This document shows positions 1-64,000 of a stretch of DNA of 64,000 nt, piece by piece. The stretch's first letter is position 1, and each line of letters opens with the position of its first letter. The notes under the pieces are model-generated. The model was given only the letters and a program-made list of their open reading frames with translations, was not told the origin of the DNA and ran no database searches. A program made the translations under genes and the position numbers. Location: NCBI GenBank assembly GCA_003024785.1, contig PUQB01000277.1, positions 259,927-323,926 on the forward strand, written 5' to 3'. This DNA comes from Selaginella tamariscina. Taxonomy: Eukaryota; Streptophyta; Lycopodiopsida; Selaginellales; Selaginellaceae.

Positions 1-1361
1 GAATCATTCACTGTCTCTAGCTTCTGCAAAGCCCTGGTCATGTTCTGTGCTAGTAGTGAGGGCATTCGGGATGCCATATTATCTCCTACAGAAAAAACAC
101 CCTCAAATGCAAAAGAATGTATTTTATTAACATTGCCTTTCTTTATTTAAAGTTAATATATACTTATTACAATAAATTAATAAGTAGAATATATGGTGCA
201 TGATACATTGCTCATATAGATTATAATATATATAATATTATAATTTTTATATCTTTATAAAATAAATAACATTTTATATAACATAATAAAGCTTAAACTT
301 CATCTATATATATTATATGTAAGTCATTAGTATAAGTTATAATAATTTATATAAGTATATATTTATATTTAAGTAAAACCATAATGTATACAAAATTTAT
401 TATATTTACATATTTTCTTTATATTTATATTTAAGCTGAAATTCATAAAGACAGATGTTATTCACTTGAGTACATGTGATACACAAGAATACTTAGTACT
501 TGCGTAAATTTAATCACCTTTTGGATACAGTATACTTGTACATTAATGTAAGTATATTCAAATATAATTAATTTATAATTATATATATAACATTTATGAA
601 TATAGAATCCATGTAAGTATATAATATATTTATTTTAATTATAAATAAATATTATAGATATATGTTTTAAGCTAAAAATTCATAAAGTACACATGAATAT
701 GTAAGCTTATTTATTTGATATTATTGAGGACCATGTGTGTGTGTTAATAAAGTTGTGTAGAGAGTATCGGTTTTATACTTAATATATATATATGTATATA
801 TATTCTTGTAATGTACATTGTTGAGTCTCTATGAACTGTACGTATATGTATATATGTCTTTAAATTGTATATCCATATCTATGTTTAATGTATGTATGAA
901 ATGTTCATATATACATACTGTTAGTTCAAAACTATAGTGTTTTTAAACTTATTACATATATATTTAGTAACACCATTTTGTGAATACCACACACACACAC
1001 ATACACGCACATATATATTGTAACACATTGTATGTATAACATTGTATGAGACACTCACCCCAACATTAATGGAGCCGATTGCCCTCTCAGGGTCCTTGGG
1101 TAGTGGCACCTGAAGATTCATCTTCATGGGTCCATATTGTGTTAATGCAAATCTTCACAGCATGAATGTTTCCATCTCTATGCTCAAGTAGTACACCTGT
1201 CCCAAAAGTAACTTCCCCATTTGTCCAGTAGTTGTCATGTCTCTTGTGGGCCTTAAATAGCATACTAAGGAACTTCAATGCCGGAATAGTGTACTCCCTA
1301 CGGCGCACATGCAACACTACCTTTGACTTCCCAAATTCATAGTTCCAACCCTCCTCATTCC
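1..1361 (-). CDS. Unidentified gene, partial (at least one exon plus a possible second)
   Basis: The best exon-like stretch is 1057-1361 (minus). It starts after a splice-acceptor-like AG at about 1362 and ends at a GTGAGT donor at about 1056. It reads roughly NEEGWNYEFGKSKVVLHVRR, then a region with LLEHRDGN, and must change frame once near 1115 to continue as VPLPKDPERAIGSINVG. A second coding-like piece, 1-77 (minus), starts MASRMPSLLAQNMTRAL and runs off the window edge. The DNA between (78-1056) is AT-rich with TA and CA runs and looks like an intron or spacer. I do not recognise the family. Similar decayed coding-like text near 8080-8560 may belong to the same element, interrupted by the LTRs between. 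It could be a transposon gene. Confidence 0.3.
121..1030. other. AT-rich stretch, no gene seen
   Basis: Very AT-rich DNA with many TATA/ATAT runs and a short CA repeat near 990-1010. No sustained reading frame with family character is visible. It may be the intron of the partial gene on the minus strand. Confidence 0.5.
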
Positions 1362-1423
1362 TGTTAAGACATGCATGTAGATGCCTTTATAAGACTATAT
1401 ACATGTGTACATGTGTATCTATG

Positions 1424-3157
1424 TGTCATAGTTTTTACTATGACTTGACCCTTTACTTTGAATGTTAATGTTGTTACCTACTGTACTATGTTGATGGACC
1501 CTAAAATGTAGTAGGAAACAGGCCCGCTTAGTGCACTTGTGATCTGGTGATGGTCCGGCTGGGTGTCATTAGGTATTTGTAGGAAACTCTAAGTGAAGCT
1601 AGACTTACCTTTTAAAAAACCCACCCCCAATTTTGAGTCCCAAATAGGCTAATTGGTCATTATAGATGAGTTCGCGTTGTTAAGTAGGGTTAGGAACACC
1701 CCTAGGGTTGACCTAATCCTAGGGTTTCCTTAACCACGCCCTAAAACCCCCACCCCTTGGGTTAGGTTTAGGGGTAGAGTAAAGGGTGAGTTATAAGCTC
1801 ATACTGTTAATTTATCTAAGGGCTGAAATTTCGTTGCCAGCCCACTTACACATACAGGAAAAGAGGGGGGACTCCGTCACATAAATAAGGTAGAGTATGA
1901 AGGAGTGAGGGTTCCTAGGTTCATGACTGAGCTTGTTACTCTTCTCCTGGTGCAAGCTCTAGCTTGTGTCATCAAGGCACAACCCTCTATTGTGCCGCCC
2001 TAACTTCCAGATGACAGGGGTGCTTACCCTTAATGTTGGCGAATCCATGCCTGAGAGGTCTTGTCGGAATGCACATTCCAAGAGGCAAAGGTTGAGGCTT
2101 GTCTCCAGCCTCCTCCTCCATTGTCAAGCTAGGGTAGCACTCATGGCCAAAGCAAGGCACATTTGTGTCCTTGTCCAACTATGGGCGTGGGATCTTGTTT
2201 GATAAGTTCACGTTACCTAGTCCTGAGGGTTCACTAAGGGGTTCTAGAGTTGGCATTTAGGAGCTACGTTTGTGGCACTTGGTGCAACTCTTGAATCTAA
2301 GGGCTATGGCATGATAGCCCACATCGTGGAAGGCAGTGTCACATGGAGATGTGACACTGGGCTAGACATCACACGATATAACGCTCGAGGCATGCCCTTT
2401 AGGTTGTGTCATGGGCTTGTCGCCAAGGGTTGGATACTCTAGCAAATAGGCATGCTTGTGCTTGCACTAGGGTGCTAAGCCTTGGGCATCCGCTTCAAGG
2501 GAAGTTAGGTCTCTAATTAAGTTGTGCTTTGAACACTTAGCTAGGGGAGTGTTTTCCTTGAAATCCAGGGTTGAGCAACCTAAGCTTGTTAGCATGAGCC
2601 CTTTCATGAGGCAATCGCAAGGTCATGTACTTAGGATTATCCAAACCTAGCCTTAAGGAGTTTGCTTAACAAAACACTCGTGTTCGCCTACGGCGCACAC
2701 TTGTGTCCTCACTAAGTACTAGCCCTAGGTTTAGGGTATGACATGGCCACTTAAACCCTTAAGGGTTAGTCGTGGTTTAGGGTACCCCTTGTCGCCCTAA
2801 AGGGGTTGTACTCCTAGATGAGGGTGATTCTTTGAGGGGTAAGTGACGATACCTTAGCTCTGTCACGAGGGTATGTGTGAGACACATCTCCTTTGTGGGG
2901 TTAGGGCATGAGCCTATCTAGGTTTACTAAGATAGGATCCTAAAGTCTACTCGGGTTATCCTCTAGGGTTTAGGGGATGGTCATTCTAGGGACTTAGGGT
3001 AAGACTCTAAGTCTTTTTGCCTAATTGGGCCCCTGAGTCAGACTCTTAGGGTTATCTTGGAAGACTTAGTGTTGTTTCACACAGGGTGATGATGCCAAAT
3101 GGCCACTTGGCAACCACGTGTTGCCATGTTGTGGCTCTTTGGGTTAAAACTCTGACA
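1424..3157 (-). mobile_element. LTR of a Ty3/gypsy-type retrotransposon (about 1.73 kb)
   Basis: The plus strand begins TGTCATAGTTTTTACTATGAC and ends TTAAAACTCTGACA, so both ends are TG...CA. The same sequence in the opposite orientation makes up 62111-63869, where its ends are set by a target duplication. A partial copy of its right half occurs at 6870-7385, and a related but diverged LTR at 5900-6869. The body is rich in CCCTAGGG and CCTAACCC-like text and contains the segment around 1990-2180. The flanking 5-mers (CTATG and GTAAT) differ, so this copy is not a clean solo insertion. Its right end cuts into the reverse transcriptase reading frame of the adjacent minus-strand element. Confidence 0.75.
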
Positions 3158-5885
3158 GTAATAACTTGAATTTTCTTTGGATCCATGAAAACCTCCCCAC
3201 TTGAGATCAAGTGTCCCAAGAAATTTATCTTAATTTGACTAAATGCGCACTTGCTTTCTTTTAGCATACAAACTGGTTCTCTCTACCTTTGAAACACTTT
3301 TTCTAAGTGTTCCACATGTTCCTCAATTGTCGAACTGAAAATCAGAATGTCATCAATATACCACACTACGAACTCATCTAGATAGTCTCTAAACACATCA
3401 TTGTGCAAAAAGTTCTGGCCATTGCACAACCCGAATGGTAAGACTTAGAAACTCAAATATCCATAACACATTCGAAAAGCGGTCATCTCAATGTTCATTC
3501 TCTGCTACCCAAATTTGATGGTACCCCGATCTTAAGTCTATTCTTGAAAAATACTTTGTTTCGATATATAATTCATCCACTCGTGGGAAGAGGATACTTA
3601 TTTTTGATAGTTATCACATTCAACGTCCACACACATTCTCATCGTACCATCTTTTTTTACAAACAGATAGGTGCACCATACGGTGATCAACTTGATGTGT
3701 TCCTCGACAAGTCTTCCCGGTGGAGACGAAACCTGGCAAAATCTTTATCCTGTGGTCCACAACTCGACGTGGAGGTAACTGGCTTTCTGGCATCCTTAAA
3801 CATGTTCCAAATATTTGAACAATATTCTTGACCATCTCGTATTTTGACTTCACCAGTATTCAATACCATTAACACACGTTCCCGATGTCTACTACTTTGA
3901 TGGTTAAGGTTAGGAACATAGGATTCCAATCCTTAGCGTTTCCATCTTGAGCGTTGTTTTTCTGTGCTCTTTTTAGCTGCAAACGTGATTCGATTATCTC
4001 CGGAACCCCTCATTTCGATTACATATTTATGGAACCATTCCATACCCAAAATAAAATCAAACCCCGTCATATTCAAGACAACTAAGTCTAGCTTAGTTCC
4101 AATCTTTGATTTGAACAGGAATTGCCCCTGCTATATTATTAGTATTTTGAGAACCTTTGCCAAAATTGATCTTTATTTCACATCTTTATTACATCCAAAT
4201 TCAATCGACGAGCTAGACTAGTTCGATATGAAGTTGTATGTTGCTCCAGTATCGATCATCATTCGACTCGGTCCCCTGTATCCTTCCTGTCAAATATAGC
4301 AAAGGGTCAGTTTTGTCTTGAATAGTGAATAAGGCAGGTTGTGTCTGGCACAACATTACCTCTTCTGACTCATCTTCTGGATCTTCAAGCGTTTCTGGTT
4401 CAGCAACTTCCTCTTCTACCATCGCCTTGAAATGTCCTGATTTTTGTGAGGGTGCCTGACACTCTTTAGCAAAATGACCATGCTTGTTACATTATAACAT
4501 TTCACAACCCCGCCTGCGGAACGCGGGGGAGCAGACTTTGGAGCCGATCCTTTGGCCTGCTGAGGAGGTGGTAACAATGGTTTCCGAAATCCGGTGGTCT
4601 TGATGTGTCGAAAACTTGGAACTGCTGACAAAGGGACTTGCACTTCGAATTGATGGCAATTGATCTGGTCGCCTATCAAACCTTCTGAACCCAGACTTTG
4701 GAGGAAAACTTTCTTGATTTAGGTTTTGCTTCCTCCCCTTTGTACAAGTCTTCTAACGACATGCCATAAGCAACCTTTTGAGCTGCCTCTTGACATTCCG
4801 ATAGCTTGTTGGCTTGTACCTTAAGATTTTTTCATGTCTTCTCATTCAAGCTAGCCATGAAGCAACTTCGAGCTTCATCATCGCTCATATTTGGCACCAA
4901 TCGTCGTACACTTTCGAATCGATAAACATTGTCCATTGGACTTCCCCGAACTCCCTGTTGACAAAGTGCCAGGTCAGCACACAATCGCAAACTGAGATCA
5001 TCCGGCATATACTGCTTTTTGATATCCTTTTTCATGTGTTTCCAGCTGTTTAATATCCACGTTCATCTTTAACAATTCGCCACCAAGTCTTAGCTTCTTC
5101 TTTAAGAAATTGCTTGGCACATGCAACCTTTTCTGTCTTTCTCACGAAGCAACCTCGAAATTGCTTTTCCATATCATACAACCAGTCATCCAAAACCTTG
5201 TAATCCTTTGAACCCATGAAATTCAAAGGCTTTACCAGTTTGAATTTACTAGGACCTCCACCACCTACTTCCGTTGAAGAATCTGATTCAGAGGAACTTG
5301 ACTCTGAGTCATGCTTCTTCTTTTTTTCCGTGTGTCTGGTTGTGGAACATCTGGCACTAGTATTGGTCGGAATCCGAACGGCAACATTTCGATTCAATCG
5401 TTCAACCCCAAAACATCCTCTCGAAGTTTGTTTAGGCATCCATCATTATTTCTCGGCAACCAGGTTTGTCTAACTCTAGGGGGTCGACCTGGATCAATCT
5501 CATCCATCTTCTCTTTTGAGCCTCTGCAACAACCCTCTTTACCTCAGGCTCTAGTTGCTTTCTTTTGCTCATCGTATTGAACCCTAGTTTCAACACTCGA
5601 AGAATATGCTTGGAAATATTTCCAATGTTGAAGTTGGAAACTCCCTGCACAGGTTGTACACCCACACACATCAGCTTAAACCAGCATAAGAGTTTTACAT
5701 ACCTAGAATCTCATGCCGACTCACTGAGCAAGTGTTCTTCGAAGTTTGACAATTCACAAGATTAAACTCTCTGCGTAGAATATAGACATGTCAACCGAAA
5801 GCAATAGAGTATATCAAGAATTTAGAGTCATCAAACTTTGAAACACCCTACAACTTAAGGCAGTCCTACTGACCGTAGAGAATTT
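3158..5885 (-). mobile_element. Decayed Ty3/gypsy internal region: gag, protease and partial RT
   Basis: On the minus strand, reading right to left: a gag segment at about 5440-5050 (PLNFMGSKDYKVLDDWLYD, then EEAKTWWRIVK) continues near 5035-4830 (RFESVRRLVPNMSDDEARS). A retropepsin with DTGATYNFIS and FDFILGMEWFHKY lies near 4250-3960. Reverse transcriptase has YIDDILIFS near 3350 and KCAFSQIKINFLGHLIS at about 3250-3190. The coding text stops at 3158 where an LTR abuts. Integrase and RNase H are missing from this side. Several stops and frame changes show it is dead. The primer-binding site and LTR lie to its right. Confidence 0.85.
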
Positions 5886-5897
5886 GCTCCGATACCA
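5886..5897 (-). other. Primer-binding site of the gypsy element (initiator Met-tRNA type)
   Basis: The minus strand reads TGGTATCGGAGC, one mismatch from the usual plant initiator-methionine tRNA PBS (TGGTATCAGAGC). It lies two bases inside the LTR end CTCTGACA. It fixes the orientation of the 3158-5885 element as minus and identifies the sequence to its right as the 5' LTR. Confidence 0.8.
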
Positions 5898-5899
5898 AT

Positions 5900-6869
5900 T
5901 GTCAGAGTTTTTACCTGGTGCCACAAAGGAGCCTGCCAGGTGCCAACCCTGGAATCCCCTCTTGGAAACCCCACGAAATCTAATAAAATAACTCGTATTA
6001 GGAACCCAAGCCTTAGGAAACTCAAACCCCTAACTGACTAAGCCCACGAACGAGACCCTTTGTGAATTAGGATACACGGACTAGCCGAGCTTAGGTGTTT
6101 CCTAGCTTGTGGTTGAGGCGGCCGGAGCAAGGCCTCAACCACTAGTTTTGCGAAACATGAACTCGGGCAATGCCTTTGAGCTTGTGAACAGGTTTTCAGA
6201 CCAAGAAATCTGACTAACTCCTTGGAAGTGACGTGCCCCTATCTCAAAGGCAAAATCCTGCCAACGATAAGGATAGTTTAACCCTAGGGTGGGTTGTACC
6301 CCTGTTGTGTGGAAGTTAGAGCGGCACAATAGAGGTTGCACCTTGACGACACAAGCTTAACTTGCACCAGTAGGAGGTTAACAAGCTCTCTTTTGAACCC
6401 AGGAAGCCTCACTACATATACTCTACCTTATTTATGTGACAAACCCCCCCCCCCCCTGTTTACCTAAGTGAGTAAGTGGGCTGGCACGGAAATGCCAACC
6501 CTTAAAGAAAATGGTTGTCCTAACCTAACCCTAAACCTAACCCCTAGGGGGGTATTAGGGCGTGGGGTTAGGGCAACCCTAGGGTTAGGTCAACCCTAGG
6601 GGTGTCCCTAACCCTTTTTGACAAGCTATATTTTACGAAAAACCTATTTTTGTAACATCAAACTGGGGGAGAGTTTTCTACACGGTAAGTACTACCTTCA
6701 CCTAGAGTTTCTCGAGGTACCTAGTGACAGCCGACCGACCTACCCCTAAACACCTGAGTGCACTAAGTGGGGTTGTTTCTCACTACAACTAGGGTTCGCC
6801 ACACAACTCGATAGGTAACAACAGTCAAACTCCAAAGTAAAGGGTCGAGTCATAGTAAAAATTATGACA
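5900..6869 (-). mobile_element. 5' LTR of the minus-strand gypsy element (about 970 bp)
   Basis: The plus strand runs from TGTCAGAGTTTTTACC to AAAAATTATGACA, next to the primer-binding site. Its right two thirds resemble the reverse complement of 1424-2110 (shared CCTAACCC/CCCTAGGG block, the GAACCCAGGAA... region and a poly-C tract at 6445-6458). Its left third differs. It therefore belongs to a related subfamily, not to the same element as the 1.73-kb LTR. Confidence 0.7.
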
Positions 6870-7385
6870 ATCCAAACCTAGCCTTAGGGAGTTTGCTTAG
6901 TAGAACCACTCATGTTTGCCTACGACGCACACTCGTGTTCTCACTAAGTACTAGCCCTAGGTCTAGGGTATGACATGGTCACTTAAACCCTTAAGGGTTA
7001 GTCAGGTTCAGGGTATCCCTTGTCGCTCTAAAGAGGTTGTACTCTCGGATGAAGGTGATTCCTCAAGGGGTAAGTGATGATGCCTTAGCTCTGTCACAGG
7101 GGTAAGTGTGAGACATATTTCCTCTGTGGGGTTAGAGCATGAGCATGTCTAGGTCTACTGGACAAGATCCTAAAGTCTACTCGAGTTATCCTATAGGGTT
7201 CAGGGATGGTCATTCCAGGGACTTGGTGTAGGACTCTAAGTCTTTTGCCTAATTGGGCCTCTGAGTCAAACTCTTAAGGTTATCTTAGAAGACTTAGCAT
7301 TGCTCACACAGGGTGATGGCGCCAGATGGCCACTTGGCAACCACGTGTTGCCACGTGTTTGACCCTTCGGGTTAAAACTCTGACA
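6870..7385 (-). mobile_element. Partial LTR (half copy of the 1.73-kb family)
   Basis: Begins ATCCAAACCTAGCC and ends GGTTAAAACTCTGACA, matching 2643-3157 in the same orientation. It abuts the 3' end of the 5900-6869 LTR directly, which suggests that the gypsy element inserted into, or recombined with, an older LTR. Confidence 0.7.
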
Positions 7386-9480
7386 CTATGCATGTGTATT
7401 AGCTATACATATATATACCCATATTATATGTGTGTTCTTGAACGTGTGCCTTAGATGACCATGCATGTGAGAAAGGCTATACATGTGTATATTAGATATA
7501 ATATATCTATCATGTATACATGTAAATATGTGTACATGCATATGTATGTGAGTGTGCGTATTAAAGAATTAAAATACTTGAAGCTGATTTCTTCGACCAC
7601 CTATAATCTGACTGATTTGAGCTCACCTAGTCACGCTCAGTGGGAACAATATGATTATCAAATTCAAGGAAGCGAAGATCTTGCATTTGAGACATGAGAA
7701 TATTTACTAATCGCTTTCTCTAGTTGCTGCATTTAACAATGATTGATTTTGACACTGGGAGGGTTGAAGCCCACTTGAAATACACAATACTGTACATTGG
7801 AAAGGTGCGACATGCCTCCTCCTGAATGATCTTTGTATTAAATTTCATTATGTCATGTGCAATAGTGAAACCGCACTCTTACAAGAACAATGTTAAAGTT
7901 TATACATTTTAATGGATTTTTAATGTACATAATTTATAAATGCATATAACATGTGTTTTACATGTTATATGTAGACACTTACAACTAGGCATATATATTA
8001 AGTATAGCTTTATATATATAGTTTACATATGTATTTAAGAGAGATTGTGGGAAAAATATACTAACCTTAAGTGCAAGTCGTCCATTGAAAGAGCTTGCTC
8101 TCTTATTGGATTGAATCATATGACACTATGCTGAGGTTAGGAGCCTATCACTACGTATGTTGCCATACAAGCACCCTAGCGGCAAAACCACCTCTGCCTG
8201 CAACAAAGGAGCTGGAAGTTGAGAAATATCTGTAGTAGTGAGAGGCAAAAGAAACACAATTATTTAGGATCTTTCGTGCTCCTCGAACAAATGCCATGTA
8301 CAACCCTAGTACAACCCCGGCTTCCTTCCACTAAGATTCAATCATCTCAAGGAATGAATATCCCCTAATCTGCTTATCATCAAGTAGTTTTTTAACCTCT
8401 GAGTCAGCTCCAAACTCTGTATGCAAGAAGGTGAAAAGTTGATTTGTGTTTCAAGACTCCACTCCTTTCACAGTAGGAATGCACTCTGCCATTGCCAAAA
8501 GTTTAGGACAAAACAATACCTTGGATGAAGAAGAAGAATAATTCATACACAATGACAAGGCAATAGACATGACATAGATTTCACACCTCCTTCTCAGCAC
8601 ACTATTCACATTAGCTTTGGGAAAAAAAAGTTTCCATAACTATCTTGACATGTGTTATTAACTATTAACCATGGTAAATATTATGAGTTCACAATTTCCA
8701 CCAAAAATTAATATTGTAAGATTTGATAGTTTGAAAGTGATAATATACATTAGAATATATGCATAAGAGAGCATATTTCATGGTTTATCCTAGATTATTG
8801 AATACACATATACACATGTTACATAGTAGTATGTAGACATACTACAAGTCTTTCTTAACTCACAAACCATAAAATGTATGCAAGGATATTTAAGTTTGTA
8901 TATGGTTGTATTTTCAACATTCCCTAGAAGGTAAATTTACAAAGATATGATATATTATACACATACATACATACTTATGCATACATATATACATTTATAC
9001 ATATGCATACATTCTTGGTGCATTCACTTTCTTTAGTGTATAGATTAATCTTTAGATGTAGGTACAAATGTTGATCAATGGTTTGAAGCTTGTAGATCCA
9101 AAACCACAATGGACTAGCATATATATCTAATGCTTGCAAATCCAATGACTTTGAAGTAAGCTTTACTTGCATACTTATATGAATGCCTTACAAGGGCACA
9201 TGCATTAATAAATATAATAATTTGTTGGTTTGTCGCTTACTCAAACATCATTCTTTGTGGATTAAACTCATTATATATGTATCTTAGTATAAATGAGCAT
9301 GTTTATGGAAAAAAAAGGTTAATACACATTGATATTCCAAAATATAGAGTCTAAAATAATATATATATATACTCAAGAAAAGGTAAATTAGCCCTAAACA
9401 GGGTTAGGTTGGAGTAGAAATAGGGGCAAAAGCATGGTGAGGGCGCCAGGGAGAAGGCAGAGGTGCAAGTGTGGTATATG
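7386..9480. other. AT-rich region with decayed coding-like text
   Basis: Mostly AT-rich. A minus-strand stretch at about 8560-8080 reads like degraded coding sequence (EFGADSEVKKLLDDKQIRG, then YMAFVRGARKIL) with stops, and is unassigned. A plus-strand frame near 7580-7700 (SSTTYNLTDLSSPSHAQW) is also unassigned. No intact gene is visible. Confidence 0.4.
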
Positions 9481-9499
9481 TAGGATAGAGAATCTAATA

Positions 9500-12400
9500 A
9501 GTAATTAAAGACTTGTCACTGCAAACAGTGGCGAGGCACATGGAAAATGAGCGCTTGTAGAGATTGTGGCCAAGGGACAAGATAACCTTGGGCAAGTCTT
9601 ACAAATGTTATGTCCTTTATGCAAGGCACACAATCCAAATGGGTTGTCATGGACAAAGAGTGGGCTTAGAAGGCACCAAAACATATCTAGATTTACCAAC
9701 GACAGTTCTATTGTGAGCATCCAATTTTGCATACGTCAGAGGACATTGTGGTAAACAAGATGGCAACTGTTTTAGAGGACTATGAGGATGATTGTGAGGG
9801 TAGCTACACATTGATATGCAGTCTCACAATGAAGGCAATTACACATCAATATACATGATCATAGTGAGGAAGATGACTCTGACACTTCTACTTAGTATCA
9901 AGTCTCGGACGTGGACTCTGGCTCACAAGATGTCGATGATGAAGACTTATGGTTTGATGTAGAGACTGAAGTGGATTGTGACGCTGAAGTGAAGGGTAAC
10001 ATTAAAGAGTTTAGGCATGTAGATCCAACGCTCTATAATCTCCAAAGTAGGCTTGCATAAAATTTCTTTGGCTGACACTATTCTTAGAATAGTAGGTTTT
10101 TTATTAGCTTGACACACAAATAAACATCATACGCATACAAACATAAGTACTTACATAAGATAGCTCTCTCACACACATGTTTAAATATTTATACATTTAA
10201 TTGTTAGTGTTTCTATTTCACACAGTCTTTTTTGATAGATAATCATGCTTCATATCACGATGGAAGCTCATAATGCTTCAGAAGCACTTTAAGATGATGT
10301 TTTAAAATTCCTATTCAATGATGAAAATGAGCCGAATCTCACATCATACTTTGTGAAGCTTGACTGTTGGGGCAAGAAACTTGGCTGTATAACATCCCTC
10401 GATCCATGAAGACTCTAAAAACACTTTTAAAGAGTATGAGCATGCCAGCACTTAGAAAGTAAGAATGTTTGTTTTAAAATATAATAACATATATATATGT
10501 AGATATAAATACACACAATGAGATATGCATGTGTATTTGTATACAATAACTAATATATACTTATATACGTACAAGGTATGATGCATGTTTCCTGGAGGTA
10601 CAACACACAATGTGGCCAATCCACACATATTTAAGGATGTAGTAGATGAAGATGTCCAAGTAGCACGATCCAATGATGGAAGTGCCCAACTTGTGACATA
10701 ACTCGAAAGAATGCAGTCAATTTTCTTCACACACCAGTAGGGCCAAGACTTTAGCAAATGGCTGGCAATAGCACTATCATTAATGAGTACACAACACCTT
10801 GGAAAGACAACTCAACTTGGAAAGACAAACATGAGAACCAAACACCAGATGTTATGCAAGAAGTGTGGCATGGCTCAAAATGGAGGAAGTACCAAGATTT
10901 CTTCAAATCTAACGAGGACTGGACTCTCCCGACAACTTGTTCAAGCTGTAGATCTAGCTATGTAGCTTGGCCCGATGAACATGACGTTGTGTGAAAGAGA
11001 GGACCATTCGAAGTGTTCTCTTTCGGTTAACTTGTCTCCATTGTAAGCAAGGTTTAACTGGCAACCAGAACGTGTAATGGGTAACATTCACAACATTGCA
11101 CTATTACTACACATGGGTGGCTTCCAAGATGAGTACCAGAGTACGAAGTGTTATGGCATGGAGTGTGGCAACACTTAATGGAGGGACTGACAGTTTCTTG
11201 GGAAAGACTGATTTCATACTCCCAATGATCTTTGTGCCAGTTGGGAGTGTTCCTACTAGTAGGGATATGTATGACATCTTTTTGAAGATCATCAGATCAT
11301 TCAGATGATCTGAACAATATCTTTTTGTATGGAGTGAATGTATCTACTATTGGCAAGGTGGATCCAAGCCTTCCCCATATGGAGAAGAACTTTACACAAA
11401 GGGCAATCATTTTTTGTTGTAGCTGGAGCAGAACTTTACACAAAGGGCAACCGTTTTTGCTGTAGCTGGAGATCATATAGCCCAATGCAAAATAACCAAG
11501 ACTTCACAATGTAAGTATCTATTCGTTTGTATGGTATACCATACTAAACTACTTACATGGGCATTATTCATGTTGGCAGTGTGCAGTTGACAACAGTCAA
11601 ACAAGGTCAAGGTATGTAGATAGAAGGGGATTTCACATGTGCATTCCAGCTCTGTGATATGCAATTAGTGGCAAATTAACTTCATCGGATGAGTTTGGGG
11701 CAAGCATCAACGTGGCTTCGAGGACAGCCGGCACTATTAAATTTATTTGATACCTAAGGATTGAACTTGTTGCATGATACAGTTATCGATATGATGCACA
11801 CATGGTCTTTGGGAGCATGCTAGAAAGCTAATAGAGCATCATTTGCTAAAGAGAGAAGGTTAGCACACTCAGTCGTTCGATCTACAAAGAGGATTGAGGA
11901 CTTTAAGGTTGCACGTACTTGCAACATGAAAGCAACTTCTAGAGCTCCAAAAAATCCACATGATTGTCTGAGCTTCATGAGAGCAAATGAGCATGAGCAT
12001 TTCCTTCGTTGGTATGCTAACTATGTGCATCATGATTTACTGTGTTCTGAGCAAGCGGACATAAATCGGCTTGTGACGGATCTATCAAGAGTATTTTTTG
12101 ATCTCTCTAGAAGACATGGGTGGACTATTGAGTGGCTAGAGAATACGAGGACATTGTTGCACACATGGAGATGACGTACACATCAACTACATGGAGCTAA
12201 CCAAAGTATATTGGACCACTTACTTGGTGCATGCCACATTATTGACGACATATATAGGTGCCCCCACACACACAAGAAAGAGAGAGATACGTGTTTGCAT
12301 GTGATTGTGTGGAGAGAGAGGGAGAGAGAGCTCCACATACACACAAACACATACTTTACTCTTTCTCGCTCCACACACATGAATGTGTATTAGTCTCTCT

Positions 12401-13960
12401 CTATCTCTGCACACAAACACGAACATGTATTTTACTCTCTCCACACACAAACACATACATAGAGAGACATGTTGTGTGTGTGAGAGAGAGAGAGAGAGCC
12501 CACACACACACAAACATGTATTTGTCTCCATACACACAAACACGTAGTTTACTCTCTCCACACATACACATAAACATGTATTAGTCTTTTTCTCTAACTC
12601 TGAACACACAAGCACGTATTCTACTCTCCACACACACACGTAGAGCAAGAGAGAGGGAGAGAGTACGCATCTCCCTGACACAAAAACAAGTATTTAGTCT
12701 CTCTCCACATACACACATACTTTACTCTTTCTCTCTCCACACACACATGAACATGTATTGGTCTCTCTCTATCTCTGCACACACACAAACACGTATTCTA
12801 CTCTCTCCACACACACACACAGATGTGTTTGTGTGTGTGTGTGGAGGGACGCAGAGGGAGAGAGAGAGAGAGAATGCATCTCCCTCCTACAAAAGGTATT
12901 TTAGCTACCCACATACATGTAATTTACTCTTTCTCTCTCCACGCACACATAAACATGTATTGGCCTCTCTCTACCTCTGCACACACACACAAACACTTAT
13001 TCTACTCTCCACACACACACACACACACACACAAAGCTCCCAAGTAACACACACACATCATTGAAATCATGAGATCAGTAAATATACACCGATATTCACA
13101 AAAAGAGAATAAATATAGAACATTTACACACATATGTACTTGCTTATGTAAGTTTTTACTTTACAGATTTGGGCACCATGATATGTTTTGGTGCTACAAA
13201 TTCGAGTGCATGTTTTGTGATCTCAATGCTGTAAGCACCAATAAGAAACAGTTGGAGATCACTTTTGGCAGGAGTATGAACCGATATTTCTTTTCAAAAA
13301 CTCTTCTTGTTAAGTTAATGGACAAGGATGGCTTATTGCCGAATGAGAGGAGACAAAATCCTTTAGCTCGAGCTATCCTAGATGAATATGTGGTTTGAAA
13401 ACTAGACATAGGTTATGTCCTTGCCAAGAAGGAAGAGGATGCCATGTACTTGTGGTCGTGCTCAAATAGTCTATGGAGAGTTGTGTTACTACAGAAGGGT
13501 GTGGTTATCGGGAAGGGTGTGAGGAGGCCATTGTCTACCACAGAAATGGCGTACATGGGGTCACACAATGTCATCATAGTTGGGGAGCCGGTCGGTATAC
13601 ATTTTAGTAAGGTATTGATGAATGGCACCATATATACAACACCATGGTTGAAATTGTATGTGTCTTAAATCCCACTCCATATGAACTGGATTGAGTGGCA
13701 CTTTTTAATTATGTGGTCATGGTCTCAATAGTGGAGGGGATGAAGTGTTCTTCTCTAGAGACTATCACCAATATAGTGTAACAAAGATGGGGACTGAGAG
13801 AGATCAAGGAACTGGTGTATATGTAGTTGTTTCAACTATGACATTTTGGATCCACAGGACATGCAACCTGTGAGTAGTTTGAAAGGGGAATTGTGTATGC
13901 CACCTTTTAGGATGGGAGAGGCAATGGTAATATGATTGTCATGCCCTCTATAACCACCAC
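9500..13960 (+). pseudogene. Broken DNA-transposon-like coding region
   Basis: Coding-like pieces follow one another on the plus strand without an open frame through them. They are: a CxxC...H zinc-finger-like stretch at about 9570-9750 (CPLCKAHNPNGLSW then LRRHQN); an acidic stretch near 9850-10010; a piece with DVMQEVWHGSKWRKY at 10758-10991; NGGTDSFLGKTDF near 11170; a helical segment at 11926-12174 (FLRWYANYVHHDLL, VFFDLSRRHGWTIEWLE); and a C-terminal part at 13160-13660 (WCYKFECMFCDL, TNKKQLEITFGRSMNRYFF, GLLPNERRQNPLARAIL). The order (zinc finger, acidic linker, transposase-like core, a WxxxFE...TN segment) recalls large CACTA-superfamily transposases. This is inference from pattern only. 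Microsatellites break it between 12240 and 13040. Confidence 0.45.
12240..13050. repeat. CA/GA-rich microsatellite block
   Basis: Repeated CACACA and GAGAGA tracts linked by ACTCTCTCC-like and ACATGTATT-like spacers. The composite unit (CTCTCTCCACACACA...AACACGTATTCTA) recurs several times at irregular spacing. Long open frames here are artefacts of the repeat. Confidence 0.8.
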
Positions 13961-15240
13961 ATTTCCTACACGATGTCTGGGTATGTGATGTATTTAATAA
14001 GATTGAGTGTTTTTCTGTTTATGTTTACTATCTCGTAAGTTGGTGAGGCAAACAATAGTCAGTCCAAGAAGGTTGACACACGCAGGTGAACCATTTATTT
14101 TTGAAGAGGTTCTGTTTTACAAAGTTGATACTTATAATACTTTTGACCCTCATTTCTCAACCCTCGTTTTTAACAAGAAGTGAATATCTGTTCTTTACAC
14201 CCTTGTTTTCAACCTTTATTTCATACCCTTATCACCATTTCAGGTTTCCTGTGTAACGTAAATATATAAATTTAACAAATGTAAATAAATATTGTACAAC
14301 ATTACTTAATAAATGTAATATAAACGATGTAAAATTAAAATGTATAAAAATAAATGTATGATATATAAGATAATATGGTAAACTTTACTGTATATAAGCA
14401 CAGAATTTAGTGGTTTAGGGTTTAGGGTTTACTCAAGCCTAAACCCTAAACCAGCCACACATTCAATGACGTGTAAGACTATGCATAAACACATATTAAA
14501 CATGAACATATATTAAACCCTATACCTTTAATGCAAAGGATTATGTATGTAATTATAGGAGTTAGTTGATAATATTTTATAAAAACAATGCAAGATCACT
14601 ATTAATATGCATAGAAAATATGTTTGTAAAGAAATTTTAGAGTTATAATATAGTGGAGAGACGAAAAGATGAAGTTTGTTTATGTGTGTATATATAAAGG
14701 AAATTCTATACACAATTATACAAGACTATATAAACACATAAAACAAAAAAATGACTTCACACACACTCATGTAGAATAATTATATTAAGATAAGTAAACA
14801 TATTAATTAAGTTTTTTATAAGACAAAATATTATGGGTATCTGGTTTAAGGTTTAAACTTTAACCCCTAAACCTTATTCATAATTAACCCAATTTGTTTA
14901 TACAAAAGCACCCAAACATGTTATGTTATGAAAACATGCATATATATATATATTTTATATATATATCTCATATATATAGAAACATATGGTGTAAGGTGTA
15001 AGGTTTAAGCTTTAGGGTTTAAAACTCTATTTTATATCAATTATACATAAGAAAGAAATATATATGCATAAGAAAGTTTAGGGTTTAGGGTTTAGAACTC
15101 CATCTAGAATCCAACAAAGCCTCTAATTACTATTATAAATACATATACACACACTATCCAGGATCATATGGACCAGTTGGTTAACACATTGTAACGATGA
15201 ATTGGATACATGAACTTGTTAAAACAAACATATACACCGC
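13960..15240. other. AT-rich spacer with interstitial telomeric tracts
   Basis: No gene seen. TTTAGGG-type tracts occur at about 14413-14430, about 15002-15020 and about 15077-15095. The first is followed at about 14436-14452 by its reverse complement, making a telomeric hairpin. Confidence 0.6.
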
Positions 15241-16525
15241 TAACAATACACATTATCTTTCCCTTTCTCCACATATATAACTCTGCTTTCAAATAAATTT
15301 TCAGCGTATTAATATGTAGTATTGTGGATATGTATAGTAGTGGGTTTCTTATTATGTGGATTTATTATATATTAAATTATACATTTAAATATCTTTATAC
15401 ATTTACATCATTTACATTTAAACATCTCTCTCTCTCACACACATATATATACATATGACATTAGGGATTGTGCTTGTTAGAGTTTATGTGAGAGCGGTGC
15501 GGTAACAAGGCTATTACTAGAAGTGACAAGGCACAATGGTGACAATCTACACTCAAGTATGCATGTGTGTGTGGATGTGTATTTATAATGTTATGTATGT
15601 GCATATATATAATATGTATAAATATATCATGTGTATACATTTTTAATATACACAAATTCAATTTTATACACACGCTAACATACACATTATCTTTCCCTTT
15701 CTCCACATATATAACTCTGCTTTCAAATAAATTTTCAGCGTATTAATATGTAGTATTGTGGATATGTATAGTAGTGGGTTTCTTATTATGTGGATTTATT
15801 ATATATTAAATTATACATTTAAATATCTTTATACATTTACATCATTTACATTTATAACATCTCTCTCTCACACACATATATATACATATGACATTAGGGA
15901 TTGTGCTTGTTAGAGTTTATGTGAGAGCGTGGCGGTAACAAGGCTATTACTAGAAGTGACAAGGCACAGTGGTGACAATCTACACTCAAGTATGCATGTA
16001 TGTTGTGGATGTGTATTTATAATGTTATGTATGTGCATATATATAATATGTATAAATATATCATGTGTATACATTTTAATATACACAAATTCATTTTCTA
16101 TTGAATAAAAATGTATGTGTATTTGCATTGTTATGTATGGCAAGAGAAGTATTGTGGATATGTATAGTAGGGTTTCTTATTATGTGGATTTATATATATT
16201 AAATTATACATTTAAATATCTTTATACATTTACATCATTTACATTTATAACATCTCTCTCTCACACACACATATATATACATATGACATTAGGGATTGTG
16301 CTTGTTAGAGTTTTGTAGTGAGAGCGTGGCGGTAACAAGGCTATTACTAGAAGTGACAAGGCACAGTGGTGACAATCTACGGATATGTATTTATAATGTT
16401 ATGTATGTGCATATATATAATATGTATAAATATATCATGTGTATACATTTTTAATATACACAAATTCATTTTCTATTGAATAAAAATGTATGTGTATTTG
16501 CATTGTTATGTATGGCAAGAGAGTC
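15241..16525. repeat. Tandem duplication, unit about 435 bp, two full copies and one partial
   Basis: Copy 1 is about 15241-15675, copy 2 about 15676-16150, and a 5'-truncated copy 3 about 16149-16525. Shared landmarks are ACATTATCTTTCCC, CTCTCTCACACACATATAT, GGTAACAAGGCTATTACTAG and AAATATATCATGTGTATAC. A diverged fragment of the same unit recurs near 16830-16920. The copies differ by small indels, for example in the GTGAGAGCG(G)TG region. Confidence 0.85.
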
Positions 16526-17716
16526 TTCACACTTGTTATCTCTTGTATTCATCTTAATAATGCAAGTGCATCTTATGTGGAATCATGTACATATGTATAG
16601 ATGAATGGTTTTTATAAAAAAGGACTTTATGTGAGCGTCAACATGGCTATGACCAAAATAAGTTCTTTCCCCTTACTTGGAGATTAATTAGGCAATGAGA
16701 AGGTAGTAAAATATATACATAAATATCAGTATAAGAAAGTAACCTACTGTTTTAACAAGAAGGTGATCCTTTTTAAAACAATACTTGTTAAAAGAAGACA
16801 TGAATAGTACTTGTTAATAGTATGTATATGTATATAATATATATAAATGTATCATGTGCATACATTTTTAGTATACACAAATGTATAAATTTGTTTTCTA
16901 TTGAATAAAAATGTATGTGTATTTTATGTATGTATGTGGATGTGTATTTGTGTTGTTATGTATGTATATGGATGTGTATTTGTAGTGTTATGTATGTATG
17001 TGGATGTGTATCTGCATTGTTTATGAAAGATAATATCTTAATTGATATGTTCATAGTGTGCATAAATGTATACACTCTTAGTATACACAAACATATATGT
17101 ATTTTTATTGTAAGAAATGTATATATGTTAATCTACTGTACATTGATCAATCTTAGAATATTTCCAAAAATATTCCTAAAGAATTTTATTTTATACTTAA
17201 GTAATATCAAATATTCATATAAGAATCTAGAATATTCTTGAAAAAGTTTATATTGGACTTATCTTCTTGAAACCTTCTTGTCTAGCCTGTAGGATTAATC
17301 CTGTTCGCATTCTTCTTATCCTCTAAGACCACAGTGGATTTATCATGCATGCCGCTAGTCTCCATGGCAGCCAATGGGATTTATCATGCCAAAGCTTTAT
17401 TGCCCTCATGAACATATGACATGATTTATCTTGCTAAAGCCTTATTATTTTCATGGTAGTTGGTGGGATTTATCCTGTCAAAGCATTGTTGCCCTTCAAA
17501 AACCCTAACATTATAAGTTCTCTCACAGGCAAATATAATAAATTAAAACTATATAAACATGTAATATGCTTGCTTGAAGCATTTTTACATATTAAGATTC
17601 ATTTAATCAAGTCACTTGCTCGGTGGTGTACAATTCCAAGTTCTTTCATCACTTTCTTATGACACACAGACTTTAAGTTGCAAAACTAACATATTTTAAT
17701 TCTCTTCTCTAAGAGT
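16525..17716. other. AT-rich spacer with a short degenerate repeat
   Basis: No gene seen. Between 17330 and 17500 a unit of about 60 bp recurs in degenerate form (TGGGATTTATC.TG.CAAAGC.TT.TTGCCC). Confidence 0.5.
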
Positions 17717-17956
17717 ACATCACACGTTCTTATCAAAATAAATAATATATTGAACTGGTTGATACATGAATATAAAAGTGTATTCATGAAACATTTTGAA
17801 AACTGAAAAGGTCACGATAAAATTATTTACAAAACTATATATAAATAATATTATCGCGATCTTTAAGTTTTGTAAAATGTCTCATGAATATACTTCTATA
17901 TTCATGAATCAACACAATTAATATCTTATTCATTTTAATAAAAACATGTGTTATAT
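17717..17956. mobile_element. MITE-like inverted repeat (hairpin)
   Basis: The left arm (about 17717-17820) and right arm (about 17851-17956) are imperfect reverse complements over about 100 bp, separated by about 30 bp of AT-rich loop. The best-paired core runs from GTTGATACATGAAT to CACGATAA on the left and from TTATCGCG to ATTCATGAATCAAC on the right. No coding capacity. The size and structure fit a foldback MITE or a precursor of small RNAs. No target duplication was identified. Confidence 0.65.
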
Positions 17957-17989
17957 GAATAAAAAATGAAATGACTAAATAAGGTGAAA

Positions 17990-18690
17990 GACTTAATGTG
18001 TCTTCTTAATCTCACTTACATTGTTTACAATATAATTGTAATTAACGTGATTTTCAACCTATGCATTCTAGAGTGGTTAACTATAAAATGAGATTTTAAC
18101 TATTACTTTTACATAAAGAATTTAAAGTGCATGTTAATAAATACATTAGAAAGATTGAGAATAAGGTTATCTTTAAATTAATGCTTACATCAGATGACTT
18201 GTAGTGTAGGTATAAGTTTGGTGGGAGCTTCTAGTGTTATTATTCCTTGTCCCATTTAAAATTCCTCCTTATGCATTTTTATATTTAACACATTGTACTT
18301 TATTGAACTTGTTATTAATGTTGTTATTAAATTAGTTTCTTGTCAATGTTTCTTGCTGCATGAATTATGCATATGTTATGGTATATATATAATCATAGTT
18401 TTGAAATTATATTTTAGAAGCCCATAAAATGAGTAAACAAATTATATATATATATATATATATATATAATTCAAAACATGACTTACATAACACAAGAATG
18501 ATAAAGTGCATAAACATAGGTGTTAGAATCAATTATAATTTCTTAACGAATGAAGGCTTATCTAATCAAGTACCAATTTTATTATGCGGGAACACTAATA
18601 ATATATATACCATAGCACCTGCATTCATGGGAATACTAGTTAATGGTTAAGACCACCTTTCACATTTTGTAACCATATATCTATTAAAAG
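17990..18690. repeat. Dispersed degenerate repeat, copy A
   Basis: Shares ordered landmarks with about 58960-59490: ATTTTCAAC...GCAT, GTTAACTATA, ATTATTACTTTTACATAAAG, AAGATTGAGAAT, ATGCATTTTTATATT, a TA-rich run, AAAACATGA.TT.CATAAC, and GGCT.ATCTAATCAA. It is AT-rich, has no coding potential, and is probably an old non-autonomous element. Confidence 0.6.
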
Positions 18691-19234
18691 ATCTTGTAAT
18701 GCACGTTGTAACTAAAGTGGGCCATGATACGTGAAAATGGAATATAAAATAAATTACTAATTAATACTTAAGTTTTAATTATTAATTAATCATTTAATTA
18801 ATATGTAATTAAGCCTTAAATATTAATTAATTAATTAATTAATCCTTCAATAACCTTACTTAGTAAGGAATATTCCTAAAATATCTTAGAATATTCATAT
18901 TATTCTAAAAATAGTTTACAATAATGAAGAAATACTATCAAACATAATTACAAATGAAATCATTTCTTATCAACATGTTAATTTTTTATAAATACTTTTT
19001 CCTATCATACAGAGAAATCTCCTCATTTTGTCTAAATCATCACTCTCCGGATTAATCAAATCATTTTGGTCAATATCTTGATGTTGTTGCCACCACTTAA
19101 CACTCTCACGAATGCAATTGGGAGTTGCCATCCTTGTTAATACATAAGATGTAATAAGAAAGGTCTGCATAAAGGCTCATCTAAAAACTGACGTTCCTTA
19201 AGAATAATATTATAAAGCGCCCGGTTGCTATCCT
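18690..19234. other. AT-rich spacer, possible coding remnant on the minus strand
   Basis: TTAAT-rich simple sequence lies at 18760-18845. A minus-strand stretch at about 19170-18970 reads like decayed coding text (IRESVKWWQQHQDIDQNDL) but has no assignable family. It lies just downstream of the FCP1-like gene and could be a remnant of the same element. Confidence 0.35.
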
Positions 19235-20158
19235 TCATTTTATAAAATTCAAATCACGAGAAAGAAAAGCTTCAGGAAATGTATGATACGGTGGATACTG
19301 CTCACAAAAATTTTCGAGATTCTTCTTTCTGAGGCACGTATCCAAGTAGTTCACTAGCTCATCCATGATATCGGTATCAGAATATGGATCGAAAGTGATT
19401 GGATGAATACAAGCAATGTTTTGGTTGAGCATAGCCTTCTGAGGAGAGTCGTCTACTACTAAGATATGTGCATTCTTCATTATCCTTAAGCGACTGATCT
19501 CCCCATGAGTCCCAATTATTCTTTCATTCTTGAAGAAGTATGGCTTGCTTTCCTTTCTTATATTGTGAAATTCGAGAGGTTTATAACACATTCGCTGGTC
19601 AAAAATCCAATCTTTACGAATCACCTCTTCTGCAACACTACAATGTTTCTTAAGCAAATTCAACAGCGGTGTTAAGTTATGAATCTGCATGCATGACCAA
19701 ATCCCCACAAGCGCACCCATCTCCTTAAGCTTTTGAAAGAGACGATCCAACCCTGGACGAAAAATAATATCATATCGAAATTTACCATGACAAGGAATGA
19801 AATCTCCTTGTTTGATTTCTTTTTTCCTATCCTCGGGCCTTTGTCGATGAAGCAGAACACCATTGACATCCAACAACACAATATGGCCATGAGTAACATG
19901 AGATAGCGTTGCCTCTTGAATACTTTGCAAATCACTTGTTTGCTCCCTTTCACATTTATCCGTTGCCACTATCTCGTTGCCTATCCCTTCATCATTTAAT
20001 TGTACATCATCCTTACAAGATTCAGATATTGCATGCGCTGAAGAAATTGATTTCGGAACTGAAGCCAATAAAAATGATGATGAAAAAACTGAAGTGGCCC
20101 CCATGGTAACGATGTTTTGAGCTGCATTATTATCCATTTCCTGCATGAACTCTGTCAT
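19235..20158 (-). CDS. FCP1/NIF-type HAD phosphatase-like protein
   Basis: A C-terminal HAD domain of the FCP1/NIF (CTD-phosphatase) type is visible: motif I HIVLLDVNGVLLH, motif II GIWSCM, and motif IV ILVVDDSPQKA, over about 190 residues. The N-terminal ~85 residues are low complexity and probably disordered. FCP1-type enzymes dephosphorylate serine/threonine, often in RNA polymerase II tails. Here the second Asp of the usual DxDx(T/V) motif is Asn, as in other plant DLNG-type proteins, so activity is uncertain. The first ATG in frame is at 20158. Upstream text to about 20246 (MKIENMDFQHWHE) looks coding but needs one frame change or a tiny intron, so the true start may be there. It lies downstream of, and on the same strand as, the ParB-like gene, with the same short-intron style, suggesting a shared mobile unit. 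Confidence 0.75.
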   Translation of the reverse strand: MTEFMQEMDNNAAQNIVTMGATSVFSSSFLLASVPKSISSAHAISESCKDDVQLNDEGIGNEIVATDKCEREQTSDLQSIQEATLSHVTHGHIVLLDVNGVLLHRQRPEDRKKEIKQGDFIPCHGKFRYDIIFRPGLDRLFQKLKEMGALVGIWSCMQIHNLTPLLNLLKKHCSVAEEVIRKDWIFDQRMCYKPLEFHNIRKESKPYFFKNERIIGTHGEISRLRIMKNAHILVVDDSPQKAMLNQNIACIHPITFDPYSDTDIMDELVNYLDTCLRKKNLENFCEQYPPYHTFPEAFLSRDLNFIK

Positions 20159-20522
20159 TCTGACATGTGGCACAAGAAATTGTCGCCAAACCCCTCTCTT
20201 ACCTCATGCCAATGCTGAAAATCCATGTTCTCAATTTTCATTACATCTGCAAAATGATAATTAGCTGACCTTAAAATTATCAAGGTATATTATTTACCTT
20301 GTTAATGTGTGACCCATGTTTGAACTAAAAGCTTCATTAATCCTTGAGAATTTATTTTCTGTACAAATATAAAAAAATATACAAAAATGCCTTATGTTAC
20401 ACTCATTTACAACTATTCATCACTCTAACAATTCATTAACAATTCTTCTTCGCTATTACCTTCTGAGTGAGGCGAAGAAGGTCTAAGCCGCTTGTGAGAT
20501 GGTTCAAGATCTTCTGCATCTT

Positions 20523-21680
20523 CTATTGATGTTTCCATGGGTAATGGAGTGTGCGAATGTTCTGTACTCCTCGAGATAACTTCCGGTCTAATATCTGATT
20601 GAAGTTCGTCTCAGACTCCGACATTGAACCAGATTCGTCTTCAGAGCTATCGCACTTATCTGGAGGGAACTTTCTCAAATACTCCTTTATGGATTCGTTG
20701 GGGTAGTCAGTTGAGAACCTATCTATCCACTTGTTCAGGTCCTCAACCATGGTCTTATCCTTTTCAACGGCAAACACACATGTATGCCGAAGGTAACACT
20801 CCTTCAAGACGGACCCCCTAGTGCAGTAGTCAAAAACCCACGCATCACTGTGAGGACCCCTGATCAAGTTGACGATGCTCCGTGCCGCTTGACTTGTGAT
20901 GTTTGGATAACGTACATTGCCGAATACGTCACTCTCACCTATCGGTGTATCGGATGGGAGTTCAGGGCCGTTGGAGTGCAAACAGATGCCTGGCCAGTCA
21001 TTTGGAAGTTGAAATTGTTTGGCGCATTCCTAACAACCAAGTGAACAACGAATCAATGCACTTGGATCAGCATCATTCATATAAAATCCTGTCCAACGAT
21101 GTTTATTCTCTTGGCAAGGCGAAGGCAAAGTATCGGTGACATGAGCAAGAATCAAGAAATAAATACCTGAAAAAGTAGATATCAGTCAAGAGTGCAAGCA
21201 TGAATTCAATAATAAATACCTTCTTTGTACATGCTTGCACGGCTAAGTTTCTCCACCAATCCTCTAGTGCCTGTCTGTCGAAGATTTTTTGACACCCGCC
21301 GATCCATCACGAACAATTGAAACGGTTTCCTACAAGCAGTGATGTACCCCATAAAGTCTCCGAATCCAACAACAAACATCTGTAGGGCTTGTCGTGATTC
21401 GTAGCATCCTCCTTTATAAGGTTCAACTCGGTTCTCCGCTGCTGAAGGACTGCCATAAGAGAAGGCGTCATCCAATGTTCTCCTTTTTGGCGTTGGCGTG
21501 CAATAGATTCTTGCCCAGATCTTCGAATTGATTCACCCATTCGACAAGCATATCATTGTCACATGCAAATATTTGCTGACCTCTTCGTATGTTGAAGCCG
21601 AAATCCAACCCAGTTTGTGGCAGTGTATTCCCAACCACTCCTTGAATGTGTCTTCAACTCCTCCAGATGAAAAGAATTGC
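20523..21680 (-). CDS. Methyltransferase-like C-terminal region, probably of the ParB-like protein
   Basis: The clearest part (20981-20523) contains a RYPNITSQAARSIVNLI segment, then DAWVFDYCTRGSVLKECYL and CVFAVEKDKTMVEDLNKWI, and ends with an acidic Ser/Glu-rich tail. This layout resembles motif I and motif II of N4/N6 DNA methyltransferases (hydrophobic strand, Gly-rich loop, then E-x-D binding S-adenosylmethionine). The Gly-rich loop is degenerate (CTRGS where F-x-G-x-G is usual). Upstream coding-like pieces at 21540-21200 (FGDFMGYITACRKPFQLFVM, TGTRGLVEKLSRASMYKEG) are in shifted frames. No DPPY-type catalytic motif was found. It may be one protein with the ParB-like region upstream, broken by frameshifts or short introns. 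Function as an active methylase is doubtful. Confidence 0.45.
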
Positions 21681-21684
21681 TGTG

Positions 21685-23522
21685 TTAATCTGTAATTTTA
21701 TTCACCAAATCAGCCAAGACTTCCATCTCCTCCATCGTTGTTCCATTTAAAGGCTTCAACCATGTGAGCTTGAAATCGTTGTCTACATCCTTTATAGATT
21801 GAACAGACTTAGCCTTCGGCGTCTTACTGGGTTTCTTTGCAGACTTCTCTGAGGGCTCCACTTCACTTGTCTGCTTCTTCTTCAGTGTTCCTTTTGCAAA
21901 GGATTCCATAATCCCCAACCATTTGGCAAAGATCCTATCCTCGGGACAAGAAATCAACATCATCAAAAAGGATGTTTCCTTCCCGCCCACCTGGGCAAAA
22001 TCAACTGCTACAATTTCTTCAACTCTCTGAGGAAAAAGACAGATTAATATACCGGCGAGATAAATCCCGCCCAAACAATTTGCTTACCCGGTATTCCGCA
22101 GATTGTGTATTCCTGCGGTAGCTCTTTGTGGTCGCTGAAGAGATTCCCACACGGCTCGCGTGTGTTTGAACTTCTCCCATATTTTGCTGTTGTAGTGGTT
22201 GGTGTCTGCAGCGTCCCATTCCGCCGATAACTTATGGTACTGCTCGATTGTGAGATTCGGCTTCGCTAAAAACGCCGATCTTTTCGTCAGCTTCTCACGG
22301 GTATGCTCGGAAAGTTTTGTTGCCATCGTTCCTTTGTTGTGTTCGTCGAGAAGTCGTTGGGCTGCCGTTATTGTGTGCTGGCCACTAATGATGTAGTACT
22401 TAACTGATTTTCTATTCTCCGTCTGAACCTTCCTCATTTGTTCCGGTGTTGTGATCCACACTTTGTCAGCGCCTTTTGTCTTCGTAGTATGCGCACAAAA
22501 CAGCATTATGTGGAACGGTGTAAGAATTGTCGTCCTTCATCTTCTCCATGAGCTCAGCTACACGTTCCTGATTGAGTGGCCTGTAATTGAAGTTTGGGTT
22601 GACGCTGCAATACTTAACCCTACACTGGTAAATCCTATCATCCAACATCATTTCCTTTGGCTTATTGCAGCATGGGACGCCACAGGTGCAGCTGACAAAA
22701 CGACTAATGATTTTCTTTTACGATCCGAATCAACATGTGTGATCCCCGATTGATGCTGTTCTAATGTTCTCGGCACACTCTTCCAGCTCCCGAAATTTCT
22801 AAGCAAATTGAACGTGATCTGTAAAGAACCTGAGACCAAGCCACCCTCTCAATCTCCTTTATGATGTCGCTGTGTTCTTCTTCAATGTGAAGAGGGAACG
22901 ATTGCTCCACTTGCTGATTTTCTGTATTGTGAAGCAATATCTCCTGACAATACACCTACTCGATGAGTCTGAAGATCTTCGAAGTAGACATCCAGATGGA
23001 TCCCCTCCATAGATGGGCTTTCGTTGAGTTGAAGAAGAACTCCAAGGTCAACATCATTAGTGAACACGTGAACGTCATTATCCACAAGTCGACAAAACCA
23101 CCCGAAATTAATGTTGTAACTGGCGACCTCTGGATCCGAGAACGTGACATTGGATGGAACAAGGCATATGTGTCGAGCATCGTTCAATCTGGGTTCACAG
23201 CATGCTTTCGGATGCTTGACTAGCACACCCACTTTCCATTGTTTTGCTTGTCCATGCGATGTGACAGAGGTTAGTTTGACAGCAACCATGGTTGTTCCAA
23301 TGCGCTTCCCGTTTAGTTTGAAATATGGCCAAGTTGATTCCAGAATCCCCCTGCCCATCTCTTCTCCTGCTCTCGTCTTTAATGTCACCTCAATTCCACA
23401 TCTGAATACAAAAATGATTAGTTCATATCCGAGTATAACAGATTTTATTTTAATTCTTACCCAGAATTTGACGACGACTCCATACTAATGACTCGATCTC
23501 CTTGTTTGATCAAATCGTCCTT
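21685..23522 (-). CDS. ParB-like domain protein (multi-exon, frameshifted)
   Basis: Exon 1 (23522-23461; KDDLIKQGDRVISMESSSNS) splices across a 59-bp intron (23460-23402) to a long second exon that starts GCGIEVTLKTRAGEEMGRG. That N-terminal ~170-residue region is unassigned. A ParB/Srx-like core follows: VNPNFNYRPLNQERVAELME (about 22600-22540) and YYIISGQHTITAAQRLL (about 22400-22350), the pattern of ParB N-terminal nuclease/CTPase-like domains. Downstream is a helical region with NHYNSKIWEKFKHTRAVWE, and then a lysine-rich linker to 21685. Frame changes are needed near 22955, 22800, 22700, 22480 and 22070. One sits in an AAAA run and looks like a simple indel. ParB-methyltransferase fusions are known from phages and some mobile elements. 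The gene starts about 600 bp downstream of a palindrome array. Confidence 0.6.
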
Positions 23523-23826
23523 CTGCAAAATAATACACTATGAATACAAATCATATAAAAACGCACACACACTTGTATAAACCCGAATATACAAAAATAA
23601 TACACAGAGAGAAGTAGACGGAATTAACTGTCCAAAGCTCACATTTGTGCTAGTGCAAAAGAAAGATAACATTTCGTTTTAGAACCACCACAAATGTGAG
23701 CTCTGGACAGTTTTACATAGATTCCTAGCTTTTACTCGAAATATTATGATAAGATGATAAAAGTAAATAAAATGAGATATGCAACTTATATATACTAATA
23801 CACATATATATTCACATGGAAGGTGC
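23523..23826. other. 5' flank of the ParB-like gene
   Basis: AT-rich. A short inverted pair (AAAGCTCACATTTGTG near 23634 and CACAAATGTGAGCTCT near 23690) could form a hairpin. Otherwise nothing is seen. It probably holds the promoter and 5' leader of the leftward unit. Confidence 0.4.
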
Positions 23827-24700
23827 GGCGGGATTAATCTCGCCACCCCTTCAATGCCTCCTGAAAGAGTGGGCGGGATTAATCTCGCCACCTTTCTGGA
23901 GGCCTTGAACGGGAGTGCGGAATTAATCTTGCCACCCTTCTCGGTCTCAGAGAGAACTGGGCAGGATTTATTTGGCACACCCCTTCAGTGACTCCAGAAA
24001 GGAGGCGGGATTAATCTCGCCCACCATGTAAGGGATGGTTAAATGAATTTCCACCCTTCCCAATTCTCTCCATTGGTATGTTGTAAACCTTCTACGTCTC
24101 AGACAGAAACGTTTGGGATTGGTCCGACTCACCAATGGAGAAAAAAGGAAGGGTGGCGGGATTCATTCCTCCAACAGGCATTGAAGGCTCGGCGGGATTA
24201 ATCCCCCCAGGCCTTCACTCGGTCCCTATGCGGCGGATTAATCCCGCCGGACGCCAATTCCCTGCTCGAATCGGCGGGATTAATCCCCGCCTACCTTAGG
24301 CAGCCTTGGCGGCGGGATTAATCCCGCCTGATTCCGCGTAGGCAGCGGATTAATCCCGCCGACGCCAATCTTGGGCGGCGGGATTAATCCCACCGCCTAG
24401 GCCCTTTAGGCAGGCCAATGGCGCGGATAAATCCCGCCCAATTCCGCACAGGGCATGCACACGCGGGATTAATCCCGCCGCCCAAGCCCTTCACTTCGGC
24501 CCTAGGCGGCGGATTAATCCCGCTGCCTAGGGCCCGAGTGAAGGGTCGGCGGCGGGAAATCCCGCCGCCTAGGCCCTTCAGGCAGGCAATGGCGGCGGAT
24601 TAATCCCGCCGATTCTGCGTAGGGCATGCGTAGGCGGAGAGGATTAATCCCGCTGCGAGTGGCTAATTATATAGCGGCGGGATTAATCCCGCCGCTACAC
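23827..24700. repeat. Palindrome array 1 (about 19 units of GGCGGGATTAATCCCGCC)
   Basis: Each unit is a perfect or near-perfect 18-bp palindrome centred on ATTAAT, spaced about 40 bp apart from 23827 to 24695. Units nearest the ParB-like gene are degenerate (CTCGCC, CTTGCC, one ATTTATTTGGC); those farther out are closer to consensus. Spacers are GC-rich and partly repeated (AGGCCCTTCAGGCAGGC-like). The surrounding DNA is AT-rich, so the block stands out by composition. It is not a CRISPR (no unique spacers of fixed size; symmetric units). Likely a dimer-binding site array or subterminal repeats of a transposon. Confidence 0.9.
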
Positions 24701-25600
24701 ACACACACACACAGATATATATATGTATATGTGTGTGTAGGAGAGTGCGTGTGTGTGCCAGAGATAGTCAAATCAGATAAAATTATACAGATACACACAC
24801 ACATATATATATGTATATGTATATGTATATACGCGTCTGTTGCGAGAGATAGATAAATAAATAAAATTATACAGATACTGGTACACATAATATATGTATG
24901 TATACATAGGTATATATATATATATGTGTATATGTATATCGTGTGTATGCGTGTGTGAAACAAATAAAATCATACAGATACACACACATATATATATAGG
25001 AGTGTGCGTGTGTTACAATTAACAAATCAATAAAATTATACAGATACACACACACACATATATAGATAAATAAATAGAATATATATATATATATATATAT
25101 ATCTGTGTGTGTGTGTATATGTATATATATATATCTGTGTGTGTATATGTATACGACTGTGCGTGTGTGCGAGAGATAGAGATCTATAGAGAAGAGAAGA
25201 GAGAAGGATATATATATATATATATATATCTGTGTGTGTATATGTATACGAGTGTGCGTGTGTGTGCGAGAGATAGAGATCTATAAGAGAGAAGAGAGAA
25301 GAATATATATATATATATATCTGTGTGTGTATATGTATACGAGTGTGCATGTGTGTGCAAGAGATAGAGATCTATAAAAAGAGAGAGAGAGAATATATAT
25401 ATATATATATTATATATCTGTGTGTATATATGTATACGAGTGTGCGTGTGTGTGCGAGAGATAGAGATCTAAATTATATTATTAAGATACACACACATAT
25501 AAATATATATGTGAATAAAAATAAATAAATATCACAAATAAACGCAGAGGAGTGTGCGTGTGAGAGAGAGAGAGAGAGATCTCACCTGTGTGAGAGAGAG
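24700..25600. repeat. Complex TA/CA/GA microsatellite region
   Basis: Tandem blocks of about 90 bp combine (TA)n, TGTGTGTGTATATGTATA, CGAGTGTGCGTGTGTGTGCGAGAG, ATAGAGATCTATA and GAGAGAAGA. At least four copies lie between 25080 and 25480. No coding capacity. Confidence 0.85.
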
Positions 25601-27290
25601 AAGGAGATTTCGCTCGCCGCCGCCGCCCGCCTTACAAACCCTAGGAATATACCAAAACCCTAAAAGGAATAGAATATATATTAACCCTAATCGAATATTC
25701 CTTTTAAGAATATACTTAAACCCTAAAAAGAATAAACTATAGATTCGCCCTAAACGAATATTCTTTCATTATATTATCAGCGTGTGCGTGTGCGTGGGTG
25801 TATCACATACACCCCAAGAATAAATATCATGCAAGGGTTTAACACGTGTGTATGAGAGTGTTAAAGTTTCACATGCAGCGATACATATATACATAGTATT
25901 ATACACATAGACATACATACATATTATATATTTAATATTAGAGAGACAGAGTACAGGATCATGTATGGTGTGTATGTATGAGAGAAGAGTGACAATACAT
26001 ATTATGGATCATGCATGGTGTGTATGTTTGAGAAAAGAGAGACAGTACATATTTACATGGATCATGCATGGTGTGTATGTATGAGAGAAGAGTGAGAGTG
26101 TTAACAAATTAAATTCATACACATTGGATATATTAGTACACACATATACATACACACGTGTATACACACAGACATACATATATTACATGTGTAAATTCAA
26201 TGTAGGGTTTAGGGTTTAGGGTTAGGATGGATCATGCATGGTGTTTATGTATGAGAGGAGTGAGTGTTATACACATATACATTATACATATTACATAATA
26301 TTGTAACATCAGTACATATTATGGATCATGCATGGTGTGTATGTATGAGAGAAGAGACAGGCTACATATTATGGATCATGATCATGCATGGTGTGTATGT
26401 ATGAGAGAAGGGATTATGCATGGTGACACTGTGTATGTATGAGAGAAGAGATAGAGTGTTAACAAATGAAAATCGTACACATTGCATATATTATATTAGT
26501 ACACATATATACATACACACGTGTATACACACAGACATACATATATATTACATGTGTAAATTCAATGTGTTACATACACACACACTGAGTACATATAGAT
26601 CATACATGCGTTGAACATGATGTTTTTCAATAAAGAAGCAACATATAATTTCTCAAGTTTGGTTTAGGGCAATGTGCATGTGTGTGCATATGTGTCTCTG
26701 TAAGTGCTTCTAATGCGTGTGCACATGTATATATAAATTTATGATTGTGTTTATATATAATATGTGCAAAACAAACATCGAATAATTAAGAAAATAATAT
26801 TAATATACACACTATGAACATATTTTAAATTATACATAATAATATATGATTTTATCTAATATATAGCCATATATAGTTTTAATAATATATATTAATTTAA
26901 ATTGATAATAAGGTTTAACACTAGAATATTCTTGAAATAATAACAAATTAATTGAGAAAATCCCATTAATATATACAAATGTAGAATAATTACTGAGATA
27001 ATTAAGAATAAGACTAATTTAATTATGATAATCATGTTTAATATTGGAATATTCTTTGAATATTAAGAAAATAATAAAGAATATCCCATTAATAGTAGGA
27101 AATGTAAATTAATTACTCGAGTAATTAAGAAAATAATAATAATAAACAGACTATGAATATATTTAAATGATACATAATAATATATCAATTTATTTATTGT
27201 ATTAGTGTATATATATAATATATAAACTTAATAATATATACTTGAATATTAAGAATGTAGAATAATTACAAAAATTTCGTAATATTAAAC
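25600..27290. other. AT-rich core between the palindrome arrays, with a dispersed ATCATGCATGG repeat
   Basis: Several ACCCTAA and AACCCTA motifs lie at 25640-25760 and a TTTAGGGTTTAGGG tract at about 26207-26222. A unit containing GGATCATGCATGGTGTGTAT followed by GTATGAGAGAAGAG recurs about seven times between 25950 and 26460, some with a shared upstream TACATATTA. The rest is AT-rich with no gene visible. Confidence 0.6.
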
Positions 27291-27800
27291 AGCTTGAAGC
27301 ACTTGAATGACATTAAATGCAATTTTAAAACACTCATTGGAATTGGAGAGTATATATGTCAGACTGTCGGTTATTTGTTTCAACTCATCTTAAATTTTCT
27401 TTTCTGTTATTTCAAAAATTTTGAATTTCTGACATAAGTATTATCAGTCTGACATGTAAATTTGAAAATACATTTAATTTCCCACTCAAATTCAGATCTG
27501 GTTCTTTCTCCGGCAAGGGTTTCTTCATTTTCACTCTTCAGATTTTCTTTTTTCTTCTTAGTGATCAGCTCAGGAGCGACATTAAATTGGGTGCGCTATT
27601 GTTTATAGGAAAGCACGGCGCCTTCAGTGCTGTTTACAAGTAAGTATTATAAACAAATTTAGATATATTTATAAAGATTCACTCTCTTACATTCTCTCTT
27701 AAATTTTAGAATTTAGGGATTTAGGAATGCATTAGGATTACAATATATTCTGTTAGGGATTTATCCGTTTAAATATACTTTTAACTTAGTATTCTCGGTT
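27290..27800 (+). other. Candidate 5' exon and promoter of the rightward unit
   Basis: Composition rises to moderate GC near 27480-27640, and a clean donor (GTAAGTATT) occurs at about 27640. The next good acceptor in the same direction is TTTATGTGCAG ending at 28724, just before the start codon of the 28732 gene. If used, the intron would hold the whole second palindrome array. No protein family is assignable to the candidate exon, and it may be non-coding. Confidence 0.3.
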
Positions 27801-28580
27801 AGCCGGGGCGGCGGGATTAATCCGGCCATTTTTTTTCGCCTCTTTGAAGAGGTGGCGGGATTAATCCCGCCACCATCTCTTTCATAGCTATGGCAGAATT
27901 AGTTCGGGCAATGCTTCTCCGCCTCTTAAAAAGAGCGGCGAGATTAATCCCGCCGATAACTCTCTCAACTGATAATGATTTACTTGAATTTATTAGAAAG
28001 AGTTGTCGGCGGGATTAATCTCGCCAACCATTTTAGGAGGCAGAGAAGGGGTGGCGGGATTAATCTCGCCACTACTTCCCTGTTTTAAATATTTGTGGGC
28101 AGAATTCATCCGAATCTCTTTGAAATCATAGTTTCGGAGAGAGTTGTGGGCGGGATTAATCCCGCCGCTTATTCCCCGTCGTCAGAGTTGTGGGCGGGAT
28201 TAATCCCGCCCCTATTTCCGTCAGTGTTGTGGCGGGATTAATCCCGCCTCTTCCTCGTCGGAGGAAGCGGCGGGATTAATCCCGCCGCTACTCCAGTCGA
28301 GGAAGATCCGCCGGGATTAATCCCGCCGTACTTCCTCGTCGGAGGGACGGCGGGATTAATCCCGCCGCTACTTCCTCGTCGGAGGGAGCCCGGCGGGATT
28401 AATCCCGCCCTCTCTCGTCGGGAGAGTCGCGGCGGATTAATCCCGCCGACTCTCTCCGGGGTAGAGTCGGCGGCGGGATTAATCCCGCCGACTCTCTCCG
28501 ATGGGGTAGAGTCGGCGGCGGGATTAATCCCGCCGACTCACTCTGAAGGGGTAGAGTCTGCGGCGGGATTAATCCCGCCC
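27800..28580. repeat. Palindrome array 2 (about 16 units of GGCGGGATTAATCCCGCC)
   Basis: Same 18-bp palindrome as the 23827-24700 array, spaced about 40 bp. Units near 28430-28560 are embedded in longer symmetry (GAGTCGGC...GCCGACTC), and the spacers themselves contain inverted GACTCTCTCCG/GGGTAGAGTC text, so the array is palindromic at two scales. One unit at about 28096 is badly degraded (GAATTCATCC). It lies 150 bp upstream of the start codon of the rightward gene, mirroring the first array relative to the leftward gene. Confidence 0.9.
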
Positions 28581-28731
28581 ATCAGTTATATTAATAAAGC
28601 ATGAGATATTATTTATATATAATTATGTATTATTGCACATGCATATTATTAAGCAACTGCAGTTATGATTTCTTACAAATATTGCATAAACAGATATCAT
28701 AAATAACACAATTATTTATGTGCAGGACAAT

Positions 28732-29310
28732 ATGTATAATACTGGAGATAAAGTATGTCTTCTTCGGAACAACGAGATAGTTGGCACTGGAACTGTGGAA
28801 GTTCGAGATGATAATGCATCATGTCACAATATTGCCCAAGGATCTTGTGTGTACGTATGGGTGAACACCATTTTCAAGCATGTTGAGGTTCCTGGAATGG
28901 AATTTGAGGAGGGTTCTCCTGTATTGTGGAATTTGGATGAAGTCAAGGCTGACACAGAATATACAGAGTCACAAACAAACAGTAGCACGAGTTTTCCAGA
29001 TGATGGCTTGCCTGCTGTGATGGATGAGGTGATTCTCTTTCTTCATGAGATTGAGGTTGGGAGAGGCATCATCACAGCTATAAATCCAATGGAAGCAGTG
29101 TCAGAAGAGAAACTAGGGTCCGACTTCGTGGGTGTAGTTGTGACAGAGGTTTCACCTAATGGCACTTTGCATCCTGGATCCCTCGTGAGGTGGCGAACAT
29201 CTGAATTAAGACGGCAAGATGGTTCAACATATTCTGGGTTGGATTTCAATAATAACAACCCGGAAGAACAACTCATATTTGAAGAGGTTCCTTGCATTGG
29301 TCCTATTTAA
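28732..29310 (+). CDS. Small TE-associated protein, unassigned (about 192 aa)
   Basis: The ATG at 28732 follows an acceptor-like TTTATGTGCAG (ends 28724). The frame is open to 29310. Two related-looking halves can be seen: GDKVCLLRNNEIVGTGTVEV followed by VYVWVNTIFKHVEVP, and MDEVILFLHEIEVGRGIITA followed by VVVTEVSPNGTLHPGSLVRW. Each suggests a small beta-barrel (SH3/Tudor-like or DUF8039-like) repeat; this is inference. The GDKV opening is reminiscent of GDRV at the start of the ParB-like protein on the other strand. The end overlaps the first part of the transposase-like frame, so the two could be one protein split by a frameshift. Confidence 0.55.
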   Translation: MYNTGDKVCLLRNNEIVGTGTVEVRDDNASCHNIAQGSCVYVWVNTIFKHVEVPGMEFEEGSPVLWNLDEVKADTEYTESQTNSSTSFPDDGLPAVMDEVILFLHEIEVGRGIITAINPMEAVSEEKLGSDFVGVVVTEVSPNGTLHPGSLVRWRTSELRRQDGSTYSGLDFNNNNPEEQLIFEEVPCIGPI

Positions 29311-29324
29311 GAAAAAGGCGATTC

Positions 29325-31840
29325 ATGGGTTGCAGATCTTCCCCTACATGTTTCAGCAAGAGGATGAAGATGGATCCTACATCTTCCGAAAGTGTTACGA
29401 GCATTTCCACGATTGACTGCTGCAAGAAGAAGTGTTGTCAGATGGCAGACCGGAATGAAATTACCCAATGTAGACATGTCTTTCGTACGCTCACCCAAAA
29501 GCAAAGGCATGAGTTTGTATATGCTGCACTAACTGGGTGTATTGATGGAATGGCTTCGGACACAGGTTATCAGAGTACATCCATGGTATTTAATAAGGTG
29601 GCCATCTGCTTCAAAGCTTGGTACAGTATATATGGGATCCCAAAGACCACGTTCTACCGTCGGAGGGATGAGTGGTTAGATGGAGCGCGAACCTCAGTAC
29701 ATGGGAACACTGGCTTGGTCAAAACCCGCTCTCACATTATGGCAGCCATAGAGATACTCAAGGCTTTTGTGGAAGCAAATGCAGACAGGATGCCTCACAA
29801 ATGCCGAACCACAAATGCAGGGGTCAGGGAAAATCTCAAGGTTTTGCCTTCGATCTACACTCAATTGAAGCTGTGTGAACATGTGAACAAGTGCCTCAGC
29901 TTGATGGGGCTGCAAGCAATCTGCACTGGTACCTTCAACAACATATGGAATACTCATTTTAAGGATGTGGAGATTGCAAAACACTCTAGCTTTTCCAAGT
30001 GTGACACTTGTACATCATTGAAGGCTGCAGAGGCTTGTGCAAAAACCTTGGTGGAGATCACTGCCATTCAAAAGAAGATGGAGGCCCACATGATTGCGCA
30101 ACAAACTTGCCGGTCTCAGTACTATGCACACCGCATGCTTTCTGTGTCACACCCATCAGAGTACCTGTGCTTGATCCATGACAAGATGGATCATTCAAAG
30201 ACCAGCATTCCAAAGCTCGTTGCAACACCAAAGTGCCTTGGAAATGTCATGAAACTTCCGATTTCATTGACAGGTGTGCTAACACATGGACACGGTTGTG
30301 AATCATATGGACACTTTTCACTTCCACATTGGTCTAGCGACTCCAATTTCACTATTGGGTCGTTGGCCATGTGTTTCAGAAACCTTGAAGCCCACTCACA
30401 GACAAGTCCTATCGGTGATCTCAAAGTGAAGAAACAACACCTTCAACCTTTACATAATGCTCTCATGAACACGTCTGCACTTGAGGCTACTTGGGAATAT
30501 GAGAGGCATTGTCAGCAACCTGCACAAAAAACAGATGGCCCTGTTGAGAGTTCAGGTTCAGTGGAGGGATCTAGCTCAAATAGTGTACATGTGTCCTCAA
30601 CATCAAATAAGCTTCCTCGTCATTTGCTTTTACAGATGGATAATTGTGCAGGCGAGAACAAAAATAGGTAAATCATTTTACTTAAGGGTTTCTCAAGCTC
30701 ATACTTACTTTTATTTTCTAGATATGTGCTAGCATACTTGTCAATGCTTGTTGCCAAAGGTGTGTTTGAAACAATCACGCTCAGTTTTCTTATGGTTGGT
30801 CACACTCATGAAGATATTGATGCGTTCTTCAGCAAGGTCTCCAACTCTACAAAAAGGACAAGTGCACTTACCTTACCGCATATGATGAATCTTTTTGAAA
30901 ATTGCATCTCCAAAAAAAGTTGTGCTTTGCTTGTGACTGAGGTGCCAGACTTCAAAAAATTTCTCAAGGAGTATATAAAAGAGGGGAGTGATTCTTTAGT
31001 TGGTCACCTTGTGCCGCTACAATTCTTTTTCTCCATACGAGATGGTATACCTATTATGCAGTACAAGTTACGGCCATCAGAGCAGGAGTGGTTACCGAAA
31101 GAGGGTTAATGCTCTTCAAAAGTGGAGAGAATGGAAAGCCACTTCTCCCAGAAGGACAACCAGACCCTATTCCATTGAGTGCCCAGCTCAAGGAACAAGA
31201 GGTTATTATTGATGGCATCAAAAAATATGTGGCATGGGTTCAAAAATCGATGCCAAAGAATTCTGATAAGGCAACTGGTTACTCAGAACTATATAAGCAT
31301 GTGGTTGACTATTGGGAGACTGTTGTTCGAGAGTTGGAAGGGCCTACTGTCACAAGTACAGAATTGCAACACCCTTTTTTCAAGGTGGCGAGAGGAGATT
31401 GAAATGACATCACTGAGCACAGACGACATAGAAGCCAGTAGTGATGTGGAAGTGCAAACCCCACACTTTGTTGGACAAAGGAACCAAAAACCTAAAGCAT
31501 ACTTTGATTGCTGCCAGGATCTTCAAAAACTAATGATGGTTCTCATTACTCCAGATGCGTCATATAATCAGCCTATTTGGATGGGTCAAATTATCGACAC
31601 ACCTGAAGTAATCACAAAAAATAGTATTGTTAAGGTTGCATGGTTCAAACCACAAAAAAGGCGACACGAAAGGAGAGCGAAAGATATAATGGATGCCTAG
31701 AGAAAACATGGTCTCCCAATCAAAAAGACCCAGCATGTTTTATAAATGTTAAATCCATTCGATATGGGTGGATGTCAAGAAGCGTTGATAAAGTCACGAT
31801 TAACAAAACTGCAAGGGAATGTATGTTTTCTGAAGCTTAA
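29325..31840 (+). CDS. DDE-like transposase candidate (DUF7869-type), frameshifted C-terminus
   Basis: First ATG in frame at 29325. Near the N-terminus a CCKKKCC motif and RHVFRTLTQKQRHEFVYAAL are seen, then a helical DNA-binding-like part (YGIPKTTFYRRRDEWLDG), and an RNase H-like core with candidate acidic residues in LIHDKMDH, LLLQMDNCAGENKNR and LMVGHTHEDIDAFFS. A 54-bp intron (30668-30721) splits NKN-R-YVLAYLS precisely. Beyond 31106 the protein continues only after frame changes near 31095, 31385 and 31690. Its last part (PIWMGQIIDT, VKVAWFKP) is Tudor/BAH-like. I relate it to the DUF7869 family of eukaryotic mobile-element proteins from memory of the motif; a profile search would settle it. 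Decayed relatives lie at 32400-33150 and 59560-60170. Confidence 0.65.
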
Positions 31841-32400
31841 AGCAATTACAAAATTATAAAATATCATATATTTAATATTCATAATTATTATAAACTCTTT
31901 AATAATAGTACCAAATTGTTTACTTAACTATATAAATTTAAAAAATGATATGGAAGATTGACTATATTATAAGGATTTATATTATATACTACAAATTTTT
32001 AATTAATAATGTTATATTTAAATATTAATATTTTAATAACAACATCAATATTTATATAATGTACCTCTTATGCTCTTCCTTAATTGTTATATTAGGCAAT
32101 ATATTATATAATTTAATACCTTCTACTTTTATAATGTTATTAATTTTGTTCAATGAATGCTATAATTTATTAAAGGGTAGAATACAAAATAGAATATTCT
32201 AAAGAATATTCTATTTTCAAACATATATTCTAAAGAATATTCCTTTAATATTAGAAAATGCTAATTAAATAGCTAAAATTGCTAATTATTAGGAAATGGA
32301 CTATAGCCATCCCATTTTAGTTACAACTTGCATTGTATGATAAATAAATAACATATGTTACAAATTTCATATTATGAACGAAGAGGTTAATTTTTTTTTA
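31841..32400. other. AT-rich spacer
   Basis: No gene seen. An inverted AGAATATTCT motif recurs near 32185-32240. Confidence 0.5.
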
Positions 32401-33150
32401 AAGTTCCATCATCAATTTATACTCAGATGAAGTTGTGTGAACAGAGAATTCAATACACACTCTTGTGTAACATGAAAACAAGTGCTTGGTTTTTGACAAG
32501 GTTTCGAATAATATATAACGCCACTTCAACAACATAAAACACTTTATTTAAAGATATAAAAAAATGGAATTACACTTCATTTTTTTAAGTATGAAATTTA
32601 CATGTCACTTAAAATTGTAAAATCATCCAAAAAGGCCAACTAGTAAGATGATTACTACTTAAAAGAAGGTGAATGATTATGTGATTACTTTATATATTTA
32701 TTGCTCTAAATACTATGCACATCAAATGTTTTTCATAGCATGGTGATTAAAATACTCCTACTTTCCACAATAAAATGACATTTAAAGCCTATATTAATTC
32801 ATTAAATACCCTTACTTAATACACAACGAAATGGACTAAATAATTATACAAAATCTTAAATCAATCTTTGACTAATGCAAAAGTTGTTAAAGCTAATGAT
32901 TAATTACTTATTTGAATGGGTTAAATTATTGGTAAACTTGAAGTCATCAAAAAAATGATGTGTAAATTTTAATTACAAACACAACGACAACACGAAAAGG
33001 AAATATAATTGAGGGCTTATAAAACATGGTTTTCTAGTGAAAAAAGAGTTCACATTGGAAATATTAAAATGTCAAAATCAATAAATTACAAGAAAAATAC
33101 ATTAATTTTTATGGTGAGATAGTATACCCTTATAATTTATCTTTTAATTA
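32400..33150 (+). pseudogene. Decayed copy of the DUF7869-type transposase gene
   Basis: Ordered nucleotide similarity to the 29325-31840 gene: TTTATACTCAGATGAAG.TGTGTGAAC matches the region near 29856, CACTTCAACAACAT matches near 29933, ACTATGCACATCAAATG matches near 30121, and GGGTTAAATTATTGGTAAAC onward matches near 31583. Middle parts are deleted. Most differences are C to T or G to A, so the copy is now strongly AT-rich and closed by many stops. Confidence 0.65.
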
Positions 33151-33884
33151 AGAATCTTAACAATTAAGTATGTCATTATTTCTTTAAACATAAAATTATT
33201 TTAAAGAATATTCCAATATTAAATATTTATTTAATTATTAAAAAATATTAATTAAATAATTAAAATTATTAATATTACTTATAGAAAGTTGATCTTGTTT
33301 GAAAGTGCTTCTTTGGCAACACAATCTAGAGCGTGCAGTGATAATGAGAATAATGGGTTTCTACCTACATATATTTGCTTCAAAAGTTATGTGACATAGT
33401 TTTTCATTTATTACATATATGATGGCACAAAATAATTTAAGAATAAAGTAAGAATTTATTACTAAGCATTATTCAACCGAGAATAAAGCAAGGAGAAAAA
33501 TTTTAAAATGTAAATTTTAACTTCACTTCAATTTATTAAAGATACCCTTGTCAAACTATTGTTATATATCTACCTGAGTTGAGCGGCATTTTTGCAATAC
33601 ATATAATCTTGTCATCCGGTTCAGATAATACAATGGTCAAACTTCAGAATAATATAAAAGTTATGATATAAAAAGAATAAATCTTTTAGAATTATGCTCC
33701 ATGAATTAATTGATGCTAAGTATATGAGTTTTAGTAGACTGTTTGGTAGCGTGAGGAAGCTTATCGTAATAAATTTACACAAAGGTTTCAGAAAAATTTA
33801 CATTTTATTACTAAAATTCCTTTGAAAATCAAAGGTTCCAGAAATTTTTACTACAGAAGCAATCTAAAAGCACATTATACGATG
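33150..33884. other. AT-rich spacer before the gene island
   Basis: No gene seen. Base composition changes sharply at about 33880, where the first housekeeping gene begins. Confidence 0.5.
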
Positions 33885-33894
33885 AACCCTAAAC
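33885..33894 (+). promoter_or_regulatory. Telo-box-like motif upstream of eIF2B-alpha
   Basis: AACCCTAAAC ends 3 bases before the start codon. In plants AAACCCTAA motifs are known in promoters and leaders of translation and ribosome-biogenesis genes. The use here is inference from position. Confidence 0.5.
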
Positions 33895-33897
33895 ATC

Positions 33898-34969
33898 ATG
33901 GCGGAGCAGCTGGTAATCGACGATTTCAACCACTGGAGGCGGAAGCCGGAGCTGGCAGAGGCCGTGGCTGCGATCAAGGCACTCACAGCGGTGATCCAGC
34001 GGAGCCAAGCTAGCACCATGATGGGATTGGAAATTGAATTGAAAAAGGCCTCTGAAACTCTCAAGGTAAGAGTGGGTCTCATATAATGGAATTCCTGCAA
34101 TTTCTACAGGCCTGGGACAGGACATCCATCTCCTTGTCAGCGGGTTGTGATCTGTTCATGCGCTATGTCACAAGAACCTCCGCTCTTGAGTACGAGGACA
34201 TCAATGCAGGAAAGGCCCGCTTGATTGAACGAGGAGAGAGGTTCGGAGACATCTCTCTCAAGGTTGGTTATTATCATAGTCATTTGCTTGTGTTTGTGAT
34301 TGACGAGCTCTCGCTGCAGGCCCGCGAAACTATCGCAATGCTCGGTCAGGAGTTTGTTCATGATGGATGCACTATTTTGATGCATGGCTCTTCCAGGGTA
34401 GTCTTGGCGCTTCTCAAGCTGGCTGCTACCAGTGGCAAACACTTCCGAATAATCTGCACGGGTAATATGCGGTGGATTACATCTTCTTCCTTAATCTAGC
34501 CTTGCAGAGGGAAGGCCTAGGAACACAGGCGCAGAGGTGGCCAAGCAGCTGTCTGCAGTTGGCATCCCTGTGTCGGTGATCCTGGATTCCGCCATAGCCT
34601 ACACAATGGAGAGCGTGGACATGGTGCTAGTTGGTGCCGACGGTGTTGTAGAGAGCGGTGGCATCATTAATGTAATTGGGACGTATCAGGTGGCGTTGAT
34701 TGCATGTTGTATGAATCGGCCGGTGTACGTTGCTGCGGAGAGCTACAAAGTGGGTGCGTGCGTGCGTGCTCCATGTTAAGCCAAATTGTGTGTGCTTGCA
34801 GTTTGCTCGAATGTATCCACTGGACCAGCAGGACTTATCTTCCACTGCGCAAGAGACTTCTCCCGCAAGGGATTATACACCTCCTCAATACCTGACTTTG
34901 CTGTTCACGGACTTGGGCGTTTTGACTCCCTCCGCTGTGAGCGATGAGCTCATTCAGCTCTATCTCTGA
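33898..34969 (+). CDS. EIF2B1: Translation initiation factor eIF2B subunit alpha
   Basis: Five exons (33898-34065, 34110-34262, 34320-34461, 34508-34749, 34802-34969) with introns of 44-57 bp join into an uninterrupted 290-residue protein, close to the usual ~300. Family landmarks: [64 protein letters not shown] and [17 protein letters not shown] at the C-terminus. eIF2B is the guanine-nucleotide exchange factor for eIF2; the alpha subunit sits in the regulatory core and senses phosphorylated eIF2. The WAV2-like gene begins only about 65-75 bp downstream on the same strand. No frameshift is needed, unlike several neighbours. Confidence 0.95.
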
Positions 34970-35033
34970 AAATGAAATTAGAAATAAGAAAACAAAATGG
35001 CCGCCTCTCTTTAATTAGGGCTGATCAGCAGAT

Positions 35034-36276
35034 ATGCATTGGATGAGCGGCTTGCTCTATGGTGCGGCGGCGTGGTGTGCACATGCGTGGTACTGTTGGT
35101 GATCTTTCAGGAGAAGCTCGTCTATGTTCCAGTCATCCCTGGCCTCACCAAAGGCTACCCGATCACTCCTGCCCGCCTCAATCTCCTCTACGAGGATATT
35201 TGGCTCACCTCCCTGACGGCGTACGACTCCACAGCTGGCTTATCAAGCTCCATCCCAAGCATTCAGGTTTCTTAGCTGCGGCTTACATGTATATCTATGT
35301 GGATTGACTCTCCGTTGCAGCTCCGACCATCCTATTCTTTCAGGAGAATGCTGGCAGTATCCTTCACTTTCATGATTTTTAGAATCTTTCCTTGACTACT
35401 ACTGAATAGACATCGCCCACAGGCTGGAATTTGTGGAGATAATGGTCAGGCGTCTCAGGTGCAACGTTTTCATGCTCTCCTACCGTGGGTAAGCCTCGCT
35501 TAACCCTGCCTGATCCTCCCACTTACACGCTTTGTTGAATCAGCTACGGTGCCAGTGACGGGAGGCCATCACAAAAGGGTATCACCCTGGACGCCCAGGT
35601 ACGTGCAACTGTTTCCTCTATGCGTAGTATTCTCTTCCTCTTTTTTGTGCTGTAGGCTGCTCTTGATCACCTTCTTCAAAGGGGCGACATTGATGCGACA
35701 AAGATTGTCGTCTTTGGGAGATCCTTGGGTGGAGCAGTTGGCGCTGCACTTGTGAGAAACAATCCGGGAAAGGTCAGATCTCGCCGGCTGTCTCTTTGTT
35801 CGTTGTGCTAAGAGCGCTCTACAGGTGGCTGCGTTGATCCTGGAGAACACGTTCACGTCTGTGCTCGATATGGCTGGCATCTTGCTGCCGGCACTCAAAT
35901 GGGTCATTGGTGGCACTCAAGCCAAGGGCCTCAAGCTGATGAATTGTCTGGTGCGATCACCCTGGAATACTTACGAGCTTGTTAGCCAGGTGCAGTCGTG
36001 CGTGTGTGTGTGTGGGCGCGCGCCTGCATATTGAATAAGTTGTGACAGATTTCGGAGCCGGTCCTCTTTCTGTCGGGATTAAGAGATGAGATGGTGCCAC
36101 CCTCCCACATGCGAATGCTTTATGAAGCAGCTCGGCACAACACCAAGCGGCTGTTTGTAGACTTTCCGTCTGGAATGCATATGGACACTTGGGTGCGGGG
36201 CGGTGAACGCTATTGGAGAGTCATACAGCTGTTCCTGGAACAACACATTGGAGTTAGAGAAGAAGAAAAGAAATAA
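35034..36276 (+). CDS. WAV2: Alpha/beta hydrolase, WAV2/Bem46/ABHD13-like
   Basis: Seven exons (the first ~35034-35266, then 35321-35356, 35410-35488, 35544-35598, 35656-35772, 35825-35989, 36049-36276). An N-terminal membrane anchor (VVCTCVVLLVIFQEKLVYVP) precedes the hydrolase fold. Visible motifs are PILFFQENAG-like (APTILFFQENAG), the nucleophile elbow VVFGRSLGGAVGA, LFLSGLRDEMVPPSHMRM, and the catalytic-His segment FPSGMHMDTW. In Arabidopsis WAV2 is a membrane protein that affects root bending. Exon 1 needs two single-base corrections, near 35060-35070 and near 35213, where WLTS changes frame into PDGVRLHSWLIK. Everything after exon 1 is intact. Start ATG is 35034 or 35043. Confidence 0.9.
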
Positions 36277-36320
36277 AATTTTACTCTGTTTCAATCCTTT
36301 AGGTTATAGACAATTGATGA

Positions 36321-39300
36321 ATGAAGAAATGCCTGAACCGTGCTCAGCTCGACAAGGCGGTGGAGTCTCTGGAAAAGAGGGATGTGACACCGGGCGCAAG
36401 CACATATGCTCAGCTTCTGCAGGCATGTGCAGGGTTCAAGGCTCTGGCTCTGGGGCAGAAGGTTCATGCCCACATGAGCACCAGATGGGGCACCAAGGGC
36501 AATGTGATTTTACAAAATCATGTCATTAGCATGTATGGCAAATGCGGCTGCCTGCCTGGCGCGCTAGCCGTGTTTGTAAGCATCGGTCACCTCAGGAACG
36601 TGGTTTCATGGAACAGTCTCATCTCTGCATATGCCCAGCAGGGGGACAGCAACTCGGCTCTGCATCTTTTCCATGCCATGCAGCTAGAGGGCCTTGTGCC
36701 TGACAAAGTGACCTACACAAGCGTCCTCAACGCCTGTTGCACCGTGGCTGCTCTGCACCATGCCAAGCTTATACACGCCACGCTCACAAGCAGGGGCTTG
36801 GACGGGGATGTCATCCTGTCTACAGCGCTTGTCAATACCCACTGCAAGTGTGGAAATCTCAGTGGCGCAAAGCACGTATTTGAAGCCATGCAACAGAAGA
36901 ATGTGGTCACCTGGACTGCACTTATTGCCGGGTATGCCCAGCATGGTCAAGTGAACGAGGCGCTCCGCCTATTCTGGAGCATGCAGGAGCCCGAGCATGA
37001 TATCACTCCCAATGCAGTCACCTTGGTTACTGTTATCAACTTGTGTGCCGAGAGTGTGGCCATTGCCGAGGGAAAAGACATACATGCCTATTACAAGCAG
37101 CAGCAGCATCATTCTGATTTTGAAGCGGGAGTGACTCCTGCTCTAGTGAACATGTATGGAAGGTGTGGGAGTGTAGAGGATGCACTTGCCGTGTTTAATA
37201 GTTTGCACCACCGTCCAACTGTCATGTGTTGGAACGCCATCATCTCTGCCTGTGCCCGAAATGGACGGGCAGAGCAAGCCCTGGAGCTGTTCCAGGCAAT
37301 GCAACAGGATGATACCGTAAAGGCAGACTCATCCACTTATTGTTCTGTTTTGGCTGCATGCGGTGAAGCTCGGAAGCTGGAGCAGGGCAGGTTAGTACAC
37401 GAGTCAATTAGAAAATGCGGAATGGAATATAACCGGCAAGTTGGGACATCGCTGATCAGCATGTACGGCAAGTGCGGCAGCCTTGGACAGGCACGCCAGA
37501 CTTTCGATGCAATGGCAGAGCGCAACGAGGTGTCTTGGAATGCAATGCTCTCCTCTTACTTTCTCAATGGGCAGGTGGTGCAGGTTATGCAGCTCTACCG
37601 CTGTATGCTGCTTGATGGGTTGCAGCCCAATGCTGTCACGTTCTTGCCCGTCGTGAATTCCTGTACATGCATAATACAGCTGCGGCAAGTGCATGGGTGT
37701 GTGGTGGATCGCAGTCTTGAATCCGATGGCACGCTGTGCAATGCACTGGTATACATGTACGGCAGGCTTGGCAGCATCGATGATGCATGGGGCATGTTCA
37801 ACCGTAGCCGCATCCACAATGCTGTCACCTGGAACGGTCTCATTACTGCATATGCTAAGAGGCGGGCTGACCAAGTACAAGGCTTTCAGCTACTGAGACA
37901 GATGCATGCGGAAGGTGTTCCACCGGACAGGGTCACCTTCATATCCCTGTGCGGTATAACTACCAATGTTGGAGGAACAATCCAATTGGAGATGGTGGAG
38001 GAGCTTGTGCCACAGATCGAGAGTGCTGGCTATGATGGCGATCCTGTCATTGGGACTGGACTGGTAGCGCTGCTGGGAAAATGTGGACACACGGAGGCTG
38101 CCTTTAATGTGTTTGAGCGGATGGCAACTGTGCGCAATGATATCGTGCCTTGGAATGCCATGATCAGTGCATATTTGTACAGCGACAAGTGGAGGGAGTC
38201 GTTGCAGCTCTATAGAAAAATGCAGCTACAAGGATTGAAACCCGATGTCACATCAGTGGTGTGCATTTTGTCGGGGGCCGCTGATAGGAAGGACGTAGTA
38301 GCCGGTGAAGGGATTGAGTTGAGTCTAATGGGAACACAGCTTCGCACAGAGGTGGGCGTAAGGAATGCATGTATCAACATGCATGGCAAGTGCGGGAGGG
38401 TGGACAAGGCGGCTGCCATATTTCAAGCCATGGAAGAATCAACACAGGACCTGGTGTCGTTGAATGTCATGATTGCGGCTTACGTAGAAGCCGGGAGAGG
38501 CGAGAATGGCGTGGTGTTGTTCAGGCGGATGCAACAGCTGGGGTTAAGCCCAGACAAGGTTACCTATGTCAACCTTCTCAATGGCTGTAGCAACAAGGAG
38601 ATGCTGCCTCTTGGCAGGGATATCCACCAACGCATCCGTAGTGCAGGTCTGGAGAGTCAGTGGTAGTGGCGACTGCACTCTCTAACATGTATAGCAAGTG
38701 TGAGAGCATTAAGGAGGCAGCAGCAACGTTCGATGGCATGGCACAGCGGAACATAGTTTCATGGAATGGCATGATAGGTGCATATGTCCAACAGGGATAC
38801 CCTCAGCATGCCCTCCAAGTCTTCAGCAGTATGCAACTAGAAGGTGTTAAGCCAGATTGTGTCACCTTTATCAATCTGTCGGATGCTTGTGCTCTTCTTA
38901 CCAATGCTCAGAAGGGCAACCGGATCCACGCCTGGCTACTGGAGACAGGTTTGAACAAGCAGAAGCAGCACAAGCCGACGTGTATAGCACTGGACAATGC
39001 GCTAGTAAACATGCATGCCAAGTGTGGGAACGTACAAGAAGCAAGAAGGATGTTTGAGGTGATAGAACACAAAACGACAGTGTCATGGAGTGTCATGGTG
39101 GCGGCGTACGCCCAAGTTGGGCAGGTGGATGAGGCACTGAAACAGTTTTGGCTGATGCAGAGGGAGGGCGTGCGTCCCAATTATATCACTCTAATCAGCA
39201 TCTTGGGCGCCTGCAGCCATGCCGGATTGCTACAGCAGGGATGCAGCTGCTACTCGTCAATGCTTGAGGATTATGGTGTGTGTCCCACCGGGGAGCACCA

Positions 39301-39553
39301 TGCCTGCATCATCGACATGCTGGGAAGGGCGGGATGGACTCAACAAGCCCAGGAGCTGATTGCTAGGACGTCCCAGCAGCATGTGAATAAGGCCTGGATG
39401 ACGCTGCTGGCTGCCTGCAGCCAGGTGGGTGACACGGAGCACGGTGGCGAGGCGGCGAACAGGCTGCTCCACATGGATCCCACGCACGCTGCCGCCTACA
39501 TTGCGCTCTCTAACACTCACTTTGCCGCAGCAGCGGCAATTCAAGAGAATTAG
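36321..39553 (+). CDS. PLS-class pentatricopeptide repeat protein, single exon with one frameshift
   Basis: A 781-residue frame (36321-38666) and a following frame (to 39553) are one protein: the first closes at GLESQW, while the next reads VVVATALSNMYSKC in the expected place, a one-base shift near 38655-38662. The restored length is about 1,075 residues of PPR repeats from the N-terminus on, with recurrent MYGKCG, VVSWNAMI and PDKVTY motifs. PPR proteins bind organellar RNA; PLS types usually act in C-to-U editing. The C-terminus has an E-motif-like part (MLGRAGWTQQAQEL, WMTLLAACSQVGDTEH, AAYIALSNTH) but stops without a DYW domain, so editing would need a partner in trans. No transit peptide is obvious at the chosen start, 45 bp after the preceding gene's stop. 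Confidence 0.9.
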
Positions 39554-39561
39554 GGTTGGCT

Positions 39562-39571
39562 AAAACCCTAA
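39562..39571 (+). promoter_or_regulatory. Telo-box between the PPR gene and RBM19
   Basis: AAAACCCTAA lies 4 bases before the RBM19 start codon, in a 22-bp gap after the PPR stop. The complementary TTAGGGTT overlaps the PPR stop codon. The gene encodes a ribosome-biogenesis factor, the class in which telo-boxes are known to act. Confidence 0.5.
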
Positions 39572-39575
39572 GGCA

Positions 39576-42500
39576 ATGGCTGCGGCAACGCGCGTTTGCG
39601 TCAAGAACCTGCCGGCGTACATCACAGAGGAGAAGCTCAAGGAGCATTTTGGCGCCAAGGGTCAAATCACTGATGCAAAAATCATGCGCACCAGGTTGGC
39701 TTCCCTTCCATCTCTCTCTAAGTAATGATCTAAGCTTGTTTTAGCGATGGAAAATCTCGGAGGTTCGGCTTTGTGGGGTTTTACACTGAAGAAGAAGCCA
39801 AAGTAGCAGTCAGCTACTTTAACAAATCGTTTCTCGATACGTCCAGAATCATCTGTGAGGTATGCATTAGCTTGAATCCAATTTTTCTTGGCTGACCCCT
39901 TTCTCTCTCTGGAAAGATGGCTCGTCCCATTCACGATGCAAGCTTTCCTCGACCTTGGAGTCGGCACTCGAAAGGAAGCTCGGCATATCAAAGGGCTCAT
40001 CCGAAACAGGCTAAATCCGATGTCAAGGCTCGCGGGGTTGGTGAAGTCGCAAGAAGGGTGAAGAAGATCCCGGCCTCACAGAATTCCTGGACGTTATGCA
40101 GTTCCGTGGTAAGGCTAAACTGTGGGCCAACGACACAAGTACCATAGCAGTAGGAAAAAAACAGGATCCAGATGCAGCGGTTAAAGCCAAACCGCTTGGC
40201 GATGATGGGCATCCAGTCCACAATGGAGAAGAAGCGGTTAATGCTGAACCTCCTGGTGATGATGGCGTTGTATCTGACATGCAATACCTGAAGAACAAGA
40301 TTCGAAAGGATTGGAGTGAGAATGAGCATCAAATGAATGCAACATCACAAGGACAAGAAGTACAAGAAGAAGAAGCAGAAGAGGAAGTGGAAGAAACAGG
40401 GCGGCTTTTTGTTCGTAATCTTGCATACACCACAAGGTAAGTATCTCAGGCACGTGTCCTCTTGATTAACGTTACTTCTCTTGAAGTGAAGACGAACTGT
40501 CAGCTCTATTTGGGCAGTTTGGAGAAGTTGTCCACGTTCATCTGGTCTTGGACAAAGAGACTCACCGGTCCAAGGGTTTTGGCTACGTTCTCTTTATGCT
40601 GCCAGAAGCGGCAGAAAGGTATGTGGTGTCCAAAGTTGCCATTATTTACATATGCTTTTTGGGCAGGGCAAGGAAGGAGCTGGACAAGTCCATATTTCAA
40701 GGGCGACTGCTTCATGTACTACCGGCAAAGCAACAAACGGAGGTGAAAAAGTAAGTATTCAGCGTAGCACATTTATGATCAACGTCTATACTTACTAAAA
40801 TATAACTCTCTCTCTCTCTTCTCTCTCTCTCTTACTACAATAAACGAATATATAGACATTAATCTATTCCTCACATTACATATGCATGTACATGTGTATG
40901 GATGTATCTATGTGTCATAAATATGTAGCATATGGAATGCATTATATAGACCCTTTAAACGGTATATTATCGAGTTATAAAATAACTTGTATAGCAGAGT
41001 ATCATGTTTTACATTAAGCACATTCTATATGCTACAAATTATATGAAGTTAAGCACAAGATCATGGATAATAGTATTATGCAAGCATTCCTGCTCGCTCA
41101 TTCTGCGTCTCGACGGAAAGGACCAGTCACCCTTGAACATTGGCAAGGGAAGCATATCACATAATATGACATCTAGAACCTCATCAGGCGTACAAAAGCA
41201 TGCATGTGTGCCTATTACACCCCTCTCTCGAGAATACAGCGTACTGAGCGACACTACGTATGCATGTTGTATGTGTGTATCCAAAATTCATATACATATA
41301 GTTGTGTTTCACTCTTACGATATCTATCTATAGGTTAAAGGTGTGCCCTGCTAGTCTGAAACAGGAAAAGGAAGCCGAACGTAAGAAAGATGAAGCTAGC
41401 GGCAATACCCAAGCTTGGAATTCCTTGTACATGCGGCCCGACACAGTACAGACCAAAGTTTGGTTTTCCGCCGTGTGCCTAACATTTGCGTTTACTATCT
41501 TACAGGTTGCAGAGAACGTAGCCAAGGAATATGGGGTCTCAAAGCGCGAGTTTCTGAATCCAGAAGCGGGGGACCTTGCTGTGCGGCTTGCCTTGGGTGA
41601 AACACACGTCATTACGGAGACGAAGCGTTCTTTAAGTCAGCAAGGTGTCAACGTGGAGCTGCTGGAGGAGGTTGCTTCTGGCAAAGCCGGACAGATAGCC
41701 AGGAGTAGTCTTGTGATTCTTGTGAAGAACCTTCCCTTTACCACAACAGAAGCAGATTTGTCAGGTTTGTTTGGCAGCTACGGCAGTCTTGGCCGGTTAA
41801 TCCTTCCTCCTACGAAAACGATTGCGGTGGTATGGCCTACATTTTACTACTGTTTTTTTTTTAATAAATTCACAATCTATGCCTTTCCCAGGTGGAGTTT
41901 CTGGCGGGATTCGAAGCGCTCAAAGCGTTTGAGTCTTTGGCTTACAGAAAATTTAAGTAAGCTCCTGACAGTGATACATCTGCCGACTCTGAAACTAAAC
42001 CCTTGTACAGGCACGTGCCGCTTTATTTGGAATGGGCACCATTGGATCTTCTCTGTCCGAAGAAAGATTTGCCCACGCCCGGTTCTATAGAAATTCACCT
42101 TCTGCCGGGCTACGATGAGGATGTCGATTCCCCCACGGTATGTACGTGTATTTGTCAAGCTTTGGACTCATCTTGCACAAACTCTTGCAGTCAAGCAGCG
42201 TGTTCGTGAAGAACTTAAACTTCAAAACCACTGAAGACACCCTGAGGAAGCATTTTGAGCAGCGGATGACCACGGGTTGGTTACGGAAGGCTACGGTACG
42301 GAGAGTGCATTTAACACGTTGCTGGTGTTACTGACGTCCGCTGATTTTGCAGATAAAAACAAAACCTTCCAAAAGTGGTAAAGGAGTTTTGTCGATGGGA
42401 TTCGGCTTCTTAGAATTTGACTCTGCAGAGACAGCCAGGAGAGTATGTAAGAGCTTGCAGGTGAGTGCGTGGGTGACTCGTGGTTTGTCTTGTAATTGTG

Positions 42501-42988
42501 CATAGCTGTAGGGATCGGTTCTGGAAGGTCATGCTCTTACTTTACAACTGAGCTGTCGCGATGGCAATCCCGAATTGCGTAAGAAACGTAGCAAGGGCAG
42601 CTCGACAAAGATTATCGTGCGGAATGTGGCATTTGAAGCAACGAAGAAGGATCTGAATCAGCTGTTTAGCCCATTTGGACAGGTAACCACTCTATCCAAG
42701 CTCCCGCACTTAAATCACAGGGTTGTTTGTTCAGATGAAGAGGCTGAAGCTGCCCAAGAAGTTCGACGGGAACCATCGAGGTTTCGCCTTCGTCGAGTTT
42801 GTGACAAAGCAAGAGGCTGATAATGCTTTCGAGTCACTGGCAAATACGCATTCTACGGAAGGCACTTGGTTCTGGAGTGGGCTCGTGAAGGTGAGACTCT
42901 GGAGGAGTTGCGAGCCAAAACAGCATCCCAGATTGCAAAGGCTGAGGAGGAGCCAACAAGCAACAAGAAGAAGCGACCCAGGCTATAG
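39576..42988 (+). CDS. RBM19/MRD1: RBM19/MRD1-like protein with multiple RRM domains (pre-rRNA processing)
   Basis: Thirteen exons can be traced from ATG 39576 to TAG 42986-42988, mostly with 48-60 bp introns; one (40751-41333, 583 bp) is unusually long and holds a CT microsatellite. At least five RRMs are visible: [20 protein letters not shown] with [19 protein letters not shown] with [47 protein letters not shown] with GFGFLEF; and [20 protein letters not shown] with RGFAFVEF. The [15 protein letters not shown] linker and the [19 protein letters not shown] tail are typical. RBM19/MRD1 acts in the nucleolus in small-subunit rRNA processing. Two single-base frameshifts, near 40045 and near 42848, interrupt the frame; conserved text continues on both sides of each. 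Confidence 0.93.
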
Positions 42989-43038
42989 TTGTTGTAAAAA
43001 AACAAATGAAATACAAAGTGTTTGCCCTAACTAGCGTC

Positions 43039-43609
43039 ATGTCTTCATCGGATCCCTCGGAGCACCGGCGCCGTCTCGTCAAAGCCTCATCGTACGTATT
43101 TCATCTCTGTTTCTGATTGATTCTCACCATATGGGACAGGCTCATGAAACGGGATCGCGATCCAGCGACACCCAATGCTGCAGCTGCTGCCCCTGTAAAA
43201 CGCAGCAAGGGTAAGTTTTCTTGTCCACAACAATTGTCTAACTTGTATGTGTCGCCAGTAGGGGAGGACCCTTCCGCGAAACATGCAAGGTAAGGTGAGG
43301 CGGGTAGTGTTGTTGATTTCTAACCTGCGCGCAGGGCCCAAGCACCTCAAGACGCACGGCCGCTGGGTCGCCAGGTAAGGTGGTAAAGAGGGTAATGCTT
43401 GTGTGTTGAGGAGGCGTTGGCAGGGAACGCGGCCAGCAGTAACCGGCGGCAAGCATGGTGAGGAATTGCGGCTGCAGCAGGCTAAGAGGGCGGCGTTGGT
43501 TCGAGTCCAGACCGTTGGTGCAACCGGCAGCTTCAAAAGCTTTGATTCGGCATTTGGGAACTATTTGGTGCCGGTTATCCCTGTGCACCTGATGAACAAA
43601 CCCAAGTAG
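43039..43609 (+). CDS. Small basic protein, unrecognised, 126 aa
   Basis: Five exons (43039-43091, 43140-43210, 43259-43289, 43335-43374, 43424-43609) join in frame to 126 residues. It starts MSSSDPSEHRRRLVKASS. The C-terminal half is best ordered: TGGKHGEELRLQQAKRAALV and then GSFKSFDSAFGNYLVPVIP. Basic and probably nuclear or nucleolar, judging only by composition. The last exon has the look of a conserved plant motif, but I cannot name the family. It sits 50 bp after RBM19 and just before the NT-C2 gene on the same strand. Internal splice sites are predicted from GT/AG and reading-frame continuity. Confidence 0.6.
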
Positions 43610-43665
43610 TGTTTTTTTTAAAAATAAATATAAATACAGGGATTTAGGGCAAGCGGGATCTAGAC

Positions 43666-46422
43666 ATGGTTTTGGGCCTGGGAAAGAAGGCAGCCCGTTG
43701 AGCGTGGTGTACGAGATAAGGCTGAATGAGGTGAAGCCATGGCCTTGCACCAAATCGCCTTCGCAGGTGGTGATCCAGTGGCAAAGGGGTGAAAAGCGAT
43801 CGGGAAGCACCCGGATTGTGTCCTGTGACAGAGACAGAATATCCATTAACGAGTCTTTCACCGTTCCCGCCACCCTTTACAAGCTGCCGAACAGCAGGTT
43901 CCACAAGAAATGTGTAATTTTCACCTTGTGCGACGCCCAACAACGCCTCCGTCCTCTTGGCCGTGCTGTCCTCGACCTTGCCGACTACGCAAGCCTTGAC
44001 AAGAGCTCCAACTCGAGCATTCTCGTCGCTGTGGCCAAGAGGGAGTTGAGCGCCCTCGGTACGCCCTATCTTTCCTTTACCATCTCCCCACAGGGTACTG
44101 CTTCTAAGCCGCAGGAACAGCTGCACCAAAATGATCTTGCATCCCCTGTCAGCGTCAAGGAGGGAGAAGACGAGGAAGTAATTGCCGACTTTACTGACGA
44201 TGATGAAGATGAAGCAGAGGACTCACTCTCTGTCTCGTCCGCTCATGCCGATTCCAAACAGGAACAGCCACAACCGCCTTCACCATGTGCAGCATCGACG
44301 TCCTCCTCGATTGTTGATGTAACATCAACAGTACAACCCAACGACAGGGTACAGCCCGTTGCATCCACGCCCAAGTCCGTTGCGGCTCTAGCTGCAGCAT
44401 CCGCATATGCGTCCAAGAGGAAACCGAGTTTCAATGCAGCAAGCCTAAGTAACGAGCACTACGAACGTGCTGCAGGCGGCAAGAACCAAGTACGCAGAGG
44501 GGGCAGCAGAGAGGGGGGAGATGCTGGATAAGAAGGCCGTGGAGGAGGCAAGGCAGAGGGCAGCGGCTGCAGAAGCCAAGGCGGTGGCAGCAGTTGAAAG
44601 GACCAATCAGCTGGAGATGGAAATGGAGAATCTCAAGTCGGAGCTGCGGGAGGCTGCTGCTTTAGAGCTTGCGCTTTACTCGGTTGTTGCACAGCACGGC
44701 AGCTCCTCTCACAAAATACATGCCCCTGCCCGCCGCCTTGCCAGAATCTATCTCTACACTTGCAACAACTCAAGTGATCACCAAGCCAGGGCTGGCACCG
44801 CCAGGGCTTGCGCCTCCGGTCTCGTTGTGGTCGTGCGGGCATGCGAAAATGACGTCTCAAGGTACAAAAGTTTAAAGTGTTAACGAGTTACCATTCTCAG
44901 TGAAAACAATCAGGTTGACATTTTGGTGGTCCAACGTTGTGGTGTTGAGAGAGATGATCTCACAGGCTGTTGATATCCCGCCTTCCCAGGGCAGCGACGT
45001 CAATGTGCTCGACTGGAGGGAGACTTCAACCTTATCCTCCACACTGGAGAGGATTGAGGCTTGGATATTTGGAAGGATAGTGGAATGCATTTGGTGGCAG
45101 GTGGGCTTTAGTTACCCTGTCAACCAACGGATTCGGTCATTTACTGTGCTATGTGCAGTCTTTGACGCCTCACATGCAGTCATCTGTTTCTGGGGATCAA
45201 AACTCAGTCCCAACTACTCCTGACAAGTCGGTCGTTTCTCGCCTGAAGAAGAGTGTAAGAGGATTGATGATCTCCGACTTTGTCAGTTCGCAGCAGGGAA
45301 ATATGTCCGTGGAAATTTGGAAATCGGCCTTCTTGGACGCCTTGCAGAGGATTTGTCCGGTTCGTGCCGGTGGTCACGACTGTGGCTGTATACAAGTGGT
45401 GACAAGGATGGTAACCGAGAGAAAACAGCCCGCCTCAGCTTTGCTTTCTCATTCATTCCATTGGTTTGTAGATTGTGGAGCAATGTGTGATGCGCCTTGA
45501 CGTGGCAATGTTCAACGCAATCCTGCGTGATATGGAAGAGAACGTGCCTACGGATCCTATTTCCGATCCTATCTCAGAGCTCAGTGTGCTACCAATAGCT
45601 CCGGATAATGTAACTTTTGGAGGGGAGCTCAGCTGAAGAACGTGGTGAATACCACCAGCCTTGTTTACTGCGGGAGATGCCAGTCGAGTTGACAAAAGCT
45701 TTTTACAGATAAACACATGGTCAACCTGGTTGTTAACACTGACGGGCGAAGGAGGTGGGGAGGGAGCTGCTGCACAAGAGAACGTGGAGAAAGGAACGTC
45801 CAATTTCACTTTGCTAAGAGCGATGAGCGACCTGTTGATGCTTCCCAAGGACATGCTCATGGACAAGACAGTGAGGAAGGAGGTAGTTGCTCTCCCTATG
45901 CATGCGAGCTTTGATAAACTCTACCTAGTACAGGTGTGTCCAGCATTGAGCTTGCTTCTGATCAGAAGAGTCCTGTCCAAGTTTGCCCCGGATGAGTTTG
46001 CACCAGACCCCGTTCCACCTTCTCTACTGGCGGCTTTGAATGCGGAGGTACTGTGTGCGTGTGCGTGTGCGTGTGCGTGTGCGTGTGCATGCGTGTGAAG
46101 TGACAAGGGGTTCTGCAAAGATTTCAATGGAGAGGCAAAGAGTAGGCGAGGAGGACATAAGCCCCACAACAGTGATCATGGCTTCTGCCCCTCCAGTTGT
46201 CTACTTTCCACCGTCATCCGCATTGATACATGAGACGTTTAGTCCTAGAGGGCCGCCAGAACCAGGAAGGGCAACACAAGTGACGATGAACTGGAAGAGC
46301 TGGAGTCGCCTCTGGCATTGCTGTTTGATAATGGATGTCTTGATTCCAAGGCCGGCCCCCAACTCCAGACTTGTCTTGCGAAGAGGTATCGACTGCTACG
46401 CCAAATCTGGAACAATTTTTGA
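43666..46422 (+). CDS. NT-C2 (EEIG1/EHBP1-type) domain coiled-coil protein
   Basis: Starts MVLGLGKK, as in plant relatives. The N-terminal C2-like domain contains YEIRLNEVKPWPC, VIQWQRGEKRSGST and KKCVIFTLCDAQQRLRPLG. An acidic and Ser/Pro-rich linker follows, then a coiled coil (44520-44660), then a conserved C-terminal region: HGSSSHKIHAPARRLARIYL, RLTFWWSNVVVLREMISQA, WWQSLTPHMQ, RAGGHDCGC, RLDVAMFNAILRDM and TSDDELEELESPLALL. Introns are at about 44862-44913, 45101-45158, 45411-45471, 45645-45708 and 46048-46120 (the last with a GTGCGT repeat). NT-C2 proteins are linked to membrane and actin or organelle positioning; the precise role is unknown. Single-base frameshifts are needed near 43695, 44475, 45620 and 46270. 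Confidence 0.85.
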
Positions 46423-46495
46423 TCTACCTGTGTATGTATATTTTGTTCCTCTTACAAAAATCAATAGATATTATATGTATTTTGTTACAAGGGGA

Positions 46496-47867
46496 TTAGC
46501 CGCCTCCTCTGCTGTTGCTTAATGCAGCCAAGAGCTTAACAATTTCGGGCATAGAAAAATCGCCTTGCTCCTGCCTGGCCTGAGCGTCATACTGCCTTCT
46601 CATTTGGTAATCGAAGGCCGCATCTTTGGATGTGCGTGCATTTCTCAACACGCTTTCAAAATCGCTCTGCCTCAAAGGCCTCGTTGTTGCCTGCATGCCA
46701 GTAAACCACCAGTTAGTTACAGATGCAAACACGCATGCGCACATATCAACCTGTTGCGGCTGCCCGCTTCTCTCTTTCTCTAGCCGCTCTCTTATGGGCA
46801 AGTAAGCAGCCTGCTTACACAAATCTGTAAGATCCGAACCGCTGTAATCTCCGTGAGTCTGCCCAAGGAGTCTATGTCCAGTCCCTCTTCTACTGCCTCG
46901 TCTTTAAGAATAACACGAAGGATGCTCGCTCGTTGCTTCACGTCCGGCATACCAACTTCGAACGCTCGGGGTAAACGGCGTAGTATAGCTTCGTCCAGCT
47001 CCCAAGGCCTGTTTGTAGACGCCAATACCATCACCCTTGCATTGTCTACGGACACGGAGGTCAAAATGAAAGCCATGGACACAACTATCAAACTTACGAT
47101 CAGTAGTAAGCCCGTCCCAGAGCGCCATAAACTCGGTCTTCATATGCGTCACGGATTCGTGCTCGGTAACTCGCCGTTGGCCGAGAAAGCTATCCACTTC
47201 ATCGATGAATATGATGCAGGGCTGCAGCTTGTAGGCCAAGGAGAAAAGAGCACTAACTGCAACACCCAAGGGTGAGAAGAGCATATAAAAAGAAAACGAA
47301 GCAGATTAAATTCTAACCGAGCTTCTGAGCATCTCCGAACCACTTGCTCATGAGGGTAGCAATTCGAACATTGATAAACACCGCACGAGACTCCTTAGCA
47401 ATTGCCTTGGCCAGCAGGGTTTTTCCAGTTCCGGGCGGTCCGTAAAGCAAGACACCTTTCTGAGGCGCCAAGAGCTTTCCGTGTGCAAACAGCTCAGGAC
47501 GCTGAAGCGGAAGGATGACCAGTTCGTGGAGTGAGTCCTTGACATCTTCCAGGCCACCAATGGAATCGAAAGTGACATCAATGTCTTCGGGATTGATGAC
47601 ATCGCACGCTATCATGTCCTGAGAAGACGAAAATGAAATCCACTTAACTGAACCCAAATCTACTAGACGTACCTCATACACGTTGGTCTGCACCAGCGAA
47701 CGACCAAGACGCTTGGCAATCTCCTTCTTACGCTCGGCAGCTTTCTTTGCCTGATAGCGGTTCGGGTCAAGATGCCGAACGCCGACAAAGAGAACCAAGC
47801 AGGTGAGGGCTGCGCTGACTGCATAGAGGAAGAGCTCCTGGCCGAGGGAAGTGTCGCGGCCTCCCAT
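46496..47867 (-). CDS. MSP1: AAA ATPase MSP1/ATAD1-like, mitochondrial outer-membrane/peroxisomal extractase
   Basis: Five exons on the minus strand (47867-47673, 47618-47318, 47256-47098, 47045-46751, 46690-46496), introns 52-61 bp, about 381 residues. An N-terminal membrane segment ([18 protein letters not shown]) is followed by a single AAA domain: Walker [10 protein letters not shown], Walker [14 protein letters not shown], sensor 1 [15 protein letters not shown], arginine-finger segment [14 protein letters not shown], and sensor 2 region [19 protein letters not shown]1 pulls mislocalised tail-anchored proteins from membranes. One single-base frameshift near 46858 separates SLGRL from the sensor-2 helix. 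It ends tail to tail with the NT-C2 gene, 73 bp apart, and starts 71 bp from KRTCAP2 in divergent orientation. Confidence 0.93.
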
Positions 47868-47938
47868 TTTGCATAAAGGATGCCCTAAAGAAAAAAGGGT
47901 TTGTGGTGGTAGATTAGGGTAGAGAGATAGAGAGCAAT
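47868..47938. promoter_or_regulatory. 71-bp divergent promoter between MSP1 and KRTCAP2
   Basis: The whole space between two opposite start codons is 71 bp. It contains GCCCTAAAG, AAAAGGGTTTG and ATTAGGGT, three telo-box-like half-sites. No TATA box is evident. Confidence 0.5.
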
Positions 47939-48488
47939 ATGGCTGCTGCTGCTGTGCTGACCAGTCCCTTGAACTCGATGCTGTACTCGTTTCTACTCTT
48001 TGTCATCACTCTGTCACTGCAGCAGGTGAACAGAGACAAGCTGGCGTCGTCCCAGCCTTACACTCTCTTGGGCGGCTTCATCAGTTCACTCCTCTTCCTC
48101 CTGGCTTTGACTGTAATTTGCACGAGTCCTACTCTCTTATGATGCCTCCTCACCTCCTCCTTGTGCGTGCAGCTGATTGGCAACCTGCAGGATTCTCTTG
48201 GGAGCAGAACTGGATGGGGTGCAGGTAAGTAGGCCCTTTTAATTGCTCAAAACCAATTCTCATTCAACCATTAGTGTTTGTGGCGGAGTTGATCGCTTGT
48301 GTCGCTGCTGGATCAGTGCATAGGGTGTGCATCACTACATGGTAGGTATCCATTTGCTTAATTCTCTAAAGATCTAACCGGGACTAATTCTAATCAGCAT
48401 CATCTTCTCCCTGCTACTTGTATACGAGGTGAACAAGGTGTCCAGCGTCATGCAGCAGGCAATGAAGAAGAAATCGCACTGGAACTAA
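47939..48488 (+). CDS. KRTCAP2: KRTCAP2-like subunit of the oligosaccharyltransferase complex
   Basis: Four exons (47939-48112, 48173-48224, 48275-48341, 48398-48488) give an intact 127-residue protein. It has three or more hydrophobic segments (MLYSFLLFVITLSLQQ, LLGGFISSLLFLLALT, IIFSLLLVYEVNKVSS). The diagnostic HRVCITTCIIFSLLLVYEVN matches the HRVCVTTC signature of the family, and the end is KKKSHWN, a lysine-rich tail. KRTCAP2 is a small ER membrane subunit of oligosaccharyltransferase, in N-glycosylation. The stop codon TAA at 48486-48488 overlaps the stop of SEC15 on the other strand. Confidence 0.9.
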
Positions 48489-50869
48489 ATTGTTTCTTTC
48501 TCATTATTAAGCAAACTCCTTGAGTTTTTGGCGAGTAGCTCAAATGATTTCTTCTTGCTAGGGTGCTTGTGGCCACGGAGGAAGAGCTTGTCGGCCACAT
48601 CCTTGTACTTATCAGCCGCCACAATCACCTTCTTGAAGTCGAGCGCCCCGTAGCTCTTCTCTCTTATCACAGGGTTAAGGAAGAGGTCCGGCTGGTTGGA
48701 AAGCAGCAAGTTGACGAGCTGCCTAGCCTCCGCCAGACAGTTTCTGAGATTGTCCTCTCTGTTGAGGGACTCGAGTGGAGTCCCCACATAACGCTCGTGT
48801 GCAAATGACTCGAGCACCCTCAGGTCCGCATCGATGCCCATGACAGCATTCGTATTGAAGCGGCGTACATCCTCCGACACAAATATGGCAACGATGCAGT
48901 CGGAGATGTGCCTGAGCACGCCGCGGATCCACTTGTCAAACGCCTCAACCGGCAGAATGGCCTGCGCAGGCGGCGTGAGCGTCTCGAGGTAGATATACAC
49001 CTCGTTGAGATAGGCATTGCCCTGATCGGGTGCCTCGTCCGGCTCCCAGTTGATGTGCCCTGTGAGCAGCATGAAATCGTCGATCTTGGAGTTGACAAGC
49101 TCTAGCATCCTCTCCTGTGCAGCAACCTGCGAGCTCCGGAGAACAGCCTTGGACTGCAAGGGGGCAGCTAGCCGCGGAGGCACTCCGCAGCTGCGTGCCA
49201 TGTGTGCCGCAAAGAAGCTGCAAGCCCGTTCCAGCACAGTCAAGTTGGCAGCCAGCTGCATGGCCTGCGACATGCCCAGCGTGGGACTGTGCACCAGCCG
49301 CACCAGCGCATCGTTGACTACAGTGGACAGAAGGCGATCGCCGTATTGGCGCACGGCATCGTAATAGTCCCCACGCCCACTGTGTGAGAGGAAGCTCACC
49401 GAGTCGTCGATGAAGGAGCGGACCACACGGCATAAGTCCGGGACACTGGCAGAGAAGGGTGCAATGTAGGGGAAGGCCGGAGTTACGTCCGAGGTCTGCA
49501 GGCCAAAAGCCTGCACGTGCATCCCATACTCGTACTCCTTGCGCAGCACCATCTGCTCGAACTTGTCATTTGCCAGCACATCGCTCACGGTGCGGCGACA
49601 GTCGGCCAGCAGCAGCTCGTGGTACCGTTCTCGGCACCTGTCCAGTGCCTCGAGCAGGGGTGCCACCGCATATCCATATCCGCGGAGCGTGGAGGCCAAT
49701 AGGCTTGCATTGTCCACAACTAGCAGCACGTGATTGGCGGCCTGCATCCGCAGCAGCTGCTCCTCAATGAGCGAAGCCATGCGCGTGACTGCAGTCTCCC
49801 ACAGTGCCTCAACTTGCACCGCATCTATAACCCCATCGCCGGTGCGAAAAACCCGCTCCTCTACGATGAAGAAGCCTGCCATCTGAGCGAAGAGGGACTG
49901 GTGGCACTCAAGAAAGGGGCCAGGCGGAAGGTGCAGATCCGACTGCAGCTGCAACCGCCGGTTATCCAAGTAGTAAGCGCGAAACTGCGGTGCTAGCCCG
50001 AGGCACTGGTGGATGTGGTGCGCCCTGTACAGGGGTGTCAATCCGAGCCTCTTGCCAACCTCCTCCTCCTCCTCCTCCTCCTGCCCTTGAAGCAGCACGT
50101 ACAAGGAGGAATCACTACCCCCCAAGCGGCTCTGCTCCTCGGCCTGTTGTTGCCTCGTACGCAGTTCCTCCTCCCTCTGCCGGCCAGCTGAAGCAGCGCG
50201 CATGGACAGTTGACCAATCTCGCGTGCCACCCCCCTAATGTCCACCAGCCAGTCACTCAACTCGTGGCTAACCTTCTTCTCGACATAAGAGCGGAAGAGC
50301 GGGACGTGGTGCTCGACAGAGGAGCAGAGTGCCTTAGAAGTGAGGAGTTGATGCTGCAAATAGTCCCTCTCTATAGCGTCCAATGCCTTGAGAGCCGGGT
50401 AAAGCTCGTCCCGGTTCACATGGCAGTTGAGCTTGGCGCACAGCTCCGCTGCCCCGGAGCAGCTGAGCAGCGCATCGAGGGCGAGGCTGAGGTTGGCACG
50501 CGTCTCATGCCACTGGATGAGTTCCTCCAGCTTGGCGAGCAATGCCCCTCCAACCTCCTGCATCTCGTTATTCTCCTCACACAGCCTCTTCTTCAGCTCG
50601 TCGGCATCCACCAGCACGTTACGCAGCTCGTCTACTGCGCGGATAAACTCCTCGTAGTGAACGCGGCACAGCTCCTCTATCTCCGCCTCCTTGTTCCTCA
50701 CAAAGCTCTTCAGCTGCTGCAGAAGAGCCTCTGGCTTGCCGATCTCGAATGCCGCCCGGACGATGGTGCCCAGATCTTCGCCGTTGCCAATGGCGGACGC
50801 CAGAATCGTGGAATCGTCCTCCTCATGGCCTACCCCTCCCGCGCGCTTGCTGTTGTTGTTATTGGCCAT
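48485..50869 (-). CDS. SEC15: Exocyst complex subunit SEC15
   Basis: A single-exon, uninterrupted frame of 794 residues, as for plant SEC15 genes, which are intronless. The first ATG is at 50869-50867 (MANNNNSKRAGG). The N-terminal part (GEDLGTIVRAAFEIGKPEAL, RNKEAEIEELCRVHYEEFI, VDELRNVLVDADELKKRL) is the helical tethering region. The C-terminal half has the Sec15 helical bundle (SKIDDFMLLTGHINWEPDE, LNEVYIYLETLTPPAQ). SEC15 links the exocyst to Rab GTPases on secretory vesicles. Codon use is GC-rich compared with neighbours. The stop overlaps KRTCAP2, and the start faces SEC6, another exocyst subunit, 22 bp away. Confidence 0.96.
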   Translation of the reverse strand: MANNNNSKRAGGVGHEEDDSTILASAIGNGEDLGTIVRAAFEIGKPEALLQQLKSFVRNKEAEIEELCRVHYEEFIRAVDELRNVLVDADELKKRLCEENNEMQEVGGALLAKLEELIQWHETRANLSLALDALLSCSGAAELCAKLNCHVNRDELYPALKALDAIERDYLQHQLLTSKALCSSVEHHVPLFRSYVEKKVSHELSDWLVDIRGVAREIGQLSMRAASAGRQREEELRTRQQQAEEQSRLGGSDSSLYVLLQGQEEEEEEEVGKRLGLTPLYRAHHIHQCLGLAPQFRAYYLDNRRLQLQSDLHLPPGPFLECHQSLFAQMAGFFIVEERVFRTGDGVIDAVQVEALWETAVTRMASLIEEQLLRMQAANHVLLVVDNASLLASTLRGYGYAVAPLLEALDRCRERYHELLLADCRRTVSDVLANDKFEQMVLRKEYEYGMHVQAFGLQTSDVTPAFPYIAPFSASVPDLCRVVRSFIDDSVSFLSHSGRGDYYDAVRQYGDRLLSTVVNDALVRLVHSPTLGMSQAMQLAANLTVLERACSFFAAHMARSCGVPPRLAAPLQSKAVLRSSQVAAQERMLELVNSKIDDFMLLTGHINWEPDEAPDQGNAYLNEVYIYLETLTPPAQAILPVEAFDKWIRGVLRHISDCIVAIFVSEDVRRFNTNAVMGIDADLRVLESFAHERYVGTPLESLNREDNLRNCLAEARQLVNLLLSNQPDLFLNPVIREKSYGALDFKKVIVAADKYKDVADKLFLRGHKHPSKKKSFELLAKNSRSLLNNEKETI

Positions 50870-50891
50870 GTGAAACAAACCCTAAATCAGG
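50870..50891. promoter_or_regulatory. 22-bp divergent start region shared by SEC15 and SEC6, with telo-box
   Basis: Only 22 bp lie between the two start codons. AAACCCTAAA occupies 50877-50886. The transcripts must either start inside each other's coding region or have almost no 5' leader. Confidence 0.6.
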
Positions 50892-53800
50892 ATGGCAAGA
50901 TCTGGCGTGGAGGCTAAGGAGGCAGCTGTTCGTGAGGTAGCCAAGTTGCTGCCATATCCCGATTCTATTGCTTCCATTTCCAGCATCCGCGCCGACTATG
51001 CTCTGCGACAGCAGGTTAAGTATAGTTGTTTTGTTGCTTGTTTCCAACCTTCGCTTGTATCAGGCCAACGATGCGCAGCTCAGCGCAAGTGTCATGGCTC
51101 AGGTATCCAGTTCACCGAGCCAGATCCGAGTAAGTGTCTGAGACCTATTATCTGCATGCAGGTGGAGCAGGCCAAAGCCGGCATTGATGCGCTCACCGCA
51201 TCAGAGATGGCGATAGCGCATTTGGATGACAACTTCCTCGTCATCGACAAGTAAGCCAAGCTTAATCAAAGGAAACAAACCTTCACTGGCAGCGCGTTGG
51301 GTGCAGGCTCTGTCAGGAATGCCAAACGCTCATCGAGCACCACGACCTTATCAAGCTCCTCAGCAACGTCCGGAACAATCTCAACACAACCTTGAGAGTA
51401 AGTCGGCACTTTGCGTTCCACGCCTTTTTGATCGCCACTTATTATCATAGGACGTAGAAGGAATGATGTCCATATCGGTGGAAGCAGCTCAGGCCAGGAC
51501 ACTGCTCAACGATGACAAAGAACTCATCCGAACTTTTGAGGTGTTGCCCGACCTCCTCTTTAGGAGAAATCTCAACTGACCCATAGCACTGCAGACACTG
51601 GCCACTTTGGAAGGCAAGAGGAGGTTTGCACTAGCTACTGCCTCTTCCAGGAAGGACGAAGCAAAGAAGTTGAGGTACTGCTATCTCCGTTTATTCCTTG
51701 GTCACCAACTAACTAAAGTGTCCAGAGAGTACTTTGAAGATGTGAATAGAACCAGGGAGAAGTTTGAGCAAATCCTTTGGGGTCACATCAGGAACTTTTA
51801 CCAGTTGTCCAGGAAAAGGTTGTTTCTTTTTTCTACGCCTCTTAGAATGATCCCTTTGACGGTTTGAATTTCAGCCCGCAAACATTAGTTCGTGCTCTTA
51901 GGTAAGCCTGTGTTAAAGAGGTGGAGAGTTCCTTCTGAGTTGGATTTGTCAGAGTGATAGAAATGCAGGAGATGTTAGATCAGCAACAGGCTGAGGAGGC
52001 TGCCGAGGCCGATGGAGGTGGAGCTGTGGCACTTATCTCCAATTCAAGAGCTGCCCGTAGGTCTGTTTAGCAATTTTATATACTTAAAATCTTGTTCGTT
52101 CGTTTGCTGATGTACACTAGATCTGGAGCACCTGCTGAGCTAACAGGGTCTGACCAAGCCTCTGAGAGGTCCAAAAGCGGTAGAGCTTATAAGGATCAGT
52201 GCTATGAGGAAATCCGCAAGTCTGTGGAAGACAGGTTTGATACGCTTCTTAGTAAGGTCTCTTCAAATTGTCGAGCCGTTTTTGTGAATTTAGGCTGACT
52301 CTTCTCTTTCTCTTGTAGCTCGTGAAAGAGGACTTAATGTCTGCACTGGACGAAGCAAACGCTGTGAGTTCTGTTGCGGTGGTCTCTTTTCTTATAGTGG
52401 CGCTTGCATGCAGATAGGGGGTGAACTACCGGATATTTATGACTTCGTTGCACCGTGTTTTCCTCCACGGTACCTTACTCTCGCAATGAAAATGAAAAAG
52501 CTCAGTTGCCTTCATTTCCTTGTAGTTACGAAGTGTTTCATCTCATGGTCCAGTTGTACACGGAACGATTCATTCAGATGCTGCGGGCATTAGCAGAACG
52601 CGCAAACGACCTATCCAACATAGAGATCTTGAAGGTACGCCTTTTGAAAGTACTCGCTTGTAGTGAGCACTAAACCGTGACCAATGTAGTTGACCGGCTG
52701 GGTCGTACAGTACCAGGAGCAGCTGCTCAACTTGGGGGTTGACGAGACTGTTGCACAACTTTGTGCTGAGAGTGGTGCCATGGACCCCTTGATGAATGCG
52801 TATGTAGACCGCATGCAGACAACAATGAAAGTAAGTTTGGAGGCCTCTCCATGCTGATTGAATTGCTAACTTCATTGAACCTACTAGAAATGGTACACCA
52901 ATATTCTAGAGGCAGATAAAACGCAGCCTCCTAAGAAGACAGAAAATGGCAAACTCTGGACCCCGGCTGCTGTCGACTTATTCAGAATTCTCGGCGAGCA
53001 GGTTCAAAATGTGCAGGAGAACAGCACGGACGTGATGCTCTACCGTATCGCGCTTGCAGTGATACAGGTATGGCATGCTTCTGCCTTTCGGCCGGATCCT
53101 CATGTCATTGAGCAGGTGATGGCTGATTTCAAGCTGCAGAGCGAAAGAGGCTCGAGGAGCCAATAGCAGAAATCGGGTTGGAAGCTATTTGTGCAATGGT
53201 GTGTTGGTCATCCATCGTCTTGGACAATCCTTCCCGTGCTAACTTGTTTTCTTCTCAAGGTGAACAACAATGTTCGATGTCATGAGCTCTCTTTAGAGCT
53301 GAGCAGCAGCATCATGGAGTCCCTTGCTCCGTACTATGCAGAGCAGGTAAGCTGTGTGGGTGTGTGAGTGTGTCCTGTTTTTAGTTTGACTATTCTCCAG
53401 GTTAACTTTGAGGACACCTGTAAAGGCTTTCTTGAGATAGCAAAGGTCGGTTGGTTGCGTGGTGTTTATTTTTAGGCTAACATTTTAACTTTGAGGCATT
53501 TAGGAAGCTGTCCAGGAGACGGTGAGAGTCATATTTGAAGACCCTGGAGTGAAGGAGCTGCTTGTGAAGCTATATCAGAAAGGTGACATTTCTACAGGCA
53601 TGTGGGCTATCTAAGGTTGGTGTTGTTCCCTTGCAGATTGGCACGAGGGTTTGGTTACTGAATACTTGGTTGCAACATTTGGTGATTATTTTGGGGACGT
53701 GAAAATGTAACTTGGCTATCACGGAGAATCGGATAAATGGTAATCGTGCATTTGTAGGTATATTGAGGAGAGGTCATTTCGGCGGTTTGCGGAGGCATGT

Positions 53801-54463
53801 CTGGAGGAGACTGTGATAATTTACGTCGACCATCTTCTTACTCAGGTTTGCAAAGCTTTGTATGCATGTGTGAACTTACCAGGAATTTAATATGTGCAGC
53901 GAAATTATATCAAAGAGGATATGCTTGAGAGAATGAAGGTGGATGAAGAGATTCTTGCGGACTTTTTTAGAGATTACATTAGTGCTAGTGTAAGTTTTCC
54001 CTGAAGGCTTGGTATTTTAATGGTGACTTCAATCATGGCTGTCTGAATCAGAAAGCGGACAAGCGCGTGCAACCGCTAGCTGAGCTTCGTCAACTTGCAT
54101 TGGCTGAAAGCCTGGAGGCATTTACATTGGCGTACACAAATATGCTGCAAAACCATCCGGATTGTCCGGTAAGAAACAATGAACAAATTTGCCTTGTGTG
54201 TGTGTGTGTGTATATGTATGTTATATGCAGCCGGAGGTGGTGGAGAAGATAGTGGCTCTTCGGGAAGGCATACCAAGGAAAGATGCGCGAGAGGTAATAC
54301 ATAGGTATCTCCGTAAGCCTCTTGCGTTGACTTGGTGACTTTGATTTTTAAGGTTGTGCAAAGCTGCAGAGACATATACAGCAAGGTCGTTGTTGCAGGT
54401 GACAACGTGCCTAAGGTAGGTCTTGTCTTTAGCAAGTTGAGTTGCCTCCAGAAAAGAAAATGA
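50892..54463 (+). CDS. SEC6: Exocyst complex subunit SEC6
   Basis: About 25 small exons with introns of mostly 44-65 bp can be traced from ATG 50892 ([20 protein letters not shown]) to TGA 54461-54463. Landmarks in order: [20 protein letters not shown] (51307-51360), [147 protein letters not shown]. This covers the plant protein end to end (about 750 residues). SEC6 is a core subunit of the exocyst that tethers vesicles at the plasma membrane. One single-base frameshift is needed near 53140 (FKLQS to [16 protein letters not shown]). Confidence 0.95.
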
Positions 54464-54688
54464 GAAACACTAAATCTTTATTACAAAAGTTGTTTTCTTT
54501 GCTTAATATTCAATATGTTGTACATGTAAAAATTTTTTTAAAAATAATTAATTATAAATTCAATAAAGGGGTAATTGTTTGTTTGGATTTTGATGAAAAA
54601 AATTTATATAAGAGATATGTACAAGGTGATAAATCTTTTATCTCCTTCTTTATATACGTGTTAGTCTTTGTGATATATGTCAATTCAA
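54464..54688. other. 3' flank of SEC6, AT-rich
   Basis: No gene seen. Probably holds the 3' untranslated region and poly(A) signals. Confidence 0.4.
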
Positions 54689-54691
54689 TAA

Positions 54692-55381
54692 GGCGTTCCC
54701 CACCGATTCCATAGCACTCCCTAGTGCTATGGAGAAAAAGCCTCCACACCAAAGCACACATAGCACTATGGAGTGTTTGGTGTGGGATAGCAAAATATTG
54801 CTATGGGGTTGGAGACCCCACACTGCCACTTAGGCACACCATAAGTTGTTAAATTAAGGAGTGTATGCCTGCACATTGCATGAACACTTTTTAATTCAAA
54901 TTCACACGACACTCGTTAATGACACATATTAATTTAAATTTTAAAAAAAATTAATTAAAATTACTAATCACAAATCAAAAACTTATTGCTGTTGAGTCGA
55001 GCTTTACCAAAGAGCAGAGCTGCTATGTTGCCACTGCCATGCCAAGGAGCTGTGTTAAGGAGCTAGAGAGAGAAGGGATCAAAACCCTTGTTGATGCACA
55101 GTGCCGTTGCTTTCCATAATGTCGGCGCTCCATCTCCAAGCAAGTTTTTGGTGCTCCATGTGTGACTATGGGTGTTTAAGGACCCCCTAAAATTTCCAAA
55201 GGCCGCCCTTAAAAGAAAAAATTTAAGATATGTTTGGTGTGGGGGCAACCCCACTTAGCAGTCAACGCACCCCAGAGCACTAAGGGGACACCCTATACCG
55301 TACCGCTATGGTGTTGGTGTAGGGGAAATTACCCCATAGCACTCCCATTAGGGAGTGCTATGGGTTGGTGGGGAAACGTCC
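54692..55381. mobile_element. TIR element of about 690 bp with TAA target duplication (Tourist/PIF-Harbinger-like)
   Basis: The left end GGCGTTCCCCACC...CCATAGCACTCCC is the approximate reverse complement of the right end GGGAGTGCTATGG...GGTGGGGAAACGTCC. TAA flanks both sides (54689-54691 and 55382-55384), a 3-bp target duplication typical of PIF/Harbinger-related elements. The interior has further inverted GCTATGG/CCATAGC motifs and no transposase frame, so it is non-autonomous. It lies 230 bp after SEC6, at the edge of the gene island. Confidence 0.75.
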
Positions 55382-55384
55382 TAA

Positions 55385-57300
55385 GTATACTTAAGAATAC
55401 GTATGTATTCATTATATTATTCCCTCCTTCGAAGTTGGTATGGAAAGGACGTTAGAGCGTATATATTTTGATCAATTCTAGTTGAATTACATGTAGAAAT
55501 TATTTATAAAAACCATTTAGTAATTAAAAAGTTAAATCTTTAAGATGTAAATATAAAATAACCCTAAACAGTCAAATATAAAAATAAAATTAAAAATCTT
55601 GACTATTTATATTAATATATTTTTAAAATCTTTATTTAAATATATAATAATACACACAATGCATATTCTTATCTTTGTGAAGGTGAGAAAATTTAAATAA
55701 ATTTAGGTTTATTTAGCACTTGAGTTGAGACTCTCGCAACGATGAAATTAAAATTAAGGATAAAAAAATATTTAAATGTAAAGGCACATGTGAACTGCTT
55801 ATTAAGTCTTCATTAAAGCAATTATTAACACTAATCTTGGCATTTTTTGTCATGTTAGTACTTTTTAATTTTTAGTATATCTTCTTCATAGAATAAATTT
55901 TATAAACCTTTTTTCTTTTTTAATTTAATTAATGTATGAACATTGTTGTTTAATCACTATCAAGATAGTTATTACTTTCTAATAACCAATGCTACTTTTA
56001 CTACTACTAATAATAGTGCTACAAGACTAAATGATAAGTGCACCTTTGGTCGAAGCAGCTCATAACAACAAGTATAGTAAAGTCATTTTCAATAAGCTAC
56101 TTGTCATTGTGAGAGTTTTTTTTATTTATTTCTATTTTTCATTTGCTAAATTTTTTTTCTTCATTTTTGAAATCTTCCTTATTTTTTCTTCTTTTTATAA
56201 TGATTTCTTTTTTCTTTTTCCTTTTTTCTTTCATTATGTTTCTCTTTTAAATTATTAATGCTTGAATAAAGGAAAAACTTAAAGCTAAAGAATAAAACAT
56301 TAAATAATTCAATGTTAATTCTTCATTAATCAATTCCTTTGAAAAAAACCCAAACAAGTTTGACAACCTATAAATAGCTTTTTAAAATTTTCTTAATTAG
56401 ATGAGATTGTTATCTAATACAAAAAACAAATGAGTATGATCTATTTTTTATTTATTTTTATTATGGACTTGCACTTTTCTTAGTTTTTAGCCATGTTTCA
56501 TAGAATTTCTTAATAATTTATGAAGTGGTTCACCAATATGTTTAATGATGTTGATCAAAAACATATTATTACAAAGAATTTTCACAATGTTATTGTTGTG
56601 TTAAGATATTTAAAAGAGTCTAGATTTATGCAAAGTTTGATACAAGATTATGTTATTTTTGTTTTAACAAGGCAATTTATCAGTTATAACTTATACCTTA
56701 AAGTTTCGGCTTGTATGTTATGATGTTTCATAGGAAATGTAACTCTTAAGAAATAATTTTAATTTGAATTAAAAAAAGAATTTTGGTTCATTATCTAGAT
56801 TTTGTGATTTTTTCAATATAATTAAATGCAAGTTAACGTGATAATCAACTATTTGAGAAGCAAGAAGCTTCTTCCATTTCTTTTTATTCTTCTTACTCTT
56901 TTTTCCCATTGCTTAAGGTGCATATAACCTCTTTAACATCATTATGAACAACTCTTGTATAATTGAGTGTCACTTGTTGTGGTCATTTATTCACAATTGA
57001 ATGTAAATGACATTTTTATAATAATCTTTATCGCTTTTGTGAAGATTCAAATCATGATTTAGTACATTGTTCGTAATGTCTGAATCAAAGACAATCACAT
57101 GTCATATATCTTAGAATTCAGTTGGGAAAGAAAAATAAAATAGGAATTATACAATGTTTTTTGCACTTAAATTTTAAATTGTGTTTTCTTTATAATCATA
57201 TTTTTACTTTGACTTTACTTTTTACCTTGGAAGTTAACTATTATAATGCTATAATTTTTATTATAATTGTACTTATTTTGAAGGTTAATTATTGTTACTT
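55385..57300. other. AT-rich spacer
   Basis: Long T-rich and A-rich runs (for example 56110-56240). Open frames here are low-complexity Phe/Ile runs. Nothing assignable. Confidence 0.5.
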
Positions 57301-57309
57301 ATTAAATTA

Positions 57310-57980
57310 TGTTGATTAGCCTTAAATGTAGTAGGAAATAAATTTGTTTAGTGCAATTGTGTATTTATTAATAGTTCAATTGGGTGTTGTTAAGTATTTT
57401 TAAAAAACTTCAAGCGAAGTTAGGACTTACCTTGTAATTTTTTTTTCTTCTTATTTTATGTTTTTAAATTAGATTCTTGATTGGTTTTAATGAGTCATAT
57501 ATAATTAAAAACACCCCTATGGTTGGATCGTCATAACCTCACACCTTAAATTAGTTTAAGGGTAGGCAGATAGTTAGGTTAAAATTCACCAAGTGTAAAT
57601 GAATTGAGAATATAATTTAGTGCTAATTGACTTATAAAATAGGAAAATAATGGGTAAGTAGGGTAGGTGTGGGTGACCATGCTAGAGATTGAGAGGTTTC
57701 TAATTCCTTCATCTCTATTGACATAAGCCTAACTTATGTCGTTAAAACACACTCTTTGTGTCTCTAGCACATAGGGGTAGGTCATATCCTAAAGGTAAGC
57801 CTACCGTTAGTGTTGGCAAATTTACATTATTGTGCTCAAATACAATGATTGCATTTAGGGGATAATTAATTTCTTTCATTTAATAACCCATTTGTAAGTT
57901 TAAAAAGTCTTGTGGGAATACACATTTCACTAGTCAAAGGTCAAGGGTTGTTCCAACCTCTTTTGAGTTCACAACAATCA
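57310..57980 (-). mobile_element. Ancient, C-to-T decayed copy of the 1.73-kb LTR family
   Basis: Follows 1500-2110 in order: AAATGTAGTAGGAAA, TTAGTGCA.TTGTG, GGGTGT..TTA.GTATTT, CTT.AA.GAAG.TAG.ACTTACCTT, AAACACCCCTA.GGTTG, ACTTATGTCGTTAAAACACA, GTTAGTGTTGGC.AATT and TCTTGTGGGAATACACATT. Nearly all C positions of the better preserved copy are T here. Confidence 0.65.
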
Positions 57981-58770
57981 CACCTATATTGTGATAACTA
58001 AAGTGCTTTAGCTTCAACATTGAGGATCTTATATAAACACTCTATGCAACAACTATCATAAATCTTAAATTCACTTGACCCCATTTGATAGCCACACCAC
58101 CTAAATCTTGAACTCATGTGGTTCTATTCAATGATTATTTTAAACTCCCCTTTATAAGAAATTCCACAAAAGAAAAAGAGAAGAAAATAACCTCAATATA
58201 AATGCTAAAGAACATCGTAAAAAGACATGATCAACTAGCTAGTTCTATGACATTATTAATCATCAAAGGCAAAAAAGGGAGAGAGTGGTGATTCAAAAAA
58301 GAAGTAGATTACTATGGTAGTAAATTAATTTAAGTATCTTTTATTTAAATGTATGTACTAATGTATATATCAACTATAAATGCATGTATGCACATCAATT
58401 TGTATATGCGTTTTACATTGTTATATAGATAATGTTTCATGTATTTTTATATGTCATTCAAATAAAAGTACAAATTTCATCGGTGAACATAACATCAATT
58501 CACTTGCGTTACTGTTTCATTATACATATCCTCTTATCTGGATCATAATCACTTTTCAAATTTTATCATAAATGAAATTCTTCACCTATCGCAAATTGCA
58601 CTTTAGCACCAAGGACAAAAAGTGTCATCAACATAAAGCTAAAATTATAAATAACATTTTTACTCAAACAAATCTCAACACCAAAGTCATATTAAAAGAA
58701 TATTCCCTATGTATTTTGTAAGGTAATGTGCAACACACGTTAAGACAAATGCGCAAAATAGTCATACCTT
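57980..58770. other. AT-rich spacer
   Basis: No gene seen. It could include the end of the decayed LTR. Confidence 0.4.
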
Positions 58771-58820
58771 AATATATATATATATATATATATAAGAGAG
58801 AGAGAGAGAGAGAGAGAGAT
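58771..58820. repeat. (TA)n(GA)n microsatellite
   Basis: An uninterrupted TA run followed directly by a GA run. Confidence 0.9.
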
Positions 58821-58959
58821 GTGTTCATCTTAATGAAAACATATGTTGTAACGATGAAGAAAGAGATGATTAAACATGACAAAAGACTGAAAAATGTTGT
58901 CTCAATCAAGAAAGATATGATTATACAAGTTGAAAGACTAAGAAGTTTCGTCTTGATAA

Positions 58960-59490
58960 TAAAGATTATTATTACTTATACTATAAACACATATTTGTAA
59001 CTAACATGATTTTCGACATGCATCCCAAAATGTGTTAACTATATAGTGGGAGATCTTATAAAATTTTAATTATTACTTTTACATAAAGACGATTATTAAA
59101 TGTAAAATGCATGTTAATATAAACATTTATGAAGATTGAGAATGAGGCTCTCTTTAAATTAAAGCATACAGATGCATTTTTATATTATTATTCATAATAT
59201 TACTCATTTATCTTGTTTTTAATGTTGTCCTATATTTGTTGTAAGGTTGTTCATTGATAACAATATCTGTGTGTATATATAGATATAATTTAAAACATGA
59301 TTTGCATAACAAAAATAAACACGGAATACAGCTATAATCTCTTTATAAATAAAGGCTCATCTAATCAAATATCAAATTTGTCTTGTGTGGTAAAATATTT
59401 GGTTCTTGAACCTATGAAACATTGACTAGTGATTAAGACTGATTGTCACATTTTAATGGTCATAGATCTTATTAAAAAACATTGTACTAT
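58960..59490. repeat. Dispersed degenerate repeat, copy B
   Basis: Same ordered landmarks as 17990-18690 (ATTATTACTTTTACATAAAG, AAGATTGAGAAT, GATGCATTTTTATATT, AAAACATGATTTGCATAAC, AAGGCTCATCTAATCAA, GTGATTAAGACTGA). The two copies have different indels. Confidence 0.6.
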
Positions 59491-59559
59491 TGAATATAAA
59501 TAAAATCTCTTACAAATTCCATATTATAAATAAAAAGATTAAGAAATTCTAAGGGTTTT

Positions 59560-60170
59560 TTTACAAGCAATTTACACTCATGAAGTTATATAACATCAAT
59601 CTACACTCAAATAAAGTTATATAACATTAATTTATACTCAATTAAAGTTGTTTAAACAAGAACACAAATGTTTGATTTAGTAGGGCTTTGAACAACAATG
59701 TTATTATTTAATAACATATAAAACATTATGTTCAAAAATATAAACATTGCACTACATTTTAACTTCCCCAAGTATAACACATATTACTTAAAGCTCTAGA
59801 GGCTTCCTGAAGGCATGGGTGGAAATGATTGTTATTTTTTTAAAAATGAAAGACTACGTGATTGCTTAATATACTTGTTGCTTCTAATAATACACACATC
59901 AAATCCACGATGAAGTGAATTAAGAGGCATCCAAAAGCCTACATTAATTCATTAAAATTAAAAATTTTATTACTTAATCCATGACAAAATGGACTAAGGA
60001 AGCACTTAAAAACTTTAATAAAGTTTTAACTAATGTAAAAGTTGTAAGAAACTAATGATTGTCATCCTTACTTCATATCATGATATAACTCCTTTAAATG
60101 GGTCAAATCATTGCCGAATTTGAAGCTATCATAATAAATGATATGATAAAAATTACATTATTTCAATTTA
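59560..60170 (+). pseudogene. Second decayed copy of the DUF7869-type transposase gene
   Basis: Ordered similarity to 29850-31620: TTTATACTCAATTAAAG.TGTTTAAAC, CTAGAGGCTT.CTGAA, AATAATACACACATCAAATCC and ATGGGTCAAATCATTGCCGAA. It also shares segments with 32640-32990 (GCCTA.ATTAATTCATTAAA, AAATGGACTAA, ACTAATG.AAAAGTTGT). Stops throughout. Confidence 0.55.
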
Positions 60171-60554
60171 TGACACAAGGAAGAGATACAATGGAGTATG
60201 TCAAGCCACAATCCAAGAGCAAGGAGGCTTGACTCAAGAGCATGACAAGAATTAGGAACAAGATGAGAGCAAGACAAGAATTAAGAACAAGACGAGAACA
60301 TGAGGCAAGGAACAAGACAATAACAAGACAAGAATGATCGTAAAATGACTAATGTTGATAGTAACTGATTGTACAACAATTAGGTTAGAGCTTTTATGCT
60401 CACAACTCCAAGAGTTAATCTAGGCATGAGTTAAAAATATACTCCAAGGGCTAATCTAGTCATGAGCTAAAAAGATGTTCCATATCCTGTAGGCATATCT
60501 TGTGGGCATATTCTGTATCCCATATCATGTATACTGTATTGGGTCGTGACAACA
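60170..60554 (-). mobile_element. 3' LTR (or part) of a chromovirus-type gypsy element
   Basis: On the minus strand, TGTTGTCACGACCC starts at 60554 right after a purine-rich AAGGAGG tract that follows the stop codon of a chromodomain frame, the usual polypurine-tract/3' LTR layout. The left edge is not clear; 60170 is an estimate. The LTR contains tandem AAGACAAGAA/GAACAAGA motifs at about 60240-60335. Confidence 0.5.
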
Positions 60555-60559
60555 CCTCC

Positions 60560-61100
60560 TTAAAGACAAGTTCCACGAGTCCTGAGACCTGGTTTAGTAG
60601 GATAACGCCGATGGAAGGCAGCAACCTTGGAAGAAGCATGGAATAAATTGGATACAGGTTCCCAAGTGCGATCGGTGGGCAAATAACCTTTCCAATTTAC
60701 CAAGTATTGAAGTTGGCAGTGATAAGATGAGAATTAAGGATGGCTGCAACTTCGTATTCAGGTTCATCGTCAATGACTATACGGGGGGAGGAGAAGAAGC
60801 ACGAATAGGAAGAGAAGAAAGATGATACAGTTCCAATAAAGAGGTGTGAAACATAGGATGAAGTTTCACTAAAGACGGTAGCTCTAGTTGGAAAGCTACA
60901 AGATTAACCTCAGCCGCTATCCTGTAAGGGCCGAATCGTTGAAAATCCAACTTACAAGAAGGCATGTTGGTGCAAATATATCTAAAGAAGCCACACGAGA
61001 TCACCAATCTTGTATGCATGTGCTAGTTAACGATGAGCATCAGCATGATGCTTGTACTGTTCTTGTGCCTGTTGAAGATGAACCCGGAGATTATCCTTCT
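60560..61100 (-). pseudogene. Chromovirus integrase C-terminus and chromodomain fragment
   Basis: On the minus strand from about 61095: LRVHLQQAQEQYKHHADAHR, AYKIGDLVWLL, KLDFQRFGPYRIAAEVN, LHPMFHTSLLELYH, then the chromodomain QYLVNWKGYLPTDRTWEPVS ending at a stop at 60560-60562. Chromodomains in these integrases target heterochromatin. Stops occur near 61030 and 60985. At about 61100-61115 the text switches to an RT on the opposite strand, so two different gypsy copies are joined. Confidence 0.75.
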
Positions 61101-61109
61101 CCTTCTCCT

Positions 61110-62110
61110 TCTCCTGCTTCTTCCCTGTCATCCAAGTATCACTCCTTTCAGGACATTTTTGACAAGCACAAGGCTGCAGTTCTTTTAGTTCACAAGTCCT
61201 ACGACTGTCCTATCAATCTTGCGGAAGGAAAGACTCCACCGTTCGGATTGATTTATGCACTGTCACGTACAAAATTGGAGGTTCTTCGTTAATACATCGA
61301 GGACAACTTGGCATTCGACTTCATTCATCACTCAAAGTCCCCTGCAGGAGCACCTATCTTCTTTGTCAAGAAGAAAGATGGGAGTTTGCGTTCGGTTGTG
61401 GACTATAGGGGTTTGAATCAAGTCACCATTTGGAACCGGTACCCATTGCCATTGATCCCGGAACTTCTCGATCTGTTGCGAAGAGCAAAGGTGTTCACGA
61501 AGACCGACTTATGAGGGGCTTACAATCTTGTACGGATTCATCTAAGCGATGAGTGGAAGACTGCCTTTCATACAAGGTATGGACACTTTGATACACGGTG
61601 ATGCCTTTCGGACTTACCAATACCCTAGCCATGTTCCAACACATGGTGAACGACATCTTTCGTGACTTCTTGAACTAGTTTGTGATAATCTACCTCGATA
61701 ACATTTTGATTTTCTCCAAGGACCAAGTGGCACATGACAAGCATGTACAACTAGTTCTACAGGCTCGCGAGTATGGCCTGTATGCAAAGTTGGAGAAATG
61801 TTTTTTCAACAGGATACTGTGGAGTTCTTGGGCTACATGTCTCTCATGCTGGCGTTTCCATGGACATGCACAGGTGAAGACTATCGTGGAGTGGGAGAGG
61901 CCCAAGTCTTTACAAGACGTACAGTGTTTCCCTGGCTTTGCAAACTTTTACAGGCGATTCATACAAGACTTCTTCAAGCCTGTATTTCCACTCACGGAAC
62001 TCACCAAGCGCACAAGAGTTTTCTCTTGGTCCGACAAGGTGGAACATGCATTCACAACACTCAAGGACGCCTTCACGACAGCTTCGATTTTAGCACATTC
62101 TGATCCTTCT
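61110..62110 (+). pseudogene. Ty3/gypsy reverse transcriptase and start of RNase H
   Basis: Reads [95 protein letters not shown] and FPGFANFYRRFIQDF, then SWSDKVEHAFTTLKDAFTTA. In-frame stops (about 61290, 61513, 61678) and a shift near 61830 show it is dead. The YLDN box replaces the usual YIDD. The frame breaks at 62110 where a solo LTR is inserted and resumes at 63875. Confidence 0.85.
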
Positions 62111-63869
62111 TGTCAGAGTTTTAACCCAAAGGCCAACAGTAACAACACGTGGCTGCCAGGTGGCCATTCGGCGTCATCACCCTGTGTGAGCAACGCTAAG
62201 TTTCCCAGAACAACCCCAACGACCCCTAGGGTTAGACTATAATGCCCAAGTGGACAGAGACTTAGGGTTTAGCCTAAGTCTCCCTAGATCCCTAGAATGT
62301 CTGCCCCCAGAACCCTTGAGGGATAACCCTAGTTGACTTAGGGTTTAGCCTAAGTCTCCCTAGAGTGTCTACCCCCAAAACCCTTGAGGGATAACCCTAG
62401 TTGACTTAGGGTCTTGCCCTAGAAGACCTAGACAGGCTCATGCCCTAACCCCCATCAAGGAGACGTGTGTTCCACACATACCCCTGACAGAGCTAAGGCA
62501 TCGTCACTTACCCCTTGAGGAATCACCCTCATCCGGGAGTACAACCCCTTTAGGGCGACAAGGGGTACCCTGAACCACGACTAACCCCTAAGGGTTTGAG
62601 TGGCCAAGTTTACCCTAGACCTAGGGCTAGTACTTAGTGAGGACACGTGTGCCGTAGGCGACACGAGTGTTCTGCTAAGCAAACTCCCTAAGGCTAGGTT
62701 TGGGATAACCCTAAGCACATGACCTTGCGAGTGCCTCACGAAAGGGCTCTGCTAACATGTTTAGGTTGTTCAACCCTTGAATTCCAAGGAGAACACTCCC
62801 CTAGCCAAGTGTGCCAAAGCACACCTAGTTATGAGACCTAACCTCCCTTGAGCGGATGCCCAAGGCTTAGCACCCTAGTGCAAGCACAAGCATGTCTGTT
62901 TGCTAAGTATCCAACCCCTTGGCGACAAGCCCATGACATAACCCCAAAGGGCGTGCCTCAGGCGTTGTACCATGTGATTTAGCCCAGTGTCACATCTCCA
63001 TGTGACACTGCCTTCCCCGATGTGGGCTATCATGCCATAGCCCTTAGATTCAAGAGTTGCACCAAGTACCACAAACGTGGCTCCTAAATGCCAACTCTAG
63101 AACCCCTCAATGAACCCTCAGGAACCAAGTAACGTGAACCTGTCAAACAAGATCCCACACCCACAGTTGGACAAGGACACGGATGTGCCTTGCTTGGCGT
63201 GAGTGCTACACCTAGCTTGACGTGGAGGAGGAGGCTGGAGACAAGCCTCAACCTCTGCCTCTTGGAACGTGCATTCCGACAAGACCTCCCAGGCATGGAT
63301 TCGCCAACGTTAAGGGTAAGCTACCCCGAAGGTGGGACGTACCCCTGGCATCTGGAAGTTAGGGCGGCACAACAGAGGGTTGTGCCTTGACGACACAAGC
63401 TAGAGCTTGCACCGGGAGAAGAGTAACGAGCTCAGTCATGAACCCAGGAACCCTCACTCCTATATACTACCTTATTTATGTGACAGAGGCCCCCCCCCTG
63501 TTTTCCTGTTTACATAAGTGGGCTAGCACTGAAATCTCATTCCCAGAGGGAACATACTTGGTGAGTTATCCATCGACCCCTAAACCCTAACCTGTCAAAC
63601 CTGGGGGTATTTCTAAGCATATCCGACATGCCGAACTCACCGGAACTAGCCATTAATCCAACCGGGACACGGAAAACAAGGGTAAGAGTTTTCTAGAAGG
63701 TAAGTGCTACCTTCGCTTCGAGATATCTAAGGACAGCCGGCCGGACTACCCCTAAACACCTAAGTGCACTAAGCGGGGCTGTTTCTCACTACATCTAGGG
63801 CTTGTCAACATAGTAGTAGGTAACAACAGTCAACGTCCAAAGTAAAGAGGAGTCATAGTAAAAACTATA
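62111..63869 (+). mobile_element. Solo LTR of the 1.73-kb family, with 5-bp target duplication CTTCT
   Basis: Starts TGTCAGAGTTTTAACCC and ends GTCATAGTAAAAACTATA, about 1.76 kb. CTTCT occurs on both sides (62106-62110 and 63870-63874). It is the reverse-orientation relative of 1424-3157. It splits a gypsy RT/RNase H frame, whose two halves meet sensibly once it is ignored. The terminal CA is altered by a small deletion. Confidence 0.85.
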
Positions 63870-63874
63870 CTTCT

Positions 63875-64000
63875 CTTCTCTTCGTTGAAGCAGATGCCTC
63901 GAATTTTGTAGTAGGTTCTATCCTATAAGAGTGACATTGAGTACTTGTCGCGAGACTATGTTTTTATGGTACGTTTAGCATACATGTCTTTTTGTTCTTA
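63875..64000 (+). pseudogene. Continuation of the gypsy RNase H after the solo LTR
   Basis: FVEADASNFVVGSIL is the usual start of the Ty3/gypsy RNase H domain and follows the HSDPS of the upstream half. A stop follows within the segment, and the window ends here. Confidence 0.75.

Follow-up and report, generated by a model that had tools for sequence, protein, structure and literature searches.

The window analysed here, a stretch of 64,000 nucleotides at 259927-323926 of contig C590 in the Selaginella tamariscina genome, very probably contains one autonomous, recently mobile cut-and-paste transposon with terminal inverted repeats (TIRs) and a length of 13,635 bp. A preliminary description of this DNA had recognised a block of genes in a divergent layout with palindromes flanking a simple-repeat core on either side, all of which are present, and had considered the block as one unit. 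This interpretation stands, whereas the limits it gave (19235-31840) were corrected to 18699-32333 by alignment of other copies in the same 300.7 Mb genome. The common ends, the TIRs, the 4-bp target duplications and the linkage of the genes argue for a single large, self-mobilising element, one of the possibilities that the preliminary description had raised; the term 'composite' in its strict sense, i.e. two flanking elements, is not needed to explain the data. The genes also have a short-intron style in common, as judged by eye.

Aligning other copies, the check that had been suggested together with the initial reading, defined the ends, the 22-bp TIRs and the 4-bp duplication. The left TIR (18699-18720, plus strand) was placed by copy alignments and the right TIR (32312-32333, minus strand) by its pattern and by its identity to the left end at 20 of 22 positions. 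They are directly flanked by the target-site duplication TGTA at 18695-18698 and 32334-32337. In 19 of 20 copies, the alignment to the window starts at 18689-18699, with nothing matching further left, and in the remaining copy (C1) at 18819; a pattern search recovered the left end motif in 18 of these 20 copies. Right ends were sought in 16 copies, each over 0.5-1 kb where the end was expected, and found in 9; the eight of these in which both ends could be placed are 13.4-14.0 kb long. At the expected right end, C1370 contains the reversed core of another copy and C739 another copy's left genes, C588 is still within the element, C448 has a variant right end that adjoins another copy's core, and the stretches from C25, C993 and C13 gave no match. 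The 4-bp duplication was present in 7 of 10 flank pairs, including that of the window (TGTA, ATTA, CCAA, ATTA, ATAT, ACAT and GTTT), versus 3 of 90 shuffled pairs; it was absent from the flank pairs of C474, C738 and C191, and C448, which was excluded from the ten, shows no duplication by eye. Just inside the termini are AT-rich palindromes, on the left at 18860-18900 with GAATATTC at 18868 and 18889, and on the right at 32190-32245 with the same motif at 32192, 32204 and 32235. This motif occurs nine times in the element versus 0.58 times expected from first-order shuffles, and its subterminal occurrences represent putative binding sites. An Rfam search of 18000-33000 returned no match.

Single-base gaps of the kind that assembly errors typically produce account for many of the differences between copies, which would be in line with segmental duplication or an assembly artefact rather than transposition. 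Against this, 20 copies on 20 different contigs have no left flank in common with the window, and the copies have exact ends, TIRs and 4-bp duplications, so that such an origin can practically be dismissed. Nested insertions of element copies into one another do occur, and the window copy itself seems to be inserted in an older relative, the decayed 3' half of which is found at 32400-33290 with 59-76% identity. A second sign of this relative is a set of weak palindromes spaced 41-45 bp at 17288-17479 (4-8 mismatches of 18, counted without a chance control).

The abundance and similarity of the copies reflect a recent burst in which this three-gene element reached a high copy number. With a 1-kb probe taken from the left genes, the search detected at least 40 scored copies in the genome with 97-100% identity, and a gene A probe at least 40 scored copies with 99-100% identity. 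Compared with 18 others, gene A of the window differs from two by a single substitution in approximately 3,290 aligned bases (11-12 gap columns), from one by a single substitution in a 2,023-base part, and from the remainder by 2-44 substitutions. The window copy contains frame breaks that are absent from most copies read, and unbroken copies exist. A family search identified at least 150 scored places, and 91 of the 150 listed have the same score of 95.0 bits, which is also that of the window-family copies C136, C302, C79 and C169; the remaining listed places score above or below this value, and other subfamilies are therefore likely present in the genome. With many near-identical copies, its own transposase, further genes and palindrome arrays, the element has the appearance of an unusually complex transposon that was active recently.

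Since the genes are divergent and each side has its own array, and since copies nested in one another do exist, the block could also consist of two elements, one containing the transposase gene and the other genes B and C, which became nested or adjacent by chance and have binding sites in common. The preliminary description had argued that one element would be contradicted by genes regularly occurring alone. This was checked in six copies selected by a gene A exon alone from the 40 gene A copies listed and was not borne out, as the FCP1/gene B end was retained in every case: the left genes (window 19435-21067) were present in the correct orientation with 95.7-99.6% identity, up to about 1.3 kb from the exact expected spot. 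The six copies in which both ends were found contained gene A in all cases and an alignable gene B in five (the piece from C1082 did not align). By coordinates, 11 of the 150 gene B places listed (12 pairs with the window included) have a right-end or gene A match at the expected distance and in the expected orientation; six shifted distances, used for comparison, yielded 0 or 1 pair each. The remaining 139 places are uninformative, and the listed gene B and gene A/right-end matches hardly overlap. Finally, no TIR-bounded half element was found among about two dozen copies examined. Two chance neighbours are thus very improbable, and a single element is the preferred explanation.

Gene A (28732-31840, plus strand) encodes a protein of the DUF7869 family, an assignment that is based on Pfam (PF25273), on 156 relatives and on the fold of one of them, P0003. 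Its exons are located at about 28732-29281, 29360-30668 and 30722-31840, with limits set by eye, and a putative 5' UTR exon with a GTAAGT donor was also placed by eye at 27510-27640; in a decayed sibling copy, this exon is 91% identical, in line with its surroundings. The DUF7869 matches are in the open reading frames 29283-30671 (E 5e-13) and 30672-31109 (E 1e-27), both on the plus strand. The model of P0003, whose N-terminal region resembles that of gene A by eye, contains a DDE transposase core of the RNase H-like type, with Mos1, Metnase and Sleeping Beauty ranking high at modest scores and Z values. This agrees with the DDE-like transposase of the initial reading; a Foldseek search of the PDB with the transposase relative found nothing at E<=0.001. 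D273/D276, D426 and E465/D466/D468 (numbering of the typed query) show no or almost no variation among 16 sequences, and their counterparts in the P0003 model, placed by eye, are found at the ends of strands and on a helix, the arrangement of DDE enzymes. The gene A product is therefore predicted, at a modest Z, to be an RNase H-like transposase with three acidic residues. It belongs to the same transposase family as other DUF7869 proteins, with which it has up to 55% identity; those with a named source come from a liverwort, molluscs, corals, an anemone and a sea star, and most are unnamed. DUF7869 was not found mentioned under that name in the literature searched.

On the other side of the core, gene C (18985-20252, minus strand) comprises the open reading frame 19235-20203 together with a probable C-terminal extension and a short 5' exon, both recognised by eye. 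Its residues 108-293 match the Pfam NIF domain with 46.9 bits (cut-off 21.8; E 3e-12). FCP1/NIF phosphatases of the HAD type contain a DxDx(T/V) catalytic motif; gene C lacks this motif and reads DVNGV (DxN), with Asn in place of the second Asp. Of the FCP1-like phosphatase proposed earlier, the domain is hence confirmed and the catalytic motif is not. A protein search for gene C relatives outside this genome found none at E<=0.001.

Gene B (20523-23520, minus strand) encodes a large orphan protein in several predicted exons, as reconstructed by a majority reading of 7-8 sequences; the window gene contains breaks that are absent from most copies read. A protein search detected no relatives outside this genome at E<=1, and for both genes B and C this search is weak because it requires shared five-letter words and similar length. 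The best-kept exon (22084-22536, minus strand), which had been read as ParB-like, was evaluated by genome matches and dN/dS. It has at least 150 scored matches in the genome with 83-100% identity, and 129 of the 150 listed are free of stops. Because the start of the window exon is out of frame, the comparison with two subfamily exons, which are nearly identical to each other and represent one diverged subfamily, was restricted to 122 codons; it gave dS values of 0.18 and 0.17, dN values of 0.023 and 0.016, and ratios of 0.13 and 0.10. Over the entire exon, the ratios are 0.28 and 0.21. The low dN/dS relative to this subfamily shows purifying selection on the exon, and the gene B protein is thus probably kept. 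Purifying selection within the family was also considered and rejected, as an excess at third codon positions was largely due to a small number of variants that are shared or lie next to indels; 2 synonymous variants stand against 12 others in gene B and 6 against 13 in gene C, i.e. there is no synonymous excess.

The NIF fold family occurs in plants, and the assignment of gene C to it by Pfam would fit a scenario in which the element took up genes B and C from the host and carries them as passengers without a role in transposition. The low dN/dS of gene B relative to the subfamily and the absence of stops from most listed matches of its best exon count against it; moreover, no donor is visible, as neither gene has a relative in the protein search. 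Passengers of this kind are unlikely, and genes B and C are best considered as parts of the transposon.

The functional labels that gene B had received in the preliminary description could not be substantiated. The sole sign of ParB is the motif reading GQHTITAAQ; searches of Pfam (up to E 10), of NCBIfam and PHROGs (both up to E 1), of the PDB and of the protein database gave no ParB match, and the ParB-like part had no phage match either. Likewise, no methyltransferase match was obtained in Pfam, NCBIfam, PHROGs, the PDB or the protein database, no DPPY-like motif was seen by eye, and an AlphaFold2 model of the methyltransferase-like piece, computed from one sequence, is useless with a pLDDT of 35. 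With both labels unmatched, the idea that the element marks and binds its own DNA finds no direct support.

The divergent genes are separated by a simple-repeat, AT-rich core (24694-27809) between a left array with 17 near-palindromes of GGCGGGATTAATCCCGCC (23827-24693) and a right array with 16 (27810-28579; 13-16 across 12 loci including the window). At up to five mismatches, the motif occurs 35 times in the window, i.e. 17 times in the left array, 16 times in the right array and singly at 17462 and 22054, as compared with a mean of 0.0 at up to four and 0.1 at up to five mismatches in 20 first-order random sequences modelled on 23801-28600. Each array thus contains about 15 palindromes, spaced mostly by 43-45 bp, and the arrays adjoin both divergent genes. 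They had been described as identical; they have one motif in common, yet are not identical copies. The observed/expected CpG ratios of the arrays are 0.95 and 1.24, compared with 0.41-0.84 in the other measured parts of the element and 0 at its right end.

A decayed sibling copy (C1203), truncated by another copy, likewise carries the array, in the same position upstream of the gene; its left half falls in a run of N. The palindromes of the sibling array are 83% and its spacers 64% identical to those of the window, with the proviso that alignment within repeats can be wrong, and the neighbouring DNA is 87-91% identical, so that the array overall changes faster than its surroundings. Of 45 changes in the palindromes, 35 are C to T or G to A. 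The first exon of the sibling contains 11 synonymous and 27 non-synonymous codon changes plus stops, as expected of a dead copy. The arrays could act as RNA, being transcribed in 5' UTR introns as long trains of hairpins that feed or evade small-RNA silencing: the folding energy of RNA from the right array (28140-28590) is -330 kcal/mol, versus -196 kcal/mol for shuffled sequences (z -21), and splice-like signals flank this array by eye. Strong folding is, however, expected of any palindrome array, the predominance of C to T and G to A changes is what methylated DNA would produce, and many of the sibling changes leave pairs broken. A role at the RNA level is accordingly improbable, and binding of the arrays as DNA is the favoured, tentative reading.

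With inverted repeats, a fixed 4-bp duplication and a predicted RNase H-like transposase, the element belongs to the TIR DNA transposons of the DDE class. CACTA (EnSpm) elements have CACTA/G termini and a 3-bp duplication; membership in this group was rejected on the basis of the ATGCA ends and the 4-bp duplication. By its AT-rich 4-bp duplication, the element may be called Sola-like, as judged from published descriptions. Sola2 elements, including the Sola2-Fanzor chimeric elements of dictyostelids, have AT-rich 4-bp duplications, TIRs of 12, 13 or 21 bp and a transposase of 888 aa (PMC3627910), and resemble the present element in the duplication, the short TIRs, the large transposase and the presence of additional non-transposase proteins; in contrast, the available part of their description mentions neither genes B and C nor palindrome arrays. 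Accessory proteins in eukaryotic transposons are already known: Kolobok lineages combine a DDD/E transposase with lineage-specific extra proteins (Kojima and Bao, PMC9587614). The element is similar to them in this respect, but the Kolobok accessory proteins, in the part of that source available, are nucleases, a helicase or KolX, and KolobokP has long terminal direct repeats, which were not noticed in the present element. No description of an element like the present one was found in the literature searched.

In the proposed mechanism, the DUF7869 protein, whose N-terminal part comprises two Tudor/SH3-like domains, would bind the TIRs and the GAATATTC subterminal motifs, excise the element and integrate it in AT-rich DNA with a stagger of 4 bp. 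From the common core, genes B and C would be transcribed away from gene A, and the arrays, located at both promoters or in first introns, would provide dense dimer-binding sites for an element protein, most likely that of gene B, which could set the expression of the gene set or resist silencing. This array step is possible at best. ParB-parS partition systems also have palindrome arrays. They are similar in this feature and in a gene product that was read as ParB-like, and they differ in that no sequence or profile match to ParB was found here and that the sites, about 15 in number with a spacing of mostly 43-45 bp, are located next to promoters. A more elaborate model, in which a ParB-type element protein loads on two arrays of approximately 15 phased palindromes to form a partition- or boundary-like site at the centre of the element, which keeps the element accessible to divergent transcription and bridges it for transposition, while the FCP1-like protein tunes RNA polymerase II on the element, is distinctly doubtful.

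Through this element, termini, a target duplication and accompanying genes can be assigned to DUF7869, a widespread transposase domain. The element thereby provides a clear test case for the role of accessory genes and internal palindrome arrays in eukaryotic transposons.

Upstream of gene B, which encodes a large orphan protein, inspection by eye revealed a short inverted repeat with CTGTCC...GGACAG arms (positions 23628 to 23715). Short runs of TTTAGGG, the plant telomere-type repeat, are present at 14400 to 14450 and at 26200 to 26230, the second of which lies within the element core. Left of the element, AT-rich DNA contains a 434 bp tandem duplication with 97% matching (15231 to 16097), and a large hairpin spans 17716 to 17955, with arms of 114 nt that are 78% complementary and separated by 12 nt. 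At 60888 to 62242, ORFs were read by eye as resembling reverse-transcriptase pieces of a Ty3-type retrotransposon.

Elsewhere in the genome, the copy on contig C1203 sits in a 79% sibling, a decayed related element, and the copy on contig C448 adjoins the core of another copy.

The element studied here is flanked by weak, decayed palindromes on its left (17288 to 17479) and by a decayed transposase 3' half on its right (32400 to 33290). This arrangement suggests that the element integrated within an older relative, with both in the same orientation.
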